Shown here one piece after another: positions 1 to 64,000 of a stretch of DNA of 64,000 bases; the first letter of the stretch is position 1, and each line of letters starts with the position of its first letter. The position numbers and the translations under genes are program-made. The stretch spans positions 76,277 to 140,276 of the forward strand of contig CAJTCL010000008.1 of the NCBI GenBank assembly GCA_910575005.1. Direction: 5' to 3'. Under the pieces are notes generated by a model. That model saw only the letters and a list, made by a program, of their open reading frames with translations, made no database searches and was not told where the DNA came from. The DNA comes from Lachnospiraceae bacterium. GTDB taxonomy: Bacteria; Bacillota; Clostridia; Lachnospirales; Lachnospiraceae.

Positions 1-868
1 GCAGCGCTCGTGTAAAAGAAGCGATCTCCCAACGACTGTAATAATCGTCACTGGTCTGAATATAAGTATTGTAAGTTGCTGGAAGAATCAGAGCCACCGG
101 TGAATTGTCTGATAACAATACAATTCTTCCCTCCAAGATAGCCATCGCCGCCCGATCTGGCCGCTGTGTAGTCTGAAACTGTGGAAATGGTGAATACTTT
201 CGCTTCTCGGTAAGCTGTTCAATAATTCCGCTGTCTAAGGTTCCATCAATCTCAAATTCTCCCAGACGTTTTTCAATCTCTTTTAGCATTCCTGGATGGA
301 TTAAATCTTTCATATAAACTAGATCTACATTGGTATGTGTGCGCCGGCCGGCAAAACTCTCTTTGACCTTGACATGGGGACTGCGCAGACGTTTGCGGAT
401 TAGTGCTGTATTCAACTTTACAGACTCAGAAAATCCCTCATTGGAACCACGGATTACTTTTTCCGATTCTGTCTCATAGACCCCCCTGCTAGGATAGCCC
501 TTATCAGGAATCTTTAGAGCCTTGTTGTAGCCATCTAGAAAAAACAGTACATCCCCAGTAAGCATTGCCTGTGCCGCATCCTCTATGGTTGCAAAGGGTT
601 GAGAATCAGAGATGTCTTCCACGTTATTTTTCACATAAGCGGCAAGTTCCTCCTCTGGCAAGGTGCGCAGTTTCCCTAGGAATTTCCCCACAGCAGAATC
701 CTTCCAATCCACACTGCTTAGCGCCACCTCAATATAGGCAATGTAGCATTCCTCTTGCAAATTTTTTCCAACCTTAATATTACGCTTTTTAATGTCTGCA
801 CAATCTGAAAAAAGTTCCTCAAAATTTCTGATGTTTTCCTGTAAATCAGCAGTGACTTGAATTGGCAT
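1..868 (-). CDS. GerA-family spore germination protein, 3' end outside window
   Basis: This is an open minus-strand frame running off the left edge, about 289 residues visible. It resembles the cytoplasmic N-terminal half of GerA/GerKA/SpoVAF-type proteins, membrane components of the spore nutrient germinant receptor. Family-like segments are GRRTHTNVDLVYMKD followed by an IEKRLGEFEIDG-type stretch, a late LPATYNTYIQT segment and DDYYSRWEIASFTR, which leads into the membrane domain in this family. ATG at 868 is the first usable start: an in-frame TAA lies 24 bases upstream and a GGA-rich Shine-Dalgarno (AAAGGA) lies between. Whether partner gerB/gerC genes follow cannot be seen. Sporulation is supported by the SleB-like and Csp-like genes elsewhere in the window. 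Confidence 0.8.
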   Translation of the reverse strand, partial: MPIQVTADLQENIRNFEELFSDCADIKKRNIKVGKNLQEECYIAYIEVALSSVDWKDSAVGKFLGKLRTLPEEELAAYVKNNVEDISDSQPFATIEDAAQAMLTGDVLFFLDGYNKALKIPDKGYPSRGVYETESEKVIRGSNEGFSESVKLNTALIRKRLRSPHVKVKESFAGRRTHTNVDLVYMKDLIHPGMLKEIEKRLGEFEIDGTLDSGIIEQLTEKRKYSPFPQFQTTQRPDRAAMAILEGRIVLLSDNSPVALILPATYNTYIQTSDDYYSRWEIASFTRAL

Positions 869-969
869 GATTTGTACATTTTCCTTTCTTTATTTTTTGA
901 AGTGAAGAAAGATCCTGCGATCATTGTTTTTTATTTTATAGAAAGTCTGAAGGTATTTCCTATAAAATT

Positions 970-1003
970 AGAAAAGGATAAGCAGTCTGCCTATCCTTTT
1001 TCT
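970..1003 (-). terminator. Hairpin terminator after the GntR gene
   Basis: AGAAAAGGATA pairs with TATCCTTTTTCT around a 10-nt loop. It lies between the GntR-family stop at 1038 and the gerA-type gene, and on the minus strand it is followed by an A/T-rich run. Confidence 0.7.
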
Positions 1004-1037
1004 TACTTTACTATTATATTTTCCCAAATTTTCCTTT

Positions 1038-1712
1038 TTATTCCTGTTTGTGGATAATATTTTTCACCATAATTTCCTGATTCACTACATGATAGCCTAC
1101 AATCTCTACCACGGTTTCTTTATCTTTCTGTTTCAATCCCTCATATATCTTCTGATGTTCTTCGATCAATCTTGGATATACATCATCATTTTTCAGATAT
1201 TCTACCCGATAACGATACATCTGTTCTCGTAGATTATTTAGCATATTTACCAGCTTGGGATTATCCGCCGCCTGGTAAATGACTTCGTGAAACTCCATAT
1301 CTGTCTGTGCGGTCTGTTTGACATCTCCGCTTCTGGTACTCTCCTCAAAACGAATCATCGCTTTGTAAAGCTGCTCTAACTTTTCCTCTGTCATATTGTC
1401 ACAGGCAAGCCCTACTGCAAGCTCATCCAGGGCTCGCCGAATCTGCAGCACGTCCTCCATATCCTTTTCTGTCATCTTAGCAACCTCAGCTCCTTTTCTG
1501 GGAAAAGTAACTGCCAAGCCTTCTAACTCCAACATACGAATGGCCTCCCGAATCGGAGTACGGCTCACACCCAACTTAGAAGCGAGCTGTAATTCCATCA
1601 ACCGCTCTCCCGGTTTAAGTTCCCCTTTTAAAATCGCTTCCCGCAGGGTATGAAATACCACATCCCGCAGCGGAAGAAATGCATTCATATTTAATTCCAG
1701 CTTATCTGTCAT
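1038..1712 (-). CDS. GntR-family (FadR/FCD type) transcriptional regulator
   Basis: A 224-residue cytoplasmic regulator. Residues about 12-80 form the winged helix typical of GntR proteins (LKPGERLMELQLASKLGVSR, then TPIREAIRMLELEGL). Residues about 85-215 are an all-helical ligand-binding FCD-like domain with acidic and His residues in metal-binding spacing (DMEFHEVIYQ, VVEIVGYHVVN). Length is normal for the subfamily. ATG 1712 follows AGGAGG at good spacing. The gene begins 23 bp after ispE in the same direction, so the two are probably cotranscribed. The effector is unknown; FCD regulators usually sense small organic acids. Confidence 0.85.
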   Translation of the reverse strand: MTDKLELNMNAFLPLRDVVFHTLREAILKGELKPGERLMELQLASKLGVSRTPIREAIRMLELEGLAVTFPRKGAEVAKMTEKDMEDVLQIRRALDELAVGLACDNMTEEKLEQLYKAMIRFEESTRSGDVKQTAQTDMEFHEVIYQAADNPKLVNMLNNLREQMYRYRVEYLKNDDVYPRLIEEHQKIYEGLKQKDKETVVEIVGYHVVNQEIMVKNIIHKQE

Positions 1713-1735
1713 CCCTCTCCTCCTGCTTATCTATC

Positions 1736-2608
1736 TTATCTGCGATTATTATAAATATCAGTCAAATATACCTGCTTGGCCAGTGAGCCTTCCCGTAGGC
1801 TCTGATATGCCATCTGCGCCTGCGCCTCATCCTCAAACAAGCCAAAAACAGTAGGCCCGCTGCCACTCATCATAGCATTGACTGCACCATAATGAAGCAT
1901 TTCCTCTCGTATCTGAGCAATCACTGGATAATGGGGGATGGTCACACTCTCCAACACATTTCCCATATGAGAAGCCACTTTCTTTAAATCTCCCTCACGA
2001 AGTCCCTCCACCAAAAGATCAATCCTCGGATGCACGGTTGTCTTGTCCAATTTTAAATTCTCATAGACAAACTTTGTAGAGACACAGATCGGCGGCTTGG
2101 CCACTAATACTTTGCAATTTGGCATTGGCGCAAGCGGTGTTAGTTTCTCCCCAATTCCCTCTGCAAGCGCTGTCCCCCGCATCAAACAGTAAGGCACATC
2201 CGCCCCGATCTTAAGTCCTAATTCCATTAGCCGCTGTTGCGAAAGATTTAGCCGAAACATGCGATTCATGCCATAGAGAACTGCCGCCGCATCGGAGCTT
2301 CCCCCTGCCATACCTGCCGCAACTGGAATAAATTTTTGTAAATCAATATAGATACCCTGCTTTAGACCACATTCTTCCATTAAAATCTGTGCCGCCTGAT
2401 AGACTAGATTATTCTCGTTTTCAGGCACATAGAACAAATTTGTCTTGACTTGTATCTCTTGTTGTTCTAATTTCTTGATAATGATTCTATCATACAAACT
2501 CAAGGTCTGCATCACCATACAGACCTCATGATAACCATCTTCCCTCCGCTTTAACACATCCAGCCCAAGATTGATCTTGGCCAATGCCTTTAATCTCATT
2601 TCGTACAT
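1736..2608 (-). CDS. ispE: 4-diphosphocytidyl-2-C-methyl-D-erythritol kinase
   Basis: Cytoplasmic GHMP kinase of the MEP isoprenoid pathway; phosphorylates the 2-hydroxyl of CDP-methylerythritol. The order of motifs fits IspE: an N-terminal KINLGLDVLKRREDGYHEV segment, the ATP-binding PVAAGMAGGSSDAAA loop near residue 95, and the C-terminal MMSGSGPTVFGLF motif. About 290 residues, the usual length. The frame extends nine codons further upstream, but AGGAG lies 7-8 nt before the ATG at 2608, so that start is chosen. Likely the first gene of a two-gene unit with the GntR regulator. Confidence 0.95.
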   Translation of the reverse strand: MYEMRLKALAKINLGLDVLKRREDGYHEVCMVMQTLSLYDRIIIKKLEQQEIQVKTNLFYVPENENNLVYQAAQILMEECGLKQGIYIDLQKFIPVAAGMAGGSSDAAAVLYGMNRMFRLNLSQQRLMELGLKIGADVPYCLMRGTALAEGIGEKLTPLAPMPNCKVLVAKPPICVSTKFVYENLKLDKTTVHPRIDLLVEGLREGDLKKVASHMGNVLESVTIPHYPVIAQIREEMLHYGAVNAMMSGSGPTVFGLFEDEAQAQMAYQSLREGSLAKQVYLTDIYNNRR

Positions 2609-2685
2609 TGTATTTCTCCTGTATTTTGTATACATTCTATGATATTAGTTAAACATTTTTTACGGAAAATGTCAATCATCAGTGT

Positions 2686-2712
2686 TAATTATTTCCTTTT
2701 ACCTCCGATATA
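2686..2712 (+). promoter_or_regulatory. Sigma-28 (SigD/FliA)-like promoter
   Basis: TAAT, a 15-nt spacer, then CCGATATA. The SigD/FliA consensus is TAAA-N15-(G)CCGATAT/A. It lies about 70 bp upstream of the 2780 ATG, with no better sigma-A hexamers seen in the gap. One mismatch in the -35. A second such promoter lies at 34162-34188. Confidence 0.5.
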
Positions 2713-2779
2713 ACTTATAAGAACTATTAACTAATCAAACGGTTATGGATAACCAATTTTTGCCAAGGAGGGGCATAAT

Positions 2780-3379
2780 ATGAGCGTAAACAGTATTAAT
2801 ACAACCAATACAGCAGCTTATACCTCAACTATTCAGCAGAATACTTATAAGAATGAGGATACTAACACCAAGGCTGCTGAGAAAGAATCCTCAAAAAATA
2901 AAGGTGTCACATATGAGAAAGGCAGCGCTTCTACTTCTGCAAAAGGCATCTATGCTAAGGAAGATGTAGTTGCTCGTTTGAAAAAGGATGCAGAGGAAAG
3001 AACGAACCAGCTTAAGAGCCTGGTACAGCAGATGATGGGCAACCAGGGAACCAGAATCGGACAGGCAGATGATATGTGGAGATTCCTTGCAAAAGGTAAT
3101 TTCACTGTCAGCGCAGATGTTAAGGCTCAGGCTCAGAAGGATATTGCAGACGACGGCTACTGGGGTGTAAATCAGACCTCTGACCGTATTGTTGATTTTG
3201 CCAAAGCATTGGTAGGCGATGATCCAGAAAAGGCAGAGAAAATGCGTGCTGCTTTTGAAAAAGGCTTTAAGGCAGCTACCAAATCCTGGGGTTCCAAACT
3301 CCCAGATATTTCTCAGAGAACTTATGACGCGGTTATGGATAAATTCGATGAATGGGCTGGCGTGAAGACAGAAGCTTAA
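2780..3379 (+). CDS. Conserved 199-aa protein, possibly motility-associated
   Basis: I do not recognise a named family with confidence. The first ~75 residues are Ser/Thr/Lys/Asn-rich and low in hydrophobic residues, probably disordered. From about residue 76 there is a compact region: a helix (LKSLVQQMMGNQG), an FTVSADVKAQAQKDIADDGYW segment, and a C-terminal helical half ending FDEWAGVK. No signal peptide or membrane helix. ATG is preceded by AAGGAGG. The sigma-28-like promoter just upstream suggests it belongs to the late flagellar/chemotaxis regulon; that is inference. Monocistronic, with a terminator directly after. Confidence 0.75.
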   Translation: MSVNSINTTNTAAYTSTIQQNTYKNEDTNTKAAEKESSKNKGVTYEKGSASTSAKGIYAKEDVVARLKKDAEERTNQLKSLVQQMMGNQGTRIGQADDMWRFLAKGNFTVSADVKAQAQKDIADDGYWGVNQTSDRIVDFAKALVGDDPEKAEKMRAAFEKGFKAATKSWGSKLPDISQRTYDAVMDKFDEWAGVKTEA

Positions 3380-3407
3380 TCTGACATTTTATAAGAACAT
3401 AACAGGA

Positions 3408-3455
3408 CTTAAATCCCCATCTCCCTTATTATAAGGGAAATGGGGATTTTTTATC
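3408..3455 (+). terminator. Rho-independent terminator
   Basis: AAATCCCCAT...CTCCCTTAT pairs with ATAAGGGAAATGGGGATTT, followed by a T-run. It lies 30 bp after the 199-aa gene. Confidence 0.85.
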
Positions 3456-3659
3456 TTATCGGGTTAGGGTGTCAGAAGCACCGTTGACGCTACATTCAAA
3501 TCTTATATTACTCTTATAGAATTATACTGTAACAAAATTGATAATGGATATTTATCAGAAAGCTCTCCGCTGCTATTGCCCCCACGAAATCATTATGATA
3601 CAATAATATCCTACATAATAAATTCTAACGCTGACTTAAGTATGAAAGGAGACATTAAT

Positions 3660-4085
3660 ATGGCATGTTTTTTAGTACCTGCTGGAGAGGCAGTGGCAAC
3701 AACGATAATAACCAAACTTGTAAAATCTAAAGAAGAAAAAGAGAGGTCTGCCTCTGATAGCATCAATGTTGCAATTGATACACAGATAAAAATTCCTTTT
3801 TCCCATAAACTGAAATGGCTCAACAATATGCTTTGGGGAGGTTCTGCGCTTCTTGCTTTTGAGCATATTTGGCATGGTGAGGTTGTGCCGTGGTTTCCTT
3901 TTTTAACCGCAGCCGAAAATCCAATTGCCAGATCTGAAATGCTCCAAGAAATGTCGACGGTCGGTGTGGCAATGGCTCTATTGGTTTCTGCTGTTTGGGT
4001 GGGAATAACCACTGCCTCAAATGTAATTGAAAAGCGCCCCCAACAGGCAGTAAAGGTTAAGGCTCACAGAGGGAGGAATCAATGA
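3660..4085 (+). CDS. Small membrane protein, first gene of a two-gene operon
   Basis: About 141 residues starting MACFLVPAGEAVATTIITK. The frame is open upstream, but AAAGGAG lies 11 nt before the ATG at 3660. Two hydrophobic segments are visible: MLWGGSALLAFEHIWHG (about 58-75) and the longer MSTVGVAMALLVSAVWVGI (about 98-118). The C-terminus is basic and cytoplasmic-looking (KRPQQAVKVKAHRGRNQ). It overlaps the next gene by 4 bp, implying translational coupling. The HIWHGEVVPWFPFLTA segment looks family-specific, and I believe paired proteins like this occur in other Clostridia, but no function is known to me. Confidence 0.75.
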   Translation: MACFLVPAGEAVATTIITKLVKSKEEKERSASDSINVAIDTQIKIPFSHKLKWLNNMLWGGSALLAFEHIWHGEVVPWFPFLTAAENPIARSEMLQEMSTVGVAMALLVSAVWVGITTASNVIEKRPQQAVKVKAHRGRNQ

Positions 4086-4399
4086 CCTTACTGACGGCTG
4101 TCCTGGCGGCAATTATCACCACGATCATATGGTATCAAAAAGACAGTAGAAATGAGATGAAAACTGGAACACTCAGCTTAATATATTGGGGTGCTTCACT
4201 GATGTGGTTGACAGATGCTGTCTTTGCGTATATACAACTCCAAGCCGACTATTTTAATCCATCACCAGCAGATATGCTAAACGATTTATTTTTAGGGATT
4301 TCTGCAGTTGTATTTGGCTTACTTCTCTGGCTCATTCTTATGTTATTGAAAGATCCAAAAGGTATCATCAGACAGGCTCTTGAAAATATCCAAAACTAA
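4082..4399 (+). CDS. Small membrane protein, second gene of the operon
   Basis: A 105-residue integral membrane protein with three hydrophobic spans (LTAVLAAIITTIIWY at the N-terminus, LSLIYWGASLMWLTDAVFAY around 36-55, LFLGISAVVFGLLLWLILMLL around 72-92) and a short charged tail. Its ATG overlaps the stop of the preceding gene, so the two are surely translated together and may form a complex. No catalytic motif is seen. A terminator follows immediately. Confidence 0.75.
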   Translation: MTLLTAVLAAIITTIIWYQKDSRNEMKTGTLSLIYWGASLMWLTDAVFAYIQLQADYFNPSPADMLNDLFLGISAVVFGLLLWLILMLLKDPKGIIRQALENIQN

Positions 4400-4401
4400 A
4401 C

Positions 4402-4434
4402 GAAAAGGATGTAGCATTTGCTATATCCTTTTAT
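4402..4434 (+). terminator. Terminator of the two-gene membrane operon
   Basis: AAAAGGAT-TAGC and GCTA-ATCCTTTT arms around a short ATTT loop with T-rich 3' side, directly after the 105-aa gene. Confidence 0.7.
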
Positions 4435-4536
4435 CTATCAGATGTTAGGTGCATATATTTGTAGACGTTGCAAAAGTAATCCGCACCATCACAAAAATAC
4501 CTTCTATTTTTACTTATACAGAGAGGACGTAACGAT

Positions 4537-4826
4537 ATGGCAATTATACTTCTATTATGCTGTGCCGTCATCCTCTCCTGTATCATAGCAAATCGTTTTT
4601 CCAGTAAATTTGGAATGCCTGCACTTCTGTGCTTCATGGCACTTGGTATGATATTCGGCTCTGATGGACTCTTTAAAATATCCTTCAACAATTATATAAT
4701 AACCGAACAGCATTAAATCTTCCCAAAAACCTTTTGATCGCCCTCATTAAACGGGGAGATAAAAATATTATTCCCCAAGGCAGCACAATCATCCAGTCAG
4801 GTGATCGGGTAGTCATTTACAAATAA
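4537..4826 (+). pseudogene. Internally deleted K+/H+ (CPA-type) antiporter
   Basis: Only the two ends of a cation/proton antiporter remain. From ATG 4537 (after GAGAGGA) there are 59 codons encoding the first helix and the family-like SSKFGMPALLCFMALGMIFGSDG motif, then a stop at 4714-4716. In the +1-shifted frame from about 4713 to 4826 there is a 37-codon C-terminal piece (LPKNLLIALIKRG, IPQGSTIIQSGDRVVIYK) resembling the end of a TrkA-C/RCK_C domain. A full family member has roughly 480-550 residues, so about 1.2-1.4 kb has been lost near 4690-4713. Family call is by memory of the motifs. Confidence 0.7.
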
Positions 4827-4831
4827 ATTTT

Positions 4832-5596
4832 TTATGCCAGCAGCTTCCAGAAATATTGATTCAGACAATCCCATGTCTGGGAGCTGCCTGGCATTTGATC
4901 TGCCCATCCCTTTACCATAACCATAGAATCTTCCATATATTTATTTAACTTATCAATTCTTGGCACCAATCCCATTTCTGGCAATTTCTTTTTCATTTCA
5001 AGCAGCCGCTCTAATTCTGGTTTCAAACAATCTTCCAATTCTGCTTCTACTAGCTCTGAAAAAAGCATTGGCGGCGGACATTCTCTGTCTAAAATCCATT
5101 TTGCCGCCAATAATGGCCGCAGTACATAAAAATATTTCTTTGCTCTGACTTGATCTGTGTGTAGATAGGTACGATAATTTGATTCCGCCATATGCCAATA
5201 GTGATACAAACCTTTTTTCTTAGAAAAATACAGCGGCAGCAATTTTTTCAATTCCTCAAATTCTGGAGAAGTGCGATATACAACTGGAGAAGCACACCAT
5301 TCAAAAACTGTTGGATTTGATTTATAAAGCAATTGCAACGCTTTTTTGATATCCCATCCATTGATATCAAGAACTTCATCCAACTGCCACTCTATCACAT
5401 CTCTAATTTCATCCAGTCTCAGATAACTGTGCTTATCTCTGACATAGAGAAACCTCACATCATAATCGCTGTCAGGCGATGCAAATCCCCAGGAACGGCT
5501 GCCAGATTCTACCGCCGCAAGAATGCGGACATTTTCTTGCTGTTCCACTTCTTTTAATTTTTCTTCTATTGTTGTTTTTATCATTTCATCTGTCAT
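4832..5596 (-). CDS. RlaP/YcgL-type predicted nucleotidyltransferase
   Basis: A 254-residue protein of the DNA polymerase-beta nucleotidyltransferase fold. The signature is ESGSRSWGFASPDSDYDVRFLYVR (about 29-52), with the GS and DxD metal-binding residues present. A later RPLLAAKWILD segment is typical of the RlaP family (RNA-ligase partner / DUF-type nucleotidyltransferases). The substrate is unknown. ATG 5596 follows a weak Shine-Dalgarno. It lies convergent to the antiporter remnant, 5 bp from it, and seems monocistronic. Confidence 0.8.
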   Translation of the reverse strand: MTDEMIKTTIEEKLKEVEQQENVRILAAVESGSRSWGFASPDSDYDVRFLYVRDKHSYLRLDEIRDVIEWQLDEVLDINGWDIKKALQLLYKSNPTVFEWCASPVVYRTSPEFEELKKLLPLYFSKKKGLYHYWHMAESNYRTYLHTDQVRAKKYFYVLRPLLAAKWILDRECPPPMLFSELVEAELEDCLKPELERLLEMKKKLPEMGLVPRIDKLNKYMEDSMVMVKGWADQMPGSSQTWDCLNQYFWKLLA

Positions 5597-5736
5597 AAAA
5601 ATACCTGCTTTCTAAATGACATTCAAGAATGCCTCTGCGTTCTTAAATCATAGAGAAAAATCCCCAGAAACCAAACCACACTACATATGATTTTGCTTTC
5701 CAGGGATCCTATTACTCCGCCAAAACAATAATACCG

Positions 5737-7881
5737 TTATTTCTTAGCAAATTTTACTTTAAATACATACCACAGTGCTCCTGTAATACATACGGAGGAA
5801 TAACCACCGCAGATAATACCTGCCATCAATGGCAGTGCAAATTCCCGAATTGAACTGACACCGAGAATGAAGAGCACAAACACCATAATAAATGTAGTCA
5901 ATGAAGTATTGATACTTCTAGTCAAGGTCTGGGTGATACTTCTATTGGCAACTTCCTGCAAGTCCTCTGGGCTTTTCTTCTTAAGTCCTCCCATATTCTC
6001 ACGAATACGGTCAAAGATGACAATCGTGGCGTTGATGGAATAACCTACAATTGTCAGCATACATGCAATAAAAGTATTTCCCACGGATATCTTAACCACC
6101 GCATAGAATGCCAGCACCACCAAAACATCATGGAGCAAGGCAATTACTGCACTTCCCGCAAAGCGGATATCCTTAAAACGGAACCAGATATAGATCAACA
6201 TACAGATTGTTGCAATAATCACTGCCCAAACTGCATCGGAGCGCATCTCAGAGCTGATTGTTGAACTAATATTTTCAGCGGTAATTCCTTTTTCATCCAC
6301 GCCAAATTCATCAATCAACGCCTGATTCAAAGCTTCACGTTCTGATAATTCCAGAGAACGTGTCTTGATTACCACCTGATTACCACCCTCAATCTTCTGT
6401 GTCTGCACATTGGGGTCATTCGTTACTTTCTCTACCACAGGGACAATCTTCTGATCAATCTCTGCAATACTGTAATCCTCATTAAAAGTAACGGTAGTAG
6501 AAGTACCTCCCACAAAATCAAGACTGTAATTGAGGATATTGCCGTCCTTAGAGCCATTGATGCCCATTGCCACAAATCCAACTACAATCAGTACAATTGA
6601 GACTGCAAAACAAATCGCTTTCTTTCCTAAGAAATTGATGGTCTTGAGCTCCTTAGCTGCACCATAGAGTTTTGCATCCTGTACACCTAACGCATAGAAA
6701 CATCTCATCAACCACCGAGTCACTACCAATGCGGTAAACATGGACAATACAATACCAATTCCCAAAGTATAAGCAAAACCTTTGACAGAACCAGAACCGC
6801 GCATTCCCAAGACAATTGCTGCAATCAACGTTGTGATATTACCGTCGACAATCGCAGACAACGCTTTCTCATAACCAAGCTTGATTGCTGTGTTGACTGT
6901 CTTTCCAGCAGCAATCTCTTCCCGAATACGGGCAAAGATAATGACATTGGCATCCACCGCCATACCGATTGACAAGATAATACCTGCAATACCAGGCAAG
7001 GTAAGTGTAATATCAAAGATCCACAATGCAAATACGGTCAATGCAGAATATAAAATCAACGCCAAACTTGCTGTAAATCCTGGAACCAGATAAACAATCA
7101 TCATAAAGATCATAACCAGAATTAAACCAATGGCAGCAGCCTTCAAACTGGTGGAAATCGCTTCCTCACCAAGCTGTGCTCCTACTACCTTGGAATTTAA
7201 TTCTTCAAGCTCCAAGGACAAGGAACCGATACGGATTGTAGTTGCCAGATTGTTTGCCTCCTCAAAACTCTCCATACCGTCGATCTGCGCGCTTCCGCCG
7301 CTGATGGCAGATTTTACCTGCGGGCTGCTGATGATCTCACCGTCATAGACAATTGGCATACTCTTGCCGACATTGGCTGAGGTTGCCTCCTCAAACTTTA
7401 CTGCCCCTTCGTCGGTCAGGGTCAGCTCAACCACAAATTCTTTCTGCCCCATCTCACTGCTGGTTGTGGCTGCCTGCGCATTTTTAATATCTGTACCACT
7501 TAAAAGTGTCTCACCATCTTCATTCTGAAATTCCAATGAACCTGGTTTTCCTAGTTCTTCCAAAATTGTATTAGCATCGGAAACACCTGGAATCTCAATA
7601 TTGATTCGGTCATTACCCTCCTGATACACAGAGGCCTCTGTACTGTAGCCTTCCACACGCTTTTGCAGCTTGTAGACAGTATCTTTCATGTCTTCCTCGG
7701 ATGGATTATCCTCCACCGCTCTGTAGGTGATGCTGACACCGCCTGCAAGGTCAAGTCCCAGCTTAATGTTACGGTTCTCTCCTACACCAACCGTTGAGAT
7801 AATGGTTGCGGCATACCAGGACATTCCTGCCATAATTGCCAAAATCAAAACCAAAATCCCTAAAGCTTTGCCTTTTTTCAT
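5737..7881 (-). CDS. secDF: Protein translocase subunit SecDF (fused)
   Basis: SecD and SecF joined in one 714-residue polypeptide; the proton-driven accessory of the Sec translocon that helps pull proteins across the membrane. The SecD half has KLGLDLAGGVSITYR near residue 40, a large extracytoplasmic P1-like domain, then membrane spans including LSIGMAVDANVIIFARIREE. The SecF half starts with LDFVGGTSTTVTF and has VGYSINATIVIFDRIREN, so both conserved D(N/T)-I/V-IF-RIRE motifs are intact. ATG 7881 follows GGAGGAG. It is downstream of scfA and scfB in the same orientation, an arrangement recurrent in Clostridia. Confidence 0.95.
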   Translation of the reverse strand: MKKGKALGILVLILAIMAGMSWYAATIISTVGVGENRNIKLGLDLAGGVSITYRAVEDNPSEEDMKDTVYKLQKRVEGYSTEASVYQEGNDRINIEIPGVSDANTILEELGKPGSLEFQNEDGETLLSGTDIKNAQAATTSSEMGQKEFVVELTLTDEGAVKFEEATSANVGKSMPIVYDGEIISSPQVKSAISGGSAQIDGMESFEEANNLATTIRIGSLSLELEELNSKVVGAQLGEEAISTSLKAAAIGLILVMIFMMIVYLVPGFTASLALILYSALTVFALWIFDITLTLPGIAGIILSIGMAVDANVIIFARIREEIAAGKTVNTAIKLGYEKALSAIVDGNITTLIAAIVLGMRGSGSVKGFAYTLGIGIVLSMFTALVVTRWLMRCFYALGVQDAKLYGAAKELKTINFLGKKAICFAVSIVLIVVGFVAMGINGSKDGNILNYSLDFVGGTSTTVTFNEDYSIAEIDQKIVPVVEKVTNDPNVQTQKIEGGNQVVIKTRSLELSEREALNQALIDEFGVDEKGITAENISSTISSEMRSDAVWAVIIATICMLIYIWFRFKDIRFAGSAVIALLHDVLVVLAFYAVVKISVGNTFIACMLTIVGYSINATIVIFDRIRENMGGLKKKSPEDLQEVANRSITQTLTRSINTSLTTFIMVFVLFILGVSSIREFALPLMAGIICGGYSSVCITGALWYVFKVKFAKK

Positions 7882-8021
7882 GATCTCCTCCATTCTGTGC
7901 ATGTTTCAGCACAAAGAGATAGTTAGCGAAAGAGCTGATATGTCCTTCCGCTCTTTTATCCTCTCTTGTCTTTTATCTTATCGGGCAGCCTAAATGATAC
8001 CCGAAAGTTTCACAAATCCAC

Positions 8022-9380
8022 TCATTCTTCCTCTGCCAACGCTGCTTTGAGCATGATGGCACATTCAATTCTCTTTTTCTGTAACTCACAGCCAATATCA
8101 TAGACATCTGTAATACTGCCGTGGAAATGATAAGAATTTGCCGCACAGCCGCCGCTGCAGTAAAATCTTGCAAAACATTCGCGGCATTTTTCCTTCGCGT
8201 AAACATTACAGCGTTTAAACTGATTTTGCAGTTGTTTATTTTGGATCCCATCTGTGACATTTCCCATCAGAAATGATTCATCCCCGACAAACTGATGACA
8301 AGGGTAAAAATCCCCCCAGGGCGTCACCGCAAGGTACTCTGTACCAGAACCACATCCTGAGAGACGTTTTGCCACACATGGGCCGCCCTCCAGGTCAATC
8401 ATAAAATGAAAGAAATTAAAATCCTTACCTTCTCTGTGACGCTTGAGCATCTCTGCCGCCAGAGTATCATACTCTTCCAACAGTTTGGGAACATCCGCTT
8501 CCTGCAAAGCATAATCATCCTCTGGCTGCGCCACTACAGGCTCCACAGAGATCTGCCTAAAACCCAAATCTGCAAGATGCAGCACATCCTTAGAGAAATC
8601 CAGATTGTGATGGGTAAAGGTTCCTCTGACATAATATCTGTCCTGATTCCTGCTCTCTGCAAGCTTCTGAAATTTAGGCACAATCAACTCATAACTGCCA
8701 GCCCCTTTGCGGAACGGACGCATCTTGTCATGAATTTCTTTTCTGCCATCAATACTTAAGACTACATTTGCCATTTCCTGATTGGCAAATTCCATCACTT
8801 CATCATCCAAGAGCACCCCGTTAGTGGTAAGTGTAAAACGGAATTTTTTATCATGCAGCTTCTCCTGTTCCCTGCCATATGCCACCAATCTCTTTACCAC
8901 ATCAAAATTTAAAAGCGGCTCACCGCCAAAAAAATCTACTTCTAGATTACGGCGGCTGCCAGAGTTGGCAATCAGAAAATCCAAAGCTGCCTTCCCCACC
9001 TCAAAGGACATCAGCGCTCTTCTGCCGTGATACTCCCCTTCCTCTGCAAAACAATAACGACATGCCAAATTACAGTCATGGGCAATATGTAGACACAAAG
9101 CCTTAACCACCGTGGGCCTGTCCTGAAACTGCTCCATATAACCCTGATACTGATCTTTGGTAAACAGGCTGCCTTGCTCTGCAAGTTCCTTGACTTCCTC
9201 ATAACTCTCTGTAATCTCTGCCTGGGGGTATCTCTCCTTAAGGCTGTCAATGATTTCTTCTTTGGTGCTTGTCTCAAACAGGGGAATCACATCATAGGCA
9301 ACATCATCCACCACATGTACTGCCCCACTGTTTACATCCAAAACAATGTTATAGCCATTATTTTTATATTGGTGAACCAT
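8022..9380 (-). CDS. scfB: SCIFF peptide maturase, radical SAM with SPASM domain
   Basis: A 452-residue radical SAM enzyme that forms thioether crosslinks in the SCIFF precursor. An N-terminal PqqD-like peptide-binding region (about 1-90) precedes the Fe-S motif CNLACRYC (C103, C107, C110). The C-terminal half has the auxiliary-cluster cysteines of a SPASM/Twitch region (CVAKRLSGCGSG, FYPCHQF, CNVYAKEKCRECFARFYCSGGCA). The frame is open 31 codons further upstream, but GAGAGGGG before ATG 9380 and the family's usual N-terminus support this start. The substrate gene scfA lies 182 bp upstream and secDF 140 bp downstream, which suggests secretion of the product. Confidence 0.93.
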   Translation of the reverse strand: MVHQYKNNGYNIVLDVNSGAVHVVDDVAYDVIPLFETSTKEEIIDSLKERYPQAEITESYEEVKELAEQGSLFTKDQYQGYMEQFQDRPTVVKALCLHIAHDCNLACRYCFAEEGEYHGRRALMSFEVGKAALDFLIANSGSRRNLEVDFFGGEPLLNFDVVKRLVAYGREQEKLHDKKFRFTLTTNGVLLDDEVMEFANQEMANVVLSIDGRKEIHDKMRPFRKGAGSYELIVPKFQKLAESRNQDRYYVRGTFTHHNLDFSKDVLHLADLGFRQISVEPVVAQPEDDYALQEADVPKLLEEYDTLAAEMLKRHREGKDFNFFHFMIDLEGGPCVAKRLSGCGSGTEYLAVTPWGDFYPCHQFVGDESFLMGNVTDGIQNKQLQNQFKRCNVYAKEKCRECFARFYCSGGCAANSYHFHGSITDVYDIGCELQKKRIECAIMLKAALAEEE

Positions 9381-9480
9381 TGCAGGCCCCTCTCTTTCCA
9401 ATTTTGTTCTGACACAGACTGCGCCATCTGACATAACGCACAAATGACCGCTCGTCTGGGGCGAACGGTCCATGTATCAT

Positions 9481-9506
9481 TAAGGATGCCTCTGGCATCC
9501 TTATAT
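9481..9506 (-). other. Hairpin between scfA and scfB
   Basis: TAAGGATGCC pairs with GGCATCCTTA around a short loop (perfect arms). No T-run follows on the minus strand, so it is more likely an attenuating or RNA-stability hairpin that adjusts scfA:scfB ratio than a full terminator. Confidence 0.4.
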
Positions 9507-9562
9507 TGAGGCATACCTGCAATGCACGAAAGCCTCTATTTGATATTCTCATCTTACAATAA

Positions 9563-9703
9563 TTATTTGTTCTCACAGCTCTGATTTCCCACAGTGCAGC
9601 TTGTCTTGCATGCAGACTGGCAGGAAGTCTGGCATTCTCCACAGCCGCCCTTTTTCACTGTGTTCTGTAATTTCTTTGTATTTAATGTCTTTACATGTTT
9701 CAT
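9563..9703 (-). CDS. scfA: SCIFF ribosomal peptide precursor (six cysteines in ~45 residues)
   Basis: A 46-residue ORF reading MKHVKTLNTKKLQNTVKKGG, then cysteines at 21, 24, 28, 32, 36 and 43, ending CENK. This is the six-cysteines-in-forty-five pattern of the SCIFF ranthipeptide precursors, which are near-universal in Clostridia and are crosslinked by the neighbouring radical SAM maturase. AAAGGA lies 9-10 nt before ATG 9703, and a promoter sits just upstream. The physiological role is not established; quorum-related functions have been suggested in some clostridia. Confidence 0.93.
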   Translation of the reverse strand: MKHVKTLNTKKLQNTVKKGGCGECQTSCQSACKTSCTVGNQSCENK

Positions 9704-9743
9704 AATCGTACATCCTTTCTATATCTAATTAAATATCAGGCAT

Positions 9744-9771
9744 AGTATAACATATTTTTTTTCATATGCAA
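9744..9771 (-). promoter_or_regulatory. Sigma-A promoter of scfA
   Basis: On the minus strand: TTGCAT (9766-9771), 16-nt spacer, TATACT (9744-9749), about 40 bp before the scfA ATG. Confidence 0.55.
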
Positions 9772-9775
9772 AGTA

Positions 9776-11017
9776 TTATTTCAAAAATTCTACGGTTGCC
9801 TTGAACTGATCACAGTCAATATTTACCTCAAAACTGCCCCCCAGAGCAGCCGTATAAGTATTAACAATCGCCAATCCCAATCCATTGCCCTCCGTGGTTC
9901 TGGATTCATCTCCCCGCACAAAACGCTCCACAACTTGCTCTTTGGTAAATTCCATGCGATAACCTGCTGTATTAGTAATCTCAAAACGAACCTTTTTCGC
10001 ATCCTCTTCCCCTGCAATGACAGACGTTTTTAGAAAGATTCTGGTATACTCCTGGGAATATTTTAACGCATTTTCTAAAAGATTCTGGCAAATTCGGTAC
10101 ATATAACTACTGTCCGCAATAAAACTAGTATCTTCCTTTGTCAGCGATACCACTAACTCCCTGCCGCTTTTCTGAATGCGATCCTCCATATCTGCATATA
10201 CCTGTTCAATCAGACGATTCATCTCCATAGGTTCCATCTTCAGCTCCACATTGCCGCTGCTGGTCTTTGCCAGATCAAAAAGGCTGTCAATCATTTCCTT
10301 TAATTTCTGTGCTTTTCGAAAAATCACTTCCACATAGTCCTCAAGTACATCACTGAGTTCTTCCTTCTTCATCAGCTCTAGGTAGCCAACCATTGAGGTC
10401 AGAGGTGTTTTCAGATCATGGGACACATTGGAGATCAAATCCACTTTCATCTGCTCGCTGCGCAGTGCTGCTTCCAGATTTTGTTGGTTGATCTGTTCCA
10501 TTGCCGCCATATATTCCTCAAGCTTTCGTTTCATATATGATAATAAAATTATTTCACCCACAATCCATTGAAGAATTACCGTTCCCACAAAGGTATAGCC
10601 CATACTGTAATTTTCATACTTCCAAGGATGTGTATAAATATAATGAAAATTTTTTATCGCTGCTCCTAACAATATCAAAAACAGCAATCCCCAAAAAATC
10701 TGCTGCTTTTTCAATTTTTCTTTCCATTCCTGATAGAATTCTCCGTGGCTAGGTTTCCACCGCCGATTACGGTAACGAACCAGAAATCCCAAAAGCCCCC
10801 ACAGCCCAACTCCAAGACTGAGATTTAGAAAAAATCCTCCCGTCAATGTCTCCTCTGTAACAAAAAATCTGCCATGAAGTAGATCTGAAAAGATTAATGA
10901 TGCCAGAACTGCACATATCCCCCCTGGCAGCAACCGAAATTCATCCCGCTTCATCCCCTGCAAAATTAAGCTCCAAATATCCTTGTTTAATTCAGTATCT
11001 TTCCATTTTGTAGCCAA
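9776..11017 (-). CDS. Sensor histidine kinase (VanS-like architecture)
   Basis: Inner-membrane kinase of about 413 residues. Four hydrophobic segments (about 30-50, 62-82, 107-122, 140-162) are joined by short loops, so there is no large extracellular sensor. HisKA follows with SNVSHDLKTPLTS (phosphoacceptor His about 200), then HATPase_c with CQNLLENALKYSQ and EGNGLGLAIVNTY. The longest frame uses TTG at 11017 and overlaps the response regulator by 26 bp. A better-placed site is GGAG 7 nt before a TTG at 10963, so the exact N-terminus is uncertain. It partners the upstream regulator; the signal is unknown. Confidence 0.85.
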   Translation of the reverse strand: MATKWKDTELNKDIWSLILQGMKRDEFRLLPGGICAVLASLIFSDLLHGRFFVTEETLTGGFFLNLSLGVGLWGLLGFLVRYRNRRWKPSHGEFYQEWKEKLKKQQIFWGLLFLILLGAAIKNFHYIYTHPWKYENYSMGYTFVGTVILQWIVGEIILLSYMKRKLEEYMAAMEQINQQNLEAALRSEQMKVDLISNVSHDLKTPLTSMVGYLELMKKEELSDVLEDYVEVIFRKAQKLKEMIDSLFDLAKTSSGNVELKMEPMEMNRLIEQVYADMEDRIQKSGRELVVSLTKEDTSFIADSSYMYRICQNLLENALKYSQEYTRIFLKTSVIAGEEDAKKVRFEITNTAGYRMEFTKEQVVERFVRGDESRTTEGNGLGLAIVNTYTAALGGSFEVNIDCDQFKATVEFLK

Positions 11018-11702
11018 TGCCCCACACCACCTTTACATATTTTGGATTCTTAGTATCAATTTCAATCTTTTCCCGTATGTGACGGATATGTACCATCACC
11101 GTATTTTCCACTGTTCCTGTGGCCATTTCTCTCCAGACACGCTCATAAATCTTCTCCGCAGAAAATACTTGTCCAGGATTCTCCATCAGAAGCTCTAAGA
11201 TCTTATATTCTGTGGCTGTCAACTTTACTTCTTCCCCATCCACAATCGCCTTCTTCGTCCGTTTATCCAGCACAACGCCTCCATTGACAAGCTGTTGGTC
11301 TTCTGCTTTTGGCGCACTGCCGCCCCAAGTATGATAGCGTCTCAGTTGTGCCGCAATCCTCGCAGTCAGTTCTGCTGGATTGTAAGGTTTCTCCACATAA
11401 TCATCTGCTCCCATTACCAGGCCTGACACTTTATCACTCTCCTGTGTCTTGGCTGAGAGGATAATAACAGGAATTTGATTGTTCTCCCGAATCTTCATCA
11501 GTGCAGACAAACCATTGAGCCTTGGCATCATTACATCCAGCAGAATCAAATCTACAGTATGATCTTTCAATGTTTCCAGCGCCTCCAGACCGTCGTATGC
11601 CTTTAACACCTGATAGCCTTCATACTCCAGCAGCTTACCCAGCGAAAATACAATCTCTTTGTTGTCATCCACCACCAGAATTGTCTGTTGTTTCATTTTC
11701 AT
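10992..11702 (-). CDS. OmpR/PhoB-family response regulator
   Basis: A 236-residue DNA-binding response regulator. The receiver domain has VVDDNKEI, the phosphorylated Asp in LILLDVMMPRLNG (D56), and the conserved Thr/Ser and Lys positions (VIILSAKTQ, YVEKPYNPAEL). The C-terminal winged helix (about 140-236) contains LTATEYKILELLMENPGQVFS and the HIRHIREKI recognition region. Overlap with the kinase gene indicates coupled expression. No neighbouring target gene is evident; the pair resembles VanRS-type systems in arrangement but no resistance genes are next to it. Confidence 0.92.
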   Translation of the reverse strand: MKMKQQTILVVDDNKEIVFSLGKLLEYEGYQVLKAYDGLEALETLKDHTVDLILLDVMMPRLNGLSALMKIRENNQIPVIILSAKTQESDKVSGLVMGADDYVEKPYNPAELTARIAAQLRRYHTWGGSAPKAEDQQLVNGGVVLDKRTKKAIVDGEEVKLTATEYKILELLMENPGQVFSAEKIYERVWREMATGTVENTVMVHIRHIREKIEIDTKNPKYVKVVWGIGYKMERY

Positions 11703-11791
11703 TTTCTCCTTATTGCTTTTTACTCTGCCATTATAATAAGGATTTCAAAAATAAAACTCAATGAATTTCTTAAAAAAATCTTAAATATTGT

Positions 11792-11966
11792 GTAACTATT
11801 CAGAACCCCCTGGAAATAACAATTCAGAACGTTCAAATTTATTTGAAAAGGGATGAATTGCTATTTCCAGGGAGGTGATCATCCTCCAAGCCACAGACAG
11901 AAGCCTCGTGAGAGGCGAATGACAGCTTTGCTGGCATGTCTGTGACTTGGGGTTCTGAATAGTTAC
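11792..11966 (+). repeat. Structured repeat element, copy 1 (175 nt)
   Basis: The ends are a perfect 18-bp inverted repeat (GTAACTATTCAGAACCCC and its complement). Inside are a long stem (CCCTGGAAATA... with TATTTCCAGGG, loop containing TTCAAATTTATTTGAAAAGGG), a small GAGG-CCTC hairpin, and a second arm (CCACAGACA with TGTCTGTG) enclosing GCCTC-GAGGC and a conserved AGCTTTGCTGGCAT segment. Two other full copies are at 20869-21039 and 39013-39185. No target duplication is seen. A -10-like TATAAT at 12005 downstream means it need not be in the leader of the 12066 gene. Confidence 0.8.
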
Positions 11967-12065
11967 AATTTATCATTTATAAAATTGACATTGTTTGTGT
12001 CTAGTATAATTCCACCGCTAACGCACATAATAACCGAAAAGCATTTTCAGAAAGGAGACTTATCT

Positions 12066-12299
12066 ATGAACTATAAATATGAAAAAAATATCTATGATGA
12101 TGGAAATATCCCTGAGATTGATTTACCCCAAGATACCAGTCTGCCGCCAACTCAAAACCGCATTGGCAACGACAAAGACGATGATTCCGGCCGCAACGGT
12201 CAAGATCCTTCCGACAGCAGTATTCTTGATATTCCGGTGACGCCGCCTGTGCTGCTTAAAAACCGCAATCAAGAAACTTCCACTTCCCATTGGGCATAA
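12066..12299 (+). CDS. Small acidic hydrophilic protein, unknown
   Basis: A 77-residue protein starting MNYKYEKNIYDDGNIPEIDL. ATG 12066 follows AAAGGAG at ideal spacing, so the frame is likely real although no family is recognised. It is rich in Asp, Asn, Pro and Ser (a GNDKDDDSGRNGQDPSDSS stretch), has no hydrophobic segment and is probably disordered. Its stop lies 11 bp before eda, whose Shine-Dalgarno overlaps the end, so it is the first gene of an operon with eda and kdgK. Confidence 0.6.
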   Translation: MNYKYEKNIYDDGNIPEIDLPQDTSLPPTQNRIGNDKDDDSGRNGQDPSDSSILDIPVTPPVLLKNRNQETSTSHWA

Positions 12300-12310
12300 G
12301 GAGACAAACA

Positions 12311-12940
12311 ATGCATAAAATATCTGAACAATTAAAATTAACCCGCATCGTGCCAGTTGTGGCTATTCACGACTCAGCACACGCAAAACCCTTGGCACAG
12401 GCACTCTATAATGGCGGCCTGCCCTGTGCAGAAATCACATTCCGCACGGACGCTGCTGTTGACTCTATTTGTATCATGTCCAAGGAATTTCCAGATATGC
12501 TGATTGGCGCTGGAACGGTCCTCACTCCAGAACAAGCGGATCAGGCGATCAAAGCAGGAGCCAGTTTTATTGTCAGCCCTGGTCTCAATCCAACTGTGGT
12601 AAAACACTGTGTCAAAAAGAAATACCCGATTATTCCAGGTATCAATAATCCCACAGGCATTGAAATAGCCCTCACTTTTGGACTGACGCTATTAAAATTT
12701 TTTCCTGCCGAGGCCTCTGGAGGACTGGAAATGATTAAGGCGCTCTCTGCCCCTTATCCTCAGATTCGTTATATGCCTACTGGTGGAATCAATTTACAAA
12801 ATCTGCACACTTATCTCGCCAATGATCGCATTGTCGCCTGTGGTGGAACCTGGATGGTAAAAGAAGACTTGATAGATTCTGGTAATTTTGAAGAGATTCA
12901 ACGTCTGACAGAAGAAGCCGTGCGCACCGTCCGCGCCTGA
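12311..12940 (+). CDS. eda: KDPG/KHG aldolase
   Basis: Bifunctional 2-keto-3-deoxy-6-phosphogluconate / 4-hydroxy-2-oxoglutarate aldolase, 209 residues. It is a class I aldolase: the catalytic Glu lies in CAEITFRTDAA and the Schiff-base Lys in LLKFFPAEASGG; GAGTVLTPEQADQA and MPTGGIN phosphate-binding segments are present. ATG 12311 follows AAGGAG; the frame upstream of it is not used. Cotranscribed with kdgK 14 bp downstream. Together they convert 2-keto-3-deoxygluconate to pyruvate and glyceraldehyde-3-phosphate, as in uronate catabolism. No uronate isomerase or oxidoreductase genes are in the window. Confidence 0.95.
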   Translation: MHKISEQLKLTRIVPVVAIHDSAHAKPLAQALYNGGLPCAEITFRTDAAVDSICIMSKEFPDMLIGAGTVLTPEQADQAIKAGASFIVSPGLNPTVVKHCVKKKYPIIPGINNPTGIEIALTFGLTLLKFFPAEASGGLEMIKALSAPYPQIRYMPTGGINLQNLHTYLANDRIVACGGTWMVKEDLIDSGNFEEIQRLTEEAVRTVRA

Positions 12941-12953
12941 AAGGAGTAGAAGT

Positions 12954-13982
12954 ATGAATGCAAAAAAAATAATTACTTTTGGGGAATTGATGCTGCGTCT
13001 TGCCCCACAAGGCTACCAACGATTTGTACAAGCTGATACACTGAGCGCTACCTATGGCGGTGGAGAGGCAAATGTGTGTGTATCTTTGGCAAATTATGGC
13101 TTCCACTCTATATTTGTATCGCGCCTGCCTTCTCATGAAATCGGACAGGCTGGCGTTAATGCTCTGCGCAGATATGGCGTAGACACCTCTTATATTGCGC
13201 GCGGCGGTAACAGAGTTGGCATTTATTATCTAGAAAAGGGTGCCTCACAGAGACCTTCCAAAGTCATATATGACCGTGCCGATTCTGCACTTGCTACCGC
13301 TTCCTCAGAAGATTTCTGTTGGCAAGAAATCTTTACAGATGCAGACTGGTTTCATTTTACCGGAATTACCCCAGCTTTAAATGACACTCTCGCAGATCTA
13401 TGTCTGATGGCCTGCAAAGCGGCAAAGGAAGCTGGAGTAACTGTCTCCTGCGATCTCAACTACCGCAATAAATTGTGGAGCAAAGAAAAAGCTGGCAAAG
13501 TGATGGAAAATCTCTGTCAATATGTAGATGTATGCATCGCCAATGAGGAGGATGCTTCTGATGTATTTGGCATTCATGCCGCTCATACAGATGTCACTGC
13601 GGGAACTGTGAATCGTGAGGGATATAAAGATGTCGCAAGGCAGCTACAGCAGCGCTTTGATTTTTCTACAGTTGCCATCACTCTGCGGGAATCGATCTCG
13701 GCCAATGATAATGACTGGTCTGCTATGCTCTATGATGGCAATGACTATTATTTTAGCCGCAAATACCATATGCACATTGTAGATCGTGTGGGTGGCGGTG
13801 ACAGTTTCGGCGGCGGGCTGATCGCAGCATCCCTAATGGGTTATGCACCCCAGGAACTGATTGAATTTGCAGTGGCAGCCTCTTGTTTAAAACACTCCAT
13901 CGAAGGAGATTTCAATCTGGTCTCGATGGATGAGGTATTAAAACTGGCTGGCGGTGACGCTTCAGGACGGGTACAGCGATAA
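12954..13982 (+). CDS. kdgK: 2-keto-3-deoxygluconate kinase (PfkB family)
   Basis: A 342-residue PfkB-fold sugar kinase that phosphorylates KDG for cleavage by Eda next door. N-terminal ITFGELMLRLAP and YGGGEANVCVSLANYG are substrate-side motifs of KDG kinases; the ATP-side motif is DRVGGGDSFGGGLIAASL with the catalytic Asp. Slightly longer than many KdgK proteins, with an insert around residues 200-225. AAAGGAG precedes ATG. It ends the 12066-13982 operon, convergent with the next gene after 4 bp. Confidence 0.88.
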   Translation: MNAKKIITFGELMLRLAPQGYQRFVQADTLSATYGGGEANVCVSLANYGFHSIFVSRLPSHEIGQAGVNALRRYGVDTSYIARGGNRVGIYYLEKGASQRPSKVIYDRADSALATASSEDFCWQEIFTDADWFHFTGITPALNDTLADLCLMACKAAKEAGVTVSCDLNYRNKLWSKEKAGKVMENLCQYVDVCIANEEDASDVFGIHAAHTDVTAGTVNREGYKDVARQLQQRFDFSTVAITLRESISANDNDWSAMLYDGNDYYFSRKYHMHIVDRVGGGDSFGGGLIAASLMGYAPQELIEFAVAASCLKHSIEGDFNLVSMDEVLKLAGGDASGRVQR

Positions 13983-13986
13983 GCTT

Positions 13987-14397
13987 TCAGCTTGCCATCC
14001 CGCCAACCATACCAGATGCTGTACACAAAATTAAGGTTGTGAAAAAACGGGATAACTCCATATTGATTCCCTTTTGAAACAGGATGGAGCCTAAAACCAG
14101 AATCAGGAAATAGGCTCCTCCCATAACCATTCCCCAGAAAAATCTTCTCGTCTTCATCACTTTGCCACTCAAAAATCCTCCCAGAAATCCTGAAATCACA
14201 TAGATCACCACAATTCCCACTGACACCACACTCTCACTGAGCTGCATTTTATAGAGCATTGCAGATAAAATTAACAAGAGCAGACCTGTCACAAGATACA
14301 TGACCAGCAAAATCTTTAAGATCGTCAGCACCGACACTCGAATCCGTTTCTCTCCCTGTGCTTGAACCAGGTTCTTCCTCGTATGATTGTTTTCCAT
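13987..14397 (-). CDS. TIGR04086-family membrane protein
   Basis: A 136-residue protein with a basic N-terminal tail and four transmembrane segments (about 24-46, 55-79, 86-106, 113-135). The GFLSGKVMKTRRFFWGMVMGGAYFLIL pattern matches my recollection of the clostridial TIGR04086 family. Function unknown. In many clostridial genomes this family lies near yajC/scfA/secDF; here it is about 4.3 kb from scfA, separated by other operons. ATG 14397 lacks a strong Shine-Dalgarno but has GAAGAGGAAAA just before it. Confidence 0.75.
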   Translation of the reverse strand: MENNHTRKNLVQAQGEKRIRVSVLTILKILLVMYLVTGLLLLILSAMLYKMQLSESVVSVGIVVIYVISGFLGGFLSGKVMKTRRFFWGMVMGGAYFLILVLGSILFQKGINMELSRFFTTLILCTASGMVGGMAS

Positions 14398-14568
14398 TTT
14401 CCTCTTCCTCTCTTTATATAAGAATGTCCATTGGATTCTATGATATTTTATTCTGATTTCCGCAAAACTATTCCCAGCTTAACAGAAGTTAAACTTTCTT
14501 TTTTGAAAAACTCTTGCAAAATTTCCGTCCTTCCTTTATATTATGTATTATCGAAAGGAGAGATGTAA

Positions 14569-15843
14569 TTGGACTCAGGTGAGGTCATACAGTTATTATT
14601 TGTAGTTGTTTTATTAATGTTATCTGCATTTTTTTCCTCCGCAGAAACTGCCCTGACTACTTCCAACAAGATCCGTCTTAAAGGACTTGCCGATGAGGGA
14701 GACAAACGGGCAAAGCGGGTATTGGAAATCACTGGGGATTCCGGTAAAATGCTCAGCGCTATCTTGATTGGCAACAATATTGTAAATCTGTCGGCATCCT
14801 CTATTGCCACTGCACTTGCAATCAAACTATTTGGAAATGCAGGAGCCGGAATTGCAACAGGAACTCTTACTGTCCTAGTACTAATTTTTGGTGAAATATC
14901 GCCTAAAACTCTGGCAACGATTCATGCTGATAAAATTGCGCTGACCTATGGCGGAATAATCTGGGGATTGATGAAAGTTTTAACCCCTGTAATTTTCATC
15001 ATCAACAAGTTGGCGATTGGATTTTTACGGCTGCTGCGGGTCAATGTCTCCAATGAACCTGTTCCCCTGACAGAAGCAGAACTGCGAACAATCGTGGATG
15101 TGGGACACCAGACAGGCGTCATTGAACAGGAAGAACATGAAATGATCAATAATGTATTTGATTTCGGTGATTCCCAGGCCAAAGAGATTATGGTACCCCG
15201 AATTGATATGACATTTGCAGATATCAATAGCACCTATGAGGAGCTGATTAACATTTTTCGGACAGATAAATTTACCCGTCTGCCCATTTATGAAGATTCC
15301 ATCGACAATGTAATTGGAATTATCAATATGAAAGATTTGCTTCTCTATGAAACCAGCAAAGACAGCTTTTCGGTGCGAAGTATTTTGCGCAAACCTTACT
15401 ACACTTATGAACACAAGAAGACGGTGGAACTTTTAATTGAGATGAAAAAGTCCTCTTTCAATATTGCTATCGTACTTGATGAATACGGTGTTACTGCAGG
15501 ATTGATTACACTCGAGGATATTTTAGAAGAAATTGTTGGAGAAATCCGTGACGAATATGATATGGACGAGGAAGATCCGATTCAAAAGCTCAATGATCGG
15601 GAGTATATCATCCAAGGTTCTATGAACCTAGAAGATCTCTGTGATGTGCTGAATCTGCAGCTTTCTTCTAAGGATTATGATACTGTTGGCGGTTATATGA
15701 TTGAATTGCTTGACCACTTGCCTAATACGGGAGAAGAGACTCGCACACCAGAAAATGTTTTACTCCGTGTAGAAGCTATGGATAAAAACCGTATCAGCAA
15801 ACTATATCTTTGTCTTCCTGAGGAAGAAGCTGAGGAAAAATAA
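14569..15843 (+). CDS. CNNM/CorC-type hemolysin-family membrane protein
   Basis: A 424-residue protein of the DUF21-CBS-CorC_HlyC family, implicated in Mg2+/divalent-cation transport. Residues about 1-180 are the DUF21 membrane domain (LLMLSAFFSSAETALTTSNKIRLK at the start). Residues about 200-325 are two CBS repeats (FGDSQAKEIMVPRIDM, then IAIVLDEYGVTAGLITLEDILEEIVGEI, the CorC hallmark). About 335-415 is the C-terminal CorC_HlyC domain. The start is TTG at 14569, 8 nt after AAAGGAG; no in-frame ATG fits better. Monocistronic, terminator downstream. Confidence 0.92.
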   Translation: MDSGEVIQLLFVVVLLMLSAFFSSAETALTTSNKIRLKGLADEGDKRAKRVLEITGDSGKMLSAILIGNNIVNLSASSIATALAIKLFGNAGAGIATGTLTVLVLIFGEISPKTLATIHADKIALTYGGIIWGLMKVLTPVIFIINKLAIGFLRLLRVNVSNEPVPLTEAELRTIVDVGHQTGVIEQEEHEMINNVFDFGDSQAKEIMVPRIDMTFADINSTYEELINIFRTDKFTRLPIYEDSIDNVIGIINMKDLLLYETSKDSFSVRSILRKPYYTYEHKKTVELLIEMKKSSFNIAIVLDEYGVTAGLITLEDILEEIVGEIRDEYDMDEEDPIQKLNDREYIIQGSMNLEDLCDVLNLQLSSKDYDTVGGYMIELLDHLPNTGEETRTPENVLLRVEAMDKNRISKLYLCLPEEEAEEK

Positions 15844-15859
15844 ATCAAACAGAATTTTG

Positions 15860-15899
15860 CTTGGGCGCTATCCGCAAGGAAGGCGCACCAAGTTTTTTA
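15860..15899 (+). terminator. Terminator after the CNNM gene
   Basis: CTTGG-CGC pairs with GCG-CCAAG and is followed by TTTTTTA. Confidence 0.8.
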
Positions 15900-15908
15900 T
15901 CTCAAATT

Positions 15909-16499
15909 TCATTTGAACCAATACAATCCCTCGTTTGAAGCCTGTATTTTCGCCCCCTTTGGTACTTGTTTTATAACAGAAACTACATCCATATAATCCG
16001 GTGATGGTGAAATCATTCCCATAAAAGCAGGAACAACGCAAATCGTCAATAAAGCTTTCCACCGTAACGGACAGACAACAAAAACAATAAGCGGCATTAT
16101 TCCTAATAGCATTGGCGCAAGCGACATAATAATAAATTGACTTTTACTGATTGGATAAAATGATATTGCATATGCAGCAACCTTTTTTATGCACACGCCT
16201 ATATAAACTTTTGCGTTTTTAGGATAGCACACGGCATGAAGAAACTCATGTATCGGTATTAGTAAAAATCCTATCACAAAGCCTAATGGCATAAATCGTA
16301 AATCAAAAATAAATTCATCACTCATATTTCTCTTATAAAAAATACATGCAAAACATATCAGCAAAGGAATAACCCCATATGGTAATGATGCTCTCAATAT
16401 GTCATCTGGTCTCTTCAGTTTTACTGCATTTTCAGGAACTTTTCCATCGGGAAAGTCTTTCTCCCAATCTTGGTTTCCCTCCCAAATTATTTTTGCCAT
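15909..16499 (-). CDS. DUF3267-type putative membrane zinc metalloprotease
   Basis: A 196-residue integral membrane protein. The key motif is LLIPIHEFLHAVCYPKNAKVYIG: HExxH inside a hydrophobic segment, as in DUF3267 zincin-like proteins. Additional spans lie at about 45-62, 80-98, 122-142 and 150-170, and a late SPSPDYMDV could supply the third metal ligand. The frame starts 7 codons earlier, but AGGAGG sits just before ATG 16499. Substrate unknown. It is transcribed away from its neighbours and separated from purB by a hairpin. Confidence 0.78.
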   Translation of the reverse strand: MAKIIWEGNQDWEKDFPDGKVPENAVKLKRPDDILRASLPYGVIPLLICFACIFYKRNMSDEFIFDLRFMPLGFVIGFLLIPIHEFLHAVCYPKNAKVYIGVCIKKVAAYAISFYPISKSQFIIMSLAPMLLGIMPLIVFVVCPLRWKALLTICVVPAFMGMISPSPDYMDVVSVIKQVPKGAKIQASNEGLYWFK

Positions 16500-16566
16500 A
16501 CACCCTCCTGTCTTCAACACTCATCTTGTGAATTTAAGAAATTATACAAAACTAACCTTTCATTTT

Positions 16567-16601
16567 AGGGCGTGTCAAAAAGCAGTTTTCAGACACGCCC
16601 T
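16567..16601 (-). terminator. Hairpin downstream of purB
   Basis: Perfect 10-bp arms AGGGCGTGTC / GACACGCCCT with a 15-nt loop, 40 bp after the purB stop; only a short A/T tail follows. Confidence 0.55.
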
Positions 16602-16639
16602 AACATAATTTATATGTCAAAAAAAGATATTTCCGTAAT

Positions 16640-18091
16640 TTATACATTAATCTCTGCTGTCATACCCAAAAATTCTCTGTTCTCTTCCAAAATCGGATTT
16701 ACTATCTCCGTCAAGAATTTTTCTACCTGCAGAGGAGCACGTCCCACATATTTTGAGGGATCCATAGAATTTTCCAATTCTTCCAATGTCAAGTTAAATG
16801 CTGGATCTTGGGCAATCAATTCCAACAGATTATTGTCCTTGCCCTCCACCTTAACATTTTTTCCAGCCTCCATAGAGAGCTGACGAATTTTTTCATGCAT
16901 TTCCTGACGGTTGCCGCCGTTTTTCACCGCATCCATCATAATATTCTCAGTGGCCATAAAAGGCAGCTCAGACATCATATGCTTGCGAATTACCTTATCA
17001 TAGACTACCAGCCCATCTACCACATTCAGACACAAGTCCAAGATTCCATCCACCGCCAGAAATCCTTCTGGAATGGAAAGACGTTTATTGGCAGAATCGT
17101 CTAAGGTTCTCTCAAACCACTGAACGGCAGAGGTGATCGCCGGATTTAAAGCATCTACCATCACATAACGCGCAAGAGAGGCAATACGCTCACTTCTCAT
17201 TGGATTTCTCTTATATGCCATCGCTGAGGAACCAATCTGATTTTTCTCAAAAGGTTCTTCTACTTCCTTTAAATGCTGAAGCAGACGGATATCATTAGAC
17301 ATCTTATGTGCACTGGCCGCAATCCCCGCAAGAACATTCAGTACCCTGGTATCTACCTTTCTAGAATATGTCTGGCCAGATACTGCATAACAATACGCAA
17401 AGCCCATTTTCTTTGCAATCATCGGGTCGATCTTGTCAATGGTCTCCTGATCCCCTGCAAACAACTCCTGAAAACTTGCCTGTGTTCCAGTGGTTCCTTT
17501 AGAACCCAGCAGCTTCAAACTTCCAATCACATACTCCAAATCTTCCAAATCCATCAAAAACTCTTGCAGCCACAATGTGGCACGTTTTCCAACTGTTGTG
17601 GGCTGCGCCGGCTGAAAATGGGTAAAAGCAAGCGTTGGAAGATCTTTATAAGTATCTGCAAATTTGGCCAACTCTGCCATCACATTTACCAGCTTCTTGC
17701 GCACAAGTTTTAAAGCCTCATCCATCACTATAATATCTGTATTATCTCCTACATAACAAGAAGTCGCCCCCAAATGGATGATTCCTGCCGCCTTTGGACA
17801 TTGCTGTCCATAGGCATACACATGACTCATCACATCATGGCGCACTTGTTTTTCCCGCTCTTTGGCAACCTCATAGTTAATATCATCCACATGACTTTTT
17901 AATTCATCAATTTGTTCCTGTGTAATGACTGGCTTACCATCTTCGCTCAATCCAAGCTCCATCTCTGTTTCCGCAAGGGCAATCCACAGCTTCCTCCAAG
18001 TACGAAATTTCATATCTGGTGAAAAAATATATTGCATTTCCTTGCTCGCATAACGCTCAGATAGAGGGCTGTTGTATCTGTCTGTTGACAT
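16640..18091 (-). CDS. purB: Adenylosuccinate lyase
   Basis: A 483-residue fumarase-superfamily lyase that acts twice in purine synthesis (SAICAR to AICAR, adenylosuccinate to AMP). Signature GSSAMAYKRNPMRSERIA (mobile catalytic loop with its Ser) is intact, as are IIHLGATSCYVGDNTD and TTGTQASFQELF. The long form with YASKEMQYIFSPDMKF at the N-terminus is the eukaryote-like type found in Lachnospiraceae. AGAGGAG precedes ATG. It follows purF after a 210-bp spacer containing repeats, so it may be transcribed partly on its own. Confidence 0.95.
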   Translation of the reverse strand: MSTDRYNSPLSERYASKEMQYIFSPDMKFRTWRKLWIALAETEMELGLSEDGKPVITQEQIDELKSHVDDINYEVAKEREKQVRHDVMSHVYAYGQQCPKAAGIIHLGATSCYVGDNTDIIVMDEALKLVRKKLVNVMAELAKFADTYKDLPTLAFTHFQPAQPTTVGKRATLWLQEFLMDLEDLEYVIGSLKLLGSKGTTGTQASFQELFAGDQETIDKIDPMIAKKMGFAYCYAVSGQTYSRKVDTRVLNVLAGIAASAHKMSNDIRLLQHLKEVEEPFEKNQIGSSAMAYKRNPMRSERIASLARYVMVDALNPAITSAVQWFERTLDDSANKRLSIPEGFLAVDGILDLCLNVVDGLVVYDKVIRKHMMSELPFMATENIMMDAVKNGGNRQEMHEKIRQLSMEAGKNVKVEGKDNNLLELIAQDPAFNLTLEELENSMDPSKYVGRAPLQVEKFLTEIVNPILEENREFLGMTAEINV

Positions 18092-18128
18092 AATTTTTCT
18101 CCTCTTTGTATATTAAATAGTATCTTCA

Positions 18129-18299
18129 CTTCTTCTTGGTGGCCGTTGCACTCCAATGTCCTTTATCTTGTCGCAGACTGCCTGCAACTTTCACCTCGAA
18201 TTCGCTTTGCTCTTCTCGGTGGCCGTTGCACCTTTAAATATCCTTGCAGAAACATTTTCATACAAGTATGAATGTTTCTGCTTCGGCTATTCGCAGTCT
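18129..18299 (-). repeat. Repeat-rich purF-purB spacer
   Basis: CTTGGTGGCCGTTGCAC (about 18135) recurs as CTCGGTGGCCGTTGCAC (about 18217). A long hairpin follows (GCAGAAACAT...GTATGAATGTTTCTGC, about 18246-18281), and GCAGACTGC (about 18174) is inverted as GCAGTCTGC (about 18292). No ORF or known riboswitch is recognised; it could be an intergenic repeat or processing element. Confidence 0.5.
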
Positions 18300-18301
18300 G
18301 C

Positions 18302-19747
18302 TTATCGCTCATAATCTCCTCTTATGTCTTGGGTAGGGGGTTCCATTGGATAGGTTCCGGTAAAACATCCTTTACAGATCGGAAGTTCTTCCACCATTTC
18401 GGCCAAACGATCTACACTCAGATATCCAAGACTATCCGCTCCGATAATCTCACAGATCTCTTCCACCGTACGATTATAGGCAATCAATTGTTTTCTCTCT
18501 GGAATATCTGTTCCAAAATAACAGGGCCACAAAAACGGGGGCGAAGCAATTCTCACATGAACCTCGATGGCTCCCGCCTCCCGCAGCATACGCACAATAC
18601 GGTCAGATGTCGTTCCTCTAACAATAGAATCATCAATCATAATCACACGTTTTCCCCGCACTGCTTCTGCCAGCACATTTAGTTTTACTCTGACACTAGA
18701 CTCTCGATTGCTCTGTTTGGGCTTAATAAAAGTTCTCCCTACATAACTGTTCTTGACAAATGCAGTGCCATAGGGGATCCCTGATTCCATAGAATAACCC
18801 AGCGCTGCTGCATTACCAGATTCTGGCACACCGACCACCAAATCTGCCTCCACTGGTGAATCCATAGCAAGGAATTTTCCAGCTTTAATTCTGGAAGCAT
18901 AGACACTGACCCCATCAATATGGCTGTCTGACCTTGAAAAATAAATATATTCAAATACACATCTGGCCTCTTTTTGTTTGGGCAGACAAAGGCTTGTATC
19001 AGAACTAATGCCCTCTGGTGTAATTGTCACCACTTCTCCTGGAAGTACATCCCTCACATACTCAGCACCGATTGTCTCTAAAGCACATGTCTCAGAAGCT
19101 ATCATATAAGCGTCATCCCGTTTTCCAATACAAAGCGGTTTAAATCCAAAAGGATCCCGCGCTCCCACTAATTTTCTAGGGCTCATCACTACTAAAGAAA
19201 ATGCTCCTTTAATTTTGCCTGCTGCCCGCTTTACTGCTTCTTCCACAGACTTGGAGGTGAGACGCTCTCTAGCAATATGATAGGCGATTACCTCAGAGTC
19301 AATGGTAGTCTGAAAGATTGCTCCTGTATATTCTAACTCCTGCCGCAGTTCGTTGGCATTAATCAGATTTCCATTATGGGCTAATACCAAAGTTCCCTTG
19401 ACATAATTTAAGACTAATGGCTGGGCATTTTCTCGGGTGGAGGCTCCAGCAGTGGAATACCTCACATGTCCCACACCGATATCGCCTTTCATCCCATCTA
19501 AGGTTTCCTGAGTAAATACCTCATTTACCAGGCCCATGCCTTTATATGAATTTACTTTTCCTTTGGGACCGTTTGTCTCACTGACTGCGATTCCACAACT
19601 CTCCTGCCCTCTATGCTGTAAAGCAAAGAGACCATAGTAAATGGTGGACGCCACATCATTTCCACCAAAATCATACATGCCAAAGACGCCACATTCCTCA
19701 TGCAGCTCATCAAAACTTGTATTTTTTTCTATTTTATTGTTATTCAT
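18302..19747 (-). CDS. purF: Amidophosphoribosyltransferase
   Basis: First committed enzyme of purine synthesis: PRPP + glutamine to phosphoribosylamine, 481 residues. A short propeptide precedes the Ntn nucleophile in HEECGVFGMYDF (Cys19). The phosphoribosyltransferase PRPP loop is VIMIDDSIVRGTT, and ICKGCFTGTYP near the C-terminus with other Cys fits the Fe-S-containing Bacillus-type PurF. ATG 19747 lies 18 bp after purC, so the two are cotranscribed. Confidence 0.97.
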   Translation of the reverse strand: MNNNKIEKNTSFDELHEECGVFGMYDFGGNDVASTIYYGLFALQHRGQESCGIAVSETNGPKGKVNSYKGMGLVNEVFTQETLDGMKGDIGVGHVRYSTAGASTRENAQPLVLNYVKGTLVLAHNGNLINANELRQELEYTGAIFQTTIDSEVIAYHIARERLTSKSVEEAVKRAAGKIKGAFSLVVMSPRKLVGARDPFGFKPLCIGKRDDAYMIASETCALETIGAEYVRDVLPGEVVTITPEGISSDTSLCLPKQKEARCVFEYIYFSRSDSHIDGVSVYASRIKAGKFLAMDSPVEADLVVGVPESGNAAALGYSMESGIPYGTAFVKNSYVGRTFIKPKQSNRESSVRVKLNVLAEAVRGKRVIMIDDSIVRGTTSDRIVRMLREAGAIEVHVRIASPPFLWPCYFGTDIPERKQLIAYNRTVEEICEIIGADSLGYLSVDRLAEMVEELPICKGCFTGTYPMEPPTQDIRGDYER

Positions 19748-19765
19748 ACAATTCTCCAGTTGGGT

Positions 19766-20644
19766 TTACCCAAACTTTTCTCCAGTTAAAAGTTCATATG
19801 CCTCTTTATATTTATCAACTGTTTTCTCCACTACCTCTTCTGGAAGTAGATAACCGCTTTCTGGATTTTCTTTTAACCAATCCCTGACAAACTGTTTGTC
19901 AAATGAAGGTTGTGATTTTCCAGGAGCATAACCCTCCACCGGCCAAAATCTAGAGCTGTCTGGAGTAAGCATCTCATCTCCGAGAACTACTTCCCCATTT
20001 TCATTCAAGCCAAATTCAAACTTTGTATCAGCAATAATAATTCCTCTGTTTCGCGCATATTCTGCACATTTTTTATACAACTTAATCGTACAATCCTTAA
20101 GAATCTCAGCGTACTCAGCACCTTTTCCTGGATGAAGCTTTTCAAGAATTTCCACTGTGTCCTCAAATGTGATATGCTCATCATGAAGGCCAAGATCTGC
20201 TTTTGTGGTCGGGGTATAAATTGGCTCTGGAAGCTGCTCTGATTCCTGCAGTCCTTCTGGTAATTTAATACCACACACTGTACCATCTTTCTGATAGCTT
20301 TCCCAACCACTGCCTGTAATATAACCGCGTACAATACACTCCACCGGCAGCATACGAAGCTTCTTACATTTCATACTATTTCCATCAAATTTTTCCTTAT
20401 GGAAAAATTCCGGCATCTGTGTAACATCAGTGGAAATCATATGATTGGGTACAATATCCTTTGTAAACTCAAACCAAAATTTAGACATTTGTGTTAAAAT
20501 TGCACCTTTCTGTGTAATTTCATTCTTTAAAATCACATCAAAGGCAGAGATTCTGTCTGTCGCCACAATGACCATACTGTCTCCATTGTCGTAAACTTCA
20601 CGCACTTTTCCTTCTTTTACCGGTTTCAATTCCTGAATACTCAT
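19766..20644 (-). CDS. purC: SAICAR synthetase
   Basis: Phosphoribosylaminoimidazole-succinocarboxamide synthase, 292 residues, ATP-dependent joining of aspartate to CAIR. Motifs: GKVREVYDNGDSMVIVATDRISAFDVIL at the N-terminus, LPVECIVRGYITGSGWESY in the middle, and FEFGLNENGEVVLGDEMLTPDSSRFWP. First gene of the purC-purF(-purB) run; a good sigma-A promoter lies about 70 bp upstream. Confidence 0.97.
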   Translation of the reverse strand: MSIQELKPVKEGKVREVYDNGDSMVIVATDRISAFDVILKNEITQKGAILTQMSKFWFEFTKDIVPNHMISTDVTQMPEFFHKEKFDGNSMKCKKLRMLPVECIVRGYITGSGWESYQKDGTVCGIKLPEGLQESEQLPEPIYTPTTKADLGLHDEHITFEDTVEILEKLHPGKGAEYAEILKDCTIKLYKKCAEYARNRGIIIADTKFEFGLNENGEVVLGDEMLTPDSSRFWPVEGYAPGKSQPSFDKQFVRDWLKENPESGYLLPEEVVEKTVDKYKEAYELLTGEKFG

Positions 20645-20707
20645 GGTTGTCCTCCATTCTCACTTTCTCTGGTACATTTACGCTGTTAAAGTCACATATT
20701 CGGATTC

Positions 20708-20737
20708 ATTATAATACAGGCTCTTTTCATTCGTCAA
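20708..20737 (-). promoter_or_regulatory. Sigma-A promoter of purC
   Basis: On the minus strand TTGACG (20732-20737), 18-nt spacer, TATAAT (20708-20713). No purine riboswitch core is recognised in the short leader. Confidence 0.65.
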
Positions 20738-20779
20738 TGAAATTCCCTTGTCATACGATCTTTTAATTGTAGAAAATTT

Positions 20780-20808
20780 TTGTTGTTTCTTAAAATATTT
20801 TGTATAAA
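20780..20808 (+). promoter_or_regulatory. Sigma-A promoter upstream of repeat copy 2 and the PilZ gene
   Basis: TTGTTG, 17-nt spacer, TG-extended TATAAA (20803-20808). If used, the transcript leader contains the whole structured repeat at 20869-21039 before the PilZ gene. Confidence 0.5.
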
Positions 20809-20868
20809 TTGCGGGGAGAAAGCAACTTGCCATTCCCTTTTCATCATGATAAACTTATAAGAAAATAA

Positions 20869-21039
20869 GTAACTGTTCAGAAGCTCAAGGAAATAGCAAT
20901 TAGACCTTTCAAATTTATTTAAAAGGGATAAATGTCTATTTCCTTGAGGGTAATAATCCCCTTAGCCGCAACCAAAAGCCTCTTTAGAGACGTATGATAG
21001 CTTTGCTGGCATGTCTGCGGCTTGTGTCTAAATAGTTAC
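20869..21039 (+). repeat. Structured repeat element, copy 2 (171 nt)
   Basis: Same architecture as copy 1: GTAACTGTTCAGA at the left and TCTAAATAGTTAC at the right. The main stem is CTCAAGGAAATAG with CTATTTCCTTGAG, a double change (CCTGG/CCAGG in copy 1, CAAGG/CCTTG here) that keeps the pairing. The loop TTTCAAATTTATTTAAAAGGG and the GATAGCTTTGCTGGCATGTCTG segment are conserved. It ends only 38 bp before the PilZ ATG and probably lies in its leader. Confidence 0.8.
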
Positions 21040-21077
21040 AAACATAAAATAAAAATTTAGAAGGAGGAAAACCATTT

Positions 21078-21440
21078 ATGTTGGAAAAAAGAAGAAGTCC
21101 GCGTGTTCCTTTAAAACTTAACTTTCATATCTGTGATTTGTACAAACATGATTCTACTGATATTCATCATCTAAAAGCTCCTATTGTGCTGACAGACATC
21201 TCAGAATATGGGATCGGATTTATTTCCGAATGCCTCCTTCCTTTACAATACCATTTTAAAATGACTTTGAATTTAGAAAAAAATAAAGAATCACTTGTAG
21301 TTTTGAAAATTATTCGCTGCCTGGCAGTCGGCCATAGCCATTATTCTTATGGCTGTGAATTTATTGCATTGGACGACACTGTCAAACAAAGCATTCGCGA
21401 ATATGCTGCAAGCAAAACAAAATATTTTGAAAAATGTTAA
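21078..21440 (+). CDS. PilZ-domain c-di-GMP-binding protein
   Basis: A 120-residue stand-alone PilZ domain. Both c-di-GMP contact motifs are present: RRSPR (RxxxR, residues 5-9) and DISEYG ((D/N)xSxxG, about 42-47). The ending CEFIALDDTVKQSIREYAA matches the terminal helix. AGAAGGAGG precedes ATG 21078. Such proteins often modulate flagella or exopolysaccharide; no partner gene is adjacent. A terminator follows. Confidence 0.88.
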   Translation: MLEKRRSPRVPLKLNFHICDLYKHDSTDIHHLKAPIVLTDISEYGIGFISECLLPLQYHFKMTLNLEKNKESLVVLKIIRCLAVGHSHYSYGCEFIALDDTVKQSIREYAASKTKYFEKC

Positions 21441-21460
21441 TTGATAATTATTTCCAGTTA

Positions 21461-21498
21461 TAGACCCAAGTCTTTTAGAAATGAAAGGTTTGGGTCTA
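21461..21498 (+). terminator. Terminator after the PilZ gene
   Basis: TAGACCCAA / TTTGGGTCTA arms followed by TCTTAATTTTTG. Confidence 0.75.
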
Positions 21499-21583
21499 TC
21501 TTAATTTTTGTCTGTACATATACACATTACACTAGCACATCATATCATCTACTTAGACAAACTTCCATTGTAAATTACTCAAC

Positions 21584-21624
21584 TTGACAAATATCAATAA
21601 ATTATATATACTGAACATAGTTCA
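21584..21624 (+). promoter_or_regulatory. Promoter of the TetR gene with overlapping operator
   Basis: TTGACA (21584-21589), 17-nt spacer, TATACT (21607-21612). The perfect palindrome TGAACATAGTTCA (21612-21624) begins at the -10 and covers the transcription start. The same palindrome recurs at 22245 before the next genes, so it is the likely TetR operator. Confidence 0.7.
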
Positions 21625-21644
21625 TTTTGCAGGGAGGTTGCTAT

Positions 21645-22202
21645 TTGAATACAGTTGTTACTTCAAAAGAAACAATTTTAAATGTAAGTCGAGAACTCAT
21701 TCAAAAACAAGGTTTTCCAGCAGTCAATATCAGGGCTGTGGCAAAAGCGTGCAATATCTCTGTCGGCTCCATCTATAATTATTTCAATTCTAAAACAGAT
21801 TTAATTGCGGCAACGGTGGAAAGTGTCTGGTGTGATATCTTTCGTTTCCCAGAAAATATGGAAACATTTCATAGCTTTACAAGTTGTGTGGAATGGATTT
21901 TTGACAGTATCAGAAAAGGTGATGAAAAATATCCTGGTTTTTTCACATTGCACGCGATGGGCTTTATAGGAGAAGATAAATCAAATGGACAAAAACTCAT
22001 GGCACAATCATGGCAACATATTCAAGAACATCTCCACCTGGTTCTTACAAATGATACACAGATTCGTTCTGAAGTTTTTGATGAAAACTTTACCTCTGAA
22101 AAATTTGCAGAAATTATATTTTCTCTGATCATCTCTGCACTGTTGCAGCACAATTATGATTGTAGTGGCATATTGGCTATGATTCGCAGAGTCATTTATT
22201 GA
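21645..22202 (+). CDS. TetR/AcrR-family transcriptional repressor
   Basis: A 185-residue repressor. The N-terminal helix-turn-helix reads ILNVSRELIQKQGFPAVNIRAVAKACNISVGSIYNYFNSKTDLI, a textbook TetR_N domain; the rest is a helical ligand domain. The best start is TTG at 21645, 7 nt after GGGAGG; the ATG-free frame upstream has no ribosome site. It likely represses itself and the two membrane genes downstream through TGAAC-N3-GTTCA. The inducer is unknown. Confidence 0.88.
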   Translation: MNTVVTSKETILNVSRELIQKQGFPAVNIRAVAKACNISVGSIYNYFNSKTDLIAATVESVWCDIFRFPENMETFHSFTSCVEWIFDSIRKGDEKYPGFFTLHAMGFIGEDKSNGQKLMAQSWQHIQEHLHLVLTNDTQIRSEVFDENFTSEKFAEIIFSLIISALLQHNYDCSGILAMIRRVIY

Positions 22203-22205
22203 TAA

Positions 22206-22232
22206 AAAATCCCGTCAGAAATCGGGTTTTTT
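22206..22232 (+). terminator. Terminator after the TetR gene
   Basis: AATCCCG / CGGGTTT hairpin followed by TTTTTTT, directly before the second operator. Confidence 0.7.
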
Positions 22233-22244
22233 TATAGACAAAAA

Positions 22245-22257
22245 TGAACATTGTTCA
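22245..22257 (+). promoter_or_regulatory. Second TetR-type operator TGAACATTGTTCA
   Basis: Palindrome with the same half-sites as 21612-21624. It sits 18 bp before the GTG of the membrane gene; a possible -10 TATAGA lies just upstream, but no clear -35 at the right distance. Confidence 0.65.
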
Positions 22258-22275
22258 GAAATGAGGTTCGCTTTT

Positions 22276-22701
22276 GTGAAAGTTAAGAAAAAAACTCTTT
22301 TGTTGATTGCATGTCTTGTGTGGACGATCGCTGGATTCAACATTCTAAGGATTGGGATTTTGGCATATCAGCCTTATTTGTCAATTATTAATCTTTTTCT
22401 GTCTGTTGCTGTATTTGCTGTGTTTCAACATTTTATTTTTGGACGCTTAGTACAAAAACACACGAAAAGAATTATTAGCTATACAGAAGATTCCCAATTT
22501 TTCTTAAAATTTTTTGACATGAAAGCTTTTATCATTATGGCTGTTATGATTACTAGTGGTATTTATCTACGAACCTCAGGACTTGCCCCAGAACATTTTA
22601 TTGCCGTATTCTATTCTGGTTTAGGAGCTTCTCTATTTTTAGCAGGAATATTGTTCGGCAAAAATTATTATAACGCTATTAACCACAAATTCACTAATTA
22701 A
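22276..22701 (+). CDS. Four-helix membrane protein, TetR-regulated
   Basis: About 141 residues beginning MKVKKKTLLLIACLVWTIAGFN. GTG 22276 is preferred because GAGG lies 9 nt upstream; an ATG at 22261 would abut the operator without a ribosome site. Hydrophobic spans are at about 7-24, 32-55, 83-100 and 111-130, with a basic loop QKHTKRIISYTED. No family recognised. The next gene starts 16 bp downstream. Confidence 0.7.
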   Translation: MKVKKKTLLLIACLVWTIAGFNILRIGILAYQPYLSIINLFLSVAVFAVFQHFIFGRLVQKHTKRIISYTEDSQFFLKFFDMKAFIIMAVMITSGIYLRTSGLAPEHFIAVFYSGLGASLFLAGILFGKNYYNAINHKFTN

Positions 22702-22717
22702 AAGAAAGGAAAATTTT

Positions 22718-23386
22718 ATGCAAGCTATTGTGGAAACTCTATTTGATGCAGTATATTTAATCTCTGTGATTACAATTGGACTGACTATGATTGCCAAAAG
22801 TAATGGCAACAAGCAATACCGGTTATTTGGTATCATGGCTGTGGTGCTAGGCGCTGGTGATTCGTTCCATCTCGTTCCTCGTGCTGTGGCACTGTGCACA
22901 ACAGGGCTTGACCATTTTACTACAGCTCTAGGTACAGGAAAACTTATTACTTCTATCACTATGACAATTTTTTATATTATCCTCTATTATGTATGGCGCA
23001 TCAGATATCAAATCAATGGACAAACAGGTATCACTATCACAGTATACTTATTATCTATACTGCGCATTATCTTGTGTCTGTTTCCACAGAATGGGTGGCT
23101 CAGTGCAAACGCCTCTTTTTCATGGGGCATTTATCGCAATATTCCTTTTGCCTTGTTGGGATTATTGATTATTGTCCTGTTTTATAACAGTGCAAAGGAA
23201 CACAACGATTCACAATTTAAATATATGTGGCTGACGATTGTTCTTAGTTTTGGTTTCTATATTCCTGTTGTTCTTTGGGCCGACACCATCCCAATGATTG
23301 GTATGCTAATGATTCCCAAAACATGTGCCTATGTATGGACCGTTCTGATTGGCTTTCATAGTATGAAAAAGGAAAACAACAGATAA
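22718..23386 (+). CDS. Seven-helix membrane protein, TetR-regulated
   Basis: A 222-residue, very hydrophobic protein with about seven transmembrane segments, starting at ATG after AAAGAAAGGA. Charged or polar residues occur within membrane segments (GAGDSFHLVPRAVAL near residue 48), which may mark a conserved site. It looks like the second subunit of a small membrane system with the preceding gene, controlled by the TetR regulator. I do not recognise the family; transport or lipid modification are possible. Confidence 0.7.
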   Translation: MQAIVETLFDAVYLISVITIGLTMIAKSNGNKQYRLFGIMAVVLGAGDSFHLVPRAVALCTTGLDHFTTALGTGKLITSITMTIFYIILYYVWRIRYQINGQTGITITVYLLSILRIILCLFPQNGWLSANASFSWGIYRNIPFALLGLLIIVLFYNSAKEHNDSQFKYMWLTIVLSFGFYIPVVLWADTIPMIGMLMIPKTCAYVWTVLIGFHSMKKENNR

Positions 23387-23501
23387 GAAATATTATGTAG
23401 TTCTATTACCTATTCTTATCCTTGTTATAGCTTTGATTAGAAACTCCAATTTCAGAATACCTCGGCGTTCTTGCGTCTTTATTCACCCCATCTAACAGTA
23501 A

Positions 23502-23539
23502 AGGGCGATATGTTTCCCTCACTAGAAACATATCGCCCT
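23502..23539 (+). terminator. Strong hairpin after the TetR-regulated operon
   Basis: Perfect 15-bp arms AGGGCGATATGTTTC / GAAACATATCGCCCT; T-run is weak, so it may act in both directions. Confidence 0.65.
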
Positions 23540-23599
23540 ATGTTGACAATATTTATATTTTCATTCTATCTTTAATTCTTTCATTGTCTTATCCCAATA

Positions 23600-23805
23600 T
23601 CCCCGTTGCAGTCAAATACCCCGCAGCAAGCTGATGGGGCATGTCTTAGCTTGTTTTTAGCAAGTTCGCCCCAAGGGACAGGCTATTTGTACCCACAGGG
23701 CACTTACCCTCGCGGCATTCGTCAAATATCCATGTATATCCAGAGGGCACTTAACATGGTTATTTCCCTAAGTGCCCTTTGGGTACATTGCTCGCTGGAA
23801 TAAAA
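23600..23805. repeat. Intergenic inverted-repeat element
   Basis: TGTACCCACAGGGCACTTA (23688-23706) pairs with TAAGTGCCCT..GGGTACA (23769-23787), with another AGGGCACTTA copy in the loop. A CCCC-CAGC-GCTG-GGGG hairpin precedes it near 23620. The 65-codon plus-strand frame here has no ribosome site and low-complexity composition, so I regard it as non-coding. This fills most of the 420-bp gap between the membrane operon and gpmI. Confidence 0.5.
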
Positions 23806-23809
23806 TAAT

Positions 23810-25351
23810 TTACATTTTTACCAACAGAGATTTTCCAGTCATCTCGGCAGGCTGCTCCATACCCATAATCTCAATCAACGTTGGTGCAATATCTGCCAGA
23901 CAGCCGCCTTCTCTCAAAGTATATCCCTCTTTGTAATTGATCAGGATAAATGGCACTGGATTGATGGTATGTGCTGTAAAGCTCTCCCCTGTATTGTAGT
24001 CAATAAGCTGTTCCGCATTTCCGTGGTCTGCACACAGGAACATTGTTCCATCCACTTCCTTCAATGCAGCAACTGCTTTGCCCACACAAGTGTCCACAGC
24101 TTCCACTGCAGCAATAGCAGCGGATTCCACACCAGTATGTCCCACCATATCTGGATTGGCAAAATTGATGATAATCACATCATATTTATCTGATTTGATA
24201 GCTTCTACCAGTTTATCACACACTTCATAAGCACTCATTTCTGGCTTTAAATCATAAGTAGCAACCTTAGGGGAATTTACTAAAATACGATCTTCTCCTT
24301 TGTTTGGTTCTTCCACTCCGCCATTGAAAAAGAAAGTTACATGTGCATACTTTTCAGTCTCTGCAATTCTTGCCTGTGTCTTGCCATTAGCAGCCAAAAA
24401 CTGTCCAAACGTATTACTCAGTTCTACCTTGTGGAACGCCACAGATTTATTAGGAATCGTCACATCATATTCTGTAAAGCATACATATGTGACATCTTTT
24501 CTGGCTCCGCGATCAAACCCATCAAATTCATCCATGCAGAAAGTTCTAGTGATTTCCCTTGCACGGTCAGGGCGGAAATTAAAGAAAATAATGGTATCTT
24601 TGTCATTGACAGTCGCCACTGGATTACCATCCTTCTCCACTACTGTAGGCACTACAAACTCGTCCGTCACATCCTCTGCATAGGAAGCTGCCACTGCCTC
24701 CACTGCATTCTGGGCACGTTTTCCTTCTCCCAGTGCAATCGCACGGTAAGCCTGTTCCACACGCTCCCAGCGGTTGTCACGGTCCATAACATAATAACGT
24801 CCACTGACCGTTGCAATCTCACCGACACCAATCTCTTTCATCTTGCTCTCCAATTCCTCCATATAGCCTTTGCCGGAGGTGGGGGCTGTATCACGTCCAT
24901 CAAGGAAACAATGTACATAAACTTTTTCTATTCCCTCTCTTTTGGCCATTTCCAACAAACCATACAGATGGGTATTATGGCTGTGTACACCACCATCTGA
25001 CAACAATCCATATAGATGCAGCGCTGAATCATTGTCCTTGACATTTTTCATTCCTGCAAGTAAGGCTTCATTCTTAAAGAAATCACCATCTTCAATCTCC
25101 TTGCTAATTCTGGTAAGCTCCTGGTACACAATCCTCCCAGCACCCATATTCAAATGTCCAACTTCAGAATTTCCCATCTGACCATCAGGAAGTCCGACAG
25201 CAAGTCCACTGGCATTGCCCTTAACAAAAGGATATTCCTTCATTAATCCATCAAGATTAGGCGTCTTGGCCTGATAAACTGCATTCGCTTCATGCTTCTC
25301 ATTTAAACCAAATCCATCCATAATCATCAATACAGTGAGTTTCTTATTCAT
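23810..25351 (-). CDS. gpmI: 2,3-bisphosphoglycerate-independent phosphoglycerate mutase
   Basis: Glycolytic enzyme interconverting 3- and 2-phosphoglycerate, Mn-dependent alkaline-phosphatase fold, about 513 residues. The metal site begins [12 protein letters not shown], the phosphorylated Ser is in [21 protein letters not shown], and later ligands are in [11 protein letters not shown] and [16 protein letters not shown] precedes ATG 25351; the frame 8 codons upstream is not needed. Stands alone rather than in a gap-pgk-tpi operon. Confidence 0.96.
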
Positions 25352-25501
25352 GATATTCTCCTCTTTTCTTTGCATTAAAATATCTACAATCTATCGTTTT
25401 TATTTTACCATGCAGTTCTAAAAAAAACAACTCTATCCTGAGAACTATCATATAATCGTCAATATGCCTGTTTGAAGCAACAGGGGCACAATAACAATTT
25501 C

Positions 25502-26110
25502 TCAATGTTTTACCACTTTTTTCAGAGCCTGGGAGACAGCGCTGCCTGCCACAAAACAGGCTGCTGCCTCCACCAATCCATTCAAACCTACAAACAGTAC
25601 GATAAAGGTCAGAAAATTGCCTGCTCCCAATCCAACTGCAATCCCTTGTACATATTCTGTCTGATAGAAAAACAAAACTAATGTCCCCATAAAGAACAAC
25701 GTGTTCAATAGTGGACAACAAAGATTAGCAAGTGCCAATGCCCCTTTTTTTAGTGGACCACATTTGAAAAATCCCTGATACAATAACCCAGTCAACCACC
25801 CCATCAATGTTCTTGGCAACACACAGACAATAAATGTATGGATAGGATTAATTGCCAAAAGAGCCGCTCCAAAAGGACTGATACCAAAACACTGGATAAA
25901 ACTGGTAATCCCAAATACTGCTCCCAGAGCCGCTCCTGCTGCTGGCCCCAATGTTACTGCTCCCACAGCTACTGGAACGACAATCAGCGTAATCTCCAAT
26001 CCAAGTGTACGAATATATCCAATTGGTGTAAACGCCATAATCAAAATTACAGCAATTAAAAGTGCCATCTCCACCATATAAACTGTGTCCGCTTTCTGAT
26101 TCTTATTCAC
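25502..26110 (-). CDS. ECF transporter S component
   Basis: A 202-residue membrane protein with six predicted helices. MVEMALLIAVILIMAFTPIGYI at the start and VAVGAVTLGPAAGAALGAVFGITSF are typical of substrate-binding S components of energy-coupling-factor vitamin transporters. The substrate cannot be told from the sequence. The shared EcfT/EcfA subunits are not in the window. I see no riboswitch in the 380 bp upstream. Confidence 0.82.
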   Translation of the reverse strand: MNKNQKADTVYMVEMALLIAVILIMAFTPIGYIRTLGLEITLIVVPVAVGAVTLGPAAGAALGAVFGITSFIQCFGISPFGAALLAINPIHTFIVCVLPRTLMGWLTGLLYQGFFKCGPLKKGALALANLCCPLLNTLFFMGTLVLFFYQTEYVQGIAVGLGAGNFLTFIVLFVGLNGLVEAAACFVAGSAVSQALKKVVKH

Positions 26111-26253
26111 TTAAAATCCTCACTTTCTAATTTAAGAATGGACATCAACGCATGTCCTACTTTCTCAGAAAATATTCTTTGCAGATATTCTCCACGAGCT
26201 GCGCATAATTGCTTTTATCTTAGTAGGAAATCCGAAGGAATTTCCTATAAGAC

Positions 26254-26297
26254 AAAAAGTGCCCTCTCCCTATTTATGAGGGAAAAGACACTTTTTA
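26254..26297. terminator. Bidirectional terminator between etfA and the ECF gene
   Basis: AAAAAGTG-C-CTCCC / GAGGG-CACTTTTT, with T/A runs on both sides. The rest of 26111-26490 holds a GGACAT-ATGTCC hairpin (about 26140) and an AGGAAAT-ATTTCCT hairpin (about 26224) and no ORF. Confidence 0.75.
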
Positions 26298-26490
26298 TAC
26301 ATGCTTTACATTGAATGCCTCACAGAAAGTACATAACGCTCTTTTTACATTCCCCTGCCGAAGAGAAGTATTTCAATAAAAACACTTTCGTGTTCGTATT
26401 GCGAAGTGCGCACCACGCAAAGTATTACAAATACCCTGCGCATTTCTGCAATATATCGGAACTTTTATCTCAGTCTCCGACAAACAAGTC

Positions 26491-27537
26491 TTAGTCTGCA
26501 AGCTCTGCCTTCAAAGCTTCTGTCAGAGCTGGAACAACCTTATTCAGATCGCCTACAACACCGTAATCAGCTACGTCAAAAATTGGTGCATCCTCATCCT
26601 TATTGATTGCAATAATGATGTCTGCTTCTTCCATACCAGCTACATGCTGAATTGCACCTGAAATTCCGATTGCAAAGTACACATTCGGACGAACAGTTTT
26701 TCCAGTCTGTCCTACCTGAAGATCTACTGGAAGCCAACCATTCTCTACTACTGCACGAGAACAACTTACGGTTCCGCCAAGTACTGCTGCCAAATCTTTC
26801 AGCATCTGGAAATTCTCAGCGCTTCCCACACCACGGCCGCCAGATACCAAAATCTTTGCTTCCATGATATCTTCTGTTTCTTTTACAGATTTAACAATAT
26901 TTAAAATCTCAACATACTTATCATCTGGGGTAAATCCAGGATTGTACTCTTCTACAACTGCCTTTGCACCCTTGATCGGATCAATTTTCTGCATAACACC
27001 AGGACGTACTGTCGCCATCTGCGGACGATTATCTGGACAAGCAATTGTTGCAATGGTATTTCCACCAAATGCTGGACGTGTCATAAGCAACTGATTGTGC
27101 TTCTGTTCATCCTCTTTGCCAGGAATTGGATTCAGTGGGAAATCACCAATCTCCAATACGGTACAGTCTGCTGTCAAACCAGTCTTCACTCTTGCTGAAA
27201 CGCGAGGACCTAAATCACGTCCGATAGCAGTAGCGCCTACTAACATAATTTCTGGTTTGTACTCATTGATTACAGATGCAAGTGCATGTGTATAAGGCTC
27301 TGTTCTGTATTCCTTTAACTCTGGATCATCTACTACAATTACCTTATCAGCGCCATACTCTGCCAACTGATCTGCCAAATCTTTTACACCAGAACCAATC
27401 AATACCGCTGCCACATCTGTATCTAAATCTTTTGCCAAGTCTTTTGCCTTGCCCAGTAATTCAAAAGCAATTCCGCTTAATACATTGTCTACCTGCTGTG
27501 CAAAGACATATACTCCTTTATATGCTTCTAAACCCAT
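26491..27537 (-). CDS. etfA: Electron transfer flavoprotein alpha subunit
   Basis: FAD-binding subunit of the EtfAB complex, about 348 residues. The C-terminal FAD domain has LVSGGRGVGSAENFQ, SRAVVENGWLPVDLQVGQTGK and YFAIGISGAIQHVAGM; the N-terminal domain contacts EtfB. ATG 27537 is chosen over the frame 13 codons upstream because family members start MGLEAYKGVYVFAQQ-like. With Bcd it probably bifurcates electrons from NADH to crotonyl-CoA and ferredoxin. Last gene of the cluster. Confidence 0.95.
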   Translation of the reverse strand: MGLEAYKGVYVFAQQVDNVLSGIAFELLGKAKDLAKDLDTDVAAVLIGSGVKDLADQLAEYGADKVIVVDDPELKEYRTEPYTHALASVINEYKPEIMLVGATAIGRDLGPRVSARVKTGLTADCTVLEIGDFPLNPIPGKEDEQKHNQLLMTRPAFGGNTIATIACPDNRPQMATVRPGVMQKIDPIKGAKAVVEEYNPGFTPDDKYVEILNIVKSVKETEDIMEAKILVSGGRGVGSAENFQMLKDLAAVLGGTVSCSRAVVENGWLPVDLQVGQTGKTVRPNVYFAIGISGAIQHVAGMEEADIIIAINKDEDAPIFDVADYGVVGDLNKVVPALTEALKAELAD

Positions 27538-27648
27538 TATTTTCACCACTTTCCTTAATTTTGCGGATATTCGCAATCCATCTCATTTGCTCTAGGAAGA
27601 GCTTTCAAAAGCATGTCACAGTTATTCATCCACGAACATACTATAACA

Positions 27649-28434
27649 TTAGATTACGTGTTTCTCTTTCATTTTTCCTACAATATACTTGACTGCATCT
27701 TCTGGTGTATCAGGAACAACCTTTTCGCCAGCGCCCTTCTTTACTTTATCAGATGCTTTTGCAATCTTGGTAGGTGATCCTTTTAATCCAAGGTCAGAAT
27801 CATCCACATCTTTAAGGTCTGGTCTGCCCCATACAGTCACTTCTTTATCATAAGCATCAAAGATTCCGCCTGGTGACATATAACGCGGCTCATTTAACTC
27901 AGAAAGAGCAGTAATCAAGCAAGGCATTTTAGCCTTTAATTCATGATATCTGTCTTCATACTGACGCTGTACAATCACATAGTCACCATCAATCTTGATT
28001 TCCTGTGCGTAAGAAATAACAGGAATATTCAAGTGCTCAGAGATCTGGGGACCAACCTGAGCGGTATCGCCGTCAATTGCCTGACGTCCTGTGATAATCA
28101 GGTCATATTCCAGATTGCGGATTGCTCCTGCAATTGTAGTGGAAGTAGCCCATGTATCAGCTCCACCTAACACCCTGTCTGTCACCAGGATTCCCTTGTC
28201 AGCGCCCATTGCCATTGCTTCACGCAGCACTTCATCTGCTTTCGGAAGTCCCATTGTAAGTACAGTAACCTCTGCACCATACTGTTCTTTTAATCTCAAT
28301 GCTGCTTCCAAACCAGCTTTATCGTCCGGATTCATGATAGTGAGCATTGCACCTCTGTCCAGAGTACCATCTGGATTGAATTTTACTCCACCTTTGGTAT
28401 CTGGCACCTGCTTTATACATACAACGATTTTCAC
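27649..28434 (-). CDS. etfB: Electron transfer flavoprotein beta subunit
   Basis: A 261-residue adenine nucleotide-binding partner of EtfA. MKIVVCIKQVPDT at the N-terminus, ITGRQAIDGDTAQVGPQISE and the C-terminal basic region are family features. The start is GTG at 28434, just after AAGGAG. It lies 111 bp before etfA and 340 bp after bcd; that spacer carries two near-identical direct repeats. Confidence 0.96.
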   Translation of the reverse strand: MKIVVCIKQVPDTKGGVKFNPDGTLDRGAMLTIMNPDDKAGLEAALRLKEQYGAEVTVLTMGLPKADEVLREAMAMGADKGILVTDRVLGGADTWATSTTIAGAIRNLEYDLIITGRQAIDGDTAQVGPQISEHLNIPVISYAQEIKIDGDYVIVQRQYEDRYHELKAKMPCLITALSELNEPRYMSPGGIFDAYDKEVTVWGRPDLKDVDDSDLGLKGSPTKIAKASDKVKKGAGEKVVPDTPEDAVKYIVGKMKEKHVI

Positions 28435-28467
28435 GGTAATTCACTCCTTATGTTTTATTTTTATTTA

Positions 28468-28757
28468 CATACGCGGATTGTCTCAAGATGCTTCGCATCT
28501 TTCGCGCGTTGCGCTTTCAAATGTTCGATATAAATATTTCATTCATGCCAGCATGACTACATATTTATATCTTCCATTCTCTCCTTCACTCATAAGCAAA
28601 GCCTCGAAAATGCTTCGCATTTCCTCGGGCGCTTTTCTTTGCATACGCGGATTGTCTCAAGATGCTTCGCATCTTTCGCGCGCGTTGCGCTCTCAAATGT
28701 CCGATATAAATATTTCGTTCATGCCAGCATGACTACATATTTATATCTTCCATTCTC
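28468..28757. repeat. Two ~115-bp direct repeats in the bcd-etfB spacer
   Basis: Copy A 28468-28581 and copy B 28642-28757 differ at only a handful of positions. Each starts CATACGCGGATTGTCTCAAG, contains an AAGATGC-TTC-GCATCTT hairpin, a GCGCG-rich stretch and a larger GATATAAATA...TATTTATATC inverted repeat around CATGCCAGCATGACTAC. The 60-bp linker has another AAATGC-TTC-GCATTT hairpin. Confidence 0.85.
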
Positions 28758-28774
28758 AATCCGCTTATTCGCGA

Positions 28775-29929
28775 CTATCTTAATAATGCGCCAGAGATAA
28801 CCATACGCTGAACCTCAGAGGTTCCTTCATAGATCTCTGTGATCTTAGCATCACGCATCATACGCTCTACATCATATTCACGGATATAACCATATCCACC
28901 AAACAACTGAACGCACTTTGTGGTCACTTCCATAGCAACCTCTGCTGCAAATAATTTTGCTTTTGCTGCCTCAACAGAATAAACCTTCTGTGTTGCCTTT
29001 GCCATAGCAGCTTTGTATACCAACATCTGTGCTGCCTCAACCTTAGCAGCCATATCAGCAAGCTGGAACTGTGTATTCTGCTGAGCTGCAATGGAGCGTC
29101 CAAACTGCTTTCTTTCTTTGGTGTAAGCAATTGTCAAATCCAATGCACCCTCTGCAATACCAAGTGCCTGTGCAGCGATACCAATACGTCCGCCATCCAG
29201 TGTATGCATAGCGATTGGGAATCCCTTACCCTGTGCTCCCAATAAATTATCCTTGGGGATTCTGCAGTCTTCAAAAATCAATTCATATGTAGCGGAACCG
29301 CGGATACCCATTTTCTTTTCCTTTGTTCCAAAAGAAAATCCTGGAGTATCTTTTTCAACAATAAATGCGGAGAAGGATTTTTTCTTTCTTCCTCTTGCAT
29401 CTACCTTTACATCAGTAACAGCAATTACAATATAGATATCTGCTTCTTTACCATTTGTGATAAAGCACTTAGAACCATTCAGAATCCATTCTTCGCCATC
29501 CAAAACAGCTTTGGTCTGGCAGCCCTGTGCATCTGTACCTGCACCTGGCTCTGTCAGTGCAAATGCACCTAACTTCTCGCCTTTTGCAAGTGGAGCAAGA
29601 TATTTCTGTTTCTGCTCCTCTGTACCATAAGTCATAATCGGATCACAACACAGAGAAGTATGTGCAGATACAATAACACCTGTAGTACCACAAACTTTAG
29701 ACAGCTCTTCCACACACATAATATAGGTTAAGGGGTCACAGCCCTGTCCGCCATACTCTTTTGGAATTGGGATTCCCATGAATCCAATTTTCTGCATCTT
29801 CTCTACGGTTCCTCTTGGGAATTTTTCTGTCTCATCAACTTCCTGTGCAAGAGGCTTTACTTCATTTTCCGCAAACTCTCTAAAAAGAGTTCTCGCCATT
29901 TCATGTTTTTTATCTAAAGAAAAATCCAT
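28775..29929 (-). CDS. bcd: Butyryl-CoA dehydrogenase (short-chain acyl-CoA dehydrogenase)
   Basis: A 384-residue FAD enzyme reducing crotonyl-CoA to butyryl-CoA with EtfAB. Motifs: ALTEPGAGTDAQG, ECFITNG-type loop (KCFITNGKEAD), the FAD site QLFGGYGYIREY, and the catalytic Glu in IYEGTSEVQR (E368). GGAGG precedes ATG 29929. Placement with thl, hbd and etfBA supports a role in butyrate formation rather than beta-oxidation. Confidence 0.94.
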   Translation of the reverse strand: MDFSLDKKHEMARTLFREFAENEVKPLAQEVDETEKFPRGTVEKMQKIGFMGIPIPKEYGGQGCDPLTYIMCVEELSKVCGTTGVIVSAHTSLCCDPIMTYGTEEQKQKYLAPLAKGEKLGAFALTEPGAGTDAQGCQTKAVLDGEEWILNGSKCFITNGKEADIYIVIAVTDVKVDARGRKKKSFSAFIVEKDTPGFSFGTKEKKMGIRGSATYELIFEDCRIPKDNLLGAQGKGFPIAMHTLDGGRIGIAAQALGIAEGALDLTIAYTKERKQFGRSIAAQQNTQFQLADMAAKVEAAQMLVYKAAMAKATQKVYSVEAAKAKLFAAEVAMEVTTKCVQLFGGYGYIREYDVERMMRDAKITEIYEGTSEVQRMVISGALLR

Positions 29930-30068
29930 GATATTTTTCCTCCAAACTTTCTTCTATATTTTTATTTCCGCAAACAATAAGCCAAGCAGCCATGCCTGCA
30001 CGGACATTTCATAAAAATTGCATAGTAAATCCCGCATAGCTTTCAAAACGCCGCAGACGATTTGACGC

Positions 30069-30108
30069 GGCGCGCGGGCTGCTTCTCAGCATCAAAAATC
30101 CGCGCGCC
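30069..30108. repeat. GC-rich hairpin in the hbd-bcd spacer
   Basis: GGCGCGCGG / CCGCGCGCC with a 22-nt loop, enclosed by a wider CATAGC...GCTATG pair. A similar hairpin lies at 31161-31199. The other part of the 334-bp spacer shows no gene; crt is not here. Confidence 0.6.
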
Positions 30109-30263
30109 TGCTATGGGGTTCTGACTAATTCTATGTAACAGTCTAACCTACGCCATTTACAAAATGTACCTTTGCTCCAGTTTTCCCTTCATCAAAGTAC
30201 CACAAAAACGGATGAACTCACCAGTCTCTGCCGCTCACTTTAACTAATTAAACTGTCACGATA

Positions 30264-31103
30264 TTATTTCTTATAGTCATAGAAGCCGATTCCGGTCTTC
30301 ATTCCCAGTTTACCTGCACGAACCATTTTCTTCAGCAATGGATGTGGACGGTATTTTGGATCTCCTGTTTCATCATACAATACATTCATGATTGCAAGGC
30401 AGATATCTAATCCTACCAGGTCGCCCAAAGCCAGTGGTCCCATTGGATGGTTAGCGCCTAATTTCATAGCAGTATCAATTCCCTCTACAGAAGCAACGCC
30501 ATCTGCATAGATACCTACTGCTTCATTGATCATCGGAATTAAAATTCTATTTACTACAAAGCCTGCTGCTTCATTTACTTCTACTGGAGTCTTGCCGATC
30601 TCTTTTGAAATCTCAACAATCTTATCCTTCATATCGTCTGGTGTATTCTCACCTTTGATAACCTCAATCAACTTCATAACTGGAGCTGGATTAAAGAAAT
30701 GCATACCGATCACTGGTCTGTCAAGACCTGCACCGATCTCTGTAATAGAAAGAGAAGATGTATTAGTTGCAAACATACAATCTTTCTTTACAATATCCTG
30801 CAGTTCTTTAAATGTCTGTTTCTTAACATCCATAACTTCCAGAGCTGCTTCCACGATCAAATCACAGTCACCGCAAATATCCTTTGTGCCTGTGGTAATC
30901 TTAGCAAGGATAGCATCTGCTGCTGCCTGCTCCATCTTGCCCTTTGCGATTCTCTTCTCGAATCCCTTTGCAATTTTATTCTTACCATTTGCTGCAAATT
31001 CGTCGTTAATATCGCATAAGCATACTTCATAGCCTTCTGTCTGAGCAAATGCCTGTGCAATTCCAGAACCCATAGTTCCTGCTCCAATAATACCTACCTT
31101 CAT
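30264..31103 (-). CDS. hbd: 3-hydroxybutyryl-CoA dehydrogenase
   Basis: NAD(P)-dependent reduction of acetoacetyl-CoA to 3-hydroxybutyryl-CoA, about 279 residues. Rossmann motif [16 protein letters not shown] at the N-terminus; catalytic His in [26 protein letters not shown] and [11 protein letters not shown] in the C-terminal dimer domain. AAGGAGG lies 7 nt before ATG 31103; the frame 9 codons upstream is ignored. Between thl and bcd. Confidence 0.95.
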
Positions 31104-31160
31104 GATAATCCTCCTTATATTGTATTTCAAAATTCAAAACGCTGGTAACGTTTTGATAAC

Positions 31161-31199
31161 AGCGCGCGATCTGCTGCAGTATCTATCATTTCGCGCGCT
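31161..31199. repeat. GC-rich hairpin in the thl-hbd spacer
   Basis: AGCGCGCGA / TCGCGCGCT with a 21-nt loop rich in CTGC/ATC, resembling the hairpin at 30069-30108. No T-run; probably an mRNA-processing or stability element. Confidence 0.55.
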
Positions 31200-31209
31200 T
31201 CCCATAATA

Positions 31210-32391
31210 TTAGTCTCTTTCTACGATGGTAGAGCATCCCATACCGCCGCCGATACACAGAGTTGCCAGACCCTTCTTAGCATCTCTTCTCTGCATCTCA
31301 TGAAGCAGTGTTACAAGGATACGGCATCCACTTGCTCCAACCGGATGTCCAAGTGCAATTGCTCCACCGTTTACGTTTACTTTGCTCATATCAAACTCAA
31401 GATCATGTGCCACTGCCAGAGACTGTGCTGCAAATGCCTCATTTGCCTCTACCAGATCCATGTCGTTAATGGTAAGTCCTGTCTTCTCAAATACTTTCTT
31501 GGTGGAAGCAACTGGACCAACACCCATAATGGAAGGATCTACGCCGCCAAGTGCACCTGCTACGAAAGTAGCCATAGGTGTTACACCTAATTCTTTTGCC
31601 TTCTCTTCACTCATAACAACAATTGCTGCTGCACCATCATTGATTCCAGAAGCATTTGCTGCTGTAACGATTCCGTCTGGCTTAAATGCAGGACGCAATT
31701 TTGCAATGCCCTCTGCTGTTGTGCCTGGACGTGGTCCTTCGTCTGTATCTACAACTACAGTTTTCTTTTTCTGTTTTACTTCTACTGGAACGATCTCATC
31801 TTTGAATTTGCCTTCTGCTGTAGCTTTTTCACATTTCTGCTGAGAGCTTGCTGCAAACTCATCTAACTGTTCTCTGGTCAGTCCCCATTTTTCTGCCACA
31901 TTCTCAGCAGTGATACCCATATGGTACTGATTAAATGCATCCCACAATGCATCATTTACCATTGTATCAACCAGGGTCGCATTGTTCATTCTATATCCAT
32001 AACGGCCCTGCATAGCTGCATAAGGAGCCATAGACATATTTTCCATACCGCCTGCAACAACAATGTCAGCATCTCCTGCCTGAATCATCTGTGCTGCCAT
32101 GTTTACACAATTCAAACCAGAACCGCACACAACATTCACAGTAACTGCTGGTGTCTCGATGGGCAGACCTGCTTTGATAGAAGCCTGACGTGCTACGTTC
32201 TGGCCCAAACCAGCCTGGATAACACAGCCCATATATACATGGTCTACTTTATCTGCCGGAACACCAGCTCTGTTCAATGCTTCTTTGATTACGATGGAAC
32301 CCAAAACAGGTGCCGGAGTTGTGCTTAAGCCTCCACCCATAGTTCCGATTGCGGTACGGCATGCGCCTGCTAAAACAACTTTCTTTGCCAT
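31210..32391 (-). CDS. thl: Acetyl-CoA acetyltransferase (thiolase)
   Basis: Condenses two acetyl-CoA to acetoacetyl-CoA, 393 residues. Acyl-accepting Cys in [14 protein letters not shown] (C89), catalytic His in [14 protein letters not shown], and second Cys in [17 protein letters not shown] precedes ATG 32391; upstream codons are not used. First gene of the thl-hbd-bcd-etfB-etfA set, behind a promoter with a Rex-like site. Confidence 0.96.
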
Positions 32392-32493
32392 TTTCTTCGT
32401 CTCCTTTATATTTTTGTGTATCGGCACAGCTAAACAGCCCGCCGACCATGAACAGAATCCTGAAAACAGATTTTGACAAAATCACCAAAATGT

Positions 32494-32522
32494 ATGTTAT
32501 TTTTTTAACAATCTTTTGCCAA
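32494..32522 (-). promoter_or_regulatory. thl promoter with Rex-like operator
   Basis: On the minus strand TTGGCA (32517-32522), 17-nt spacer, TAACAT. The 18-mer 32494-32511 reads TTGTTAAAAAAATAACAT, matching the Rex consensus TTGTTAA-N4-TTAACAA at 12 of 14 positions, and lies between -35 and -10. Rex represses such genes when NADH/NAD+ is low. The other 300 bp of this gap (to 32816) show only short hairpins. Confidence 0.65.
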
Positions 32523-32816
32523 AAAAAAGGAAAACAGGTTTACTAACCTTCTCCTCGCTGTCATACTTGCAGGAAACCTCGTCGGAGGTCTTATTTTCCC
32601 ATGTTTTCAATCCTCGCTAAAAACATCCTAGCACATTTTACTACAAATTGCAAGAATTATCTTGCGCATTCCCATCCTGGCTTTCGCTCTTTTCCGACAG
32701 CCTGATTTTGTCCATCTTTGTTATATTTTTATCATTCTATCGCCGCTTTTCCCTAGAAAAAAAGCCAGTTTTTATGCAATTTACACAAAAACTGGTTTTC
32801 CATTTTTTTCTATGTA

Positions 32817-34094
32817 TTAATAAAAAACATGGTTCCCAATAACGGTACCCGGAATACTGCCATCATTGCGCCTGAAATATAAACAGCTAAGTGTAATAGT
32901 TCCGCCTAAAACCTCCTGCGCTGCCTGGGTACAAGTACTATTTGCACCACCTGCTAGCACAGAGGCAAACCTTCCGCTCGCCACTGGAGAAAATTGTCCC
33001 CCTTGATAAATAACCCCTGCTATTGTATTTGGAAAATGAGAACTGCTGACCCGATTCAGCACAACACTTCCCACTGCCAGTTTGCCCTCATAACTCTCTC
33101 CATCAGCCTCACACTGAATCAAAGCGGCAAGCAGAGCCAAATCTGAGGCATCCCGCTTTGTGCCTGTTTCTTGGCTGTTACTTGTATCTTGACCATTGCT
33201 TGTATCTTTTTTGCTGCTGCCCGTTTCCCCCTGCTGGCGATCTACTTGCTGTTGTTTTTCTTGCTGTGCCTTCACTTCCTGCTGTCTTTTTAACTCTTGT
33301 TGGCGCCGGTTTTCCTCCTCCTGGCGTTTGATCTCTTCTAGACGTTTGGCATCTTCTGCCGCTTTTTGAGCTTCCAGCTCTGCTTCATACGCTTTCTGTT
33401 TCTCTATCTTGGCTTTGTAGGAAGCCACATCCGCCTGTGCATCTGCAAGCTGTATTTTTGCCGCATTCAACTGCTCGGAAGTATCTGCCACCAGTTCCGC
33501 AATCTCCTGTTGTTTTGCTTCCTGTTGTTTCTGCAGTTGAGCAAGAGATTCCTCTTGTCTGGCAAGCTTTTTTTCCTTACCAGCAATCTCTTCCTTTGTC
33601 TCCCGATATCGGTCTAACATATCCCTGTCATACTCATGGATACTGGATATATACTCTGTCTTATTTAAAAAATCGGCAAAATTCTCAGCCGTCAGCAAAA
33701 CCTCAATCACTGTCTCTGTATCCATTTCATACAAAAAACGGATTCTATTTTTCATTGCCTTATATTGTCTTTTCTCCCGTTTGCGCGCCTTATTCAGCTC
33801 TTTGCGGGTGGTCTCCAAATTTTTATGAGTGGTTGCAAGCTGCTTCTCTGTCTCATTTAACTCTGCTGTGGCCTCAGAAAGTTTGTTGTTAAACTCCGCC
33901 AAATCTCCTTCTAAGCCGCCTTTCTTCTCAGAAAGACTGTTTACCTCCTGCTGAGCTTCTTTCTCCTCCTGCTCTAAGTTCTTAATGCCCTTTTGTACCT
34001 CATTCAGCTTTTGCTGTGTTGCATAAGTTTCCATTGGAAACAGACTGCACAGTACCATTAATGCGGCAAGCCCTTTTAAAACATTTCTTTTCAC
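32817..34094 (-). CDS. Secreted cell-wall hydrolase, coiled coil plus SleB/CwlJ-type domain
   Basis: A 425-residue secreted protein. Signal peptide MKRNVLKGLAALMVLCSLF...TYA. Residues about 27-235 are a long coiled coil of the CwlO/PcsB N-terminal type. A Glu/Gln/Lys-rich linker follows (about 236-305). The C-terminal ~110 residues resemble Hydrolase_2 of SleB/CwlJ cortex-lytic enzymes (LALLAALIQCEADGE with the catalytic Glu, then GKLAVGSVVLNRV). AGGCGGGG precedes ATG 34094. Could act in vegetative wall turnover or spore germination. Confidence 0.88.
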   Translation of the reverse strand: MKRNVLKGLAALMVLCSLFPMETYATQQKLNEVQKGIKNLEQEEKEAQQEVNSLSEKKGGLEGDLAEFNNKLSEATAELNETEKQLATTHKNLETTRKELNKARKREKRQYKAMKNRIRFLYEMDTETVIEVLLTAENFADFLNKTEYISSIHEYDRDMLDRYRETKEEIAGKEKKLARQEESLAQLQKQQEAKQQEIAELVADTSEQLNAAKIQLADAQADVASYKAKIEKQKAYEAELEAQKAAEDAKRLEEIKRQEEENRRQQELKRQQEVKAQQEKQQQVDRQQGETGSSKKDTSNGQDTSNSQETGTKRDASDLALLAALIQCEADGESYEGKLAVGSVVLNRVSSSHFPNTIAGVIYQGGQFSPVASGRFASVLAGGANSTCTQAAQEVLGGTITLSCLYFRRNDGSIPGTVIGNHVFY

Positions 34095-34161
34095 GATCCC
34101 CGCCTCTTTTCCTTATAGTTTGATTTACCACGACCTGCAGAACGATTTCCTGCAATAGAAA

Positions 34162-34188
34162 TAAGTTTTTACAATTTTTGGCCGATAA
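34162..34188 (+). promoter_or_regulatory. Sigma-28 (SigD/FliA)-like promoter of the HD-GYP gene
   Basis: TAAG (34162-34165), exactly 15 nt, then GCCGATAA (34181-34188), one mismatch from TAAA-N15-GCCGATAA. It lies 90 bp before the ATG at 34281. Confidence 0.6.
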
Positions 34189-34280
34189 TTATAATATAAC
34201 TTATCCTTCACCCAGACGCAACCAGAACAAATATTTTGTTTTGGAATAAAATTAGAACGAACAATGGAGGTGTATTCTCA

Positions 34281-35459
34281 ATGCGATATATAAAGATTAA
34301 CTATGTACGGCCAGGTATGCGTCTCGCCCGTCCGATTTACAATAAAAGCGGTGTTATGCTCTATGAGAGAGATACACGCTTAACCGCTCAAGGCATCAAC
34401 AGCATTCAAAATTTTGGTCTATGGGGACTTTATATCTTGGAACCTGCAGAGCCAGTTCCCCCTCTCTCTGAGGAAGATTTGGAACTGGAACGTTATCTCA
34501 CCGTCTCTACCTTCCGCTTAAAGGATGATCTGACACTGCTTCTCAACAATATGATGCCCAGAAACATTATGTCTATGGCTCAGGAAATTTTGAGAAAATT
34601 TGGCGGATTAGACCATAAAATTAATTTTACAGGGACACTGCGAAGCAATGGTGATTATGTGTACAAACACAGTCTCAACACAGCTATTCTCGCTGCCATG
34701 ATGGTAAACAGGCTGCACTATGATTATCCAGAGCAGCTCGCCATTGTATGTGCAGCACTTCTCCACGATATTGGACTGCTGATGGTGCCGGAAGAAATTA
34801 TGGAAAAAGGTGAACGGCTTCTATCTCCAGATGAACGCCGCTTGATTCGGGGCTATCTGGAAAAAGGTTATCAAATGCTCCATCCAGACTATAATGATTA
34901 CAGATTTCCAAATCTAAGCTTAAAGATTGTCGGACAGATGACACGTTTAGGGCACCAAGGTTCGCCAGAACTTCCCCAGAATATTCGTTGGAAAAATGGA
35001 ACCCATGTCCTGCATACCGCAAGTACATTTGATGAGATGACATCTATGAATCTCGATCGGGTACCTGTCTCAGAACTTACTGCTGTCCGTTATATGCGGG
35101 AACATACGGATCAATTCCAGGATCCTTTTGTAACAGCCCTGACACAGTGCATTCACATTCTGCCCACTGGCCGTTGTGTAGAATTTTCCAATGGACAGAC
35201 TGGCATTGTAATAGAAGAAAATCAAAAAAATTATGCACAGCCTGTGATGATTCTCTTTTCCAACAATGAGAGAGTAGACTTTACAGATGCAAAATTCCAA
35301 AAGGCTTTACATATTGCAGATATTATGAAAACTATGGATACCCGTCTCAAGGTTGATCGTGCAACCTTCAAACAATATAAGAGCGATCCCAAGACAAGGG
35401 AACAGACCAAACGTTACTTAGAAAAACGTAAAAAATTAGTTGCTGCTGGACGATTATAA
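34281..35459 (+). CDS. HD-GYP-like protein with degenerate active site
   Basis: A 392-residue cytoplasmic protein. N-terminal ~110 residues are the small beta-rich region common ahead of HD-GYP domains (INYVRPGMRLARPIYNKSG). The HD part is clear: YVYKHSLNTAILAAMMVNRL and AALLHDIGL. The second half is eroded: the HHE and GYP motifs are not visible (RLGHQGSPELP, then a FDEMTSMN version of the D-YDAMT motif). c-di-GMP hydrolysis is therefore doubtful. GGAGG 10 nt before ATG 34281. The sigma-28-like promoter ties it to motility control. Confidence 0.82.
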   Translation: MRYIKINYVRPGMRLARPIYNKSGVMLYERDTRLTAQGINSIQNFGLWGLYILEPAEPVPPLSEEDLELERYLTVSTFRLKDDLTLLLNNMMPRNIMSMAQEILRKFGGLDHKINFTGTLRSNGDYVYKHSLNTAILAAMMVNRLHYDYPEQLAIVCAALLHDIGLLMVPEEIMEKGERLLSPDERRLIRGYLEKGYQMLHPDYNDYRFPNLSLKIVGQMTRLGHQGSPELPQNIRWKNGTHVLHTASTFDEMTSMNLDRVPVSELTAVRYMREHTDQFQDPFVTALTQCIHILPTGRCVEFSNGQTGIVIEENQKNYAQPVMILFSNNERVDFTDAKFQKALHIADIMKTMDTRLKVDRATFKQYKSDPKTREQTKRYLEKRKKLVAAGRL

Positions 35460-35468
35460 GATATAGGA

Positions 35469-35505
35469 AAAGCAGGGTTTCTCATTTTTGAGATTCCCTG
35501 CTTTC
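35469..35505 (+). terminator. Terminator after the HD-GYP gene
   Basis: AAAGCAGGG / CCCTGCTTT arms with inner CTC-GAG, T-rich tail. The stretch 35506-35718 up to galE holds nothing recognisable. Confidence 0.8.
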
Positions 35506-35718
35506 TTGTGACTAAACCGATATGCTGTTTGCACAGATCACCATTTTTAATTATCAGTTGCTACACGCATTGCACTCTTGCAATCGCCACCTACATTGGC
35601 AATCTGGGCTAATATCCTACTTACTCATTTTTGTAATGCCAAATATATAAGAATAACCCCTGCAAGTATAGTATATTCTCATATGCTCATGCTTGGCCTT
35701 ACTTTTACTCGAAAGAAA

Positions 35719-36735
35719 TTAGCTGCGATAGCCATCTGGATTCGCACTCTGCCATCTCCAAGAATCCTCACACATTCTATCAATTCCAAATTCTGCTTCC
35801 CAACCCAGTTCTGCCTTTGCCTTAGCAGCATCCGCATAACAAGTTGCAATATCCCCAGCTCTTCTAGGTTTGATCTCATAAGGAATGGGCTTTCCACAAG
35901 CTTTCTCATATGCTTTCACCACATCCAGAACACTATAGCCATTTCCAGTTCCCAGGTTGTAGATGCTGACCCCAGATTTATCCTCAATCTTCTTCAATGC
36001 CTTTACATGTCCTTTGGCCAGGTCTACTACATGGATGTAATCACGAACGCCGGTTCCATCTGGTGTATCATAATCATCACCAAATACACCTAAGCATTTT
36101 AATTTGCCGACAGCAACCTGCGCAATATAAGGAACCAGATTATTGGGAATTCCTTTCGGATCTTCACCAATCATTCCGCTCTCATGTGCTCCAATTGGAT
36201 TAAAGTAACGCAAAAGCACCACATTCCATTCTGGATCTGCCACATGGAAATCTGTCAAAATCTGCTCCAGCATTCCCTTGGTTTGTCCATATGGATTGGT
36301 AATCTGACCTTTAGGACACTCCTCTGTAATCGGAATCATTGCCGGATCTCCATACACGGTGGCGGAAGAAGAGAAAATAATATTCTTTACCCCATGTTTG
36401 CGCATCACATCACATAAAATCAAAGTTCCAGTAATATTGTTGTGATAATACTCCAAAGGTTTCTGTACAGACTCGCCAACTGCCTTCAAACCTGCAAAAT
36501 GAATTACACTGTCAATCTTCTCTTTGTTAAAAATCTCTTCCAAAGCCTGAGCATCCAAAATATCTGCCTGATAAAAAGGAATCTTCGCGCCAGTAATCTT
36601 TTCCACTCTCTTGACCGCTTCCTCACTGGAATTTACCAAATTATCCACTACAACTACATCATACCCCGCATGAACCAACTCAATACATGTGTGGCTGCCA
36701 ATATAACCTGCTCCGCCTGTAACTAAAATTGCCAT
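35719..36735 (-). CDS. galE: UDP-glucose 4-epimerase
   Basis: A 338-residue short-chain dehydrogenase-fold epimerase for UDP-Glc/UDP-Gal. NAD motif [17 protein letters not shown], catalytic SSSATVYG and YGQTK, and [18 protein letters not shown] precedes ATG. Its promoter carries an inverted repeat. With the NahK-like kinase and nucleotidyltransferase nearby it could feed GalNAc/Gal salvage. Confidence 0.96.
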
Positions 36736-36844
36736 TAAAAATACCTCCTACCATAAATTTTTCCAGCTAGGACATGCCTGTCTTCGAGATTAAAAATACC
36801 CAAAAATTTATCTCCATAATTTCCCAGCTACTATCTGTAAAATT

Positions 36845-36890
36845 AGTATATCACACTTAATAAATTTAGTAAATACCTAATTTATTTACT
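36845..36890 (-). promoter_or_regulatory. galE promoter with overlapping inverted repeat
   Basis: On the minus strand TTTACT (36868-36873), 17-nt spacer, TATACT (36845-36850). AGTAAATA / TATTTACT (arms 36868-36875 and 36883-36890) overlaps the -35, a candidate repressor operator; TTTAGTAAAT recurs near 36897. Confidence 0.5.
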
Positions 36891-36907
36891 ACTATTTTTA
36901 GTAAATT

Positions 36908-36922
36908 GTAACTATTCAGAAC
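36908..36922 (+). repeat. Terminal remnant of the structured repeat
   Basis: GTAACTATTCAGAAC is identical to the first 15 nt of copy 1, but the sequence after it does not match the element. The following ~300 bp to 37230 hold no gene I can support. Confidence 0.4.
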
Positions 36923-37230
36923 ACTATAAAAACGGAGCTGGCGCAGTAATATCTTCACTCGTCAGCCAATATGGAGACAATCAGGGATTTAACTGTAATA
37001 AAAGTTATACCTTTTCATATTATCTGTTTCATGAAAGTCTTTATTCACGGGCTTTCAGAATTTTCTAGTATTAGGGTTTTTGTGGTTTGGCACACGGTTG
37101 ACACCTTTACATTTCTTTGTCTAATATCAGAAATCTACCACCATTTCAAGAATTGGGTGGATAAGGTTATGTATGCGCTTGATACTGCTTTTTACAAAGC
37201 CCTTTGGGGACACATGTAGAAAAAACAGAT

Positions 37231-37259
37231 TGCCGGATAATGATTGGTGTGCTATAATC
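37231..37259 (+). promoter_or_regulatory. Promoter of the holin-like toxin
   Basis: TTGCCG (37231-37236), 17-nt spacer, perfect TATAAT (37254-37259). Confidence 0.7.
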
Positions 37260-37328
37260 TGCCTGTGGAGCAGCCGTGTTATAAGGTGGTAGCCTCCCTA
37301 ACTTCACAGAAGAAGGGAGGTGGCGCGT

Positions 37329-37424
37329 ATGAATACATACCAGATTTTAAGCCTGTTATTTTTGGGCGGTAATTTTCTTATTGCGTTGCTTTCCTATATT
37401 GATAGGAACAATAAGCGAAAATAA
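37329..37424 (+). CDS. Putative holin-like type I toxin, 31 aa
   Basis: MNTYQILSLLFLGGNFLIAL, then LSYIDRNNKRK: one transmembrane helix with a charged basic tail, matching the short Firmicutes 'putative holin-like toxin' peptides. GGGAG (37316-37320) lies 8 nt before ATG and is paired with CTCCCT (37295-37300) in a leader hairpin, so translation looks gated. It has its own promoter and a terminator shared with a convergent antisense RNA. In this family the peptide would insert in the cytoplasmic membrane and depolarise it; not shown here. Confidence 0.72.
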   Translation: MNTYQILSLLFLGGNFLIALLSYIDRNNKRK

Positions 37425-37426
37425 AT

Positions 37427-37464
37427 AAGCCTACCTTGTACTTTGCCGAGACAGGTAGGCTTTA
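37427..37464. terminator. Bidirectional terminator of the toxin locus
   Basis: AAGCCTACCT / AGGTAGGCTT with a 16-nt loop, T/A-rich on both sides. It ends both the toxin mRNA and the antisense RNA. Confidence 0.8.
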
Positions 37465-37507
37465 GCCATTCTGGGAGGTAAACCACTTTGTGGGCGGCTA
37501 CTCCTTT
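37428..37507 (-). ncRNA. Candidate antitoxin RNA
   Basis: A minus-strand promoter reads TTGATT (37536-37541), 17-nt spacer, TATATT (37513-37518). Transcription would start near 37507 and stop at the shared hairpin, giving an ~80-nt RNA complementary to the toxin mRNA 3' end and carrying CCUCCC, partly complementary to the toxin ribosome site. Organisation is like the convergent Fst/par type I systems. Confidence 0.55.
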
Positions 37508-37765
37508 TTTATAATATAACATTTCTGATTCTGAAAATCAACTGCATTTTTTGAATCCGGTGAAATTATTACCCTTTCATATCTGACACATATCCCACAT
37601 TCAAACACCATTTTTGACACCGTTTTTCCAAAATTTTACGGTTTTGGGCGGTTTGGATGAAAAGAAGAAATGTCAGAATTTCCCATATTCAGGCGCTTAC
37701 AGCGTTCAATAAAGAATGATAAAAGCTATACCATAAAAGGTAAAAGTTTTAATATCCAAAACCTC

Positions 37766-38872
37766 TCAACACTCCTCACTACACTGCCGGACAATCTCTT
37801 CCATCTGCTGCCATTTTGTTTCCATATCTGACACCAGTTTCATCTGTGTGCGGCAGCGATCAAGATTATGCCCCTGGCGATGGGTTTTAAAATAGACATC
37901 TCCCTGAAGATAATCTGTCAAAAAACGCATCCCACATTCATAAGTCATCACCTTTGCACCCATAGGAAGCATGGCAAGTTCCAACTCTGTAAGACTCCCC
38001 TGACATCCGCTTAAAAATCCCTGTGTATACAGTTGAAACAAATGCAGATCACAATTTACTTTGGACAAATCTGGTTCATCTTCCGCTCCTGTACTGGCTC
38101 CAAATCGAATTGAATCACCAAAATCATGTACTGCAAGCCCTGGCATCACGGTATCTAAGTCAATGACACAGATTCCTTTGCCAGTCTTTTGATCCAACAT
38201 TACATTATTGAGCTTTGTATCATTGTGTGTGACACGCAAAGGCAGCTTGCCCTCTGACAACAGTTTCCCCAATACAGATGCTGTCTCTTCTCGCTCTCTA
38301 AAAAATTCTATCTCTCGTGCAACCTCTTTTGACCTGCCGCAGACATCCTCCTCTACCGCCTGACAGAAGGTTCTATATCTTACCTCGGTATCATGGAACC
38401 CAGGTATCGTCTCATGAAGTGTTTCTGCGGGATAATCGGCCAAAAGCTGCTGAAAATTGCCAAATGCAGCCGCACTCTCATAAAAATCCTGCTCTGACTC
38501 CACCTGGTCATAACTGACAGCATCCCGAATCCGGTAATACATGCGCCAGTAATCACCATAAGCGTCCTGATACATCGGTTTGCCATCCTCAACAGGAATG
38601 ACTGTCAGTGTTTCTCGCAGCTCATCTCCGCCAGCCTTTTTAATTTTCTCTTTCAAAAAAGAGGTGACACCGACAATATTTTCCATCACCTCCCAAGGCT
38701 TTGTAAAAATCGCCTGGTTCATCCGTTGTAAAATATATTCACAATCTCCTTCCACCAAGAACGTATCATTGATATGACCGCTGCCCCAGGGACGTACTGT
38801 CCCCTGTTCTCCCTGTAAATGAAAATGTCTTAGTGCCTCTTTTGCCTGTCTCTGCAAATTCCTCTTTTCCAT
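37766..38872 (-). CDS. APH-fold sugar kinase, NahK-like
   Basis: A 368-residue aminoglycoside-phosphotransferase-fold protein. The catalytic loop is RVTHNDTKLNNVMLD and the metal Asp is in CVIDLDTVMPGLAVHDFGDSIR. N-terminal GSGHINDTFLV and EYILQRMNQAIF resemble N-acetylhexosamine 1-kinase (NahK/LnpB) rather than drug-resistance enzymes. It is followed upstream by a sugar nucleotidyltransferase and a structured repeat in the same orientation, and galE lies 1 kb downstream. Likely makes a hexosamine-1-phosphate; specificity unproven. Confidence 0.8.
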   Translation of the reverse strand: MEKRNLQRQAKEALRHFHLQGEQGTVRPWGSGHINDTFLVEGDCEYILQRMNQAIFTKPWEVMENIVGVTSFLKEKIKKAGGDELRETLTVIPVEDGKPMYQDAYGDYWRMYYRIRDAVSYDQVESEQDFYESAAAFGNFQQLLADYPAETLHETIPGFHDTEVRYRTFCQAVEEDVCGRSKEVAREIEFFREREETASVLGKLLSEGKLPLRVTHNDTKLNNVMLDQKTGKGICVIDLDTVMPGLAVHDFGDSIRFGASTGAEDEPDLSKVNCDLHLFQLYTQGFLSGCQGSLTELELAMLPMGAKVMTYECGMRFLTDYLQGDVYFKTHRQGHNLDRCRTQMKLVSDMETKWQQMEEIVRQCSEEC

Positions 38873-39012
38873 AAATTTCCCTCTCTGTATCTGCTTTTAA
38901 TATAGTGAGCAAACCCCTACCGCCTCACTAATGAGAAAGTGCGCATACTGCTTTTATACCACAGTATTTTTTGATAGTTCCAATCATATGAAGTATTTTA
39001 AATATAATTCCC

Positions 39013-39185
39013 GTACTGTTCACAATCCCACATCACAGATATGCCAGCCAAGCTGTCATACGCCTCTTATGAGGCTTTTGCCTGTGTCTTTTGGGATTAT
39101 CACCCTCATGAAAATCTATATTTCCCCTTTTTAGAAAAATTTGAAAGGTTTGTATATCTATTTTTATAGGTTTTTTCAATAGTTA
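39013..39185 (-). repeat. Structured repeat element, copy 3 (173 nt)
   Basis: Read on the minus strand it begins TAACTATTGAAAAAACC and ends GTGAACAGTAC. It keeps the loop TTTCAAATTTTTCTAAAAAGGGG, the GGGTGATAATCCC mini-hairpin, AAAGCCTC-GAGGC and GACAGCTTGGCTGGCAT. The stems are more diverged than in copies 1 and 2. Its left end overlaps the stop codon of the nucleotidyltransferase, and it precedes the NahK-like gene by about 140 bp. Confidence 0.75.
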
Positions 39186-40097
39186 AAAATTATCTGGATA
39201 TAAACCTTGTTTCTTAAGTTCAGAAATCGCCTTCACTACCATTTCCTTGTCCTCTTTATAAGTGACACCATACCATTTATCCTGTGAGGTAAGTACCTGT
39301 ACACTTGCCTTGCCTTCCGAGAGCAGACCATCCACCGCAAATGGCAGGAAATATTCTGCTTTCAAAGGATTCTTAGGCAGATCATTTTTCAAGAACTCTA
39401 CAAATCCTGATTCCAGTTCTTTTAAAATACTCTGTGAAAAGCCCCACATATTCATGGAAACGGTACTCTCCATAGAAAGCTCCGTCCAGGTATTTCCTTC
39501 ATCCTCGGTAAATGCTGCCCCAGCGCCACGTTTCTCGATATGTGTACGCTCATCAATTCCTGTCAAAAATCCCTGCGCGTCTGTCTTGCAGATTCCTCTT
39601 GCCACATGACCATTCTCTGTCAAAGTATTTTTCAAGGCATAACCCACCATTGTATAGCGGTATAATTGATCATCCTGATGTGACACCAGATAATCATAAA
39701 TTGCCTGATAAGCATGTTTTCCATAATAGTCATCTGCATTGATCACTGCAAAAGGCCCATCAAGCACTTCCTTACAGCAAAGGATTGCATGACCTGTGCC
39801 AAACGGTTTTTGTCTGCCTTCCGGCACAAAAAAACCTGCTGGCAGCTTCTCAAGTTCCTGATAAACATACTCCACCTGTATTTTCTTAGAAATACGGTTT
39901 CCAATGCTTTCCTTAAATGCTGCTTCATTCGCCTTTTTTATGATAAATACTACTTTTTCAAATCCTGCTGCCAATGCATCATAGATTGAGAAATCCATAA
40001 TAATATGTCCTTGTTCATCAATGGGATCAATCTGCTTTAAGCCTCCGTAACGGCTTCCCATGCCTGCTGCCATAATTACTAATACTGGTTTCTTCAT
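39183..40097 (-). CDS. Sugar-phosphate nucleotidyltransferase
   Basis: A 304-residue NTP-transferase. The N-terminal VIMAAGMGSRYGGLKQIDPI is the nucleotide-binding signature and FAVINADDYYG supplies the catalytic Asp pair. Similar proteins are paired with NahK-type kinases in glycan salvage loci, as in the bifidobacterial lnpB-lnpC order. Probably activates hexose- or hexosamine-1-phosphate to a UDP-sugar. AAGGAGG precedes ATG 40097. Transcribed with the kinase gene, with the repeat between. Confidence 0.82.
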   Translation of the reverse strand: MKKPVLVIMAAGMGSRYGGLKQIDPIDEQGHIIMDFSIYDALAAGFEKVVFIIKKANEAAFKESIGNRISKKIQVEYVYQELEKLPAGFFVPEGRQKPFGTGHAILCCKEVLDGPFAVINADDYYGKHAYQAIYDYLVSHQDDQLYRYTMVGYALKNTLTENGHVARGICKTDAQGFLTGIDERTHIEKRGAGAAFTEDEGNTWTELSMESTVSMNMWGFSQSILKELESGFVEFLKNDLPKNPLKAEYFLPFAVDGLLSEGKASVQVLTSQDKWYGVTYKEDKEMVVKAISELKKQGLYPDNF

Positions 40098-40257
40098 CCT
40101 CTTACCTCCTTAAGATTATCACCACTTTGTTGTATAATATCATGATAATACAAAAAAAAGCTTCTGTATTTGCACAATTATTTTGCTTTTTTGCACAATT
40201 CTATGATAAAATAAACTTACATTTTTTACTTATATCTTGATCGTTGAGAGGAAACAT

Positions 40258-41148
40258 ATGGACTTTTACAGATATCCCCTGACACACATTTTTGATGTCC
40301 CGCAAATTGTCACCATTCATTATTTTGAATATGGAAAAGATTTTATATTTGACGGTGAATCTCATGATTTCTGGGAATTTCTCTGTGTGGACAAGGGCGA
40401 AGCCATTGTCACTGCCGGCCAGCATACCCACAAACTAAAAAATGGAGCCATTATCTTCCATAAACCAGGAGAATTTCACTCTGTAGCTACGAACGGCAAA
40501 ACTGCCCCTAATCTTGTGGTGGTCTCTTTTGTATGTCATTCTCCTGCTATGGCCTTTTTTGAAAATAAAATATTAAAACTCGGCGAATTGGAGCGCAGTC
40601 TTTTGGCCACAATGATTGCAGAAGCAAGAGACGCCTTTCTCACGCCTCTAGATAATCCCTACACACGGCGTCTGGAACGAAACCCCAGCCAACGGCAGGG
40701 TGCCGAACAGATGATACAATTTTCTCTGGAACACTTTTTAATCTCCCTCTATCGAAAAGGACAACAAAACTGCACACAGCCAAAACTTGCCAAAGCCATG
40801 AAAATCAAACAAGATCAAGAACAATGGGAACATATTAGAAATTATATGGCATCCCATCTCACTCAAAATCTTACTGTAGAACAAATCTGTCAGGATAATC
40901 TGATGGGTCTCTCACAACTGCAAAGAATTTTTCGCAGCCAATGTGAATGTGGCATTATTGAATATTTTTCTGAGATGAAAATTGAGCGCGCCAAAGAATT
41001 GATCCGCGAGGACTCTATGAATTTTACACAAATTGCTGATTATCTGGGCTATACTTCCATCCACTATTTTTCCAGACAATTTAAAAAGCTTACTGGTATG
41101 ACACCCTCAGATTATGCACTCTCCATCAAGGCTCTCTCAGAACGTTAA
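40258..41148 (+). CDS. AraC-family transcriptional regulator
   Basis: A 296-residue activator-type protein. An N-terminal cupin (HDFWEFLCVDKGEAIVTAG, then IIFHKPGEFHSV) binds the effector; two C-terminal helix-turn-helix motifs (LTVEQICQDNLMGLSQLQRIFRS and FTQIADYLGYTSIHYFSRQFKKLTGMTPSDY) bind DNA. GAGAGG precedes ATG 40258; the TTG seven codons upstream is less likely. It is divergent from the nucleotidyltransferase-kinase pair and may control it. Confidence 0.9.
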   Translation: MDFYRYPLTHIFDVPQIVTIHYFEYGKDFIFDGESHDFWEFLCVDKGEAIVTAGQHTHKLKNGAIIFHKPGEFHSVATNGKTAPNLVVVSFVCHSPAMAFFENKILKLGELERSLLATMIAEARDAFLTPLDNPYTRRLERNPSQRQGAEQMIQFSLEHFLISLYRKGQQNCTQPKLAKAMKIKQDQEQWEHIRNYMASHLTQNLTVEQICQDNLMGLSQLQRIFRSQCECGIIEYFSEMKIERAKELIREDSMNFTQIADYLGYTSIHYFSRQFKKLTGMTPSDYALSIKALSER

Positions 41149-41151
41149 AAT

Positions 41152-41193
41152 GTGCCTATGCAAAAACGCTGAATACGTTCTTGTACAGGCACA
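41152..41193. terminator. Terminator between the AraC and superoxide reductase genes
   Basis: TGTGCCT / AGGCACA arms with an inner ACG-CGT pair; T-rich towards both convergent genes. Confidence 0.6.
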
Positions 41194-41209
41194 CTCTTTT
41201 ATCTAGCTC

Positions 41210-41578
41210 CTACTTCCATTCTGCCTTCCACAGACCATGCAAATTACAATATGCATAGGCAGTTACTGGCTTATCTTCAGGACATAAACAAAATTGGGCT
41301 TCTGGTTTTTCTCCTGGAGAAAGTTTTTTCAAATGTCCACCCTGTTTTGTCTCCAGAAAAATCCACATAATATAATGTTCGTCCAACATTGGATGCTCAA
41401 TTTCTCCCACTGTTACCGTAACTTTATCACCATCTTGTGCGAGCACTGGCACATGCTTTTCCCCAGAAGCATCTGTGGAATTGGCATGCAGCTCCTGAAA
41501 TGTTTTTGCTTCTGCCGATTGTCCTGATATAAGCTCCATCACTACGCTCTGACACTCTGAACACTTATAAAAATTCAT
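41210..41578 (-). CDS. Superoxide reductase (desulfoferrodoxin family)
   Basis: A 122-residue non-haem iron enzyme reducing superoxide to peroxide in anaerobes. The catalytic centre II ligands are all visible: H42 (EKHVP), H62 and H68 (EHPMLDEHYI), C111 and H114 (CNLHGLW), plus E40. At the N-terminus only C6-x-x-C9 of a desulforedoxin-like centre I is present; the usual later Cys-Cys pair is missing. GGAGGC lies before ATG. Confidence 0.9.
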   Translation of the reverse strand: MNFYKCSECQSVVMELISGQSAEAKTFQELHANSTDASGEKHVPVLAQDGDKVTVTVGEIEHPMLDEHYIMWIFLETKQGGHLKKLSPGEKPEAQFCLCPEDKPVTAYAYCNLHGLWKAEWK

Positions 41579-41678
41579 TATTTTTGCCTCCTTCTAAGAA
41601 TTCATATGATGACCAGTTAAAATGGTCACAAAAAGTATACCCAGAAATCTTACATACTATGAGCAGATACCTTGGATA

Positions 41679-41715
41679 AGATTGCATCTGGGAAATTGAT
41701 TCTCCCAGTGCAATC
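41679..41715 (-). other. Hairpin in the gap before the superoxide reductase gene
   Basis: GATTGCA-CTGGG / CCCAG-GCAATC with a ~10-nt loop; no T-run. The small minus frame crossing it has no ribosome site. Nothing else is seen in 41579-41847. Confidence 0.4.
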
Positions 41716-41847
41716 TGTATGCCGTATTCGGAGCTGCTGCACAAACATAATTTCAAGACATACAAAAGGTTACATTTGGCAAACTTTTTGAATCATTGAA
41801 TATATTAGTGCGGAAGCTCTATTTTTATCATTATCTTATACAAATTA

Positions 41848-42276
41848 TCAGTATAACTCTGCAATCCTGGTGACACCAACAAAAATTTCAGATATCTTAT
41901 ACCAGGTAGCATAATCCACCACTCCCGTCTGCGGCAGGCCAAAAACAGATTGAAATCTCATTACTGCTTCCCTGGTTGCCGGACCAAAAGATCCATCGGC
42001 GCTGATTCTGGGAATGGAAGTATAAACTTGAGCAATTCTGTTTAACTGCTCCTGCATCTGACGCACCTTAGCTCCGCTTGAACCAATGGTCAGATTTTCT
42101 CTGGGCCAAGAGGCTGGTATACCAGAAATTTCTTCTGCTTCATTGATATACATATCGTTTCCATAATAATACCGTAATATCTCTATTGCTGAATAGTTCT
42201 GATCTCCCAGATATTTGGAGCCCCATTGGCTCAGCCAAATGTATTTTGCGTATCTAGTATCTTGATCACAAAACAT
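41848..42276 (-). pseudogene. N-terminally truncated peptidoglycan-binding protein
   Basis: 142 codons remain. They match the C-terminal third of a clostridial protein family: LSQWGSKYLGDQNYSAIEILRYYYG, then one PG_binding_1 domain (LTIGSSGAKVRQMQEQLNRI...DGSFGPATREAVMRFQ) and a second TWYKISEIF segment. Full relatives, as I recall them, have about 400 residues. A TGA lies directly before ATG 42276, and the sequence upstream is the bioY regulatory region. AGGGAG before the ATG could still allow translation. Confidence 0.6.
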
Positions 42277-42336
42277 TCAGACAAGCTCCCTGCAGAATTT
42301 TACCAGATACAATTTAGTCAAGACACTATCCAACAA

Positions 42337-42389
42337 TTGTAAACTATTTAAATATTTAGGTTGACATTTTTTATAACCATAGTTACAAT
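42337..42389 (+). promoter_or_regulatory. bioY promoter with BirA-type operator
   Basis: TTGTAAAC (42337-42344) and GGTTGACA (42359-42366) are BirA half-sites in inverted orientation, 14 nt apart. The right half includes the -35 TTGACA (42361-42366); TACAAT (42384-42389) follows at 17 nt. Biotinoyl-AMP-bound BirA would block this promoter. Confidence 0.7.
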
Positions 42390-42539
42390 ACCTTTATAAA
42401 CTGATAGAACAATTGGCTTCACCTTAACAGCAATCGTTCTGGGATATCTAAATCAAATACCCATGCAAACATGTCTATTTTCCCAAATTCCCTAGCATAC
42501 ATCGCTCGCAGGAATAAAAACAAAGAAAGGATTTTTACT

Positions 42540-43121
42540 ATGAAAAACTCATTTGATTCTATGAACACAACCTCTGACAAAAGAGGATTAACGGTTCGCC
42601 AACTCGCTGTGATTGGTCTGATGACCGCTGTTACTTGTATTTTGGCTCCCTTTTCTCTTCCTATTGGACCAGTACCCATTTCTTTGACCAACTTAGTGAT
42701 CTATTTTTCTCTCTATGTGCTTGGCATGAAAAAAGGAACGATCAGCTATCTGATCTATTTGTTGATTGGCTTCATTGGTGTTCCAGTCTTTTCTGGTTTC
42801 ACCAGCGGACCAGAAAAATTATTTGGCCCCACTGGGGGATATCTGATCGGCTTTCTGCCTATGGCTCTGATTGCAGGATTCCTAATCGACCGATTTATCT
42901 CCAGCAAAATCGTTTGCTTTCTGGGTATGGCCGCTGGTACGGTTATCTGCTATGGTTTTGGTACGGCATGGCTTGCCTATCAAGCACACTTGGACTGGAA
43001 AGCAGCTCTATTTGCAGGTGTGATTCCTTTTATCCCAGGTGATCTGATCAAGATATTATTAGCTATGTTGATAGGTCCCCAGATTCGAACACAGTTAATT
43101 CGAGCAGAACTATTTTTCTGA
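42540..43121 (+). CDS. bioY: Biotin transporter S component BioY
   Basis: A 193-residue ECF-type biotin-binding membrane protein with six helices. GPVPISLTNLVIYFSLYVLGMKKG and the FSGFTSGPEKLFGPTGGYLIGF segment are BioY signatures. AAAGGA lies 9 nt before ATG 42540; upstream codons are ignored. The BirA operator in front supports the assignment. No bio synthesis genes are near, so the strain may be a biotin scavenger. Confidence 0.95.
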   Translation: MKNSFDSMNTTSDKRGLTVRQLAVIGLMTAVTCILAPFSLPIGPVPISLTNLVIYFSLYVLGMKKGTISYLIYLLIGFIGVPVFSGFTSGPEKLFGPTGGYLIGFLPMALIAGFLIDRFISSKIVCFLGMAAGTVICYGFGTAWLAYQAHLDWKAALFAGVIPFIPGDLIKILLAMLIGPQIRTQLIRAELFF

Positions 43122-43123
43122 TT

Positions 43124-43573
43124 TTATGTTTTTTCACTAAAAATCAACAAGGTTCCTCCAAGAAAAATAAAAAAATCTGACACATTGAAGACAATGCGAT
43201 TGAAGCGCTTCCAGGGGGTTTGAAACCGCACATAATCTACCACATACCCCCTGGACAATCTGTCATACAGATTGCTGCCGCCTCCTCCCAACAAAAAACT
43301 CAACCCCAACAACATTCTGACATTTTCTCTTTCTTGTCGTAAGAGAAACCAGGCTCCTGAAAGCGCCAGCAACAGACTAGCACAGAAACCTTTCACCAGA
43401 CTTGGCTGCTTTTCCAAGAAATTTAGCGCAGCGCCATAATTGTGATGCCTGCACAGTAAAATTTTCCCCTTACAGAACTCTTTCTCTCTCCCCCATTGCA
43501 GCCGCTTCTCCAAATGCATTTTCAAAAAAGTATCTCCTGCAAAGATGGTTGCTGCCACGATTGCAAACTTCAT
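43124..43573 (-). CDS. lspA: Lipoprotein signal peptidase II-like protein
   Basis: A 149-residue inner-membrane aspartic protease. The two catalytic Asp motifs are NLYDRLSRGYVVDYVRF and FNVSDFFIFLGG; the N-terminal GDTFLKM and NYGAALNF segments correspond to the usual D-x-x-K and N-GAAFG motifs. AAAGGAG precedes ATG 43573, 16 codons inside the longest frame. GAAL in place of GAAF is a mild deviation; it may be a second, divergent LspA. Confidence 0.85.
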   Translation of the reverse strand: MKFAIVAATIFAGDTFLKMHLEKRLQWGREKEFCKGKILLCRHHNYGAALNFLEKQPSLVKGFCASLLLALSGAWFLLRQERENVRMLLGLSFLLGGGGSNLYDRLSRGYVVDYVRFQTPWKRFNRIVFNVSDFFIFLGGTLLIFSEKT

Positions 43574-43734
43574 CGTAAGGCTCCTTTCTGCACAACTTGT
43601 ACATAGGTAATTGCGAAACAACTAAGTGATCAAAGTTTTATATACCATTTATATAATTATGAACAAATATTTTATGTCATACTTTTGTATATACAAGAAT
43701 GCCTGACATTCACATTTCACAGACAGTCTCCCTG

Positions 43735-43790
43735 CCAAAGACAGGGGCTTTTGTGGATAGCTTACCACATCCTGCCCCCTTTTGCCAGAG
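43735..43790 (-). terminator. Hairpin after the subtilase gene
   Basis: CAAAG-CAGGGGC pairs with GCCCCCTTTTG, with an inner GGAT-ATCC stem. Confidence 0.5.
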
Positions 43791-43843
43791 TATTTACACA
43801 AATACGTTTCATCAATACACAGATGATATAGACAACTGCTTCT

Positions 43844-45526
43844 CTAGCGAATCCGAAATTCTTCAAAAGCACGATACAAATTCATGCGCCCCCAGCCAAA
43901 GGCCTGATCTGGATAGGTTCGTTTTGGATCGCGCTCTGCACTGCGAATCAGCATATTTTTAATGCCTACACTAGTCAACGTTGAGTAATTTCCTCTCACA
44001 AGTCCCCATTCCATCATCAAAGCCACCGCCCCTGCTGTCACCGCTCCCGCCGCACTAGTTCCTGTTCTTGTGACAAATATATCGCCTGGCTCCACGCCAT
44101 AGACTTCCACTCCTGGCGATACAAAATCTGGTTTGATCATATTATTGGCAGTAAAACCTCTGCCTGAATTAAGATAAATACTGTTGTTTCTGACATCATA
44201 CGCTCCCACTGTCATTGTAGCGATTGCACTTGACGGAACAGTAAGGGTAGTATCAGGATTGGAACGGACAAAAAAGACTTCCCCTGTCAGAAACTCTTTC
44301 AATGGCAGCCACATATGGAAGGTATGCCCGATTTCTCCCTCTTGGTATACTCGAATATTCCATAGTCCTTGTGTCGGCTTAGTAAACCGAATAAAAACAA
44401 CCTGAGAACCATCCAGAATACCTACCACTCGATAATCCACAGAGACCTTGGTATCTTCAAATAAAAAATTATATTCCCGTCCGCCGGAGAGAATATATTC
44501 ACTGGGCATTCGCTCACCCGTGGGTGAAATAATATCTAACAGAAAACGCTGCGGCGCCTGTGCCCACAGCTCTACATAAAATCCTGCAACGCCACTGCCG
44601 ACATCAATCTCTACATTGCGGATTGTTTCATCCTCCTCAAGCTGCCCAAGAAAATGGTGACGCGAGTTGCCCTCATTTCCTGACACCACCACAACTGCAT
44701 GATCATTGTGCAGCGCCATATAATTGATCATAGTTGACAACGGATTAACACCGGTATGCCCTCCCATGTCTGTTCCCAGACCTACACAAATAACAAGAGG
44801 CATATGACGTTTTCTGGCAAGCATACTTAAATATTTGACCCCAGCCATAATATCATTTTCCTGATATACGGTTGCATCCTCATTGATAAAATAAAAATCA
44901 CGCAGATATTTTTTTGCTGGTTTTAATTTCACCATTGCAATTCTGGCCAGCGGCGCGGCTCCCACAAAATTCTTTTCTGGAATCTCGCTGCCCGCGGCTA
45001 CGCTTGCCATATAAGTTCCATGTCCATCGTTATCCACCACCGGCACCATTTCTTTGGGATTTTCAGTATTCAAAGCCCGATTGATCTGCTCATCCTGATA
45101 TTCACTCCCATAGATAAATCCCTCTGGAGGTGTACCGCTGCGGTCTGTCTGATCCCAAATGGCCGCGATCCTGGTACTGCCATCACTGTTGCGAAATACC
45201 GAACTCTCATAGTCAATCCCAGAATCCAGAAACCCAATCAAAATCCCCTGACCATTCAACGACAAGGTTGGTTGGTTCTGCAATCTCAAGATTCCGCTTA
45301 CCTCGAGCGCACTCTCATCCATTGGCGCATAACAGCCTGGTATGGCGCTGTAACTGTAGTTCTTAATACTTAAAGGCGGATTCCCTTCCCTTGGCAGATA
45401 TACGATATCATAAGTCTCATCCAGATTTTGCACGCAAGGAATTGCCTGATCCTCACGCAATTCCAAGATGTACTCCATTATAAAATCATAATAATCATTT
45501 GAGTATACAGCCTCTTCACATTCCAT
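43844..45526 (-). CDS. S8-family subtilase, Csp-like
   Basis: A 560-residue subtilisin-like protease without a signal peptide. The triad is intact: Asp in LIGFLDSGID (about 101), His in NDGHGTYMAS (about 169), Ser in GTSAAGAVTAG (about 491). The ~200-residue insertion between His and Ser regions (about 270-420) fits the jelly-roll of clostridial CspB-type germination proteases. ATG 45526 is used; the longer frame would begin inside the terminator hairpin of the gene upstream. Single catalytic Csp-like proteins also occur outside germination in Lachnospiraceae. Confidence 0.87.
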   Translation of the reverse strand: MECEEAVYSNDYYDFIMEYILELREDQAIPCVQNLDETYDIVYLPREGNPPLSIKNYSYSAIPGCYAPMDESALEVSGILRLQNQPTLSLNGQGILIGFLDSGIDYESSVFRNSDGSTRIAAIWDQTDRSGTPPEGFIYGSEYQDEQINRALNTENPKEMVPVVDNDGHGTYMASVAAGSEIPEKNFVGAAPLARIAMVKLKPAKKYLRDFYFINEDATVYQENDIMAGVKYLSMLARKRHMPLVICVGLGTDMGGHTGVNPLSTMINYMALHNDHAVVVVSGNEGNSRHHFLGQLEEDETIRNVEIDVGSGVAGFYVELWAQAPQRFLLDIISPTGERMPSEYILSGGREYNFLFEDTKVSVDYRVVGILDGSQVVFIRFTKPTQGLWNIRVYQEGEIGHTFHMWLPLKEFLTGEVFFVRSNPDTTLTVPSSAIATMTVGAYDVRNNSIYLNSGRGFTANNMIKPDFVSPGVEVYGVEPGDIFVTRTGTSAAGAVTAGAVALMMEWGLVRGNYSTLTSVGIKNMLIRSAERDPKRTYPDQAFGWGRMNLYRAFEEFRIR

Positions 45527-45560
45527 CTGCTTCTCTTTTCTTTTTTTACCAGCATATGCA

Positions 45561-45598
45561 AAAAAAGAGGATTCCATGAACGGAAATCCTCTTTTTTA
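45561..45598 (-). terminator. Terminator after the GH51 gene
   Basis: AAAAAAGAGGATT / AATCCTCTTTTTT, nearly perfect, 9 bp after the GH51 stop. Confidence 0.85.
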
Positions 45599-45606
45599 AT
45601 CATGCC

Positions 45607-48600
45607 TTATTTAACTGTAATACGAACTTTTTTGGTTTTTTTGTTAAATGTTTTTACAGTAATCACGGCCTTGCCCTTCTTCTTTGCCTTGACAACACCT
45701 TTTGTATTTACCGTTGCCACCTTCTTATTGGAAGAAGTGAAAGTCAGCGTGCTGGCTGTACCCTTAGGTAAAGTTACTTTCAATTTACATGTCTTGCCTT
45801 TCTTCAGAATTTTCTTAGATGGCGTTACCTTAGAAATCTTCTTCGGCGCTTTCTTAACAGTAAGTTTATATACTTTCACTTTACCATTCTTGTTGATCGC
45901 TTTTATGGTAGCTTTGCCAGTCTTCTTGGGAGTTACCACACCCTTCTTGGTCACGGCTGCCACTTTGCTGTTAGAAGTGGTGTAAGTGCAGTTCTTGGAT
46001 AATACAGAATATCTTTCTCCAATACCCAAAGTGATACTCTTTGTGGAGATCACCTTTAACTTAATCAACTTTTTAATGGCGTTCTTAAGATTGGTATCCG
46101 CTTTATTTACCTGTGCCTGTGTAGCATCCTTATTGTCCAAAACTTTCTGTGCTGCCTTCAATGCCTTGTCATAGACTTTCCAGCTTGCCTCTGTATAATC
46201 TGCTTTCTTATATTTCTTTTTTGCAGATGTTACCGTTGTTCTTAGTTTAGTCTTATCTGCTTGCTGAATACCTGGTTCTGGCTCAGGCTCAGGTTTTGGC
46301 TCTGGTTCTGGCTCAGGGGTCTTGCCACTATAATTTACCTTGACCACAGTAAGTGACATAGCAGGTACTTCATAGATCAGCTTGCCGCCGTTAAGTGTTG
46401 TACTTTTTGTCACTGGAACAACTTTGGTCTGATTCTCCATCGTATTCATGTCCATAGAATCGCCAGACAGACAAATAAGATCCACTTTGGTCCCATCTTT
46501 CATCTCTGGGAAATTCAAAATAATCTCTTTGGAATAATCTGCATGATTCACCAATTTCGTATAAGTATTATACTCATCCTCAGAGGTCACATAATACAAA
46601 TCTGTCTGATGTCCTGATTTCTTATCATAAGAAGCAGTCTCGCTGTTGTATTTTTCCAGCGTGGTATTGAGCAGGTGTTTGCCGTAATTGTTGGCATACA
46701 TGGTCTGCACATAATAGCTTGGTGTGCCATAGCTTCCATATGCATCAAATTTAATCAGATTATAATCCCAGTCCCGACAGCCTTCCCGTTCAAAAAGAGG
46801 CGCATAGGAGGCGTGACGCACAATATCCGCGTTGCGCTCAATCCCTGTCATATAGGCGGCCTCGCTGATGGCTGTATCTAACACATTCTCTGTCGTGGAT
46901 GTAAGATGACCTGCATACTCACCGATAAATACATTGCTGCCGCCTTCATTCAGGCGCTTGTAGCTGTCATATGCATAATCATCGTTAAGCAGTGTATTGC
47001 TGTTGTCTCCAGAATAATTGATGTAGTAATGCTCATCTACCAACGTCTCACCTGGCATGTCGCGGTTAATCCATTTCCAGGCATCTGTATTCTGATTTCC
47101 CTGGTAATATGGACCAGTAGAAGAAATCAAGGTAATTTTTCTGCCTGGATAGTGTTCCTTTACATAGTTTTCCACATATTTTTTGATCCAGGCATAATTA
47201 TCGTAATAAGTCTGTCCCCAATTCTCATTTCCAATCCCAATATAGTTGAGATCAAAAGTTTCCTTATGACCATTCTCCACACGCTTAGAAGCCCAATATT
47301 TCTGAGTTTCATCAGAGCTTGTGGGACTGCCCCAGCAGTAATCAATCAAATTTGTAGCATGTTTGGCAAATTTCTCCAGCTTATCCCCAGTAACCGGATC
47401 GGCAGTGGGGCGGAACTGGCAGAAAATACCTGCGCTCAAAATTGGAAACGCCTGTGCGCCCAAATCCTCACAGAGTGTTAAAATCTCATGATAACCAAAC
47501 TGATAAGACATCATATAGCCATAGCCTGGGGTATAATTTACAGGATGGCCCTCTGTGCCCCAATAGCTTCCGATCGCCCTTCTCTCCTCCAATGGACCCA
47601 CGGAATCTTCCCAATTGTAATAGTTATCTGTGCCATAGCTGCCCTCAATCACACATCCGCCTGGAAAACGGATAAAACTTGGATTTAACGCCTGCAGCTT
47701 CTCCACCAAATCCTTTCTCAGACCAGCGCCATAAGAATAATTTTTATTGCCATATCCATAGCCATCTGTGGGAATCAAAGATACCATATCCAGATACATT
47801 GCATCTGAAGCTTTGGCTCCTTCAAAGCTTAAAACCAAAGTGCCAAGTTTTGTGTTATTCCCTTTTAAAGATGCAGAAATCTTCTGCCATGTGCCATCTT
47901 TTTTCAAATTCAAAGATACCTCATTGGTTAGTGCTGTCCCTGAATCATCAACAACTTTAACCTTTACGTTTCCACCATAAGCGCTGTTCGCCTTCATAAA
48001 CATAGAAAATTTGTATTCTTTATCTTTTGTGACTGGCATTGCAGATTGATCTAATTTTTTCTTTTCCACAAATCCATGATTGGATAACTTTTGATTTCCA
48101 GTAATCTTAGCGTAATTCTTATTCTTATCATTTAAGCCTGCGCTTCGCTCTACCACAAAATTAGATTCATTGCTGCTGTTCCAGTGAAGTTTCCAAGAAT
48201 TTTGATCTCCTTTAATCTCTGGCGCCGTAGCGGAATCCAGATTCTGGTAATTCTCAAAAGAATTATTTTTTACCATCTCTGTTGACAATCCGCCATCCGC
48301 AGAACTATTGATATCCTCATAGAACACACCAAACAACTCCTGGCTGATATCCACACCCTTATTCTTCTGGTCAATAGTCATGGCATATTCTGTCGTATTC
48401 TTAGACAACACCAAAATCTCAATCTGTTTGTCCTTTTTAATGCTAGGATTTTCTGCCATACTGCAAGTTGCTATCAATGTAACCTTTGTATCTGTATCTG
48501 GCGGTGTGATTTTACCATCATCAGAAATCACCCCAGGCTTGCTGCTTTTCCAAGAAACTGATACTTTTCCTTTCATCGCTGTGGATGGCAGTGTCAAATT

Positions 48601-49782
48601 CTTACGAATGCGGCTGGGCACTCTTCCCTCTTTTACTTCTGGGATTGTCAGAGCATTCCCTGCTGCTGAGACTACAAATGCATCATTGACATTGGAATAC
48701 ACCTTCCAGCGATATACCCCGCAGGAATCTCCTGTGACTGTCATATACATCCGAATGGATTTTGTGGTAATCTCTCCTATCGTGATCTGATTATAACAGT
48801 TAAGCTTTGAAAAATTCTTGCTGTTAGACTTTAATTCTGCATCTTTCCAGTTACCAGCATTATCTTTATATTGAAACCGAACCTTTGTGGGAACCTTCAT
48901 CCCCACTGTATCACCATACCAATATACCTGAAAAGTCTTGGTCGTAAGCGCCTCATCCCAATCATATTGAATCCAATGTTCACTTCCTGCGGTCTGCGGC
49001 CAATTCCCCCAGCCAAGCCCAGTTCCTATCGAAGAACCCGTCGGTTCAAAGTCAGCATTGTTAATACCGTTAATATTCTCCCAGTCAGAAGTATAGTCTG
49101 AGCTTGGCACACCATATACCGCTGCATCCGTTAAATTCAAATCTGGACTTGGCTCCTCTGGGGTGACAATACTTGGTTTTGGAAAACTGTCTGGCACATC
49201 GCCCAAAAGCTTCCAATCCTTAACCGCCACAGCAACCTTTGTATTGTTTGATTTTGTATGCTGCATGGTAATGCGGATCTTAGAGGTGGTCACAGGTTCA
49301 AATTCATATATCTTTTCCACATTTCCCGCAAATGTCCAGCTCCCTTTCCTGGTAACTTCCGCCCAGCCGCCGTCCTTGGTTCCATATTCCACTTTGATGT
49401 CAGTCGGAACCATAACCCCGCCGCCGTCATCATAAAACAAAATGCTTGATCCTGTAATCTCGGCCTGCCGCTCACCAAGATCATACATCATCCACTGGTC
49501 TTTGGTCTGAAGTTCTGGATCTCCATGTGCATTCCAGAAGGAATTTTGTATATCCTGATCTGCAAAATTTTCTGCTCCCATCCCATAGCCAACATAATTT
49601 ACAGAAGGAACTGCATAATCTCGAAGTGTCGGATTCTCCACATCTTCCCAGGACATTCTAGAAACCTCATTCTGCTGCATTTGCCCTGCTATCACTGATA
49701 TGGATGACGCAGGCACAGAACCGACCAGTAATGCACCTGCCAGAAACAAACTTATCACACTGCGCAGTTTTTTTAATCTCAT
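45607..49782 (-). CDS. Secreted multidomain alpha-L-arabinofuranosidase (GH51)
   Basis: A 1391-residue extracellular enzyme. After a signal peptide (to about 30) come two discoidin/CBM-like regions (about 54-194 and 214-364), an Ig-like region (365-460), and the GH51 catalytic region (465-1155) with a CBM4_9-like insert. Acid/base Glu is in YIGIGNENWG (E853), nucleophile Glu in VFIGEYAGH (E955). A Pro-Glu linker leads to a FIVAR helix module (1175-1244) and Lys-rich Big2-like repeats to the end. AAAGGAG precedes ATG 49782. Follows GH127 in the same orientation; likely acts with it on arabinose-containing plant glycans. Confidence 0.88.
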   Translation of the reverse strand: MRLKKLRSVISLFLAGALLVGSVPASSISVIAGQMQQNEVSRMSWEDVENPTLRDYAVPSVNYVGYGMGAENFADQDIQNSFWNAHGDPELQTKDQWMMYDLGERQAEITGSSILFYDDGGGVMVPTDIKVEYGTKDGGWAEVTRKGSWTFAGNVEKIYEFEPVTTSKIRITMQHTKSNNTKVAVAVKDWKLLGDVPDSFPKPSIVTPEEPSPDLNLTDAAVYGVPSSDYTSDWENINGINNADFEPTGSSIGTGLGWGNWPQTAGSEHWIQYDWDEALTTKTFQVYWYGDTVGMKVPTKVRFQYKDNAGNWKDAELKSNSKNFSKLNCYNQITIGEITTKSIRMYMTVTGDSCGVYRWKVYSNVNDAFVVSAAGNALTIPEVKEGRVPSRIRKNLTLPSTAMKGKVSVSWKSSKPGVISDDGKITPPDTDTKVTLIATCSMAENPSIKKDKQIEILVLSKNTTEYAMTIDQKNKGVDISQELFGVFYEDINSSADGGLSTEMVKNNSFENYQNLDSATAPEIKGDQNSWKLHWNSSNESNFVVERSAGLNDKNKNYAKITGNQKLSNHGFVEKKKLDQSAMPVTKDKEYKFSMFMKANSAYGGNVKVKVVDDSGTALTNEVSLNLKKDGTWQKISASLKGNNTKLGTLVLSFEGAKASDAMYLDMVSLIPTDGYGYGNKNYSYGAGLRKDLVEKLQALNPSFIRFPGGCVIEGSYGTDNYYNWEDSVGPLEERRAIGSYWGTEGHPVNYTPGYGYMMSYQFGYHEILTLCEDLGAQAFPILSAGIFCQFRPTADPVTGDKLEKFAKHATNLIDYCWGSPTSSDETQKYWASKRVENGHKETFDLNYIGIGNENWGQTYYDNYAWIKKYVENYVKEHYPGRKITLISSTGPYYQGNQNTDAWKWINRDMPGETLVDEHYYINYSGDNSNTLLNDDYAYDSYKRLNEGGSNVFIGEYAGHLTSTTENVLDTAISEAAYMTGIERNADIVRHASYAPLFEREGCRDWDYNLIKFDAYGSYGTPSYYVQTMYANNYGKHLLNTTLEKYNSETASYDKKSGHQTDLYYVTSEDEYNTYTKLVNHADYSKEIILNFPEMKDGTKVDLICLSGDSMDMNTMENQTKVVPVTKSTTLNGGKLIYEVPAMSLTVVKVNYSGKTPEPEPEPKPEPEPEPGIQQADKTKLRTTVTSAKKKYKKADYTEASWKVYDKALKAAQKVLDNKDATQAQVNKADTNLKNAIKKLIKLKVISTKSITLGIGERYSVLSKNCTYTTSNSKVAAVTKKGVVTPKKTGKATIKAINKNGKVKVYKLTVKKAPKKISKVTPSKKILKKGKTCKLKVTLPKGTASTLTFTSSNKKVATVNTKGVVKAKKKGKAVITVKTFNKKTKKVRITVK

Positions 49783-49813
49783 ATTCCTTTCTCCTTTCCA
49801 GAAAATTTGCATA

Positions 49814-49842
49814 ACAGGGACGGAAATCATTTCCGTCCCTGT
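49814..49842 (-). terminator. Perfect hairpin between GH127 and GH51 genes
   Basis: ACAGGGACGGAAAT pairs with ATTTCCGTCCCTGT, 14-bp arms. Weak T-run; it may only partly terminate and set the GH127:GH51 ratio. Confidence 0.65.
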
Positions 49843-49905
49843 CATACTTGTTTTGTAATTCAAAACATAACGATGATACAATTTTAGAACACAGCATCTC
49901 TGCAA

Positions 49906-52900
49906 TTATTTTACTGTAATCCTAACCTTTTTGGTTTTCTTATTAAAGGTTTTTACAGTAATCACTGCCTTGCCTTTCTTTTTCGCTTTTACAACACCCT
50001 TTGAGCTTACGGTAGCTACCTTCTTATTAGAAGAGGTAAAGGTAAGCTTGCTGGCTGTGCCCTTAGGCAAGGTTACTTTCAATTTACATGTCTTACCCTT
50101 TTTCAAGCTCTTCTTTGATGGTGTTACCTTCGTAATCTTTTTCGGCGCTTTCTTGATCGTAAGTTTAAATACTTTTACTTTGCCGTTCTTGTTGATCGCT
50201 TTTATGGTAGCTTTGCCAGTTTTCTTAGGTGTCACCAGACCCTTCTTGCCCACTGTTGCCACTTTACTGCTAGAAGTGGTGTAAGTACAATTCTTGGCTG
50301 TTACAGAATATTTCTCTCCCACACCCAAAGTTACACTCTTTGTAGAGATCACTTTCAACTTCACAAGCTTTTTAATCGCGTTCTTGAGATCAGTATTAGC
50401 CTTATTTACCTGTGCCTGAGTTGCATCCTTGTTGTCTAAGACTTTTTGTGCTGCTTTCAATGCCTTGTCATAGGTCTTCCAGCTTGCAGCAGTATAATCT
50501 GCTTTCTTATATTTCTTCTTTGCAGTATTTATAGTTGCTTTCAGATTTGTCTTGTCGACTTTTTGTCCTGGATTTTCTGGATCTCCTGGTTTCTCTGGAT
50601 CTCCTGGATTTCCTGGCTCCCCTGGTTTTCCTGGATCTCCCGTTGTGTTCTTCACTAGACTATTCATAGCATCTATCAATTTATCACGGGCAACCACTAC
50701 TTCTGTCACTAAATCAGCGTCCTCTTTTTGCAGTATCTTCTTAGCATTTTCAAGTGCTTCCTTATATACTTTCCAGCTCTCTGCAGTGTAATCGCTCTCT
50801 TTCAGGCCTTTCTCCTCATATTCTTTCACCAGATCTGATAACTCTTTCTTATCATCAGTAGTAGCAGCTAATTTACCTTGCAGGTTCCACTCTAAAACAG
50901 CCACTGCGACTTTCTGTCCGCCTATCACAGCATGGTTCATGGTGACACGGATCTTAGAAGTGACAATTTTCTCAAATTTATAAGTGTTGTATTCCTCTTT
51001 GTTATAAGTCCAATCACCCACTGGTTTCACTTCTGCCCATGTACCAGCATCTGTCATATATTCAATCTTAACGCCTGTTGGAGTGACAACACCGCCGCCA
51101 TCATCATGGAAAAGAATCGAAGATTCTGTAAGTTCTGCCTTGCGCTCACCAAAATCGTACATCATCCACTGATCTTTGGTCTGAAGATCAGGATCACTAT
51201 GGCCATTCCAGAAAGTACCCTCATCACCATCAGCAAATCTGTCAGCTCCAGCTCCCCATCCAACAAAACTTACGGAAGGAGTGGCATAATCGCGGATCCC
51301 TGGCTGCTTTCCACTATTCGGTGAATCTGCCATTGTCCAGATCAGCATCCTAGAAGAATTATTCTTTGGTTCTTCCAGACCCGCAGTATATTCCGCATCA
51401 TCACCACGGTTGTTCCATGCATAATATGGAACTGCCTGCAGTTTCGCATCGATCATTTCATTCCCTCTACCAGTAGCATATTTTACATCACCAGTAATTT
51501 CTACAACACCTTTCAGTAAATTCTCCTTATAGGTGGCTGTCAATTTTGCATCTCTAGGGATTACAAAATTCAGAGGATCAAAATCTTCAATCGTTGTGTT
51601 GAGCTGTGCATTGCCTGCTTTTTCCATACAGTAGACAATTGGTCCTCTCTGCAATGCAATCTTGCCCTGTGTTGCTTTTACTTTCTCATGTGACTCTGTG
51701 ATTCTGATTTCCATTGGAATATCAATAGATACTACATCACCATTGGCCCATGTCCGGTCAATCGCAGCATATCCTTTTTCCGTTTGGAACGTAACTGCGT
51801 TTCCGTTTACTTTAATGGTAACATTTTTGTTCTTCTGCTCATTTACCCATCCTGGAATACGAACTTTCAAGGTAAATTTCTTAGCTTCCTTGAGACTAAC
51901 AGTCAGCGCAACTGCCCCATCCCACGGATATTTTGTTTCCTGTTTTAAACCAACCTGTGTGCCGCCCACATTGACTGAGCCATTGCTGCCGACAAACATA
52001 TTTACAAATACATCATTCTTATGCACGGTATACATATAACCGCTCAGAGATGCAATGGTACGCATCAAGTTTGGCGGGCAGCAAGCACATCCAAACCACT
52101 CAGAACGCTTATTTCCATTGTTTACCTGTAACAGTGTGCTGTAGTAGAAACGATTTCCATCTAAATTTTCTCCGACCAGAATTGAATTATAGAGATTCTT
52201 CTCCACCATATCTGCATACTTTCCATCTTCATGCAGCAGATTCATTCTCTGATTCCAGTTTGCTGCGGCAATCGCTGCACAGATCTCACAATAAGACTGA
52301 TCAGGAGGCAGATCATAATCTGCGCCAAATCCTTCTGCATCACTGTCTTTTGTGGTTGCACCAATACCGCCTGTGATATAAGTCTTTCTCTCGGTAACAG
52401 AATCCCAAATAGCTCCCAGACTGTTAATATATGCCGCCTTATCTGGATCGTTCTCTGGCAGAAGTGTCGCAATATCTGTCACACCTGCATAGAAATAATT
52501 AGCACGCACTGCATGGCCAACGGCATTGGTCTCCTGTTTAAATGGTGTTTTATCCTGGGAATAAGTACTGCCGCTATAGCCGCTGTCACGTAAGCTTGGA
52601 TCCTCACCACGTCTGTCTATCAATAATTTAGCCGTATCATAATAAGACTGTCCAGCTCCAGTGCCCTCATATTCCTCAGCTAGTTTACCAAATTTAACCA
52701 AGGCAAGCTCAATCTCCTCATGTCCAGGAACCTCATGGCGTTTTCCATTTGGTCCAAACAGCGAAACAATATGATCTGCAAAACGCTTACCTGCTACATA
52801 GAGCCTGTAATCTGGATTGTTCATTCCTTCACGATAACGGGTATAAGCCACTACGCCTTCCAGGAAATGACCTGCATTGTACATCTCATGATTGGCAAGG

Positions 52901-54522
52901 TTTACCCAACGGTGCGTACCTGGATGACCACCGCCGCCTGCGCTTTCACTTCTCAAGGTAAAGAATGTATCAATATAACCGTCGGCATACTGTACCTTCT
53001 CAATTTTCTGAATCCAGCTCTCCAACTTATCCTCCAGAATCTTCCTCTGTGCCTTCACTTCTGCACTGGTATCATTCTTGGTAGCAGAAAGTGTATAGGA
53101 AATGGCCTCAATACTCTTATAGATATCAGAATCTTGGAATACATATCCCTGAAAAGCACTGTACTCTTCATTATTTAATTTCTTGATCGCATTGTCAAAG
53201 TTTGGTTCTCCTCCAGAAACCTTACCAATTTCCAAAATTGCCTTATTCAGAGATGTCATAGCATTGGTTTCCTGCTTGGGCATCCAGAACTGGTCTTCCA
53301 ACTGTATATTCTCAAACGTTACACTGCTGTTGGATTCTGCTGCTGTCACTGGAGCTTTCACTGATATATTTGCTTTTGCTGGATATGTTTTTCCTTTATA
53401 TGTAACTGTTCCATTTACTGTAAAACTGGTGCCAGCCTTGGCAGCGGCATAATCTGCTGCATTTACCTCTTCCCACTCTACTGGAAGCAGCTTGGAGTTA
53501 AAGGTCTCCCCATAGTCATAATCATTATTTTCACTCTTATAGGAAGGTGTTGGAGTATCAAATTCCACGCCGTTTGCCACTACGGAATCGGGAAGAATTG
53601 GCGCAACTCCCGCTGCTGTAGAGGTCTTGTAAGTATCAATACTGCTAACTTCCTCATTTATAATTCTGATAGCAAAGTCTGCCTCCTGAGAAACACCGTC
53701 CCTGGTCGCTTTGAGATGAAGTTTCGCATTGCCTTCCGCTATCGCTTTCACAGATACCTCTCTTGTATTAGCAGCTCCCTGAATCTGAATTTTATCTTCT
53801 CCCTCTGCGATAGACCATTCATATGCTGCATCTTCCGAATATTTACTAGGTGCAACATTTCCTGTATATGTTTCTGTTGCTCCTACCTCAAGCTTGCCCT
53901 TACCGGCGATACTGGCGCCGCTGATATATTCTGGAAGCGCGTCATCGTATACTTCCCACTCGCTGATACCGACATGGCCGCCGCCCTTGCCCACCAGCAT
54001 ACGCAGGCTCTTGGTAGCAATGGTTTTATCAAAATTAACAACATTCCATTTGCCATCTGCGCCGTTAAAACCACCATGCTCAATGCCAACCTCAGAGATA
54101 TCCTTCCATTCCTCTCCATCCAAATACTGGACTTTAGCGCTTGACGGGAAAGTTACGCCTCCGCCGTCAGCCCACCACATCACGCGCATAGAGGCCAGGT
54201 TCTGAGTCTCTGTCCAGGTAAGCGTGACGTCCATTGGATATTGATTCTCTGCCGCCCCCCAGCTATTCCAGCTTGTACTAGAATCAGCAGTAGCTAATGT
54301 TCCATCATTGATCTTCTCTGGAGAGATCCCAAAAGTATTGGTATAACCTGCTGTCGCTGTTGCACTCCGTCCCAGATTATCCTTGGGTTGCCCATCAATT
54401 GGGGAGACAATCCGCTCCATTGCCTTAGTGGAAACGCTTTGCTCCGCCCTCAGTGAAGTAGCCGGCAGCATAGTAATTGCCATAGCCATACTTAACACGA
54501 TCGCTACGATTCTTCGTTTCAT
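49906..54522 (-). CDS. Secreted multidomain beta-L-arabinofuranosidase (GH127 family)
   Basis: A 1538-residue extracellular enzyme with signal peptide MKRRIVAIVLSMAMAITMLP. A discoidin/CBM-like region (about 50-195), Ig-like regions (200-390), then the GH127 barrel and beta domains (400-1065). The zinc/thiolate site is visible: E746-x-C748 in SYCEICAA and C814-C815 in CACCPPN, matching E338/C340/C417/C418 of HypBA1, with C814 the likely nucleophile. A second discoidin-like region (1075-1218), FIVAR (1218-1290), a collagen-like PG linker (1295-1319), a second FIVAR and Big2-like tail follow. Removes beta-L-Araf as in hydroxyproline-rich glycoproteins. Confidence 0.88.
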   Translation of the reverse strand: MKRRIVAIVLSMAMAITMLPATSLRAEQSVSTKAMERIVSPIDGQPKDNLGRSATATAGYTNTFGISPEKINDGTLATADSSTSWNSWGAAENQYPMDVTLTWTETQNLASMRVMWWADGGGVTFPSSAKVQYLDGEEWKDISEVGIEHGGFNGADGKWNVVNFDKTIATKSLRMLVGKGGGHVGISEWEVYDDALPEYISGASIAGKGKLEVGATETYTGNVAPSKYSEDAAYEWSIAEGEDKIQIQGAANTREVSVKAIAEGNAKLHLKATRDGVSQEADFAIRIINEEVSSIDTYKTSTAAGVAPILPDSVVANGVEFDTPTPSYKSENNDYDYGETFNSKLLPVEWEEVNAADYAAAKAGTSFTVNGTVTYKGKTYPAKANISVKAPVTAAESNSSVTFENIQLEDQFWMPKQETNAMTSLNKAILEIGKVSGGEPNFDNAIKKLNNEEYSAFQGYVFQDSDIYKSIEAISYTLSATKNDTSAEVKAQRKILEDKLESWIQKIEKVQYADGYIDTFFTLRSESAGGGGHPGTHRWVNLANHEMYNAGHFLEGVVAYTRYREGMNNPDYRLYVAGKRFADHIVSLFGPNGKRHEVPGHEEIELALVKFGKLAEEYEGTGAGQSYYDTAKLLIDRRGEDPSLRDSGYSGSTYSQDKTPFKQETNAVGHAVRANYFYAGVTDIATLLPENDPDKAAYINSLGAIWDSVTERKTYITGGIGATTKDSDAEGFGADYDLPPDQSYCEICAAIAAANWNQRMNLLHEDGKYADMVEKNLYNSILVGENLDGNRFYYSTLLQVNNGNKRSEWFGCACCPPNLMRTIASLSGYMYTVHKNDVFVNMFVGSNGSVNVGGTQVGLKQETKYPWDGAVALTVSLKEAKKFTLKVRIPGWVNEQKNKNVTIKVNGNAVTFQTEKGYAAIDRTWANGDVVSIDIPMEIRITESHEKVKATQGKIALQRGPIVYCMEKAGNAQLNTTIEDFDPLNFVIPRDAKLTATYKENLLKGVVEITGDVKYATGRGNEMIDAKLQAVPYYAWNNRGDDAEYTAGLEEPKNNSSRMLIWTMADSPNSGKQPGIRDYATPSVSFVGWGAGADRFADGDEGTFWNGHSDPDLQTKDQWMMYDFGERKAELTESSILFHDDGGGVVTPTGVKIEYMTDAGTWAEVKPVGDWTYNKEEYNTYKFEKIVTSKIRVTMNHAVIGGQKVAVAVLEWNLQGKLAATTDDKKELSDLVKEYEEKGLKESDYTAESWKVYKEALENAKKILQKEDADLVTEVVVARDKLIDAMNSLVKNTTGDPGKPGEPGNPGDPEKPGDPENPGQKVDKTNLKATINTAKKKYKKADYTAASWKTYDKALKAAQKVLDNKDATQAQVNKANTDLKNAIKKLVKLKVISTKSVTLGVGEKYSVTAKNCTYTTSSSKVATVGKKGLVTPKKTGKATIKAINKNGKVKVFKLTIKKAPKKITKVTPSKKSLKKGKTCKLKVTLPKGTASKLTFTSSNKKVATVSSKGVVKAKKKGKAVITVKTFNKKTKKVRITVK

Positions 54523-54719
54523 CTGTTTTCCTCCTCTTTTCTATCATTCATTCTGTCATAAAACTGCTGTCATCTACCTGCGCTCTGATCTCCTCCTCTC
54601 CATAACTGTGCAAGGTTAGTTCCAACATTTCCATTGATTCAGTATTTTTAATTATAACAGTCTTATATGATATACTAAATGAAACTTTTTTAAGGTTATA
54701 GCAGATTTTTAATATGAAC

Positions 54720-54792
54720 GTAATGATTCAGAACGCATCAAACTAGAAAGTCTAAATCTATAAATTTATTTCAAAGAACTGGACTTTTTGTG
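54720..54792 (+). repeat. Half copy of the structured repeat
   Basis: GTAATGATTCAGAAC matches the element's left end; then AGAAAGTC...GGACTTT forms a stem around CTATAAATTTATTTCAAAG, like the first stem-loop of copies 1-3. The second half is absent. Oriented opposite to its flanking genes; the rest of 54523-54867 shows no gene. Confidence 0.45.
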
Positions 54793-54867
54793 CGAGTGTG
54801 TATATTGTTTTTATTCTATAGAATTAGGTTGTGCTGCACCCATTGACACCGTAATCCTATAAGATAA

Positions 54868-54895
54868 AAAAGAATCCCGCTAAGCGAGATTCTTA
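54868..54895 (-). terminator. Terminator after clpX-like gene
   Basis: AAGAATC-CGC / GCG-GATTCTT hairpin with A/T flanks, 50 bp after the stop. Confidence 0.75.
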
Positions 54896-54944
54896 CTATT
54901 GATTATATTTTATTTAACCTGTTGTCATCAGAACCTTCATTACA

Positions 54945-56399
54945 TTAAGCTCCTGCCACTCCTACTTTCTCCTCCAAAACAGGACAGCCGCGCATACTAA
55001 TCACTGGCCCGCCATTATTCTCAATATAGTCCTCAGTGATCGTCACTGTTCCAATATTGTCATCTTTGGGAATTTCATACATAATATCCAACATAAATTC
55101 TTCAATAATAGCACGCAGTGCACGGGCGCCGATATCCTTCTTCTTTGCTTTTCTGGCGATGGCGTGCAATGCATTTTCTTCAAATTCCAACTTCACTTCA
55201 TCCATAGACAACAATTTCTTATACTGCTTGACAATTGCACTCTTTGGTTCTGTGAGAATCCGCACCAATGTATCCTCCGTCAATGCATCCAGTGCGAAAA
55301 TCACTGGAAGCCGTCCCAAAAATTCAGGAATCATGCCATATTTACGCACATCCTCCACCTCAACTCTTTGCAGAAGATTTTCTTCTCCGTCATATTTGTC
55401 TTTCAAATCGGCATGAAATCCCATCGCTGACTGCTTGTTCAAGCGTTCCTTAATAATCTCCTCCAAATCTGGAAATGCGCCGCCGCAGATAAACAAAATA
55501 TCTTTCGTATTGACAGTGGCCAAAGGAACCATAGCATTCTTGCTGTTGGCTCCCACTGGAACCTCAATCTCAGCGCCCTCCAAAAGCTTGAGCATACCCT
55601 GTTGCACACTCTCACCGCTGACATCCCGTTGGTTTGTAGTCTTTTTCTTAGCAATTTTATCAATCTCATCAATAAAAATAATTCCATGTTCTGCGCGTTC
55701 CACATCATTGTCTGCTGCTGCCAGAAGCTTAGAAACCACACTCTCAATATCATCTCCGATATAACCAGCCTCTGTCAAGGAAGTAGCATCTGCAATGGCA
55801 AGCGGCACATCCAATAATTTTGCCAACGTTTTGACCATATAGGTTTTACCGCTTCCAGTAGGCCCTAACATCAACATGTTAGATTTCTCAATCTCTATAC
55901 CATCCGCCTCATCACAGGCCACCCGCTTATAATGATTATATACAGCTACTGACATAACCTTCTTGGCATGTTCCTGTCCTACCACATAATCATCTAAACT
56001 TTCTTTAATCTTATGTGGTGCAGGAATGGATTTAATATCCAAGATCGGCTCTGACTTTTTCTCCTCTTTAGCTTTCTTTTTTTTCAGCTTCTGAGTTTTG
56101 GGCATCATATTTTGGAGATCAGACAAATTGATCATACTGATATTGGGCATGTTTCCAAAATTCCCCATATCTCCCAAAGGAAAATTAGCATGATTCATAC
56201 TGTCAAATGTTTTCTGCATACAGTCTGCGCAGATGCAGATATCCTTGGGAATACGAATCATCTTCCCCGCCTTGCTCTCTGGTCTGCGGCAGATATAACA
56301 AGTATCCTCATATCCATCATCCTCATATTCTTCCTGTGCTTCCAACCCCTCAATTACTTCCCGAAAGTCTGTATCATCAAATCTCTCTTTATCGCTCAT
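54945..56399 (-). CDS. ClpX-family AAA+ unfoldase, divergent paralogue
   Basis: A 484-residue ClpX-like ATPase. The N-terminal zinc-binding domain uses CYICRRP...CICADC (about 34-60), set after an acidic 30-residue extension. Walker A GPTGSGKT, Walker B IIFIDEIDKIA, pore loop GYIGDD (GYVGED in standard ClpX), and GARALRAIIEE sensor region are present. The ClpP-docking IGF loop appears as AMGFHADLK. It is not next to clpP, tig or lon. Likely a second ClpX with altered adaptor or substrate choice. AAAGGAG precedes ATG. Confidence 0.85.
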   Translation of the reverse strand: MSDKERFDDTDFREVIEGLEAQEEYEDDGYEDTCYICRRPESKAGKMIRIPKDICICADCMQKTFDSMNHANFPLGDMGNFGNMPNISMINLSDLQNMMPKTQKLKKKKAKEEKKSEPILDIKSIPAPHKIKESLDDYVVGQEHAKKVMSVAVYNHYKRVACDEADGIEIEKSNMLMLGPTGSGKTYMVKTLAKLLDVPLAIADATSLTEAGYIGDDIESVVSKLLAAADNDVERAEHGIIFIDEIDKIAKKKTTNQRDVSGESVQQGMLKLLEGAEIEVPVGANSKNAMVPLATVNTKDILFICGGAFPDLEEIIKERLNKQSAMGFHADLKDKYDGEENLLQRVEVEDVRKYGMIPEFLGRLPVIFALDALTEDTLVRILTEPKSAIVKQYKKLLSMDEVKLEFEENALHAIARKAKKKDIGARALRAIIEEFMLDIMYEIPKDDNIGTVTITEDYIENNGGPVISMRGCPVLEEKVGVAGA

Positions 56400-56520
56400 C
56401 CTGAATTCTCCTTTTTTATCTCAGTATTCCAAACTGAAATCTGGTATTATTATAATTCAATGAAGATAATAGCACAACCGCTTTTTCAAAGACTTTCTAA
56501 AAAATTTAGAATCGCAGTGG

Positions 56521-57417
56521 TTATTCGTAAAAATAATTGAAACCGCAAAATTTCTGAGCGATTGGATCATAGAAAATCCCTATGGTAGTCTGCCCTTGCA
56601 TTAAGAGCAATATTCGATCTTTTAATTCCACCACTTGGTAGGTATAACTTGGTGTTTCATCTATCTCTCCCTCACTGATTAGCTTATCTCCCCACGTTGT
56701 CTCTTCCCAATTCATCCGCCATTCTTTGATGTTCTCTGCTAATTCCTCAGCTTCTACTCTTTGTTGTATCATAGTATCCAGCCAGTAGAACCCCTGAATA
56801 TATAGATTTTGATAAACTTCATAGGCATCATTTTCAATGGCATATGTTGACACTGGCACAAAGAACAAATCGTCATTTTCAATGGCATATGTTGACACTG
56901 GCACAAAGAACAAATCTTCCATATAAGCAACATACTCTGCCAGAGGCTGTTCACACTGCTCCAAAACAGATATCATTTTCTCTTTCCCTGTTTTCCACAT
57001 TTCCTGTTCTCTATGGTCAGTCGAATCATATGCAATACAACTAAAACTCATCAGCGTCATATCACCACATGCAATCTGCACTTGATAGTTTCTGTCTCCT
57101 AATTCCAGAATTTCTTGATAAAAGTAGATATCTCCTGTGGAAGCTTCTCTGGCCACTGACATATTATAAAAGATATGCTTGTCATTCTTCTCAAACCATT
57201 CCATCACATCTGCAATGTCAACCCCTGTCTGATAACTGATTAACTGACCAAAATACCTATCTACTGCAATCACTCTGTCCTCCTCTGTCGCATGATCCAC
57301 CATCCCATACTGCGCCAAGATAATTCCTTCCACCAAAAGTTCTGGTATGCCCTTCTCTAAATTTTGTCTAGCCTTCGCATAATAATTCCAGGGAAAAATT
57401 TCTACATCATGAATGAA
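56521..57417 (-). pseudogene. Unknown gene, 5' end lost to the mobile element
   Basis: The frame continues in-frame upstream of the longest called start (GTG 57336, no ribosome site) to about 57417, where a 12-bp direct repeat and foreign sequence begin. The remaining ~299 codons include GFIHDVEIFPWNYYAKARQ, several acidic/aromatic segments and YQVVELKDRILLLMQGQTTIG; I recognise no family. A 45-bp tandem duplication repeats DLFFVPVSTYAIEND exactly. Probably interrupted by the integrative element to the right. Confidence 0.6.
56828..56917. repeat. 45-bp tandem duplication
   Basis: Two adjacent units (56828-56872, 56873-56917), identical over about 44 of 45 nt, encoding 15 residues twice in frame. 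Confidence 0.9.
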
Positions 57418-57503
57418 ACCAGATAAGGAGAAAACTCAAAATTTTGTTTAAGACAGTAGACATAACAACGTGGAGTGAATATCTTATCTGGAGAAAATAG
57501 AAA

Positions 57504-57878
57504 ATGGCAAATATATTATTTGAGAAACTGGGCGGCAAATATGAGCGGCAAGGAGATTACTTAATACCATGCTTGACTGTACTCGCCGAAGAAGAACAGC
57601 CGATAGGCACATGGGGACAGCGGCATCTGGACTATCTGAAGCAGTATCGCAAGGTTACATACACCAATCTTCTCACAAACGGCAAGCTGAATACATACCT
57701 TGCCGACATCGATAGGCAGGCACAGGAACGCTTTGAAAGGCTCATAGAGGGCATGAAACAAGCGCAGGGCATAACGGAACGCCTAAAGGAAGAAAATGCC
57801 TTAGAATGGGTACAACACTTAAATAACATAAGGGCATGTGCGAGACAGATTGTGAACGAGGAAATTGTTTTTGCATAA
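57504..57878 (+). CDS. tnpV: TnpV-like transposon protein
   Basis: A 124-residue basic/acidic helical protein matching TnpV of Tn4451/Tn4453-type integrative elements (LGGKYERQGDYLIPCL, WGQRHLDYLKQYRKVTY, TNLLTNGKLNTYLADIDRQA). Function is unknown but it is a reliable marker of such elements. ATG 57504 follows GGAGAAAATAG. A GC-rich hairpin terminator follows. Confidence 0.85.
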   Translation: MANILFEKLGGKYERQGDYLIPCLTVLAEEEQPIGTWGQRHLDYLKQYRKVTYTNLLTNGKLNTYLADIDRQAQERFERLIEGMKQAQGITERLKEENALEWVQHLNNIRACARQIVNEEIVFA

Positions 57879-57885
57879 GTACAGA

Positions 57886-57907
57886 AAGGCGGCAGAAAAT
57901 TGCCGCC
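57886..57907 (+). terminator. Terminator after tnpV
   Basis: AGGCGGCA / TTGCCGCCT hairpin followed by AAAAATTTT. Confidence 0.65.
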
Positions 57908-57981
57908 TAAAAATTTTCCGAAAAAGTCTTGCTTGTTACGTTGCGTAATGATTTATAATATGTTTCAGGAGGTAAAGGACT

Positions 57982-58029
57982 ATGGCAAAATACAGGGCAA
58001 TCCCAAATGGATATATGACAGTTGATTGA
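57982..58029 (+). pseudogene. Stub of a MerR-family regulator
   Basis: MAKYRAIPNGYMTVD then stop; 15 codons with an AGGAGG ribosome site. The start of many MerR regulators in such elements reads MAKYRAIPxGYMTVGELAKK, so the reading frame is cut exactly where ACCAGATAAGGA begins. Confidence 0.5.
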
Positions 58030-58096
58030 TACCAGATAAGGATAAAAATAGATATGTATGGGCAGGAGCATAGACTTTCTCCTGCCACGCCTATAT

Positions 58097-58696
58097 TTAG
58101 GCGGTTTGACGTTTGGTACGTTTTCCGTATTCACGTTCTATTTCCCGCATTTCTTCATCCGTTGGAATATCAACAATCCCGACATAGGAATAGTAGATGT
58201 CAATATCCTGTGTCCGTTTCCCGTCTTTTTTCTCGCATTCATGGACTACGATTTTATCCACAAAGGTATTTAAGATTTCGGGCGTTAGCTCGTCAATACG
58301 AGTATATTTTTTGGTGACGGCAATTAGCTTGGAAACATTGGTTGCTTCTGTGTCGGCTTCGCTGACTTCGGATTTCAAGGTTTCGATTTTGTGTTTTAGC
58401 TGTTCCTGCTCAGCTTCATAACCATCTGACAGCTTGTAAAAGCGTTCGTCATTCAGCTTTCCGTTGACATTATCTTCATAGATTTTGCGGAACAGGCGGT
58501 CAAGTTCTTCCATGCGCTTTTCGTCTTTTTCAATCTGTTTCTGCTTTGCGTATAACTCGTATCGGCGTTCCGCAAGGGTAGTGTCAATCTGCTGTCGGAT
58601 AAATACCCTTTCAAACTGCTGTAAATAGGACAGGAAATGCTGAAGCTGTTTTAATACCAACTGGTATAGGACATCTTCTCTGACTGCTTCGCATCG
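58097..58696 (-). pseudogene. 3' fragment of a large serine recombinase (TnpX-like)
   Basis: About 200 codons from the C-terminal region: CEAVREDVLYQLVLKQLQ, a coiled coil (about 58200-58560), then LTPEILNTFVDKIVVHE and TQDIDIYYSYVGIVDIP of the DUF4368 type. The catalytic resolvase domain and zinc ribbon are missing; similarity stops at 58696, where the CHAP fragment begins in the opposite direction. Non-functional remnant. Confidence 0.75.
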
Positions 58697-59002
58697 TGGT
58701 GTGCCGATCAGTGCGGCTATCTGGAAAGCGGCATCATACCGAAATTCTCCCTCTGCTCAGACGGCGTGAACTGGTTTAAGGGCAAAGGGCAATGGCAAGG
58801 CAAGAACTATGAGCCGCAGGCAGGCGACCTCATTTTCTTTGATTGGGGGAGTGACGGCTCAATCGACCATGTGGGAATCGTGGAAAAATGCGAGAATGGG
58901 ACGGTCTACACCGTGGAGGGCAACTCTGGCGATGCCTGCAAACAGCAGAGCTATCCAGTCGGGAGCGGCTCAATATACGGCTACGGAGTGCCAAACTATT
59001 AG
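58697..59002 (+). pseudogene. 3' fragment of an ICE cell-wall hydrolase (CHAP/NlpC-type domain)
   Basis: The open frame begins abruptly at WCADQCGYLESG and continues through GVNWFKGKGQW, AGDLIFFDWGSDGSIDHVGIVEK and YTVEGNSGDACKQQSYP. This matches the end of the Tn916 Orf14-like secreted peptidoglycan hydrolases of conjugative elements; the His of the catalytic pair is in IDHVG, the Cys part of WCADQ. No start or signal peptide remains. Confidence 0.75.
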
Positions 59003-59156
59003 CAGGGCAGGGCAAAAGGAAACCAGAGGGACTTAATCCCCTGTCTGTTCCTTTGCCTTACATAAGGCAATTACTTTGAAAAAGGTTAGATAAAAAACAC
59101 CAGAATAGGTTTTTGATTTTTTGAAATATCATAGTTGCTCATAATATAACAAAATG

Positions 59157-59223
59157 ACTATTTGAATAGTTGACACCACATGACTATTGTGATAGTATGT
59201 TCAAAAAGAACTATTGCAATAGT
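59157..59223 (+). promoter_or_regulatory. blaI-type promoter with three operator dyads
   Basis: ACTATTTGAATAGT (59157-59170), ACTATTGTGATAGT (59183-59196), ACTATTGCAATAGT (59210-59223): three 14-bp palindromes with centres 26-27 bp apart. TTGACA (59170-59175), 17 nt and TAGTAT (59193-59198) lie within them, so repressor binding would cover the promoter. Confidence 0.8.
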
Positions 59224-59241
59224 CATTTTGGGAGGTGCGGA

Positions 59242-59601
59242 ATGAGGATGAAGTTATTTGATTCAGAATTAAAAGTGATGGAAGTATTATGGAAAGAGGG
59301 AAACATTACAGCAGGACAGATTTCAAAAATACTGAAAGAGGAAATTGGCTGGAATAGGAATACAACTTACACGGTGATAAAAAAATGTATAGAGAAAGGC
59401 GCAATCGAAAGAATTGAACCTAAATTTATCTGCAAGGCAATGATTTCCAAAGAAGACGTACAGGCATATGAAACAGCGGAATTGATTGAAAGGATATTTG
59501 ACGGTTCTAAGAAAGAATTTTTTGCCGCTTTGTTGTCTGAAAAAACATTGACACATGATGAACTGCAGCAATTAAAGAATTTGATAAACCAGATGAAATG
59601 A
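59242..59601 (+). CDS. BlaI/MecI-family repressor
   Basis: A 119-residue winged-helix repressor: MRMKLFDSELKVMEVLWKEG, ITAGQISKILKEEIGWNRNTTYTVIKKCIEKGAIER, then a dimerisation tail in which BlaI proteins are cleaved. GGGAGG precedes ATG 59242. It should bind the three dyads upstream and be released by the protease encoded next. Stop is 10 bp before the protease ATG. Confidence 0.92.
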   Translation: MRMKLFDSELKVMEVLWKEGNITAGQISKILKEEIGWNRNTTYTVIKKCIEKGAIERIEPKFICKAMISKEDVQAYETAELIERIFDGSKKEFFAALLSEKTLTHDELQQLKNLINQMK

Positions 59602-59611
59602 GGTGAAAAGT

Positions 59612-61219
59612 ATGTTGCTTAAAATAAGCATCTCAAGCAGTATATTGATTATCTTGATTGTTACTTTGCGCTTTGTTGCTTTAAACAGGCTGCCGAAAAA
59701 ATTTTTTGTGCTGTTGTGGAATATTGCAATACTAAGATTGCTGATACCCTTTGACTTACCGATACATTATGGACTTGCTTCACCTATAACAAAATTAGCA
59801 GATAGTGGCATCAGTCACTATAATACTGCCAACAGTCCGCTTATAACAGAAACATTAAAAGAACCAATTACTGATACAACAGTAGCATTATCTTTAAACA
59901 ACGTCGCATGGATGACGATTGTTTGGGCAGCAGGTATGGCAGTCATGCTTGTGATTTTCGGGGTATTATATTGGAGAGAATATCAAAAAATACGGACAGC
60001 ATTACCTATTTCAAAAGAAAGCGATGATTATTTCAGGTCAGTGACAACGATTCCTAAACGTGTAAAGTTATTGGTATCGGACAGAATCTCAACACCTTTA
60101 ACGTATGGCGTTTTGTCACCTAAAATTATATTCCCGAAAATTTTTAAACTTTCGGACAACACGAAAATAAAATATGTCCTTACGCATGAAATGATACATA
60201 TAAAACGGTTGGATAATCTTTGGAAAATAATTATCCTTATAGTGGTGAGCATACACTGGTTCAATCCTTTCGTTTGGATAATGTATCGGCTTCTCAACCG
60301 TGATATTGAATTATCATGTGATGAAAAAGTGGTTGCTCTTTTGGGAGAAACAGCAAAAAAGGAATATGTTACGACGCTTGTAGATTTGGCGGAAAAGCAG
60401 TATCATTGGTCGTTTATCTCAAATGGATTTGGAAAGAACGCCATACAAGAAAGGATTGTGGCAATCATGACGTTTAAAAAAGCAACTTGTTTAAGCATAG
60501 GCTGCACAGTGGTTTTATTAGCAGGCGCGATTACAGTATTTGCACAAAATGATTTTAAAGTGGCAGGTACTGATGCTGGTACAATGTCTAAAGCCCACAT
60601 TACGGAAGACAAAAAAAATTATTTGGAAAAAACTGAAATCGAAGATGGTGAGTATTTACATCATGGAATTACAGTTATCAATGGAGCTTATTATTACCAA
60701 GGCGTGCGCATCCGCATATTCATGGATTTAAGGGAAAACAAATCTTTTGAAACTTTCAGTTTTGATAAGGAAGGAACCGTTGATATACGGTTAATACGGT
60801 CAAAAAATAATTCTATTAAAAAAATTGAGTATCTCACAAAAGAAGAAGCAGATGAAATCCTTAGTGATTTTGAAGATAGCGAGTTGGATGGGCAGACGGA
60901 AGAACAGCATACGGGTGTGATAACCAGATTAGCAAAAGAAGAACTTCCGAATAAGGTTATAGATGCCATAAATTCTTGTGATGATGAAAAATGGTATGTG
61001 ATTAATGACAAGGAATATCAATATGTTTATTTTAATGGTTTGACTGCCAATTATGCTTTCCAACCAGAGATTTATGCTGACAGCCATAGCGGGACTTTAC
61101 AAATATATGATATGGGTACTTCAACTGAAAATTATGTATTGCTTGAAATTGAACGGAATATTTCACTGAAAATTTTATACAACCATTCGCAAGTTGCATA
61201 TACAGAAATAGCTTTATGA
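59612..61219 (+). CDS. BlaR1/MecR1-like M56 membrane metalloprotease with unusual sensor domain
   Basis: A 535-residue sensor-protease. Residues about 1-320 are the M56 module: membrane helices, zinc motif THEMIHIKR (HExxH at 192-196) and ELSCDEKVV. Membrane span about 293-311. The extracytoplasmic domain (about 350-535) is not the penicillin-binding domain of BlaR1; it carries GITVINGAYYYQGVRIRIF, GTVDIRLIRSK, then KWYVINDKEYQYVYFNG. The same domain makes up the next gene. ATG 59612 after GAGGTG is preferred to GTG 59603. Confidence 0.88.
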   Translation: MLLKISISSSILIILIVTLRFVALNRLPKKFFVLLWNIAILRLLIPFDLPIHYGLASPITKLADSGISHYNTANSPLITETLKEPITDTTVALSLNNVAWMTIVWAAGMAVMLVIFGVLYWREYQKIRTALPISKESDDYFRSVTTIPKRVKLLVSDRISTPLTYGVLSPKIIFPKIFKLSDNTKIKYVLTHEMIHIKRLDNLWKIIILIVVSIHWFNPFVWIMYRLLNRDIELSCDEKVVALLGETAKKEYVTTLVDLAEKQYHWSFISNGFGKNAIQERIVAIMTFKKATCLSIGCTVVLLAGAITVFAQNDFKVAGTDAGTMSKAHITEDKKNYLEKTEIEDGEYLHHGITVINGAYYYQGVRIRIFMDLRENKSFETFSFDKEGTVDIRLIRSKNNSIKKIEYLTKEEADEILSDFEDSELDGQTEEQHTGVITRLAKEELPNKVIDAINSCDDEKWYVINDKEYQYVYFNGLTANYAFQPEIYADSHSGTLQIYDMGTSTENYVLLEIERNISLKILYNHSQVAYTEIAL

Positions 61220-61279
61220 TGGAAGCATGGTATTGAAACTGGTATGCCATAAAGAGCGGATAAAGGAGGATAATTTCAA

Positions 61280-61969
61280 ATGAAAAGAAAAACAATTTTT
61301 TCAATAGTTACAATATTTATTTTTATATTCATGGTTTCTATGCCAATAGCTGCATCTGCAAAGGGTACGCCATCTAGTAAGCATGTTTCTGAATATGCCC
61401 AATTAGGTATTATAAAGAAAGATGATGCGTTCTTTTATAAAAATAAGCGTATCCGTATTTTTTTTGATGAAAGGGCTGACCGTTCTTTTGAATACAGCTT
61501 CGTGGATATTGATGGCACAATTGATATACGTCTGTTGAGAAATAAAGCTGGAAATATTAGCAGGCTGATACGGATACCAAAAAAGAAAGCGAATAAAATA
61601 TTGAAAGATATGCTTGGTTTTGTTCCAAAACATCCCACTGAGAATACGAAACCTCACAAGAAAAAAGAGTATACTGACATTGAGCGTTGCCAGTTTAAAG
61701 ATGTCCCTGTCGGAATTAAGAAAGTTATTAAAAAAAGATGCACTAAGAATAAATGGTACATTATCAAATCTTCAAATAGAGATTATGTATATTTTAAAAA
61801 AGTGCCAAAAGACTTTGCATTCCAAATTATCGGCAAAAATTTAGATATACATGATATAGGGAAAAAGAAAAAAAATGGTTCTGTACTGCTCTCTATCGGC
61901 AGGAATTTTAATTTTACTCTCACTTATAATTCCAAGCCAGTAAAAACCATTATTATAAAAGCTAAATAG
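61280..61969 (+). CDS. Secreted protein homologous to the sensor ectodomain
   Basis: A 229-residue protein with a signal peptide (MKRKTIFSIVTIFIFIFMVS...ASA). Residues about 43-229 align with 350-535 of the preceding protease: FFYKNKRIRIFFDERADRSFE, GTIDIRLLRNKAGNISRLIRI, KANKIL, KNKWYIIKSSNRDYVYFKK, NLDIHDIG and ISIGRNFNFTLTYNSK have direct counterparts. Very basic (many KKK runs). AAAGGAGG precedes ATG; 60 bp after the protease, no separate promoter seen. Probable soluble ligand, decoy or effector of the system. Confidence 0.8.
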   Translation: MKRKTIFSIVTIFIFIFMVSMPIAASAKGTPSSKHVSEYAQLGIIKKDDAFFYKNKRIRIFFDERADRSFEYSFVDIDGTIDIRLLRNKAGNISRLIRIPKKKANKILKDMLGFVPKHPTENTKPHKKKEYTDIERCQFKDVPVGIKKVIKKRCTKNKWYIIKSSNRDYVYFKKVPKDFAFQIIGKNLDIHDIGKKKKNGSVLLSIGRNFNFTLTYNSKPVKTIIIKAK

Positions 61970-62027
61970 AAAGAAACGGCTCAAGCAAATGTGTCTGCGT
62001 GGATATTTGGCGATCATCACGAGAGTT

Positions 62028-62055
62028 AATACCCCGCTGTTTACAGCGGGGTATT
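62028..62055 (+). terminator. Terminator after the BlaI/BlaR1-like operon
   Basis: AATACCCCGCTGT / ACAGCGGGGTATT, 13-bp arms with a 2-nt loop, T-rich tail. Confidence 0.8.
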
Positions 62056-62170
62056 GGTTTATTAAAGAAATTCATTTATTTTAGTGCTTGCCAAAATTTA
62101 TAGATATATTATCTATTTATGTAATGATATTTTTTACATATTTGTTCTTTCTATAATCATAGGTAGGACA

Positions 62171-62445
62171 AGCCCACCAAATAAAAAAAACGATGTTCGG
62201 GTGGGCTATTTCGTCATACCCTGACCACCCTCCGACTTCGCTTTTTGAAGTTTGGAGGGATTTTTATTGCCTGCAAATAGCAAATTCTATTTACATATAT
62301 CATATCGGGGATGGGCGGACAGCCTGTTAAAAAACTCCTCGTCAGTACATGGGGGCTTTGTACCCTGCAAGTAGAAGTCATATTTCTACATATTGGAACT
62401 AAAATCTCTCTAAACCGTAAAGGTCACGGAACCTTTGCGGTTTTT
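62171..62445 (+). terminator. Three hairpins in the gap before the sigma-like gene
   Basis: AGCCCACC/GGTGGGCT (62171-62207); CCCTCC-ACTTC/GAAGT-GGAGGG plus TTTTTA (62228-62265); AAACCG-AAAGGT/ACCTTT-CGGTTT plus T-run (62412-62445). These insulate cargo from the mobilisation module. No gene is visible in 61970-62561. Confidence 0.65.
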
Positions 62446-62561
62446 CTTTTGTCGTTTTTTATCGGAATGTGCCGAAGGGCTGTTTCCGCTGTTGGCTGCC
62501 GTTCGCCGCCTATCCAATCTGGATTATTACATTTCAAAAATTCAGATTGGAGGAAAAAAGA

Positions 62562-62987
62562 ATGGCATACAACAACGGACGGGAGAACAGGAAATGGCTT
62601 ATCTGGAAAGAAACCGAGGAAAAAATATTGAGGGAACACGGAGTTGATGAAACCACCATTGAACAAATCCGCACAGACGACAGGGCAGACTTCAATTCCA
62701 ACAGGCGGTTTTACCATTGGACAAGCGACTTCGGTGAATACCTTGAGGGGATGGCAGACAGGGAACAGAATACCGAGCTAAAGACGGTTGCTGATTTACT
62801 GGACGAGATTGAGGACGAAACTCTGTATCGGGCATTGCTTACGGTGGACAGGCGTACCCTGCAAATCATCCTGCTGAAAATGCAGGGCTATTCCACAAAG
62901 GAAATCGCCCCGCTTGTGGGATTGACAACGGGTGCTATCTATGCAAGGCTAGACCATCTGCGGAAAAAGCTGCGGAAGATTTTATAA
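62562..62987 (+). CDS. Sigma-70 region 4-like protein of the mobile element
   Basis: A 141-residue protein. The C-terminal half reads LYRALLTVDRRTLQIILLKMQGYSTKEIAPLVGLTTGAIYARLDHLRKKL, a sigma-70 region 4 helix-turn-helix; the N-terminal half (RFYHWTSDFGEYLEGMADRE) is typical of small sigma-like factors in Tn916-type and related elements. GGAGG lies before ATG 62562. Probably controls element genes. Confidence 0.8.
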   Translation: MAYNNGRENRKWLIWKETEEKILREHGVDETTIEQIRTDDRADFNSNRRFYHWTSDFGEYLEGMADREQNTELKTVADLLDEIEDETLYRALLTVDRRTLQIILLKMQGYSTKEIAPLVGLTTGAIYARLDHLRKKLRKIL

Positions 62988-63018
62988 CCAGCTAATAAAG
63001 GCAGCTTTCTGGCGGGCT

Positions 63019-63050
63019 ATTGGGTGGGGGATAAAATTTCCCCACCCAAT
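63019..63050 (+). terminator. Terminator after the sigma-like gene
   Basis: ATTGGGTGGGG / CCCCACCCAAT with a 10-nt loop, followed by TTTAAAATT. Confidence 0.8.
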
Positions 63051-63110
63051 TTAAAATTATATGAATAAAATTCCCGTCCACAGGGAATACTAAAAAGTTT
63101 GCCCAAAGTA

Positions 63111-63140
63111 TTGACATGGGTACAGCCGCTATGGTATTCT
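63111..63140 (+). promoter_or_regulatory. Promoter of the mobilisation operon
   Basis: TTGACA (63111-63116), 18-nt spacer, TATTCT (63135-63140). The 480-nt leader up to mobC has hairpins (GTCAGCC/GGCTGAC near 63208; GCCGCCGAA/TTTCGGCTGGC near 63230) and no convincing ORF. Confidence 0.55.
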
Positions 63141-63510
63141 GAAATACCCATGAGGGAATTGGAAGATTGAAAATGAAATAGCACATAGATGGAAGAATGA
63201 AATGTCAGCCAATGGATAAGGCTGACTGCCGCCGAACGTAAGTCGTCCTTTTCGGCTGGCGTATGGCAGCAAGGTTTTGAATCCCAAAGCCGTTACATAG
63301 CATTGCGAATCTGAGCAGGAGAAAACACTCCTGTCATTCGTGGTGCGGTGTGGCGGCTTTTTCATTTATCCAAAAGTCAAGAAAAATCGAATCCAGAACG
63401 GAGGTGGAAAGGACATAGGATTTTCTTTTCGGCGGGTAAGGCAGGTATGGAAGAATACTGCTGCACAGGAAAAATGCTCTGCGGCGTTGTCCACAGAGAT
63501 AGCGAGCATC

Positions 63511-63578
63511 GGATTGTGTCAGCCACAATCCCGCCCACACAAAACAAGTGGGCGTAACTTACTCAGGGGACATCCCCT
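63511..63578. other. Candidate origin of transfer (oriT)
   Basis: GGATTGTG-TCAGC-CACAATCC (63511-63531), then CGCCCAC (63532-63538) inverted as GTGGGCG (63548-63554), immediately followed by TAACTTACTC, then CAGGGGA-CA-TCCCCTG (63563-63578). An inverted repeat abutting a short conserved core just upstream of mobC and the relaxase is typical oriT layout; the complementary strand TAAGTTACGCCC loosely resembles TAAGTGCGCCC nic sites of MobQ/P plasmids. Confidence 0.5.
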
Positions 63579-63622
63579 GTTTACCCCGAAGAAAGAAAAA
63601 TAAGACTGGAGGATTGAGGAAA

Positions 63623-63979
63623 ATGAGCAGAGAAAAATCAGAAAAGGTTGTGCGGAGTGTCCCGATTACTGTCCGATTGAACGAGGAAGAACATGAAAAA
63701 TTAAAGCAGTGCGCCGCCGCTTGCGGTCTGTCCACCGCCGAATTTATGCGCCAGTTATGCAAGGGAAACGCCCCTCAGCCACAGCCTAAAACCGAGTTTT
63801 GGGAACTGCTAAACAAGCTCTATGAGGTGCATGACGCTTTCAAAAAGTGTGTTCCCTACTATCTAACCGCCGCCGAAATCTGTAAGGAGATTGAGGATTT
63901 TATCTTAGAACTGCAACAGAAAATAACTCTCCCACTACGATTTAATGTAGAAGAACTGATGGAACAGGGGGCGGTCTGA
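63623..63979 (+). CDS. mobC: Mobilisation relaxosome protein MobC
   Basis: A 118-residue accessory DNA-binding protein. VRSVPITVRLNEEEHEKLKQCAAACGLSTAEFMRQLCKG is the ribbon-helix-helix part of MobC/MbeC-type proteins; the C-terminal helix (LLNKLYEVHDAFKKCVPYYL) likely contacts the relaxase. GAGG lies just before ATG 63623. The relaxase starts 1 bp after the stop. Confidence 0.85.
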   Translation: MSREKSEKVVRSVPITVRLNEEEHEKLKQCAAACGLSTAEFMRQLCKGNAPQPQPKTEFWELLNKLYEVHDAFKKCVPYYLTAAEICKEIEDFILELQQKITLPLRFNVEELMEQGAV

Positions 63980-63980
63980 T

Positions 63981-64000
63981 ATGGCAACAACGAGCTTATG
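63981..64000 (+). CDS. Start of the relaxase gene, cut by the window edge
   Basis: Only ATGGCAACAACGAGCTTATG is visible (MATTSL), the usual first residues of relaxases that follow mobC in Lachnospiraceae elements. GGGGGCGG precedes it within the mobC end. Identity rests mostly on context. Confidence 0.5.

Follow-up and report, generated by a model that had tools for sequence, protein, structure and literature searches.

The analysed stretch of DNA, 64,000 nucleotides from a Lachnospiraceae bacterium (hereafter the window), holds a set of three genes in which the extracytoplasmic tail of an M56 membrane protease recurs as a separate, probably exported protein. Our preferred reading, which we put forward tentatively and as a good possibility rather than a settled view, is that this is a BlaI/M56 operon with an exchangeable envelope-sensing tail, and that the free exported paralogue is its induced output, probably directed at the same signal and acting both in protection and in feedback. 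It is as switches for beta-lactams that BlaI/M56 pairs are chiefly known. BlaI repressors in general have their dyads over the promoter of their operon, and the predicted features of the window follow the same arrangement:

59157..59170, no strand: predicted BlaI-type operator 1, ACTATTTGAATAGT (dyad pattern match)
59183..59196, no strand: predicted BlaI-type operator 2, ACTATTGTGATAGT, one mismatch (dyad pattern match)
59210..59223, no strand: predicted BlaI-type operator 3, ACTATTGCAATAGT (dyad pattern match)
59170..59198, plus strand: promoter-like site TTGACA-17-TAGTAT (consensus match only), overlapped by operators 1 and 2
59242..59601, plus strand: BlaI-type repressor, 119 aa (Pfam Penicillinase_R, 1.2e-23)
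59612..61219, plus strand: M56 (BlaR1-type) membrane protease, 535 aa, with a 220-aa extracytoplasmic tail (PF05569 Peptidase_M56, 7.9e-47)
60653..60886, plus strand: ectodomain part 1, about 75 aa (profile and locus comparisons)
60890..61216, plus strand: ectodomain part 2, a rare module of about 105 aa (profile comparisons)
61280..61969, plus strand: exported protein, 229 aa, with both ectodomain parts (open reading frame, BLASTP to the M56 tail)

Judged from this layout, the repressor, the protease and the signal-peptide protein apparently form one operon behind the three dyads, and we infer that they are cotranscribed. An earlier, sequence-only reading of the same DNA had named a BlaI-type repressor, an M56 protease with an intact HExxH motif and a third gene with a signal peptide. 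All three were borne out: the repressor by its Pfam match, the protease by a PF05569 match covering residues 2-285 with HEMIH at residue 192, and the third gene by a signal peptide predicted by eye to end at about AASA, together with a hydropathy stretch at residue 3. The three evenly spaced operators that it had placed over the repressor promoter are likewise present, at spacings of 26 and 27 bp, though the middle one deviates by the one mismatch listed. At up to two mismatches, the window contains 10 operator matches against 4.18 expected, a number reached by none of 100 shuffles, and the exact operator is confined in its own genome to the operon promoter. Over the window as a whole, promoter-like sites show no enrichment (17 vs 13.3 in shuffles).

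Within this lineage, 9 of 17 BlaI genes have operator-like sites ahead of them (8 of 16 if the window is excluded), as compared to 1 of 25 others, and in one locus (L204) three sites lie ahead of another BlaI-M56 pair, which lacks part 1. A genome-wide BlaI regulon was considered and rejected, as relaxed operators are not commoner than a reversed control in most genomes tried: they are fewer in 10 of the 12 chosen genomes, equal in G428 and more numerous in G608. Among the isolated relaxed sites (10 of the 18 inspected, the L112 lipoprotein site excluded), nine lie within predicted frames and a single one (L211) is intergenic, ahead of an unrelated gene.

The M56 ectodomain and the exported protein are homologous, with 30% identity over 220 aa by BLASTP (E 2e-28) and a score of 96.3 bits, whereas 100 shuffles give at most 21.6. 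At the level of sequence, this upholds the earlier claim that the two are related. Its details needed some correction: the extracytoplasmic tail, put at about 185 residues, was confirmed as such, but is about 220 aa long, and the matched blocks are common to both proteins except for two, which read DMG for DIG and YNH for YNS in the M56 copy. Parts 1 and 2 of the tail show no internal homology to each other. The M56 sensor appears to be chimeric, and its tail for this reason looks like an exchangeable input. Part 1 stays under every curated Pfam and NCBIfam cut-off; matches below the cut-offs were rejected (Glyco_hydro_16 at 2.9e-4 in L112, DUF3305 at 0.0024 in L125, LrpA1 at 7.5e-4 and phrog_9170 at 7.6e-4 in L111). 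A search of titles and abstract openings found no literature on this module, which does not prove that it is unpublished.

The likeness to BlaR1-BlaI and MecR1-MecI consists in an M56 protease with HExxH, an extracytoplasmic C-terminal domain and a BlaI-family repressor alongside. The sensor domain of BlaR1 resembles a class D beta-lactamase, according to PMC7593790, such that the sensor domain is related to a soluble exported protein in both systems, and the logic that we propose would mirror that of BlaR1, whose sensor resembles the resistance enzyme. There are also differences. As the sequence-only reading had maintained, a penicillin-binding domain was not detected in the window tail: only M56 exceeds its cut-off in Pfam, PDB BlaR1 matches the window protease over residues 5-286 only, i.e., the M56 part, and the KTG box is missing from the tail, though the motifs S..K and H[ST]G are present there. 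The ectodomain profile yielded no credible PDB match, and NCBIfam blaR1_generic scores 119.9 bits (residues 7-336), short of its cut-off of 400. There is no beta-lactamase or PBP gene among the operon genes, again in agreement with the earlier claim on beta-lactamase. The exported paralogue, whose gene belongs to the operon itself, is not recognisable as an enzyme. The M56 and secreted proteins had no anti-phage defence match in PADLOC; plasmid and phage collections gave no match, and among viral contigs none was confirmed.

The model that we favour takes its starting points from sequence, namely the gene order, the operator-like dyads, the homology, the likely export, the mobility and an operator before the free copy of a related locus. 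In it, BlaI would keep the operon off by occupying the three promoter dyads. A ligand from outside the cell, for which a wall-active peptide or a wall intermediate is the likeliest candidate, would bind the ectodomain and switch on the M56 domain, leading to inactivation of BlaI, presumably by proteolysis, and hence to production of the operon and the free paralogue. Outside the cell, the free paralogue would bind the same ligand or its target, possibly by sequestration, and this binding may protect the cell as well as silence the sensor. There is circumstantial backing for a wall-active peptide as the signal in that a related BlaI-M56 pair lies directly upstream of a RiPP-like cluster.

The claim that the operon travels as cargo of a mobile element can now be given boundaries, because the ends of the element are common to 12 insertion sites:

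57409..67487, plus strand: Tn4451-like integrative mobilisable element, 10,079 bp, of which the window holds 57409..64000 (same ends at 12 insertion sites)
57504..57878, plus strand: TnpV-like gene (Pfam TnpV PF14198, 1.2e-44)
58097..58660, minus strand: inverted fragment from the C-terminal part of the element's serine recombinase (DUF4368 match)
58766..59002, plus strand: CHAP-domain open frame, 78 aa (Pfam CHAP, 8.1e-13, profile positions 29-81)
62469..62987, plus strand: sigma-factor-like gene (Sigma70_r4_2, 25.0 bits, just below the cut-off of 25.7)
63548..63979, plus strand: NikA-like mobilisation gene (PF21983, 5.5e-12)

The right end, at window coordinate 67487, lies beyond the window on the same contig of its own genome. 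The 12 sites have 12 different flank pairs, and one of them carries a shortened variant; the hosts are labelled in their records as Lachnospiraceae, Eubacteriaceae, Clostridia and Erysipelotrichales. The element encodes a relaxase and, at the right end, a large serine recombinase (Resolvase, Recombinase and zinc ribbon), to which the inverted piece is about 88% identical, and the CHAP frame is probably a truncated remnant. With these genes, TnpV, a candidate TnpW-like gene (21.1 bits, under the curated cut-off of 25) and many insertion sites, it resembles the Tn4451/Tn4453 family, for which PMC5704250 describes low insertion specificity and catP cargo. However, the main cargo here is the three-gene signalling operon, not chloramphenicol acetyltransferase, and other cargo is scarce. 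All three operon genes are intact in the 11 other copies of the element, and their N:S ratios lie under the neutral expectation, though the changes are few and the numbers small. Since the operon is the main cargo at 12 sites in varied hosts and stays intact in the other copies, it should work on its own.

Among sampled genomes, part 1 is present in 41 of 397 from the family (E 1e-3) and in 6 of 398 from the phylum (E 1e-5). We studied 64 part-1 frames, 43 fused to M56 and 21 free, not counting L129 and L163, which gave no part-1 frame. BlaI lies beside M56 in 40 of the 43 fused frames (by eye, including L042, where BlaI overlaps M56). A tree of the copies (81 columns, those of fewer than 58 residues dropped, no bootstrap) is poorly resolved. 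Part 2 was retained in only 3 of the 397 family genomes; its further relatives, at E 9e-5 to 1e-3 in six of the nine matching genomes, were rejected, five being other proteins, among them what we take to be epimerase-like and aminotransferase-like ones, and L171 giving no part-2 frame. Weak matches at order level, in three genomes, were discarded in the same way: L061 is a regulator-like frame, and L062 and L063 gave none.

A constant pairing of M56 fusion and secreted copy, about which the earlier reading had asked, does not hold: free copies are found close to few of the 43 fusions, and 12 of the 21 free frames instead lie directly behind the histidine kinase gene of a response regulator-histidine kinase pair, at a gap of 18-147 bp. 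As most fusions lack a free copy nearby, signalling does not in general depend on one. Two-component systems may have accessory lipoproteins, and the free part-1 proteins resemble these in this position and in the lipobox that 10 of the 21 carry (loose pattern), whereas the partner in the window is an M56 protease and not a kinase. Those free proteins that were scanned reached no Pfam or NCBIfam family name. Free copies beside sensors in related bacteria suggest a reusable, undescribed envelope-sensing module.

One related locus, L112, bears directly on the role of the free copy. There, a free two-module lipoprotein is encoded 5.6 kb beyond the M56 gene of a BlaI-M56 locus, and the site ahead of it, at 21.4 bits, outscores every other operator match in the 14.5-kb locus (when the 250 bp were shuffled, 0 of 2000 shuffles scored as high), as judged by a matrix derived solely from BlaI promoters of other loci. 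The two sites ahead of BlaI score 19.3 and 18.9 bits, and the next one 8.9. The window 14-mer at two mismatches is not enriched in L112 (5 vs 1.83 expected; 12 of 200 shuffles have as many), and a longer pattern also applied there was picked after the sites had been seen. Because the best BlaI-operator match precedes it, the L112 free copy looks like a regulated output. Among the presenter, decoy and effector roles suggested previously for the soluble protein, an induced output is thus favoured, since an operator precedes this distant free copy and other cargo of the transposon is scarce, although the data do not separate an effector from a feedback decoy. Several observations count against our preferred reading, those on the 14-mer in L112, on relaxed sites elsewhere and on fusions that lack a free copy among them. 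Of the 20 stand-alone genes scanned (of 21; L158 has too little upstream DNA), that of L112 alone is preceded by its own strong operator. No such site precedes the closest free homologue, in L110 (48% identical, both parts), which adjoins another BlaI-M56 pair. Moreover, the mature exported protein has a net charge of +29 (pI 10.1) and the sensor tail of -18, which is odd if both bind one ligand.

The same opposite charges would suit a dedicated signalling partner that docks on the tail or hands over the ligand, its induction giving feedback. We regard this as possible, if somewhat doubtful. The 12 free frames behind kinase genes speak for it, this being a common position for accessory sensor proteins, but opposite charge is not a general rule, as both proteins are acidic in L112. 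Furthermore, a regulator that only regulates itself would benefit the host little as main cargo, and the fused M56 genes are not followed by any conserved target gene, as judged by eye: a same-strand frame lies within 200 bp in 12 of 43, and no family common to these was seen. The strong positive charge could also mean that the free protein is a cationic shield, coating anionic wall polymers and blocking cationic peptides, with the shared sequence reflecting mere descent from the sensor tail. In L110, the free protein, the only other one to contain both parts, is basic as well (+14). Charge was measured for 50 of the 64 frames, and 16 of the 19 free ones among them are acidic, such that at most a basic branch fits this explanation, which we consider improbable.

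It is very improbable that the free gene is a duplicate that serves no function. Such events may occur, since the free 137-aa copy in L117 hardly differs from the M56 tail 1.2 kb away, last membrane segment included, and L115 and L164 contain remnants. In the transposon, however, tail and free copy share no more than about 36% identity, none of the 11 other copies has a damaged free gene, its N:S is 10:7 against a neutral 3.7:1, and its homologue sits beside the L110 pair.

Our preferred reading, an induced output of an exchangeable sensor, can be extended, though we find the extension rather unlikely as a whole: part 1 would be a common input of two unrelated signalling systems of the membrane, M56/BlaI and histidine kinases, in Lachnospiraceae, repeatedly freed as an exported protein, and the transposon would be a self-contained, transferable immunity cassette against a gut peptide or other wall-active agent, built on a matched sensor-effector pair in which the sensor tail serves as receptor and its free counterpart as induced antidote. 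The interest of the case is that a BlaI/M56 switch has as its input domain an unnamed module which the cell probably also exports in free form, that this module recurs in histidine kinase loci, and that in one related locus the free copy stands under the same kind of operator. Profile A3 provides a sequence handle with which to annotate those "BlaR1-like" proteins that have some other tail than a penicillin-binding domain. Should the free copy be an effector, the element would be a mobile immunity cassette that has spread among gut bacteria whose labels name different families and one other order.

The BlaI/M56 operon with a free paralogue of the sensor ectodomain is a real, coherent system, with the following features (window coordinates):

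59157, 59183 (one mismatch) and 59210: three ACTATT-NN-AATAGT dyads over a promoter-like site
59242-59601, + strand: BlaI-type repressor, first operon gene
59612-61219, + strand: M56 protease, second operon gene
61280-61969, + strand: exported protein, third operon gene

No terminator-like site is listed within the 60-bp gap between the M56 gene and the exported-protein gene, and the latter is therefore probably cotranscribed with the genes upstream. The M56 ectodomain (the "tail") and the exported protein are 30% identical over 220 residues (E 2e-28), and their alignment scores 96.3 bits, where 100 shuffles reach at most 21.6. Two stretches make up the ectodomain, part 1 (~75 aa) and part 2 (~105 aa), between which no kinship was detectable. 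Among the proteins scanned, neither part reached a curated Pfam or NCBIfam cut-off, with only weak matches being returned, and neither found a credible match among solved structures. Judged by these searches, part 1 is a module without prior description in an otherwise known BlaI/M56 type of system. Counting the own genome, 41 of 397 genomes in a family-level sample (E 1e-3) and 6 of 398 in a phylum-level sample (E 1e-5) contain it. Part 2 is convincing in only three of the 397, namely in the window, in locus L143, where it is fused to M56, and in locus L110, where it is free and adjoins an M56-BlaI pair, with no part 1 seen in that M56.

A 10,079-bp Tn4451-like mobilisable element (57409-67487, the right end lying past the window edge on the same contig) has the operon as its main cargo and also carries TnpV, a CHAP remnant, a NikA-like gene, a relaxase, a large serine recombinase, a sigma-factor-like gene (match just below the family cut-off) and a TnpW-like gene (match below cut-off), as well as a partial, inverted serine recombinase copy on its left side. 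The full element is found at 99.2-100% identity in 10 named genomes, and a shortened variant in G028 (locus L049) shares 4.86 kb at the left and 0.78 kb at the right. All 12 insertions, including that of the window, have identical ends and different flanks, and the BlaI, M56 and exported-protein genes are intact in all 11 other copies. By record title, the hosts are Lachnospiraceae, Eubacteriaceae, Clostridia, Petralouisia muris and one Erysipelotrichales bacterium; the MGBC names of host records denote a mouse-gut catalogue. Among 145 relatives, the secreted protein is present at 97-100% identity in 7 genomes, the own one counted. In another genome of the genus, fragments at L043:5178-6255 are 73-83% identical to stretches of the element and are probably a decayed relative. 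A minus-strand open frame (56521-57336) adjoining the element contains a short tandem duplication at 56769-56954, such that the protein stretch LFFVPVSTYAIEND is present twice.

Distinct codon changes among the copies, which are few, amount to 10 nonsynonymous and 7 synonymous in the secreted gene (neutral expectation 3.7:1), 16 and 17 in the M56 gene (3.5:1), and 2 and 2 in the BlaI gene.

The window sensor seems to be chimeric, because its body is closest to one BlaI lineage and its part 1 to another. The comparison used the last part-1 copy per protein. In 15 M56 fusions accompanied by a BlaI at least 47% identical to that of the window, alignment to the window protein gives 124-228 bits (26-42% identity) for the protease body and 22-42 bits for part 1, with two lacking a part-1 match. 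In 23 fusions with other BlaI proteins, the body reaches 80-114 bits and part 1 44-81 bits in 20 of the 23. The tail thus appears to derive from the second lineage and the remainder from the first. In a quick, weakly resolved tree of part 1 (81 columns), the window tail, L016, L143, the free window protein and L110 form one set (SH-aLRT 98), within which the free window protein and L110 group together (92). Of the 50 part-1 frames measured, 44 are acidic. L016, L143, L110 and the free window protein are among the basic ones, which makes the acidic window tail the exception inside its own branch.

The contexts of part 1 were surveyed in 63 loci (all those of the family-level search and a few from the relatives search), with 43 frames fused to M56 and 21 stand-alone. 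Of the 43 fused genes, 39 have a BlaI gene no more than 400 bp away (40 with locus L042) and none has a histidine kinase that close, whereas 12 of the 21 stand-alone genes sit 18-147 bp 3' of a histidine kinase gene, itself behind a response regulator (Fisher p 9e-8, which is too optimistic given the kinship among the loci). This order of a regulator-kinase pair followed by an exported part-1 protein gene (L111, L113, L114, L116, L119-L125, L128) recurs in Lachnospiraceae, and no family name above cut-off was obtained for the proteins scanned. A loose lipobox pattern matches 10 of the 21 stand-alone frames, and 13 carry two part-1 copies. The nine outside kinase loci are:

Window and L110: BlaI-M56 alongside
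L112: RiPP-like cluster locus with BlaI-M56
L117:6642-7055: free 137-aa copy, 1.2 kb from an M56 gene (8259-10403)
L115 and L164: remnants
L118 and L126: no regulator seen
L158: contig end

The L117 frame, a recent partial duplication, reproduces almost unchanged the final membrane segment plus part 1 of the M56 protein there.

At L112, an apparent element that also has a relaxase gene, a RiPP-like cluster adjoins the switch (2546-10409), in the order BlaI, M56 with part 1, PqqD, radical SAM/SPASM, an open frame of 47 aa that is Cys-rich and resembles a RiPP precursor, two ABC transporters and a lipoprotein holding two part-1 copies. With an operator matrix trained on BlaI promoters of other loci only, the top score in all 14.5 kb is 21.4 bits at 9615, before the lipoprotein gene (0 of 2000 shuffles of 250 bp as high), followed by 19.3 and 18.9 bits, both before BlaI, and then 8.9. 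A longer dyad, AGACTAT-N5-TAGTCT, picked after the sites were seen, hits these three places again, with 6 matches listed over the two strands where 0.47 are expected and none of 200 shuffles giving as many, and the window 14-mer at 2 mismatches shows no enrichment in L112. The other 19 stand-alone genes scanned had no matrix site above 6.8 bits, the window's operators being those of the operon. Among BlaI genes with 47% identity or more to that of the window, 9 of 17 (window counted) have such operators upstream, compared with 1 of 25 among the others. In 9 of 12 chosen genomes, clusters of at least two relaxed sites coincide with or precede the start of a BlaI gene. In 11 of the 12, the total number of sites did not exceed that of a reversed-pattern control, so that weight can be given only to how the sites cluster and where they lie.

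Six BlaI genes of the own genome score above the family cut-off. One of them, on contig C17 (L215:1486-1845), is 58% identical to the window's BlaI and of the same lineage, and no M56 adjoins it within the 3.3 kb covered. An M56 gene on C16 (L017:2436-4001) has two BlaI-type operators upstream without an adjoining BlaI. As a prediction, the transposon BlaI might act there.

According to PMC7593790, ligand binding by BlaR1, whose sensor is similar to class D beta-lactamases, switches on its protease and inactivates BlaI. With gene order, operators, homology, transfer, likely export and one free copy elsewhere with its own operator established at sequence level, the best explanation is that the tail would sense a wall-active agent and that the free tail would be the induced output of the switch, binding the same agent or the agent's target. 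The opposite net charges of the sensor tail (-18) and the mature free protein (+29) speak against this. The closest rival, in which the free protein would be an accessory signalling partner, is suggested by the part-1 genes at kinase loci. It is the spread of an undescribed module into kinase loci that we regard as the most interesting aspect of this system.
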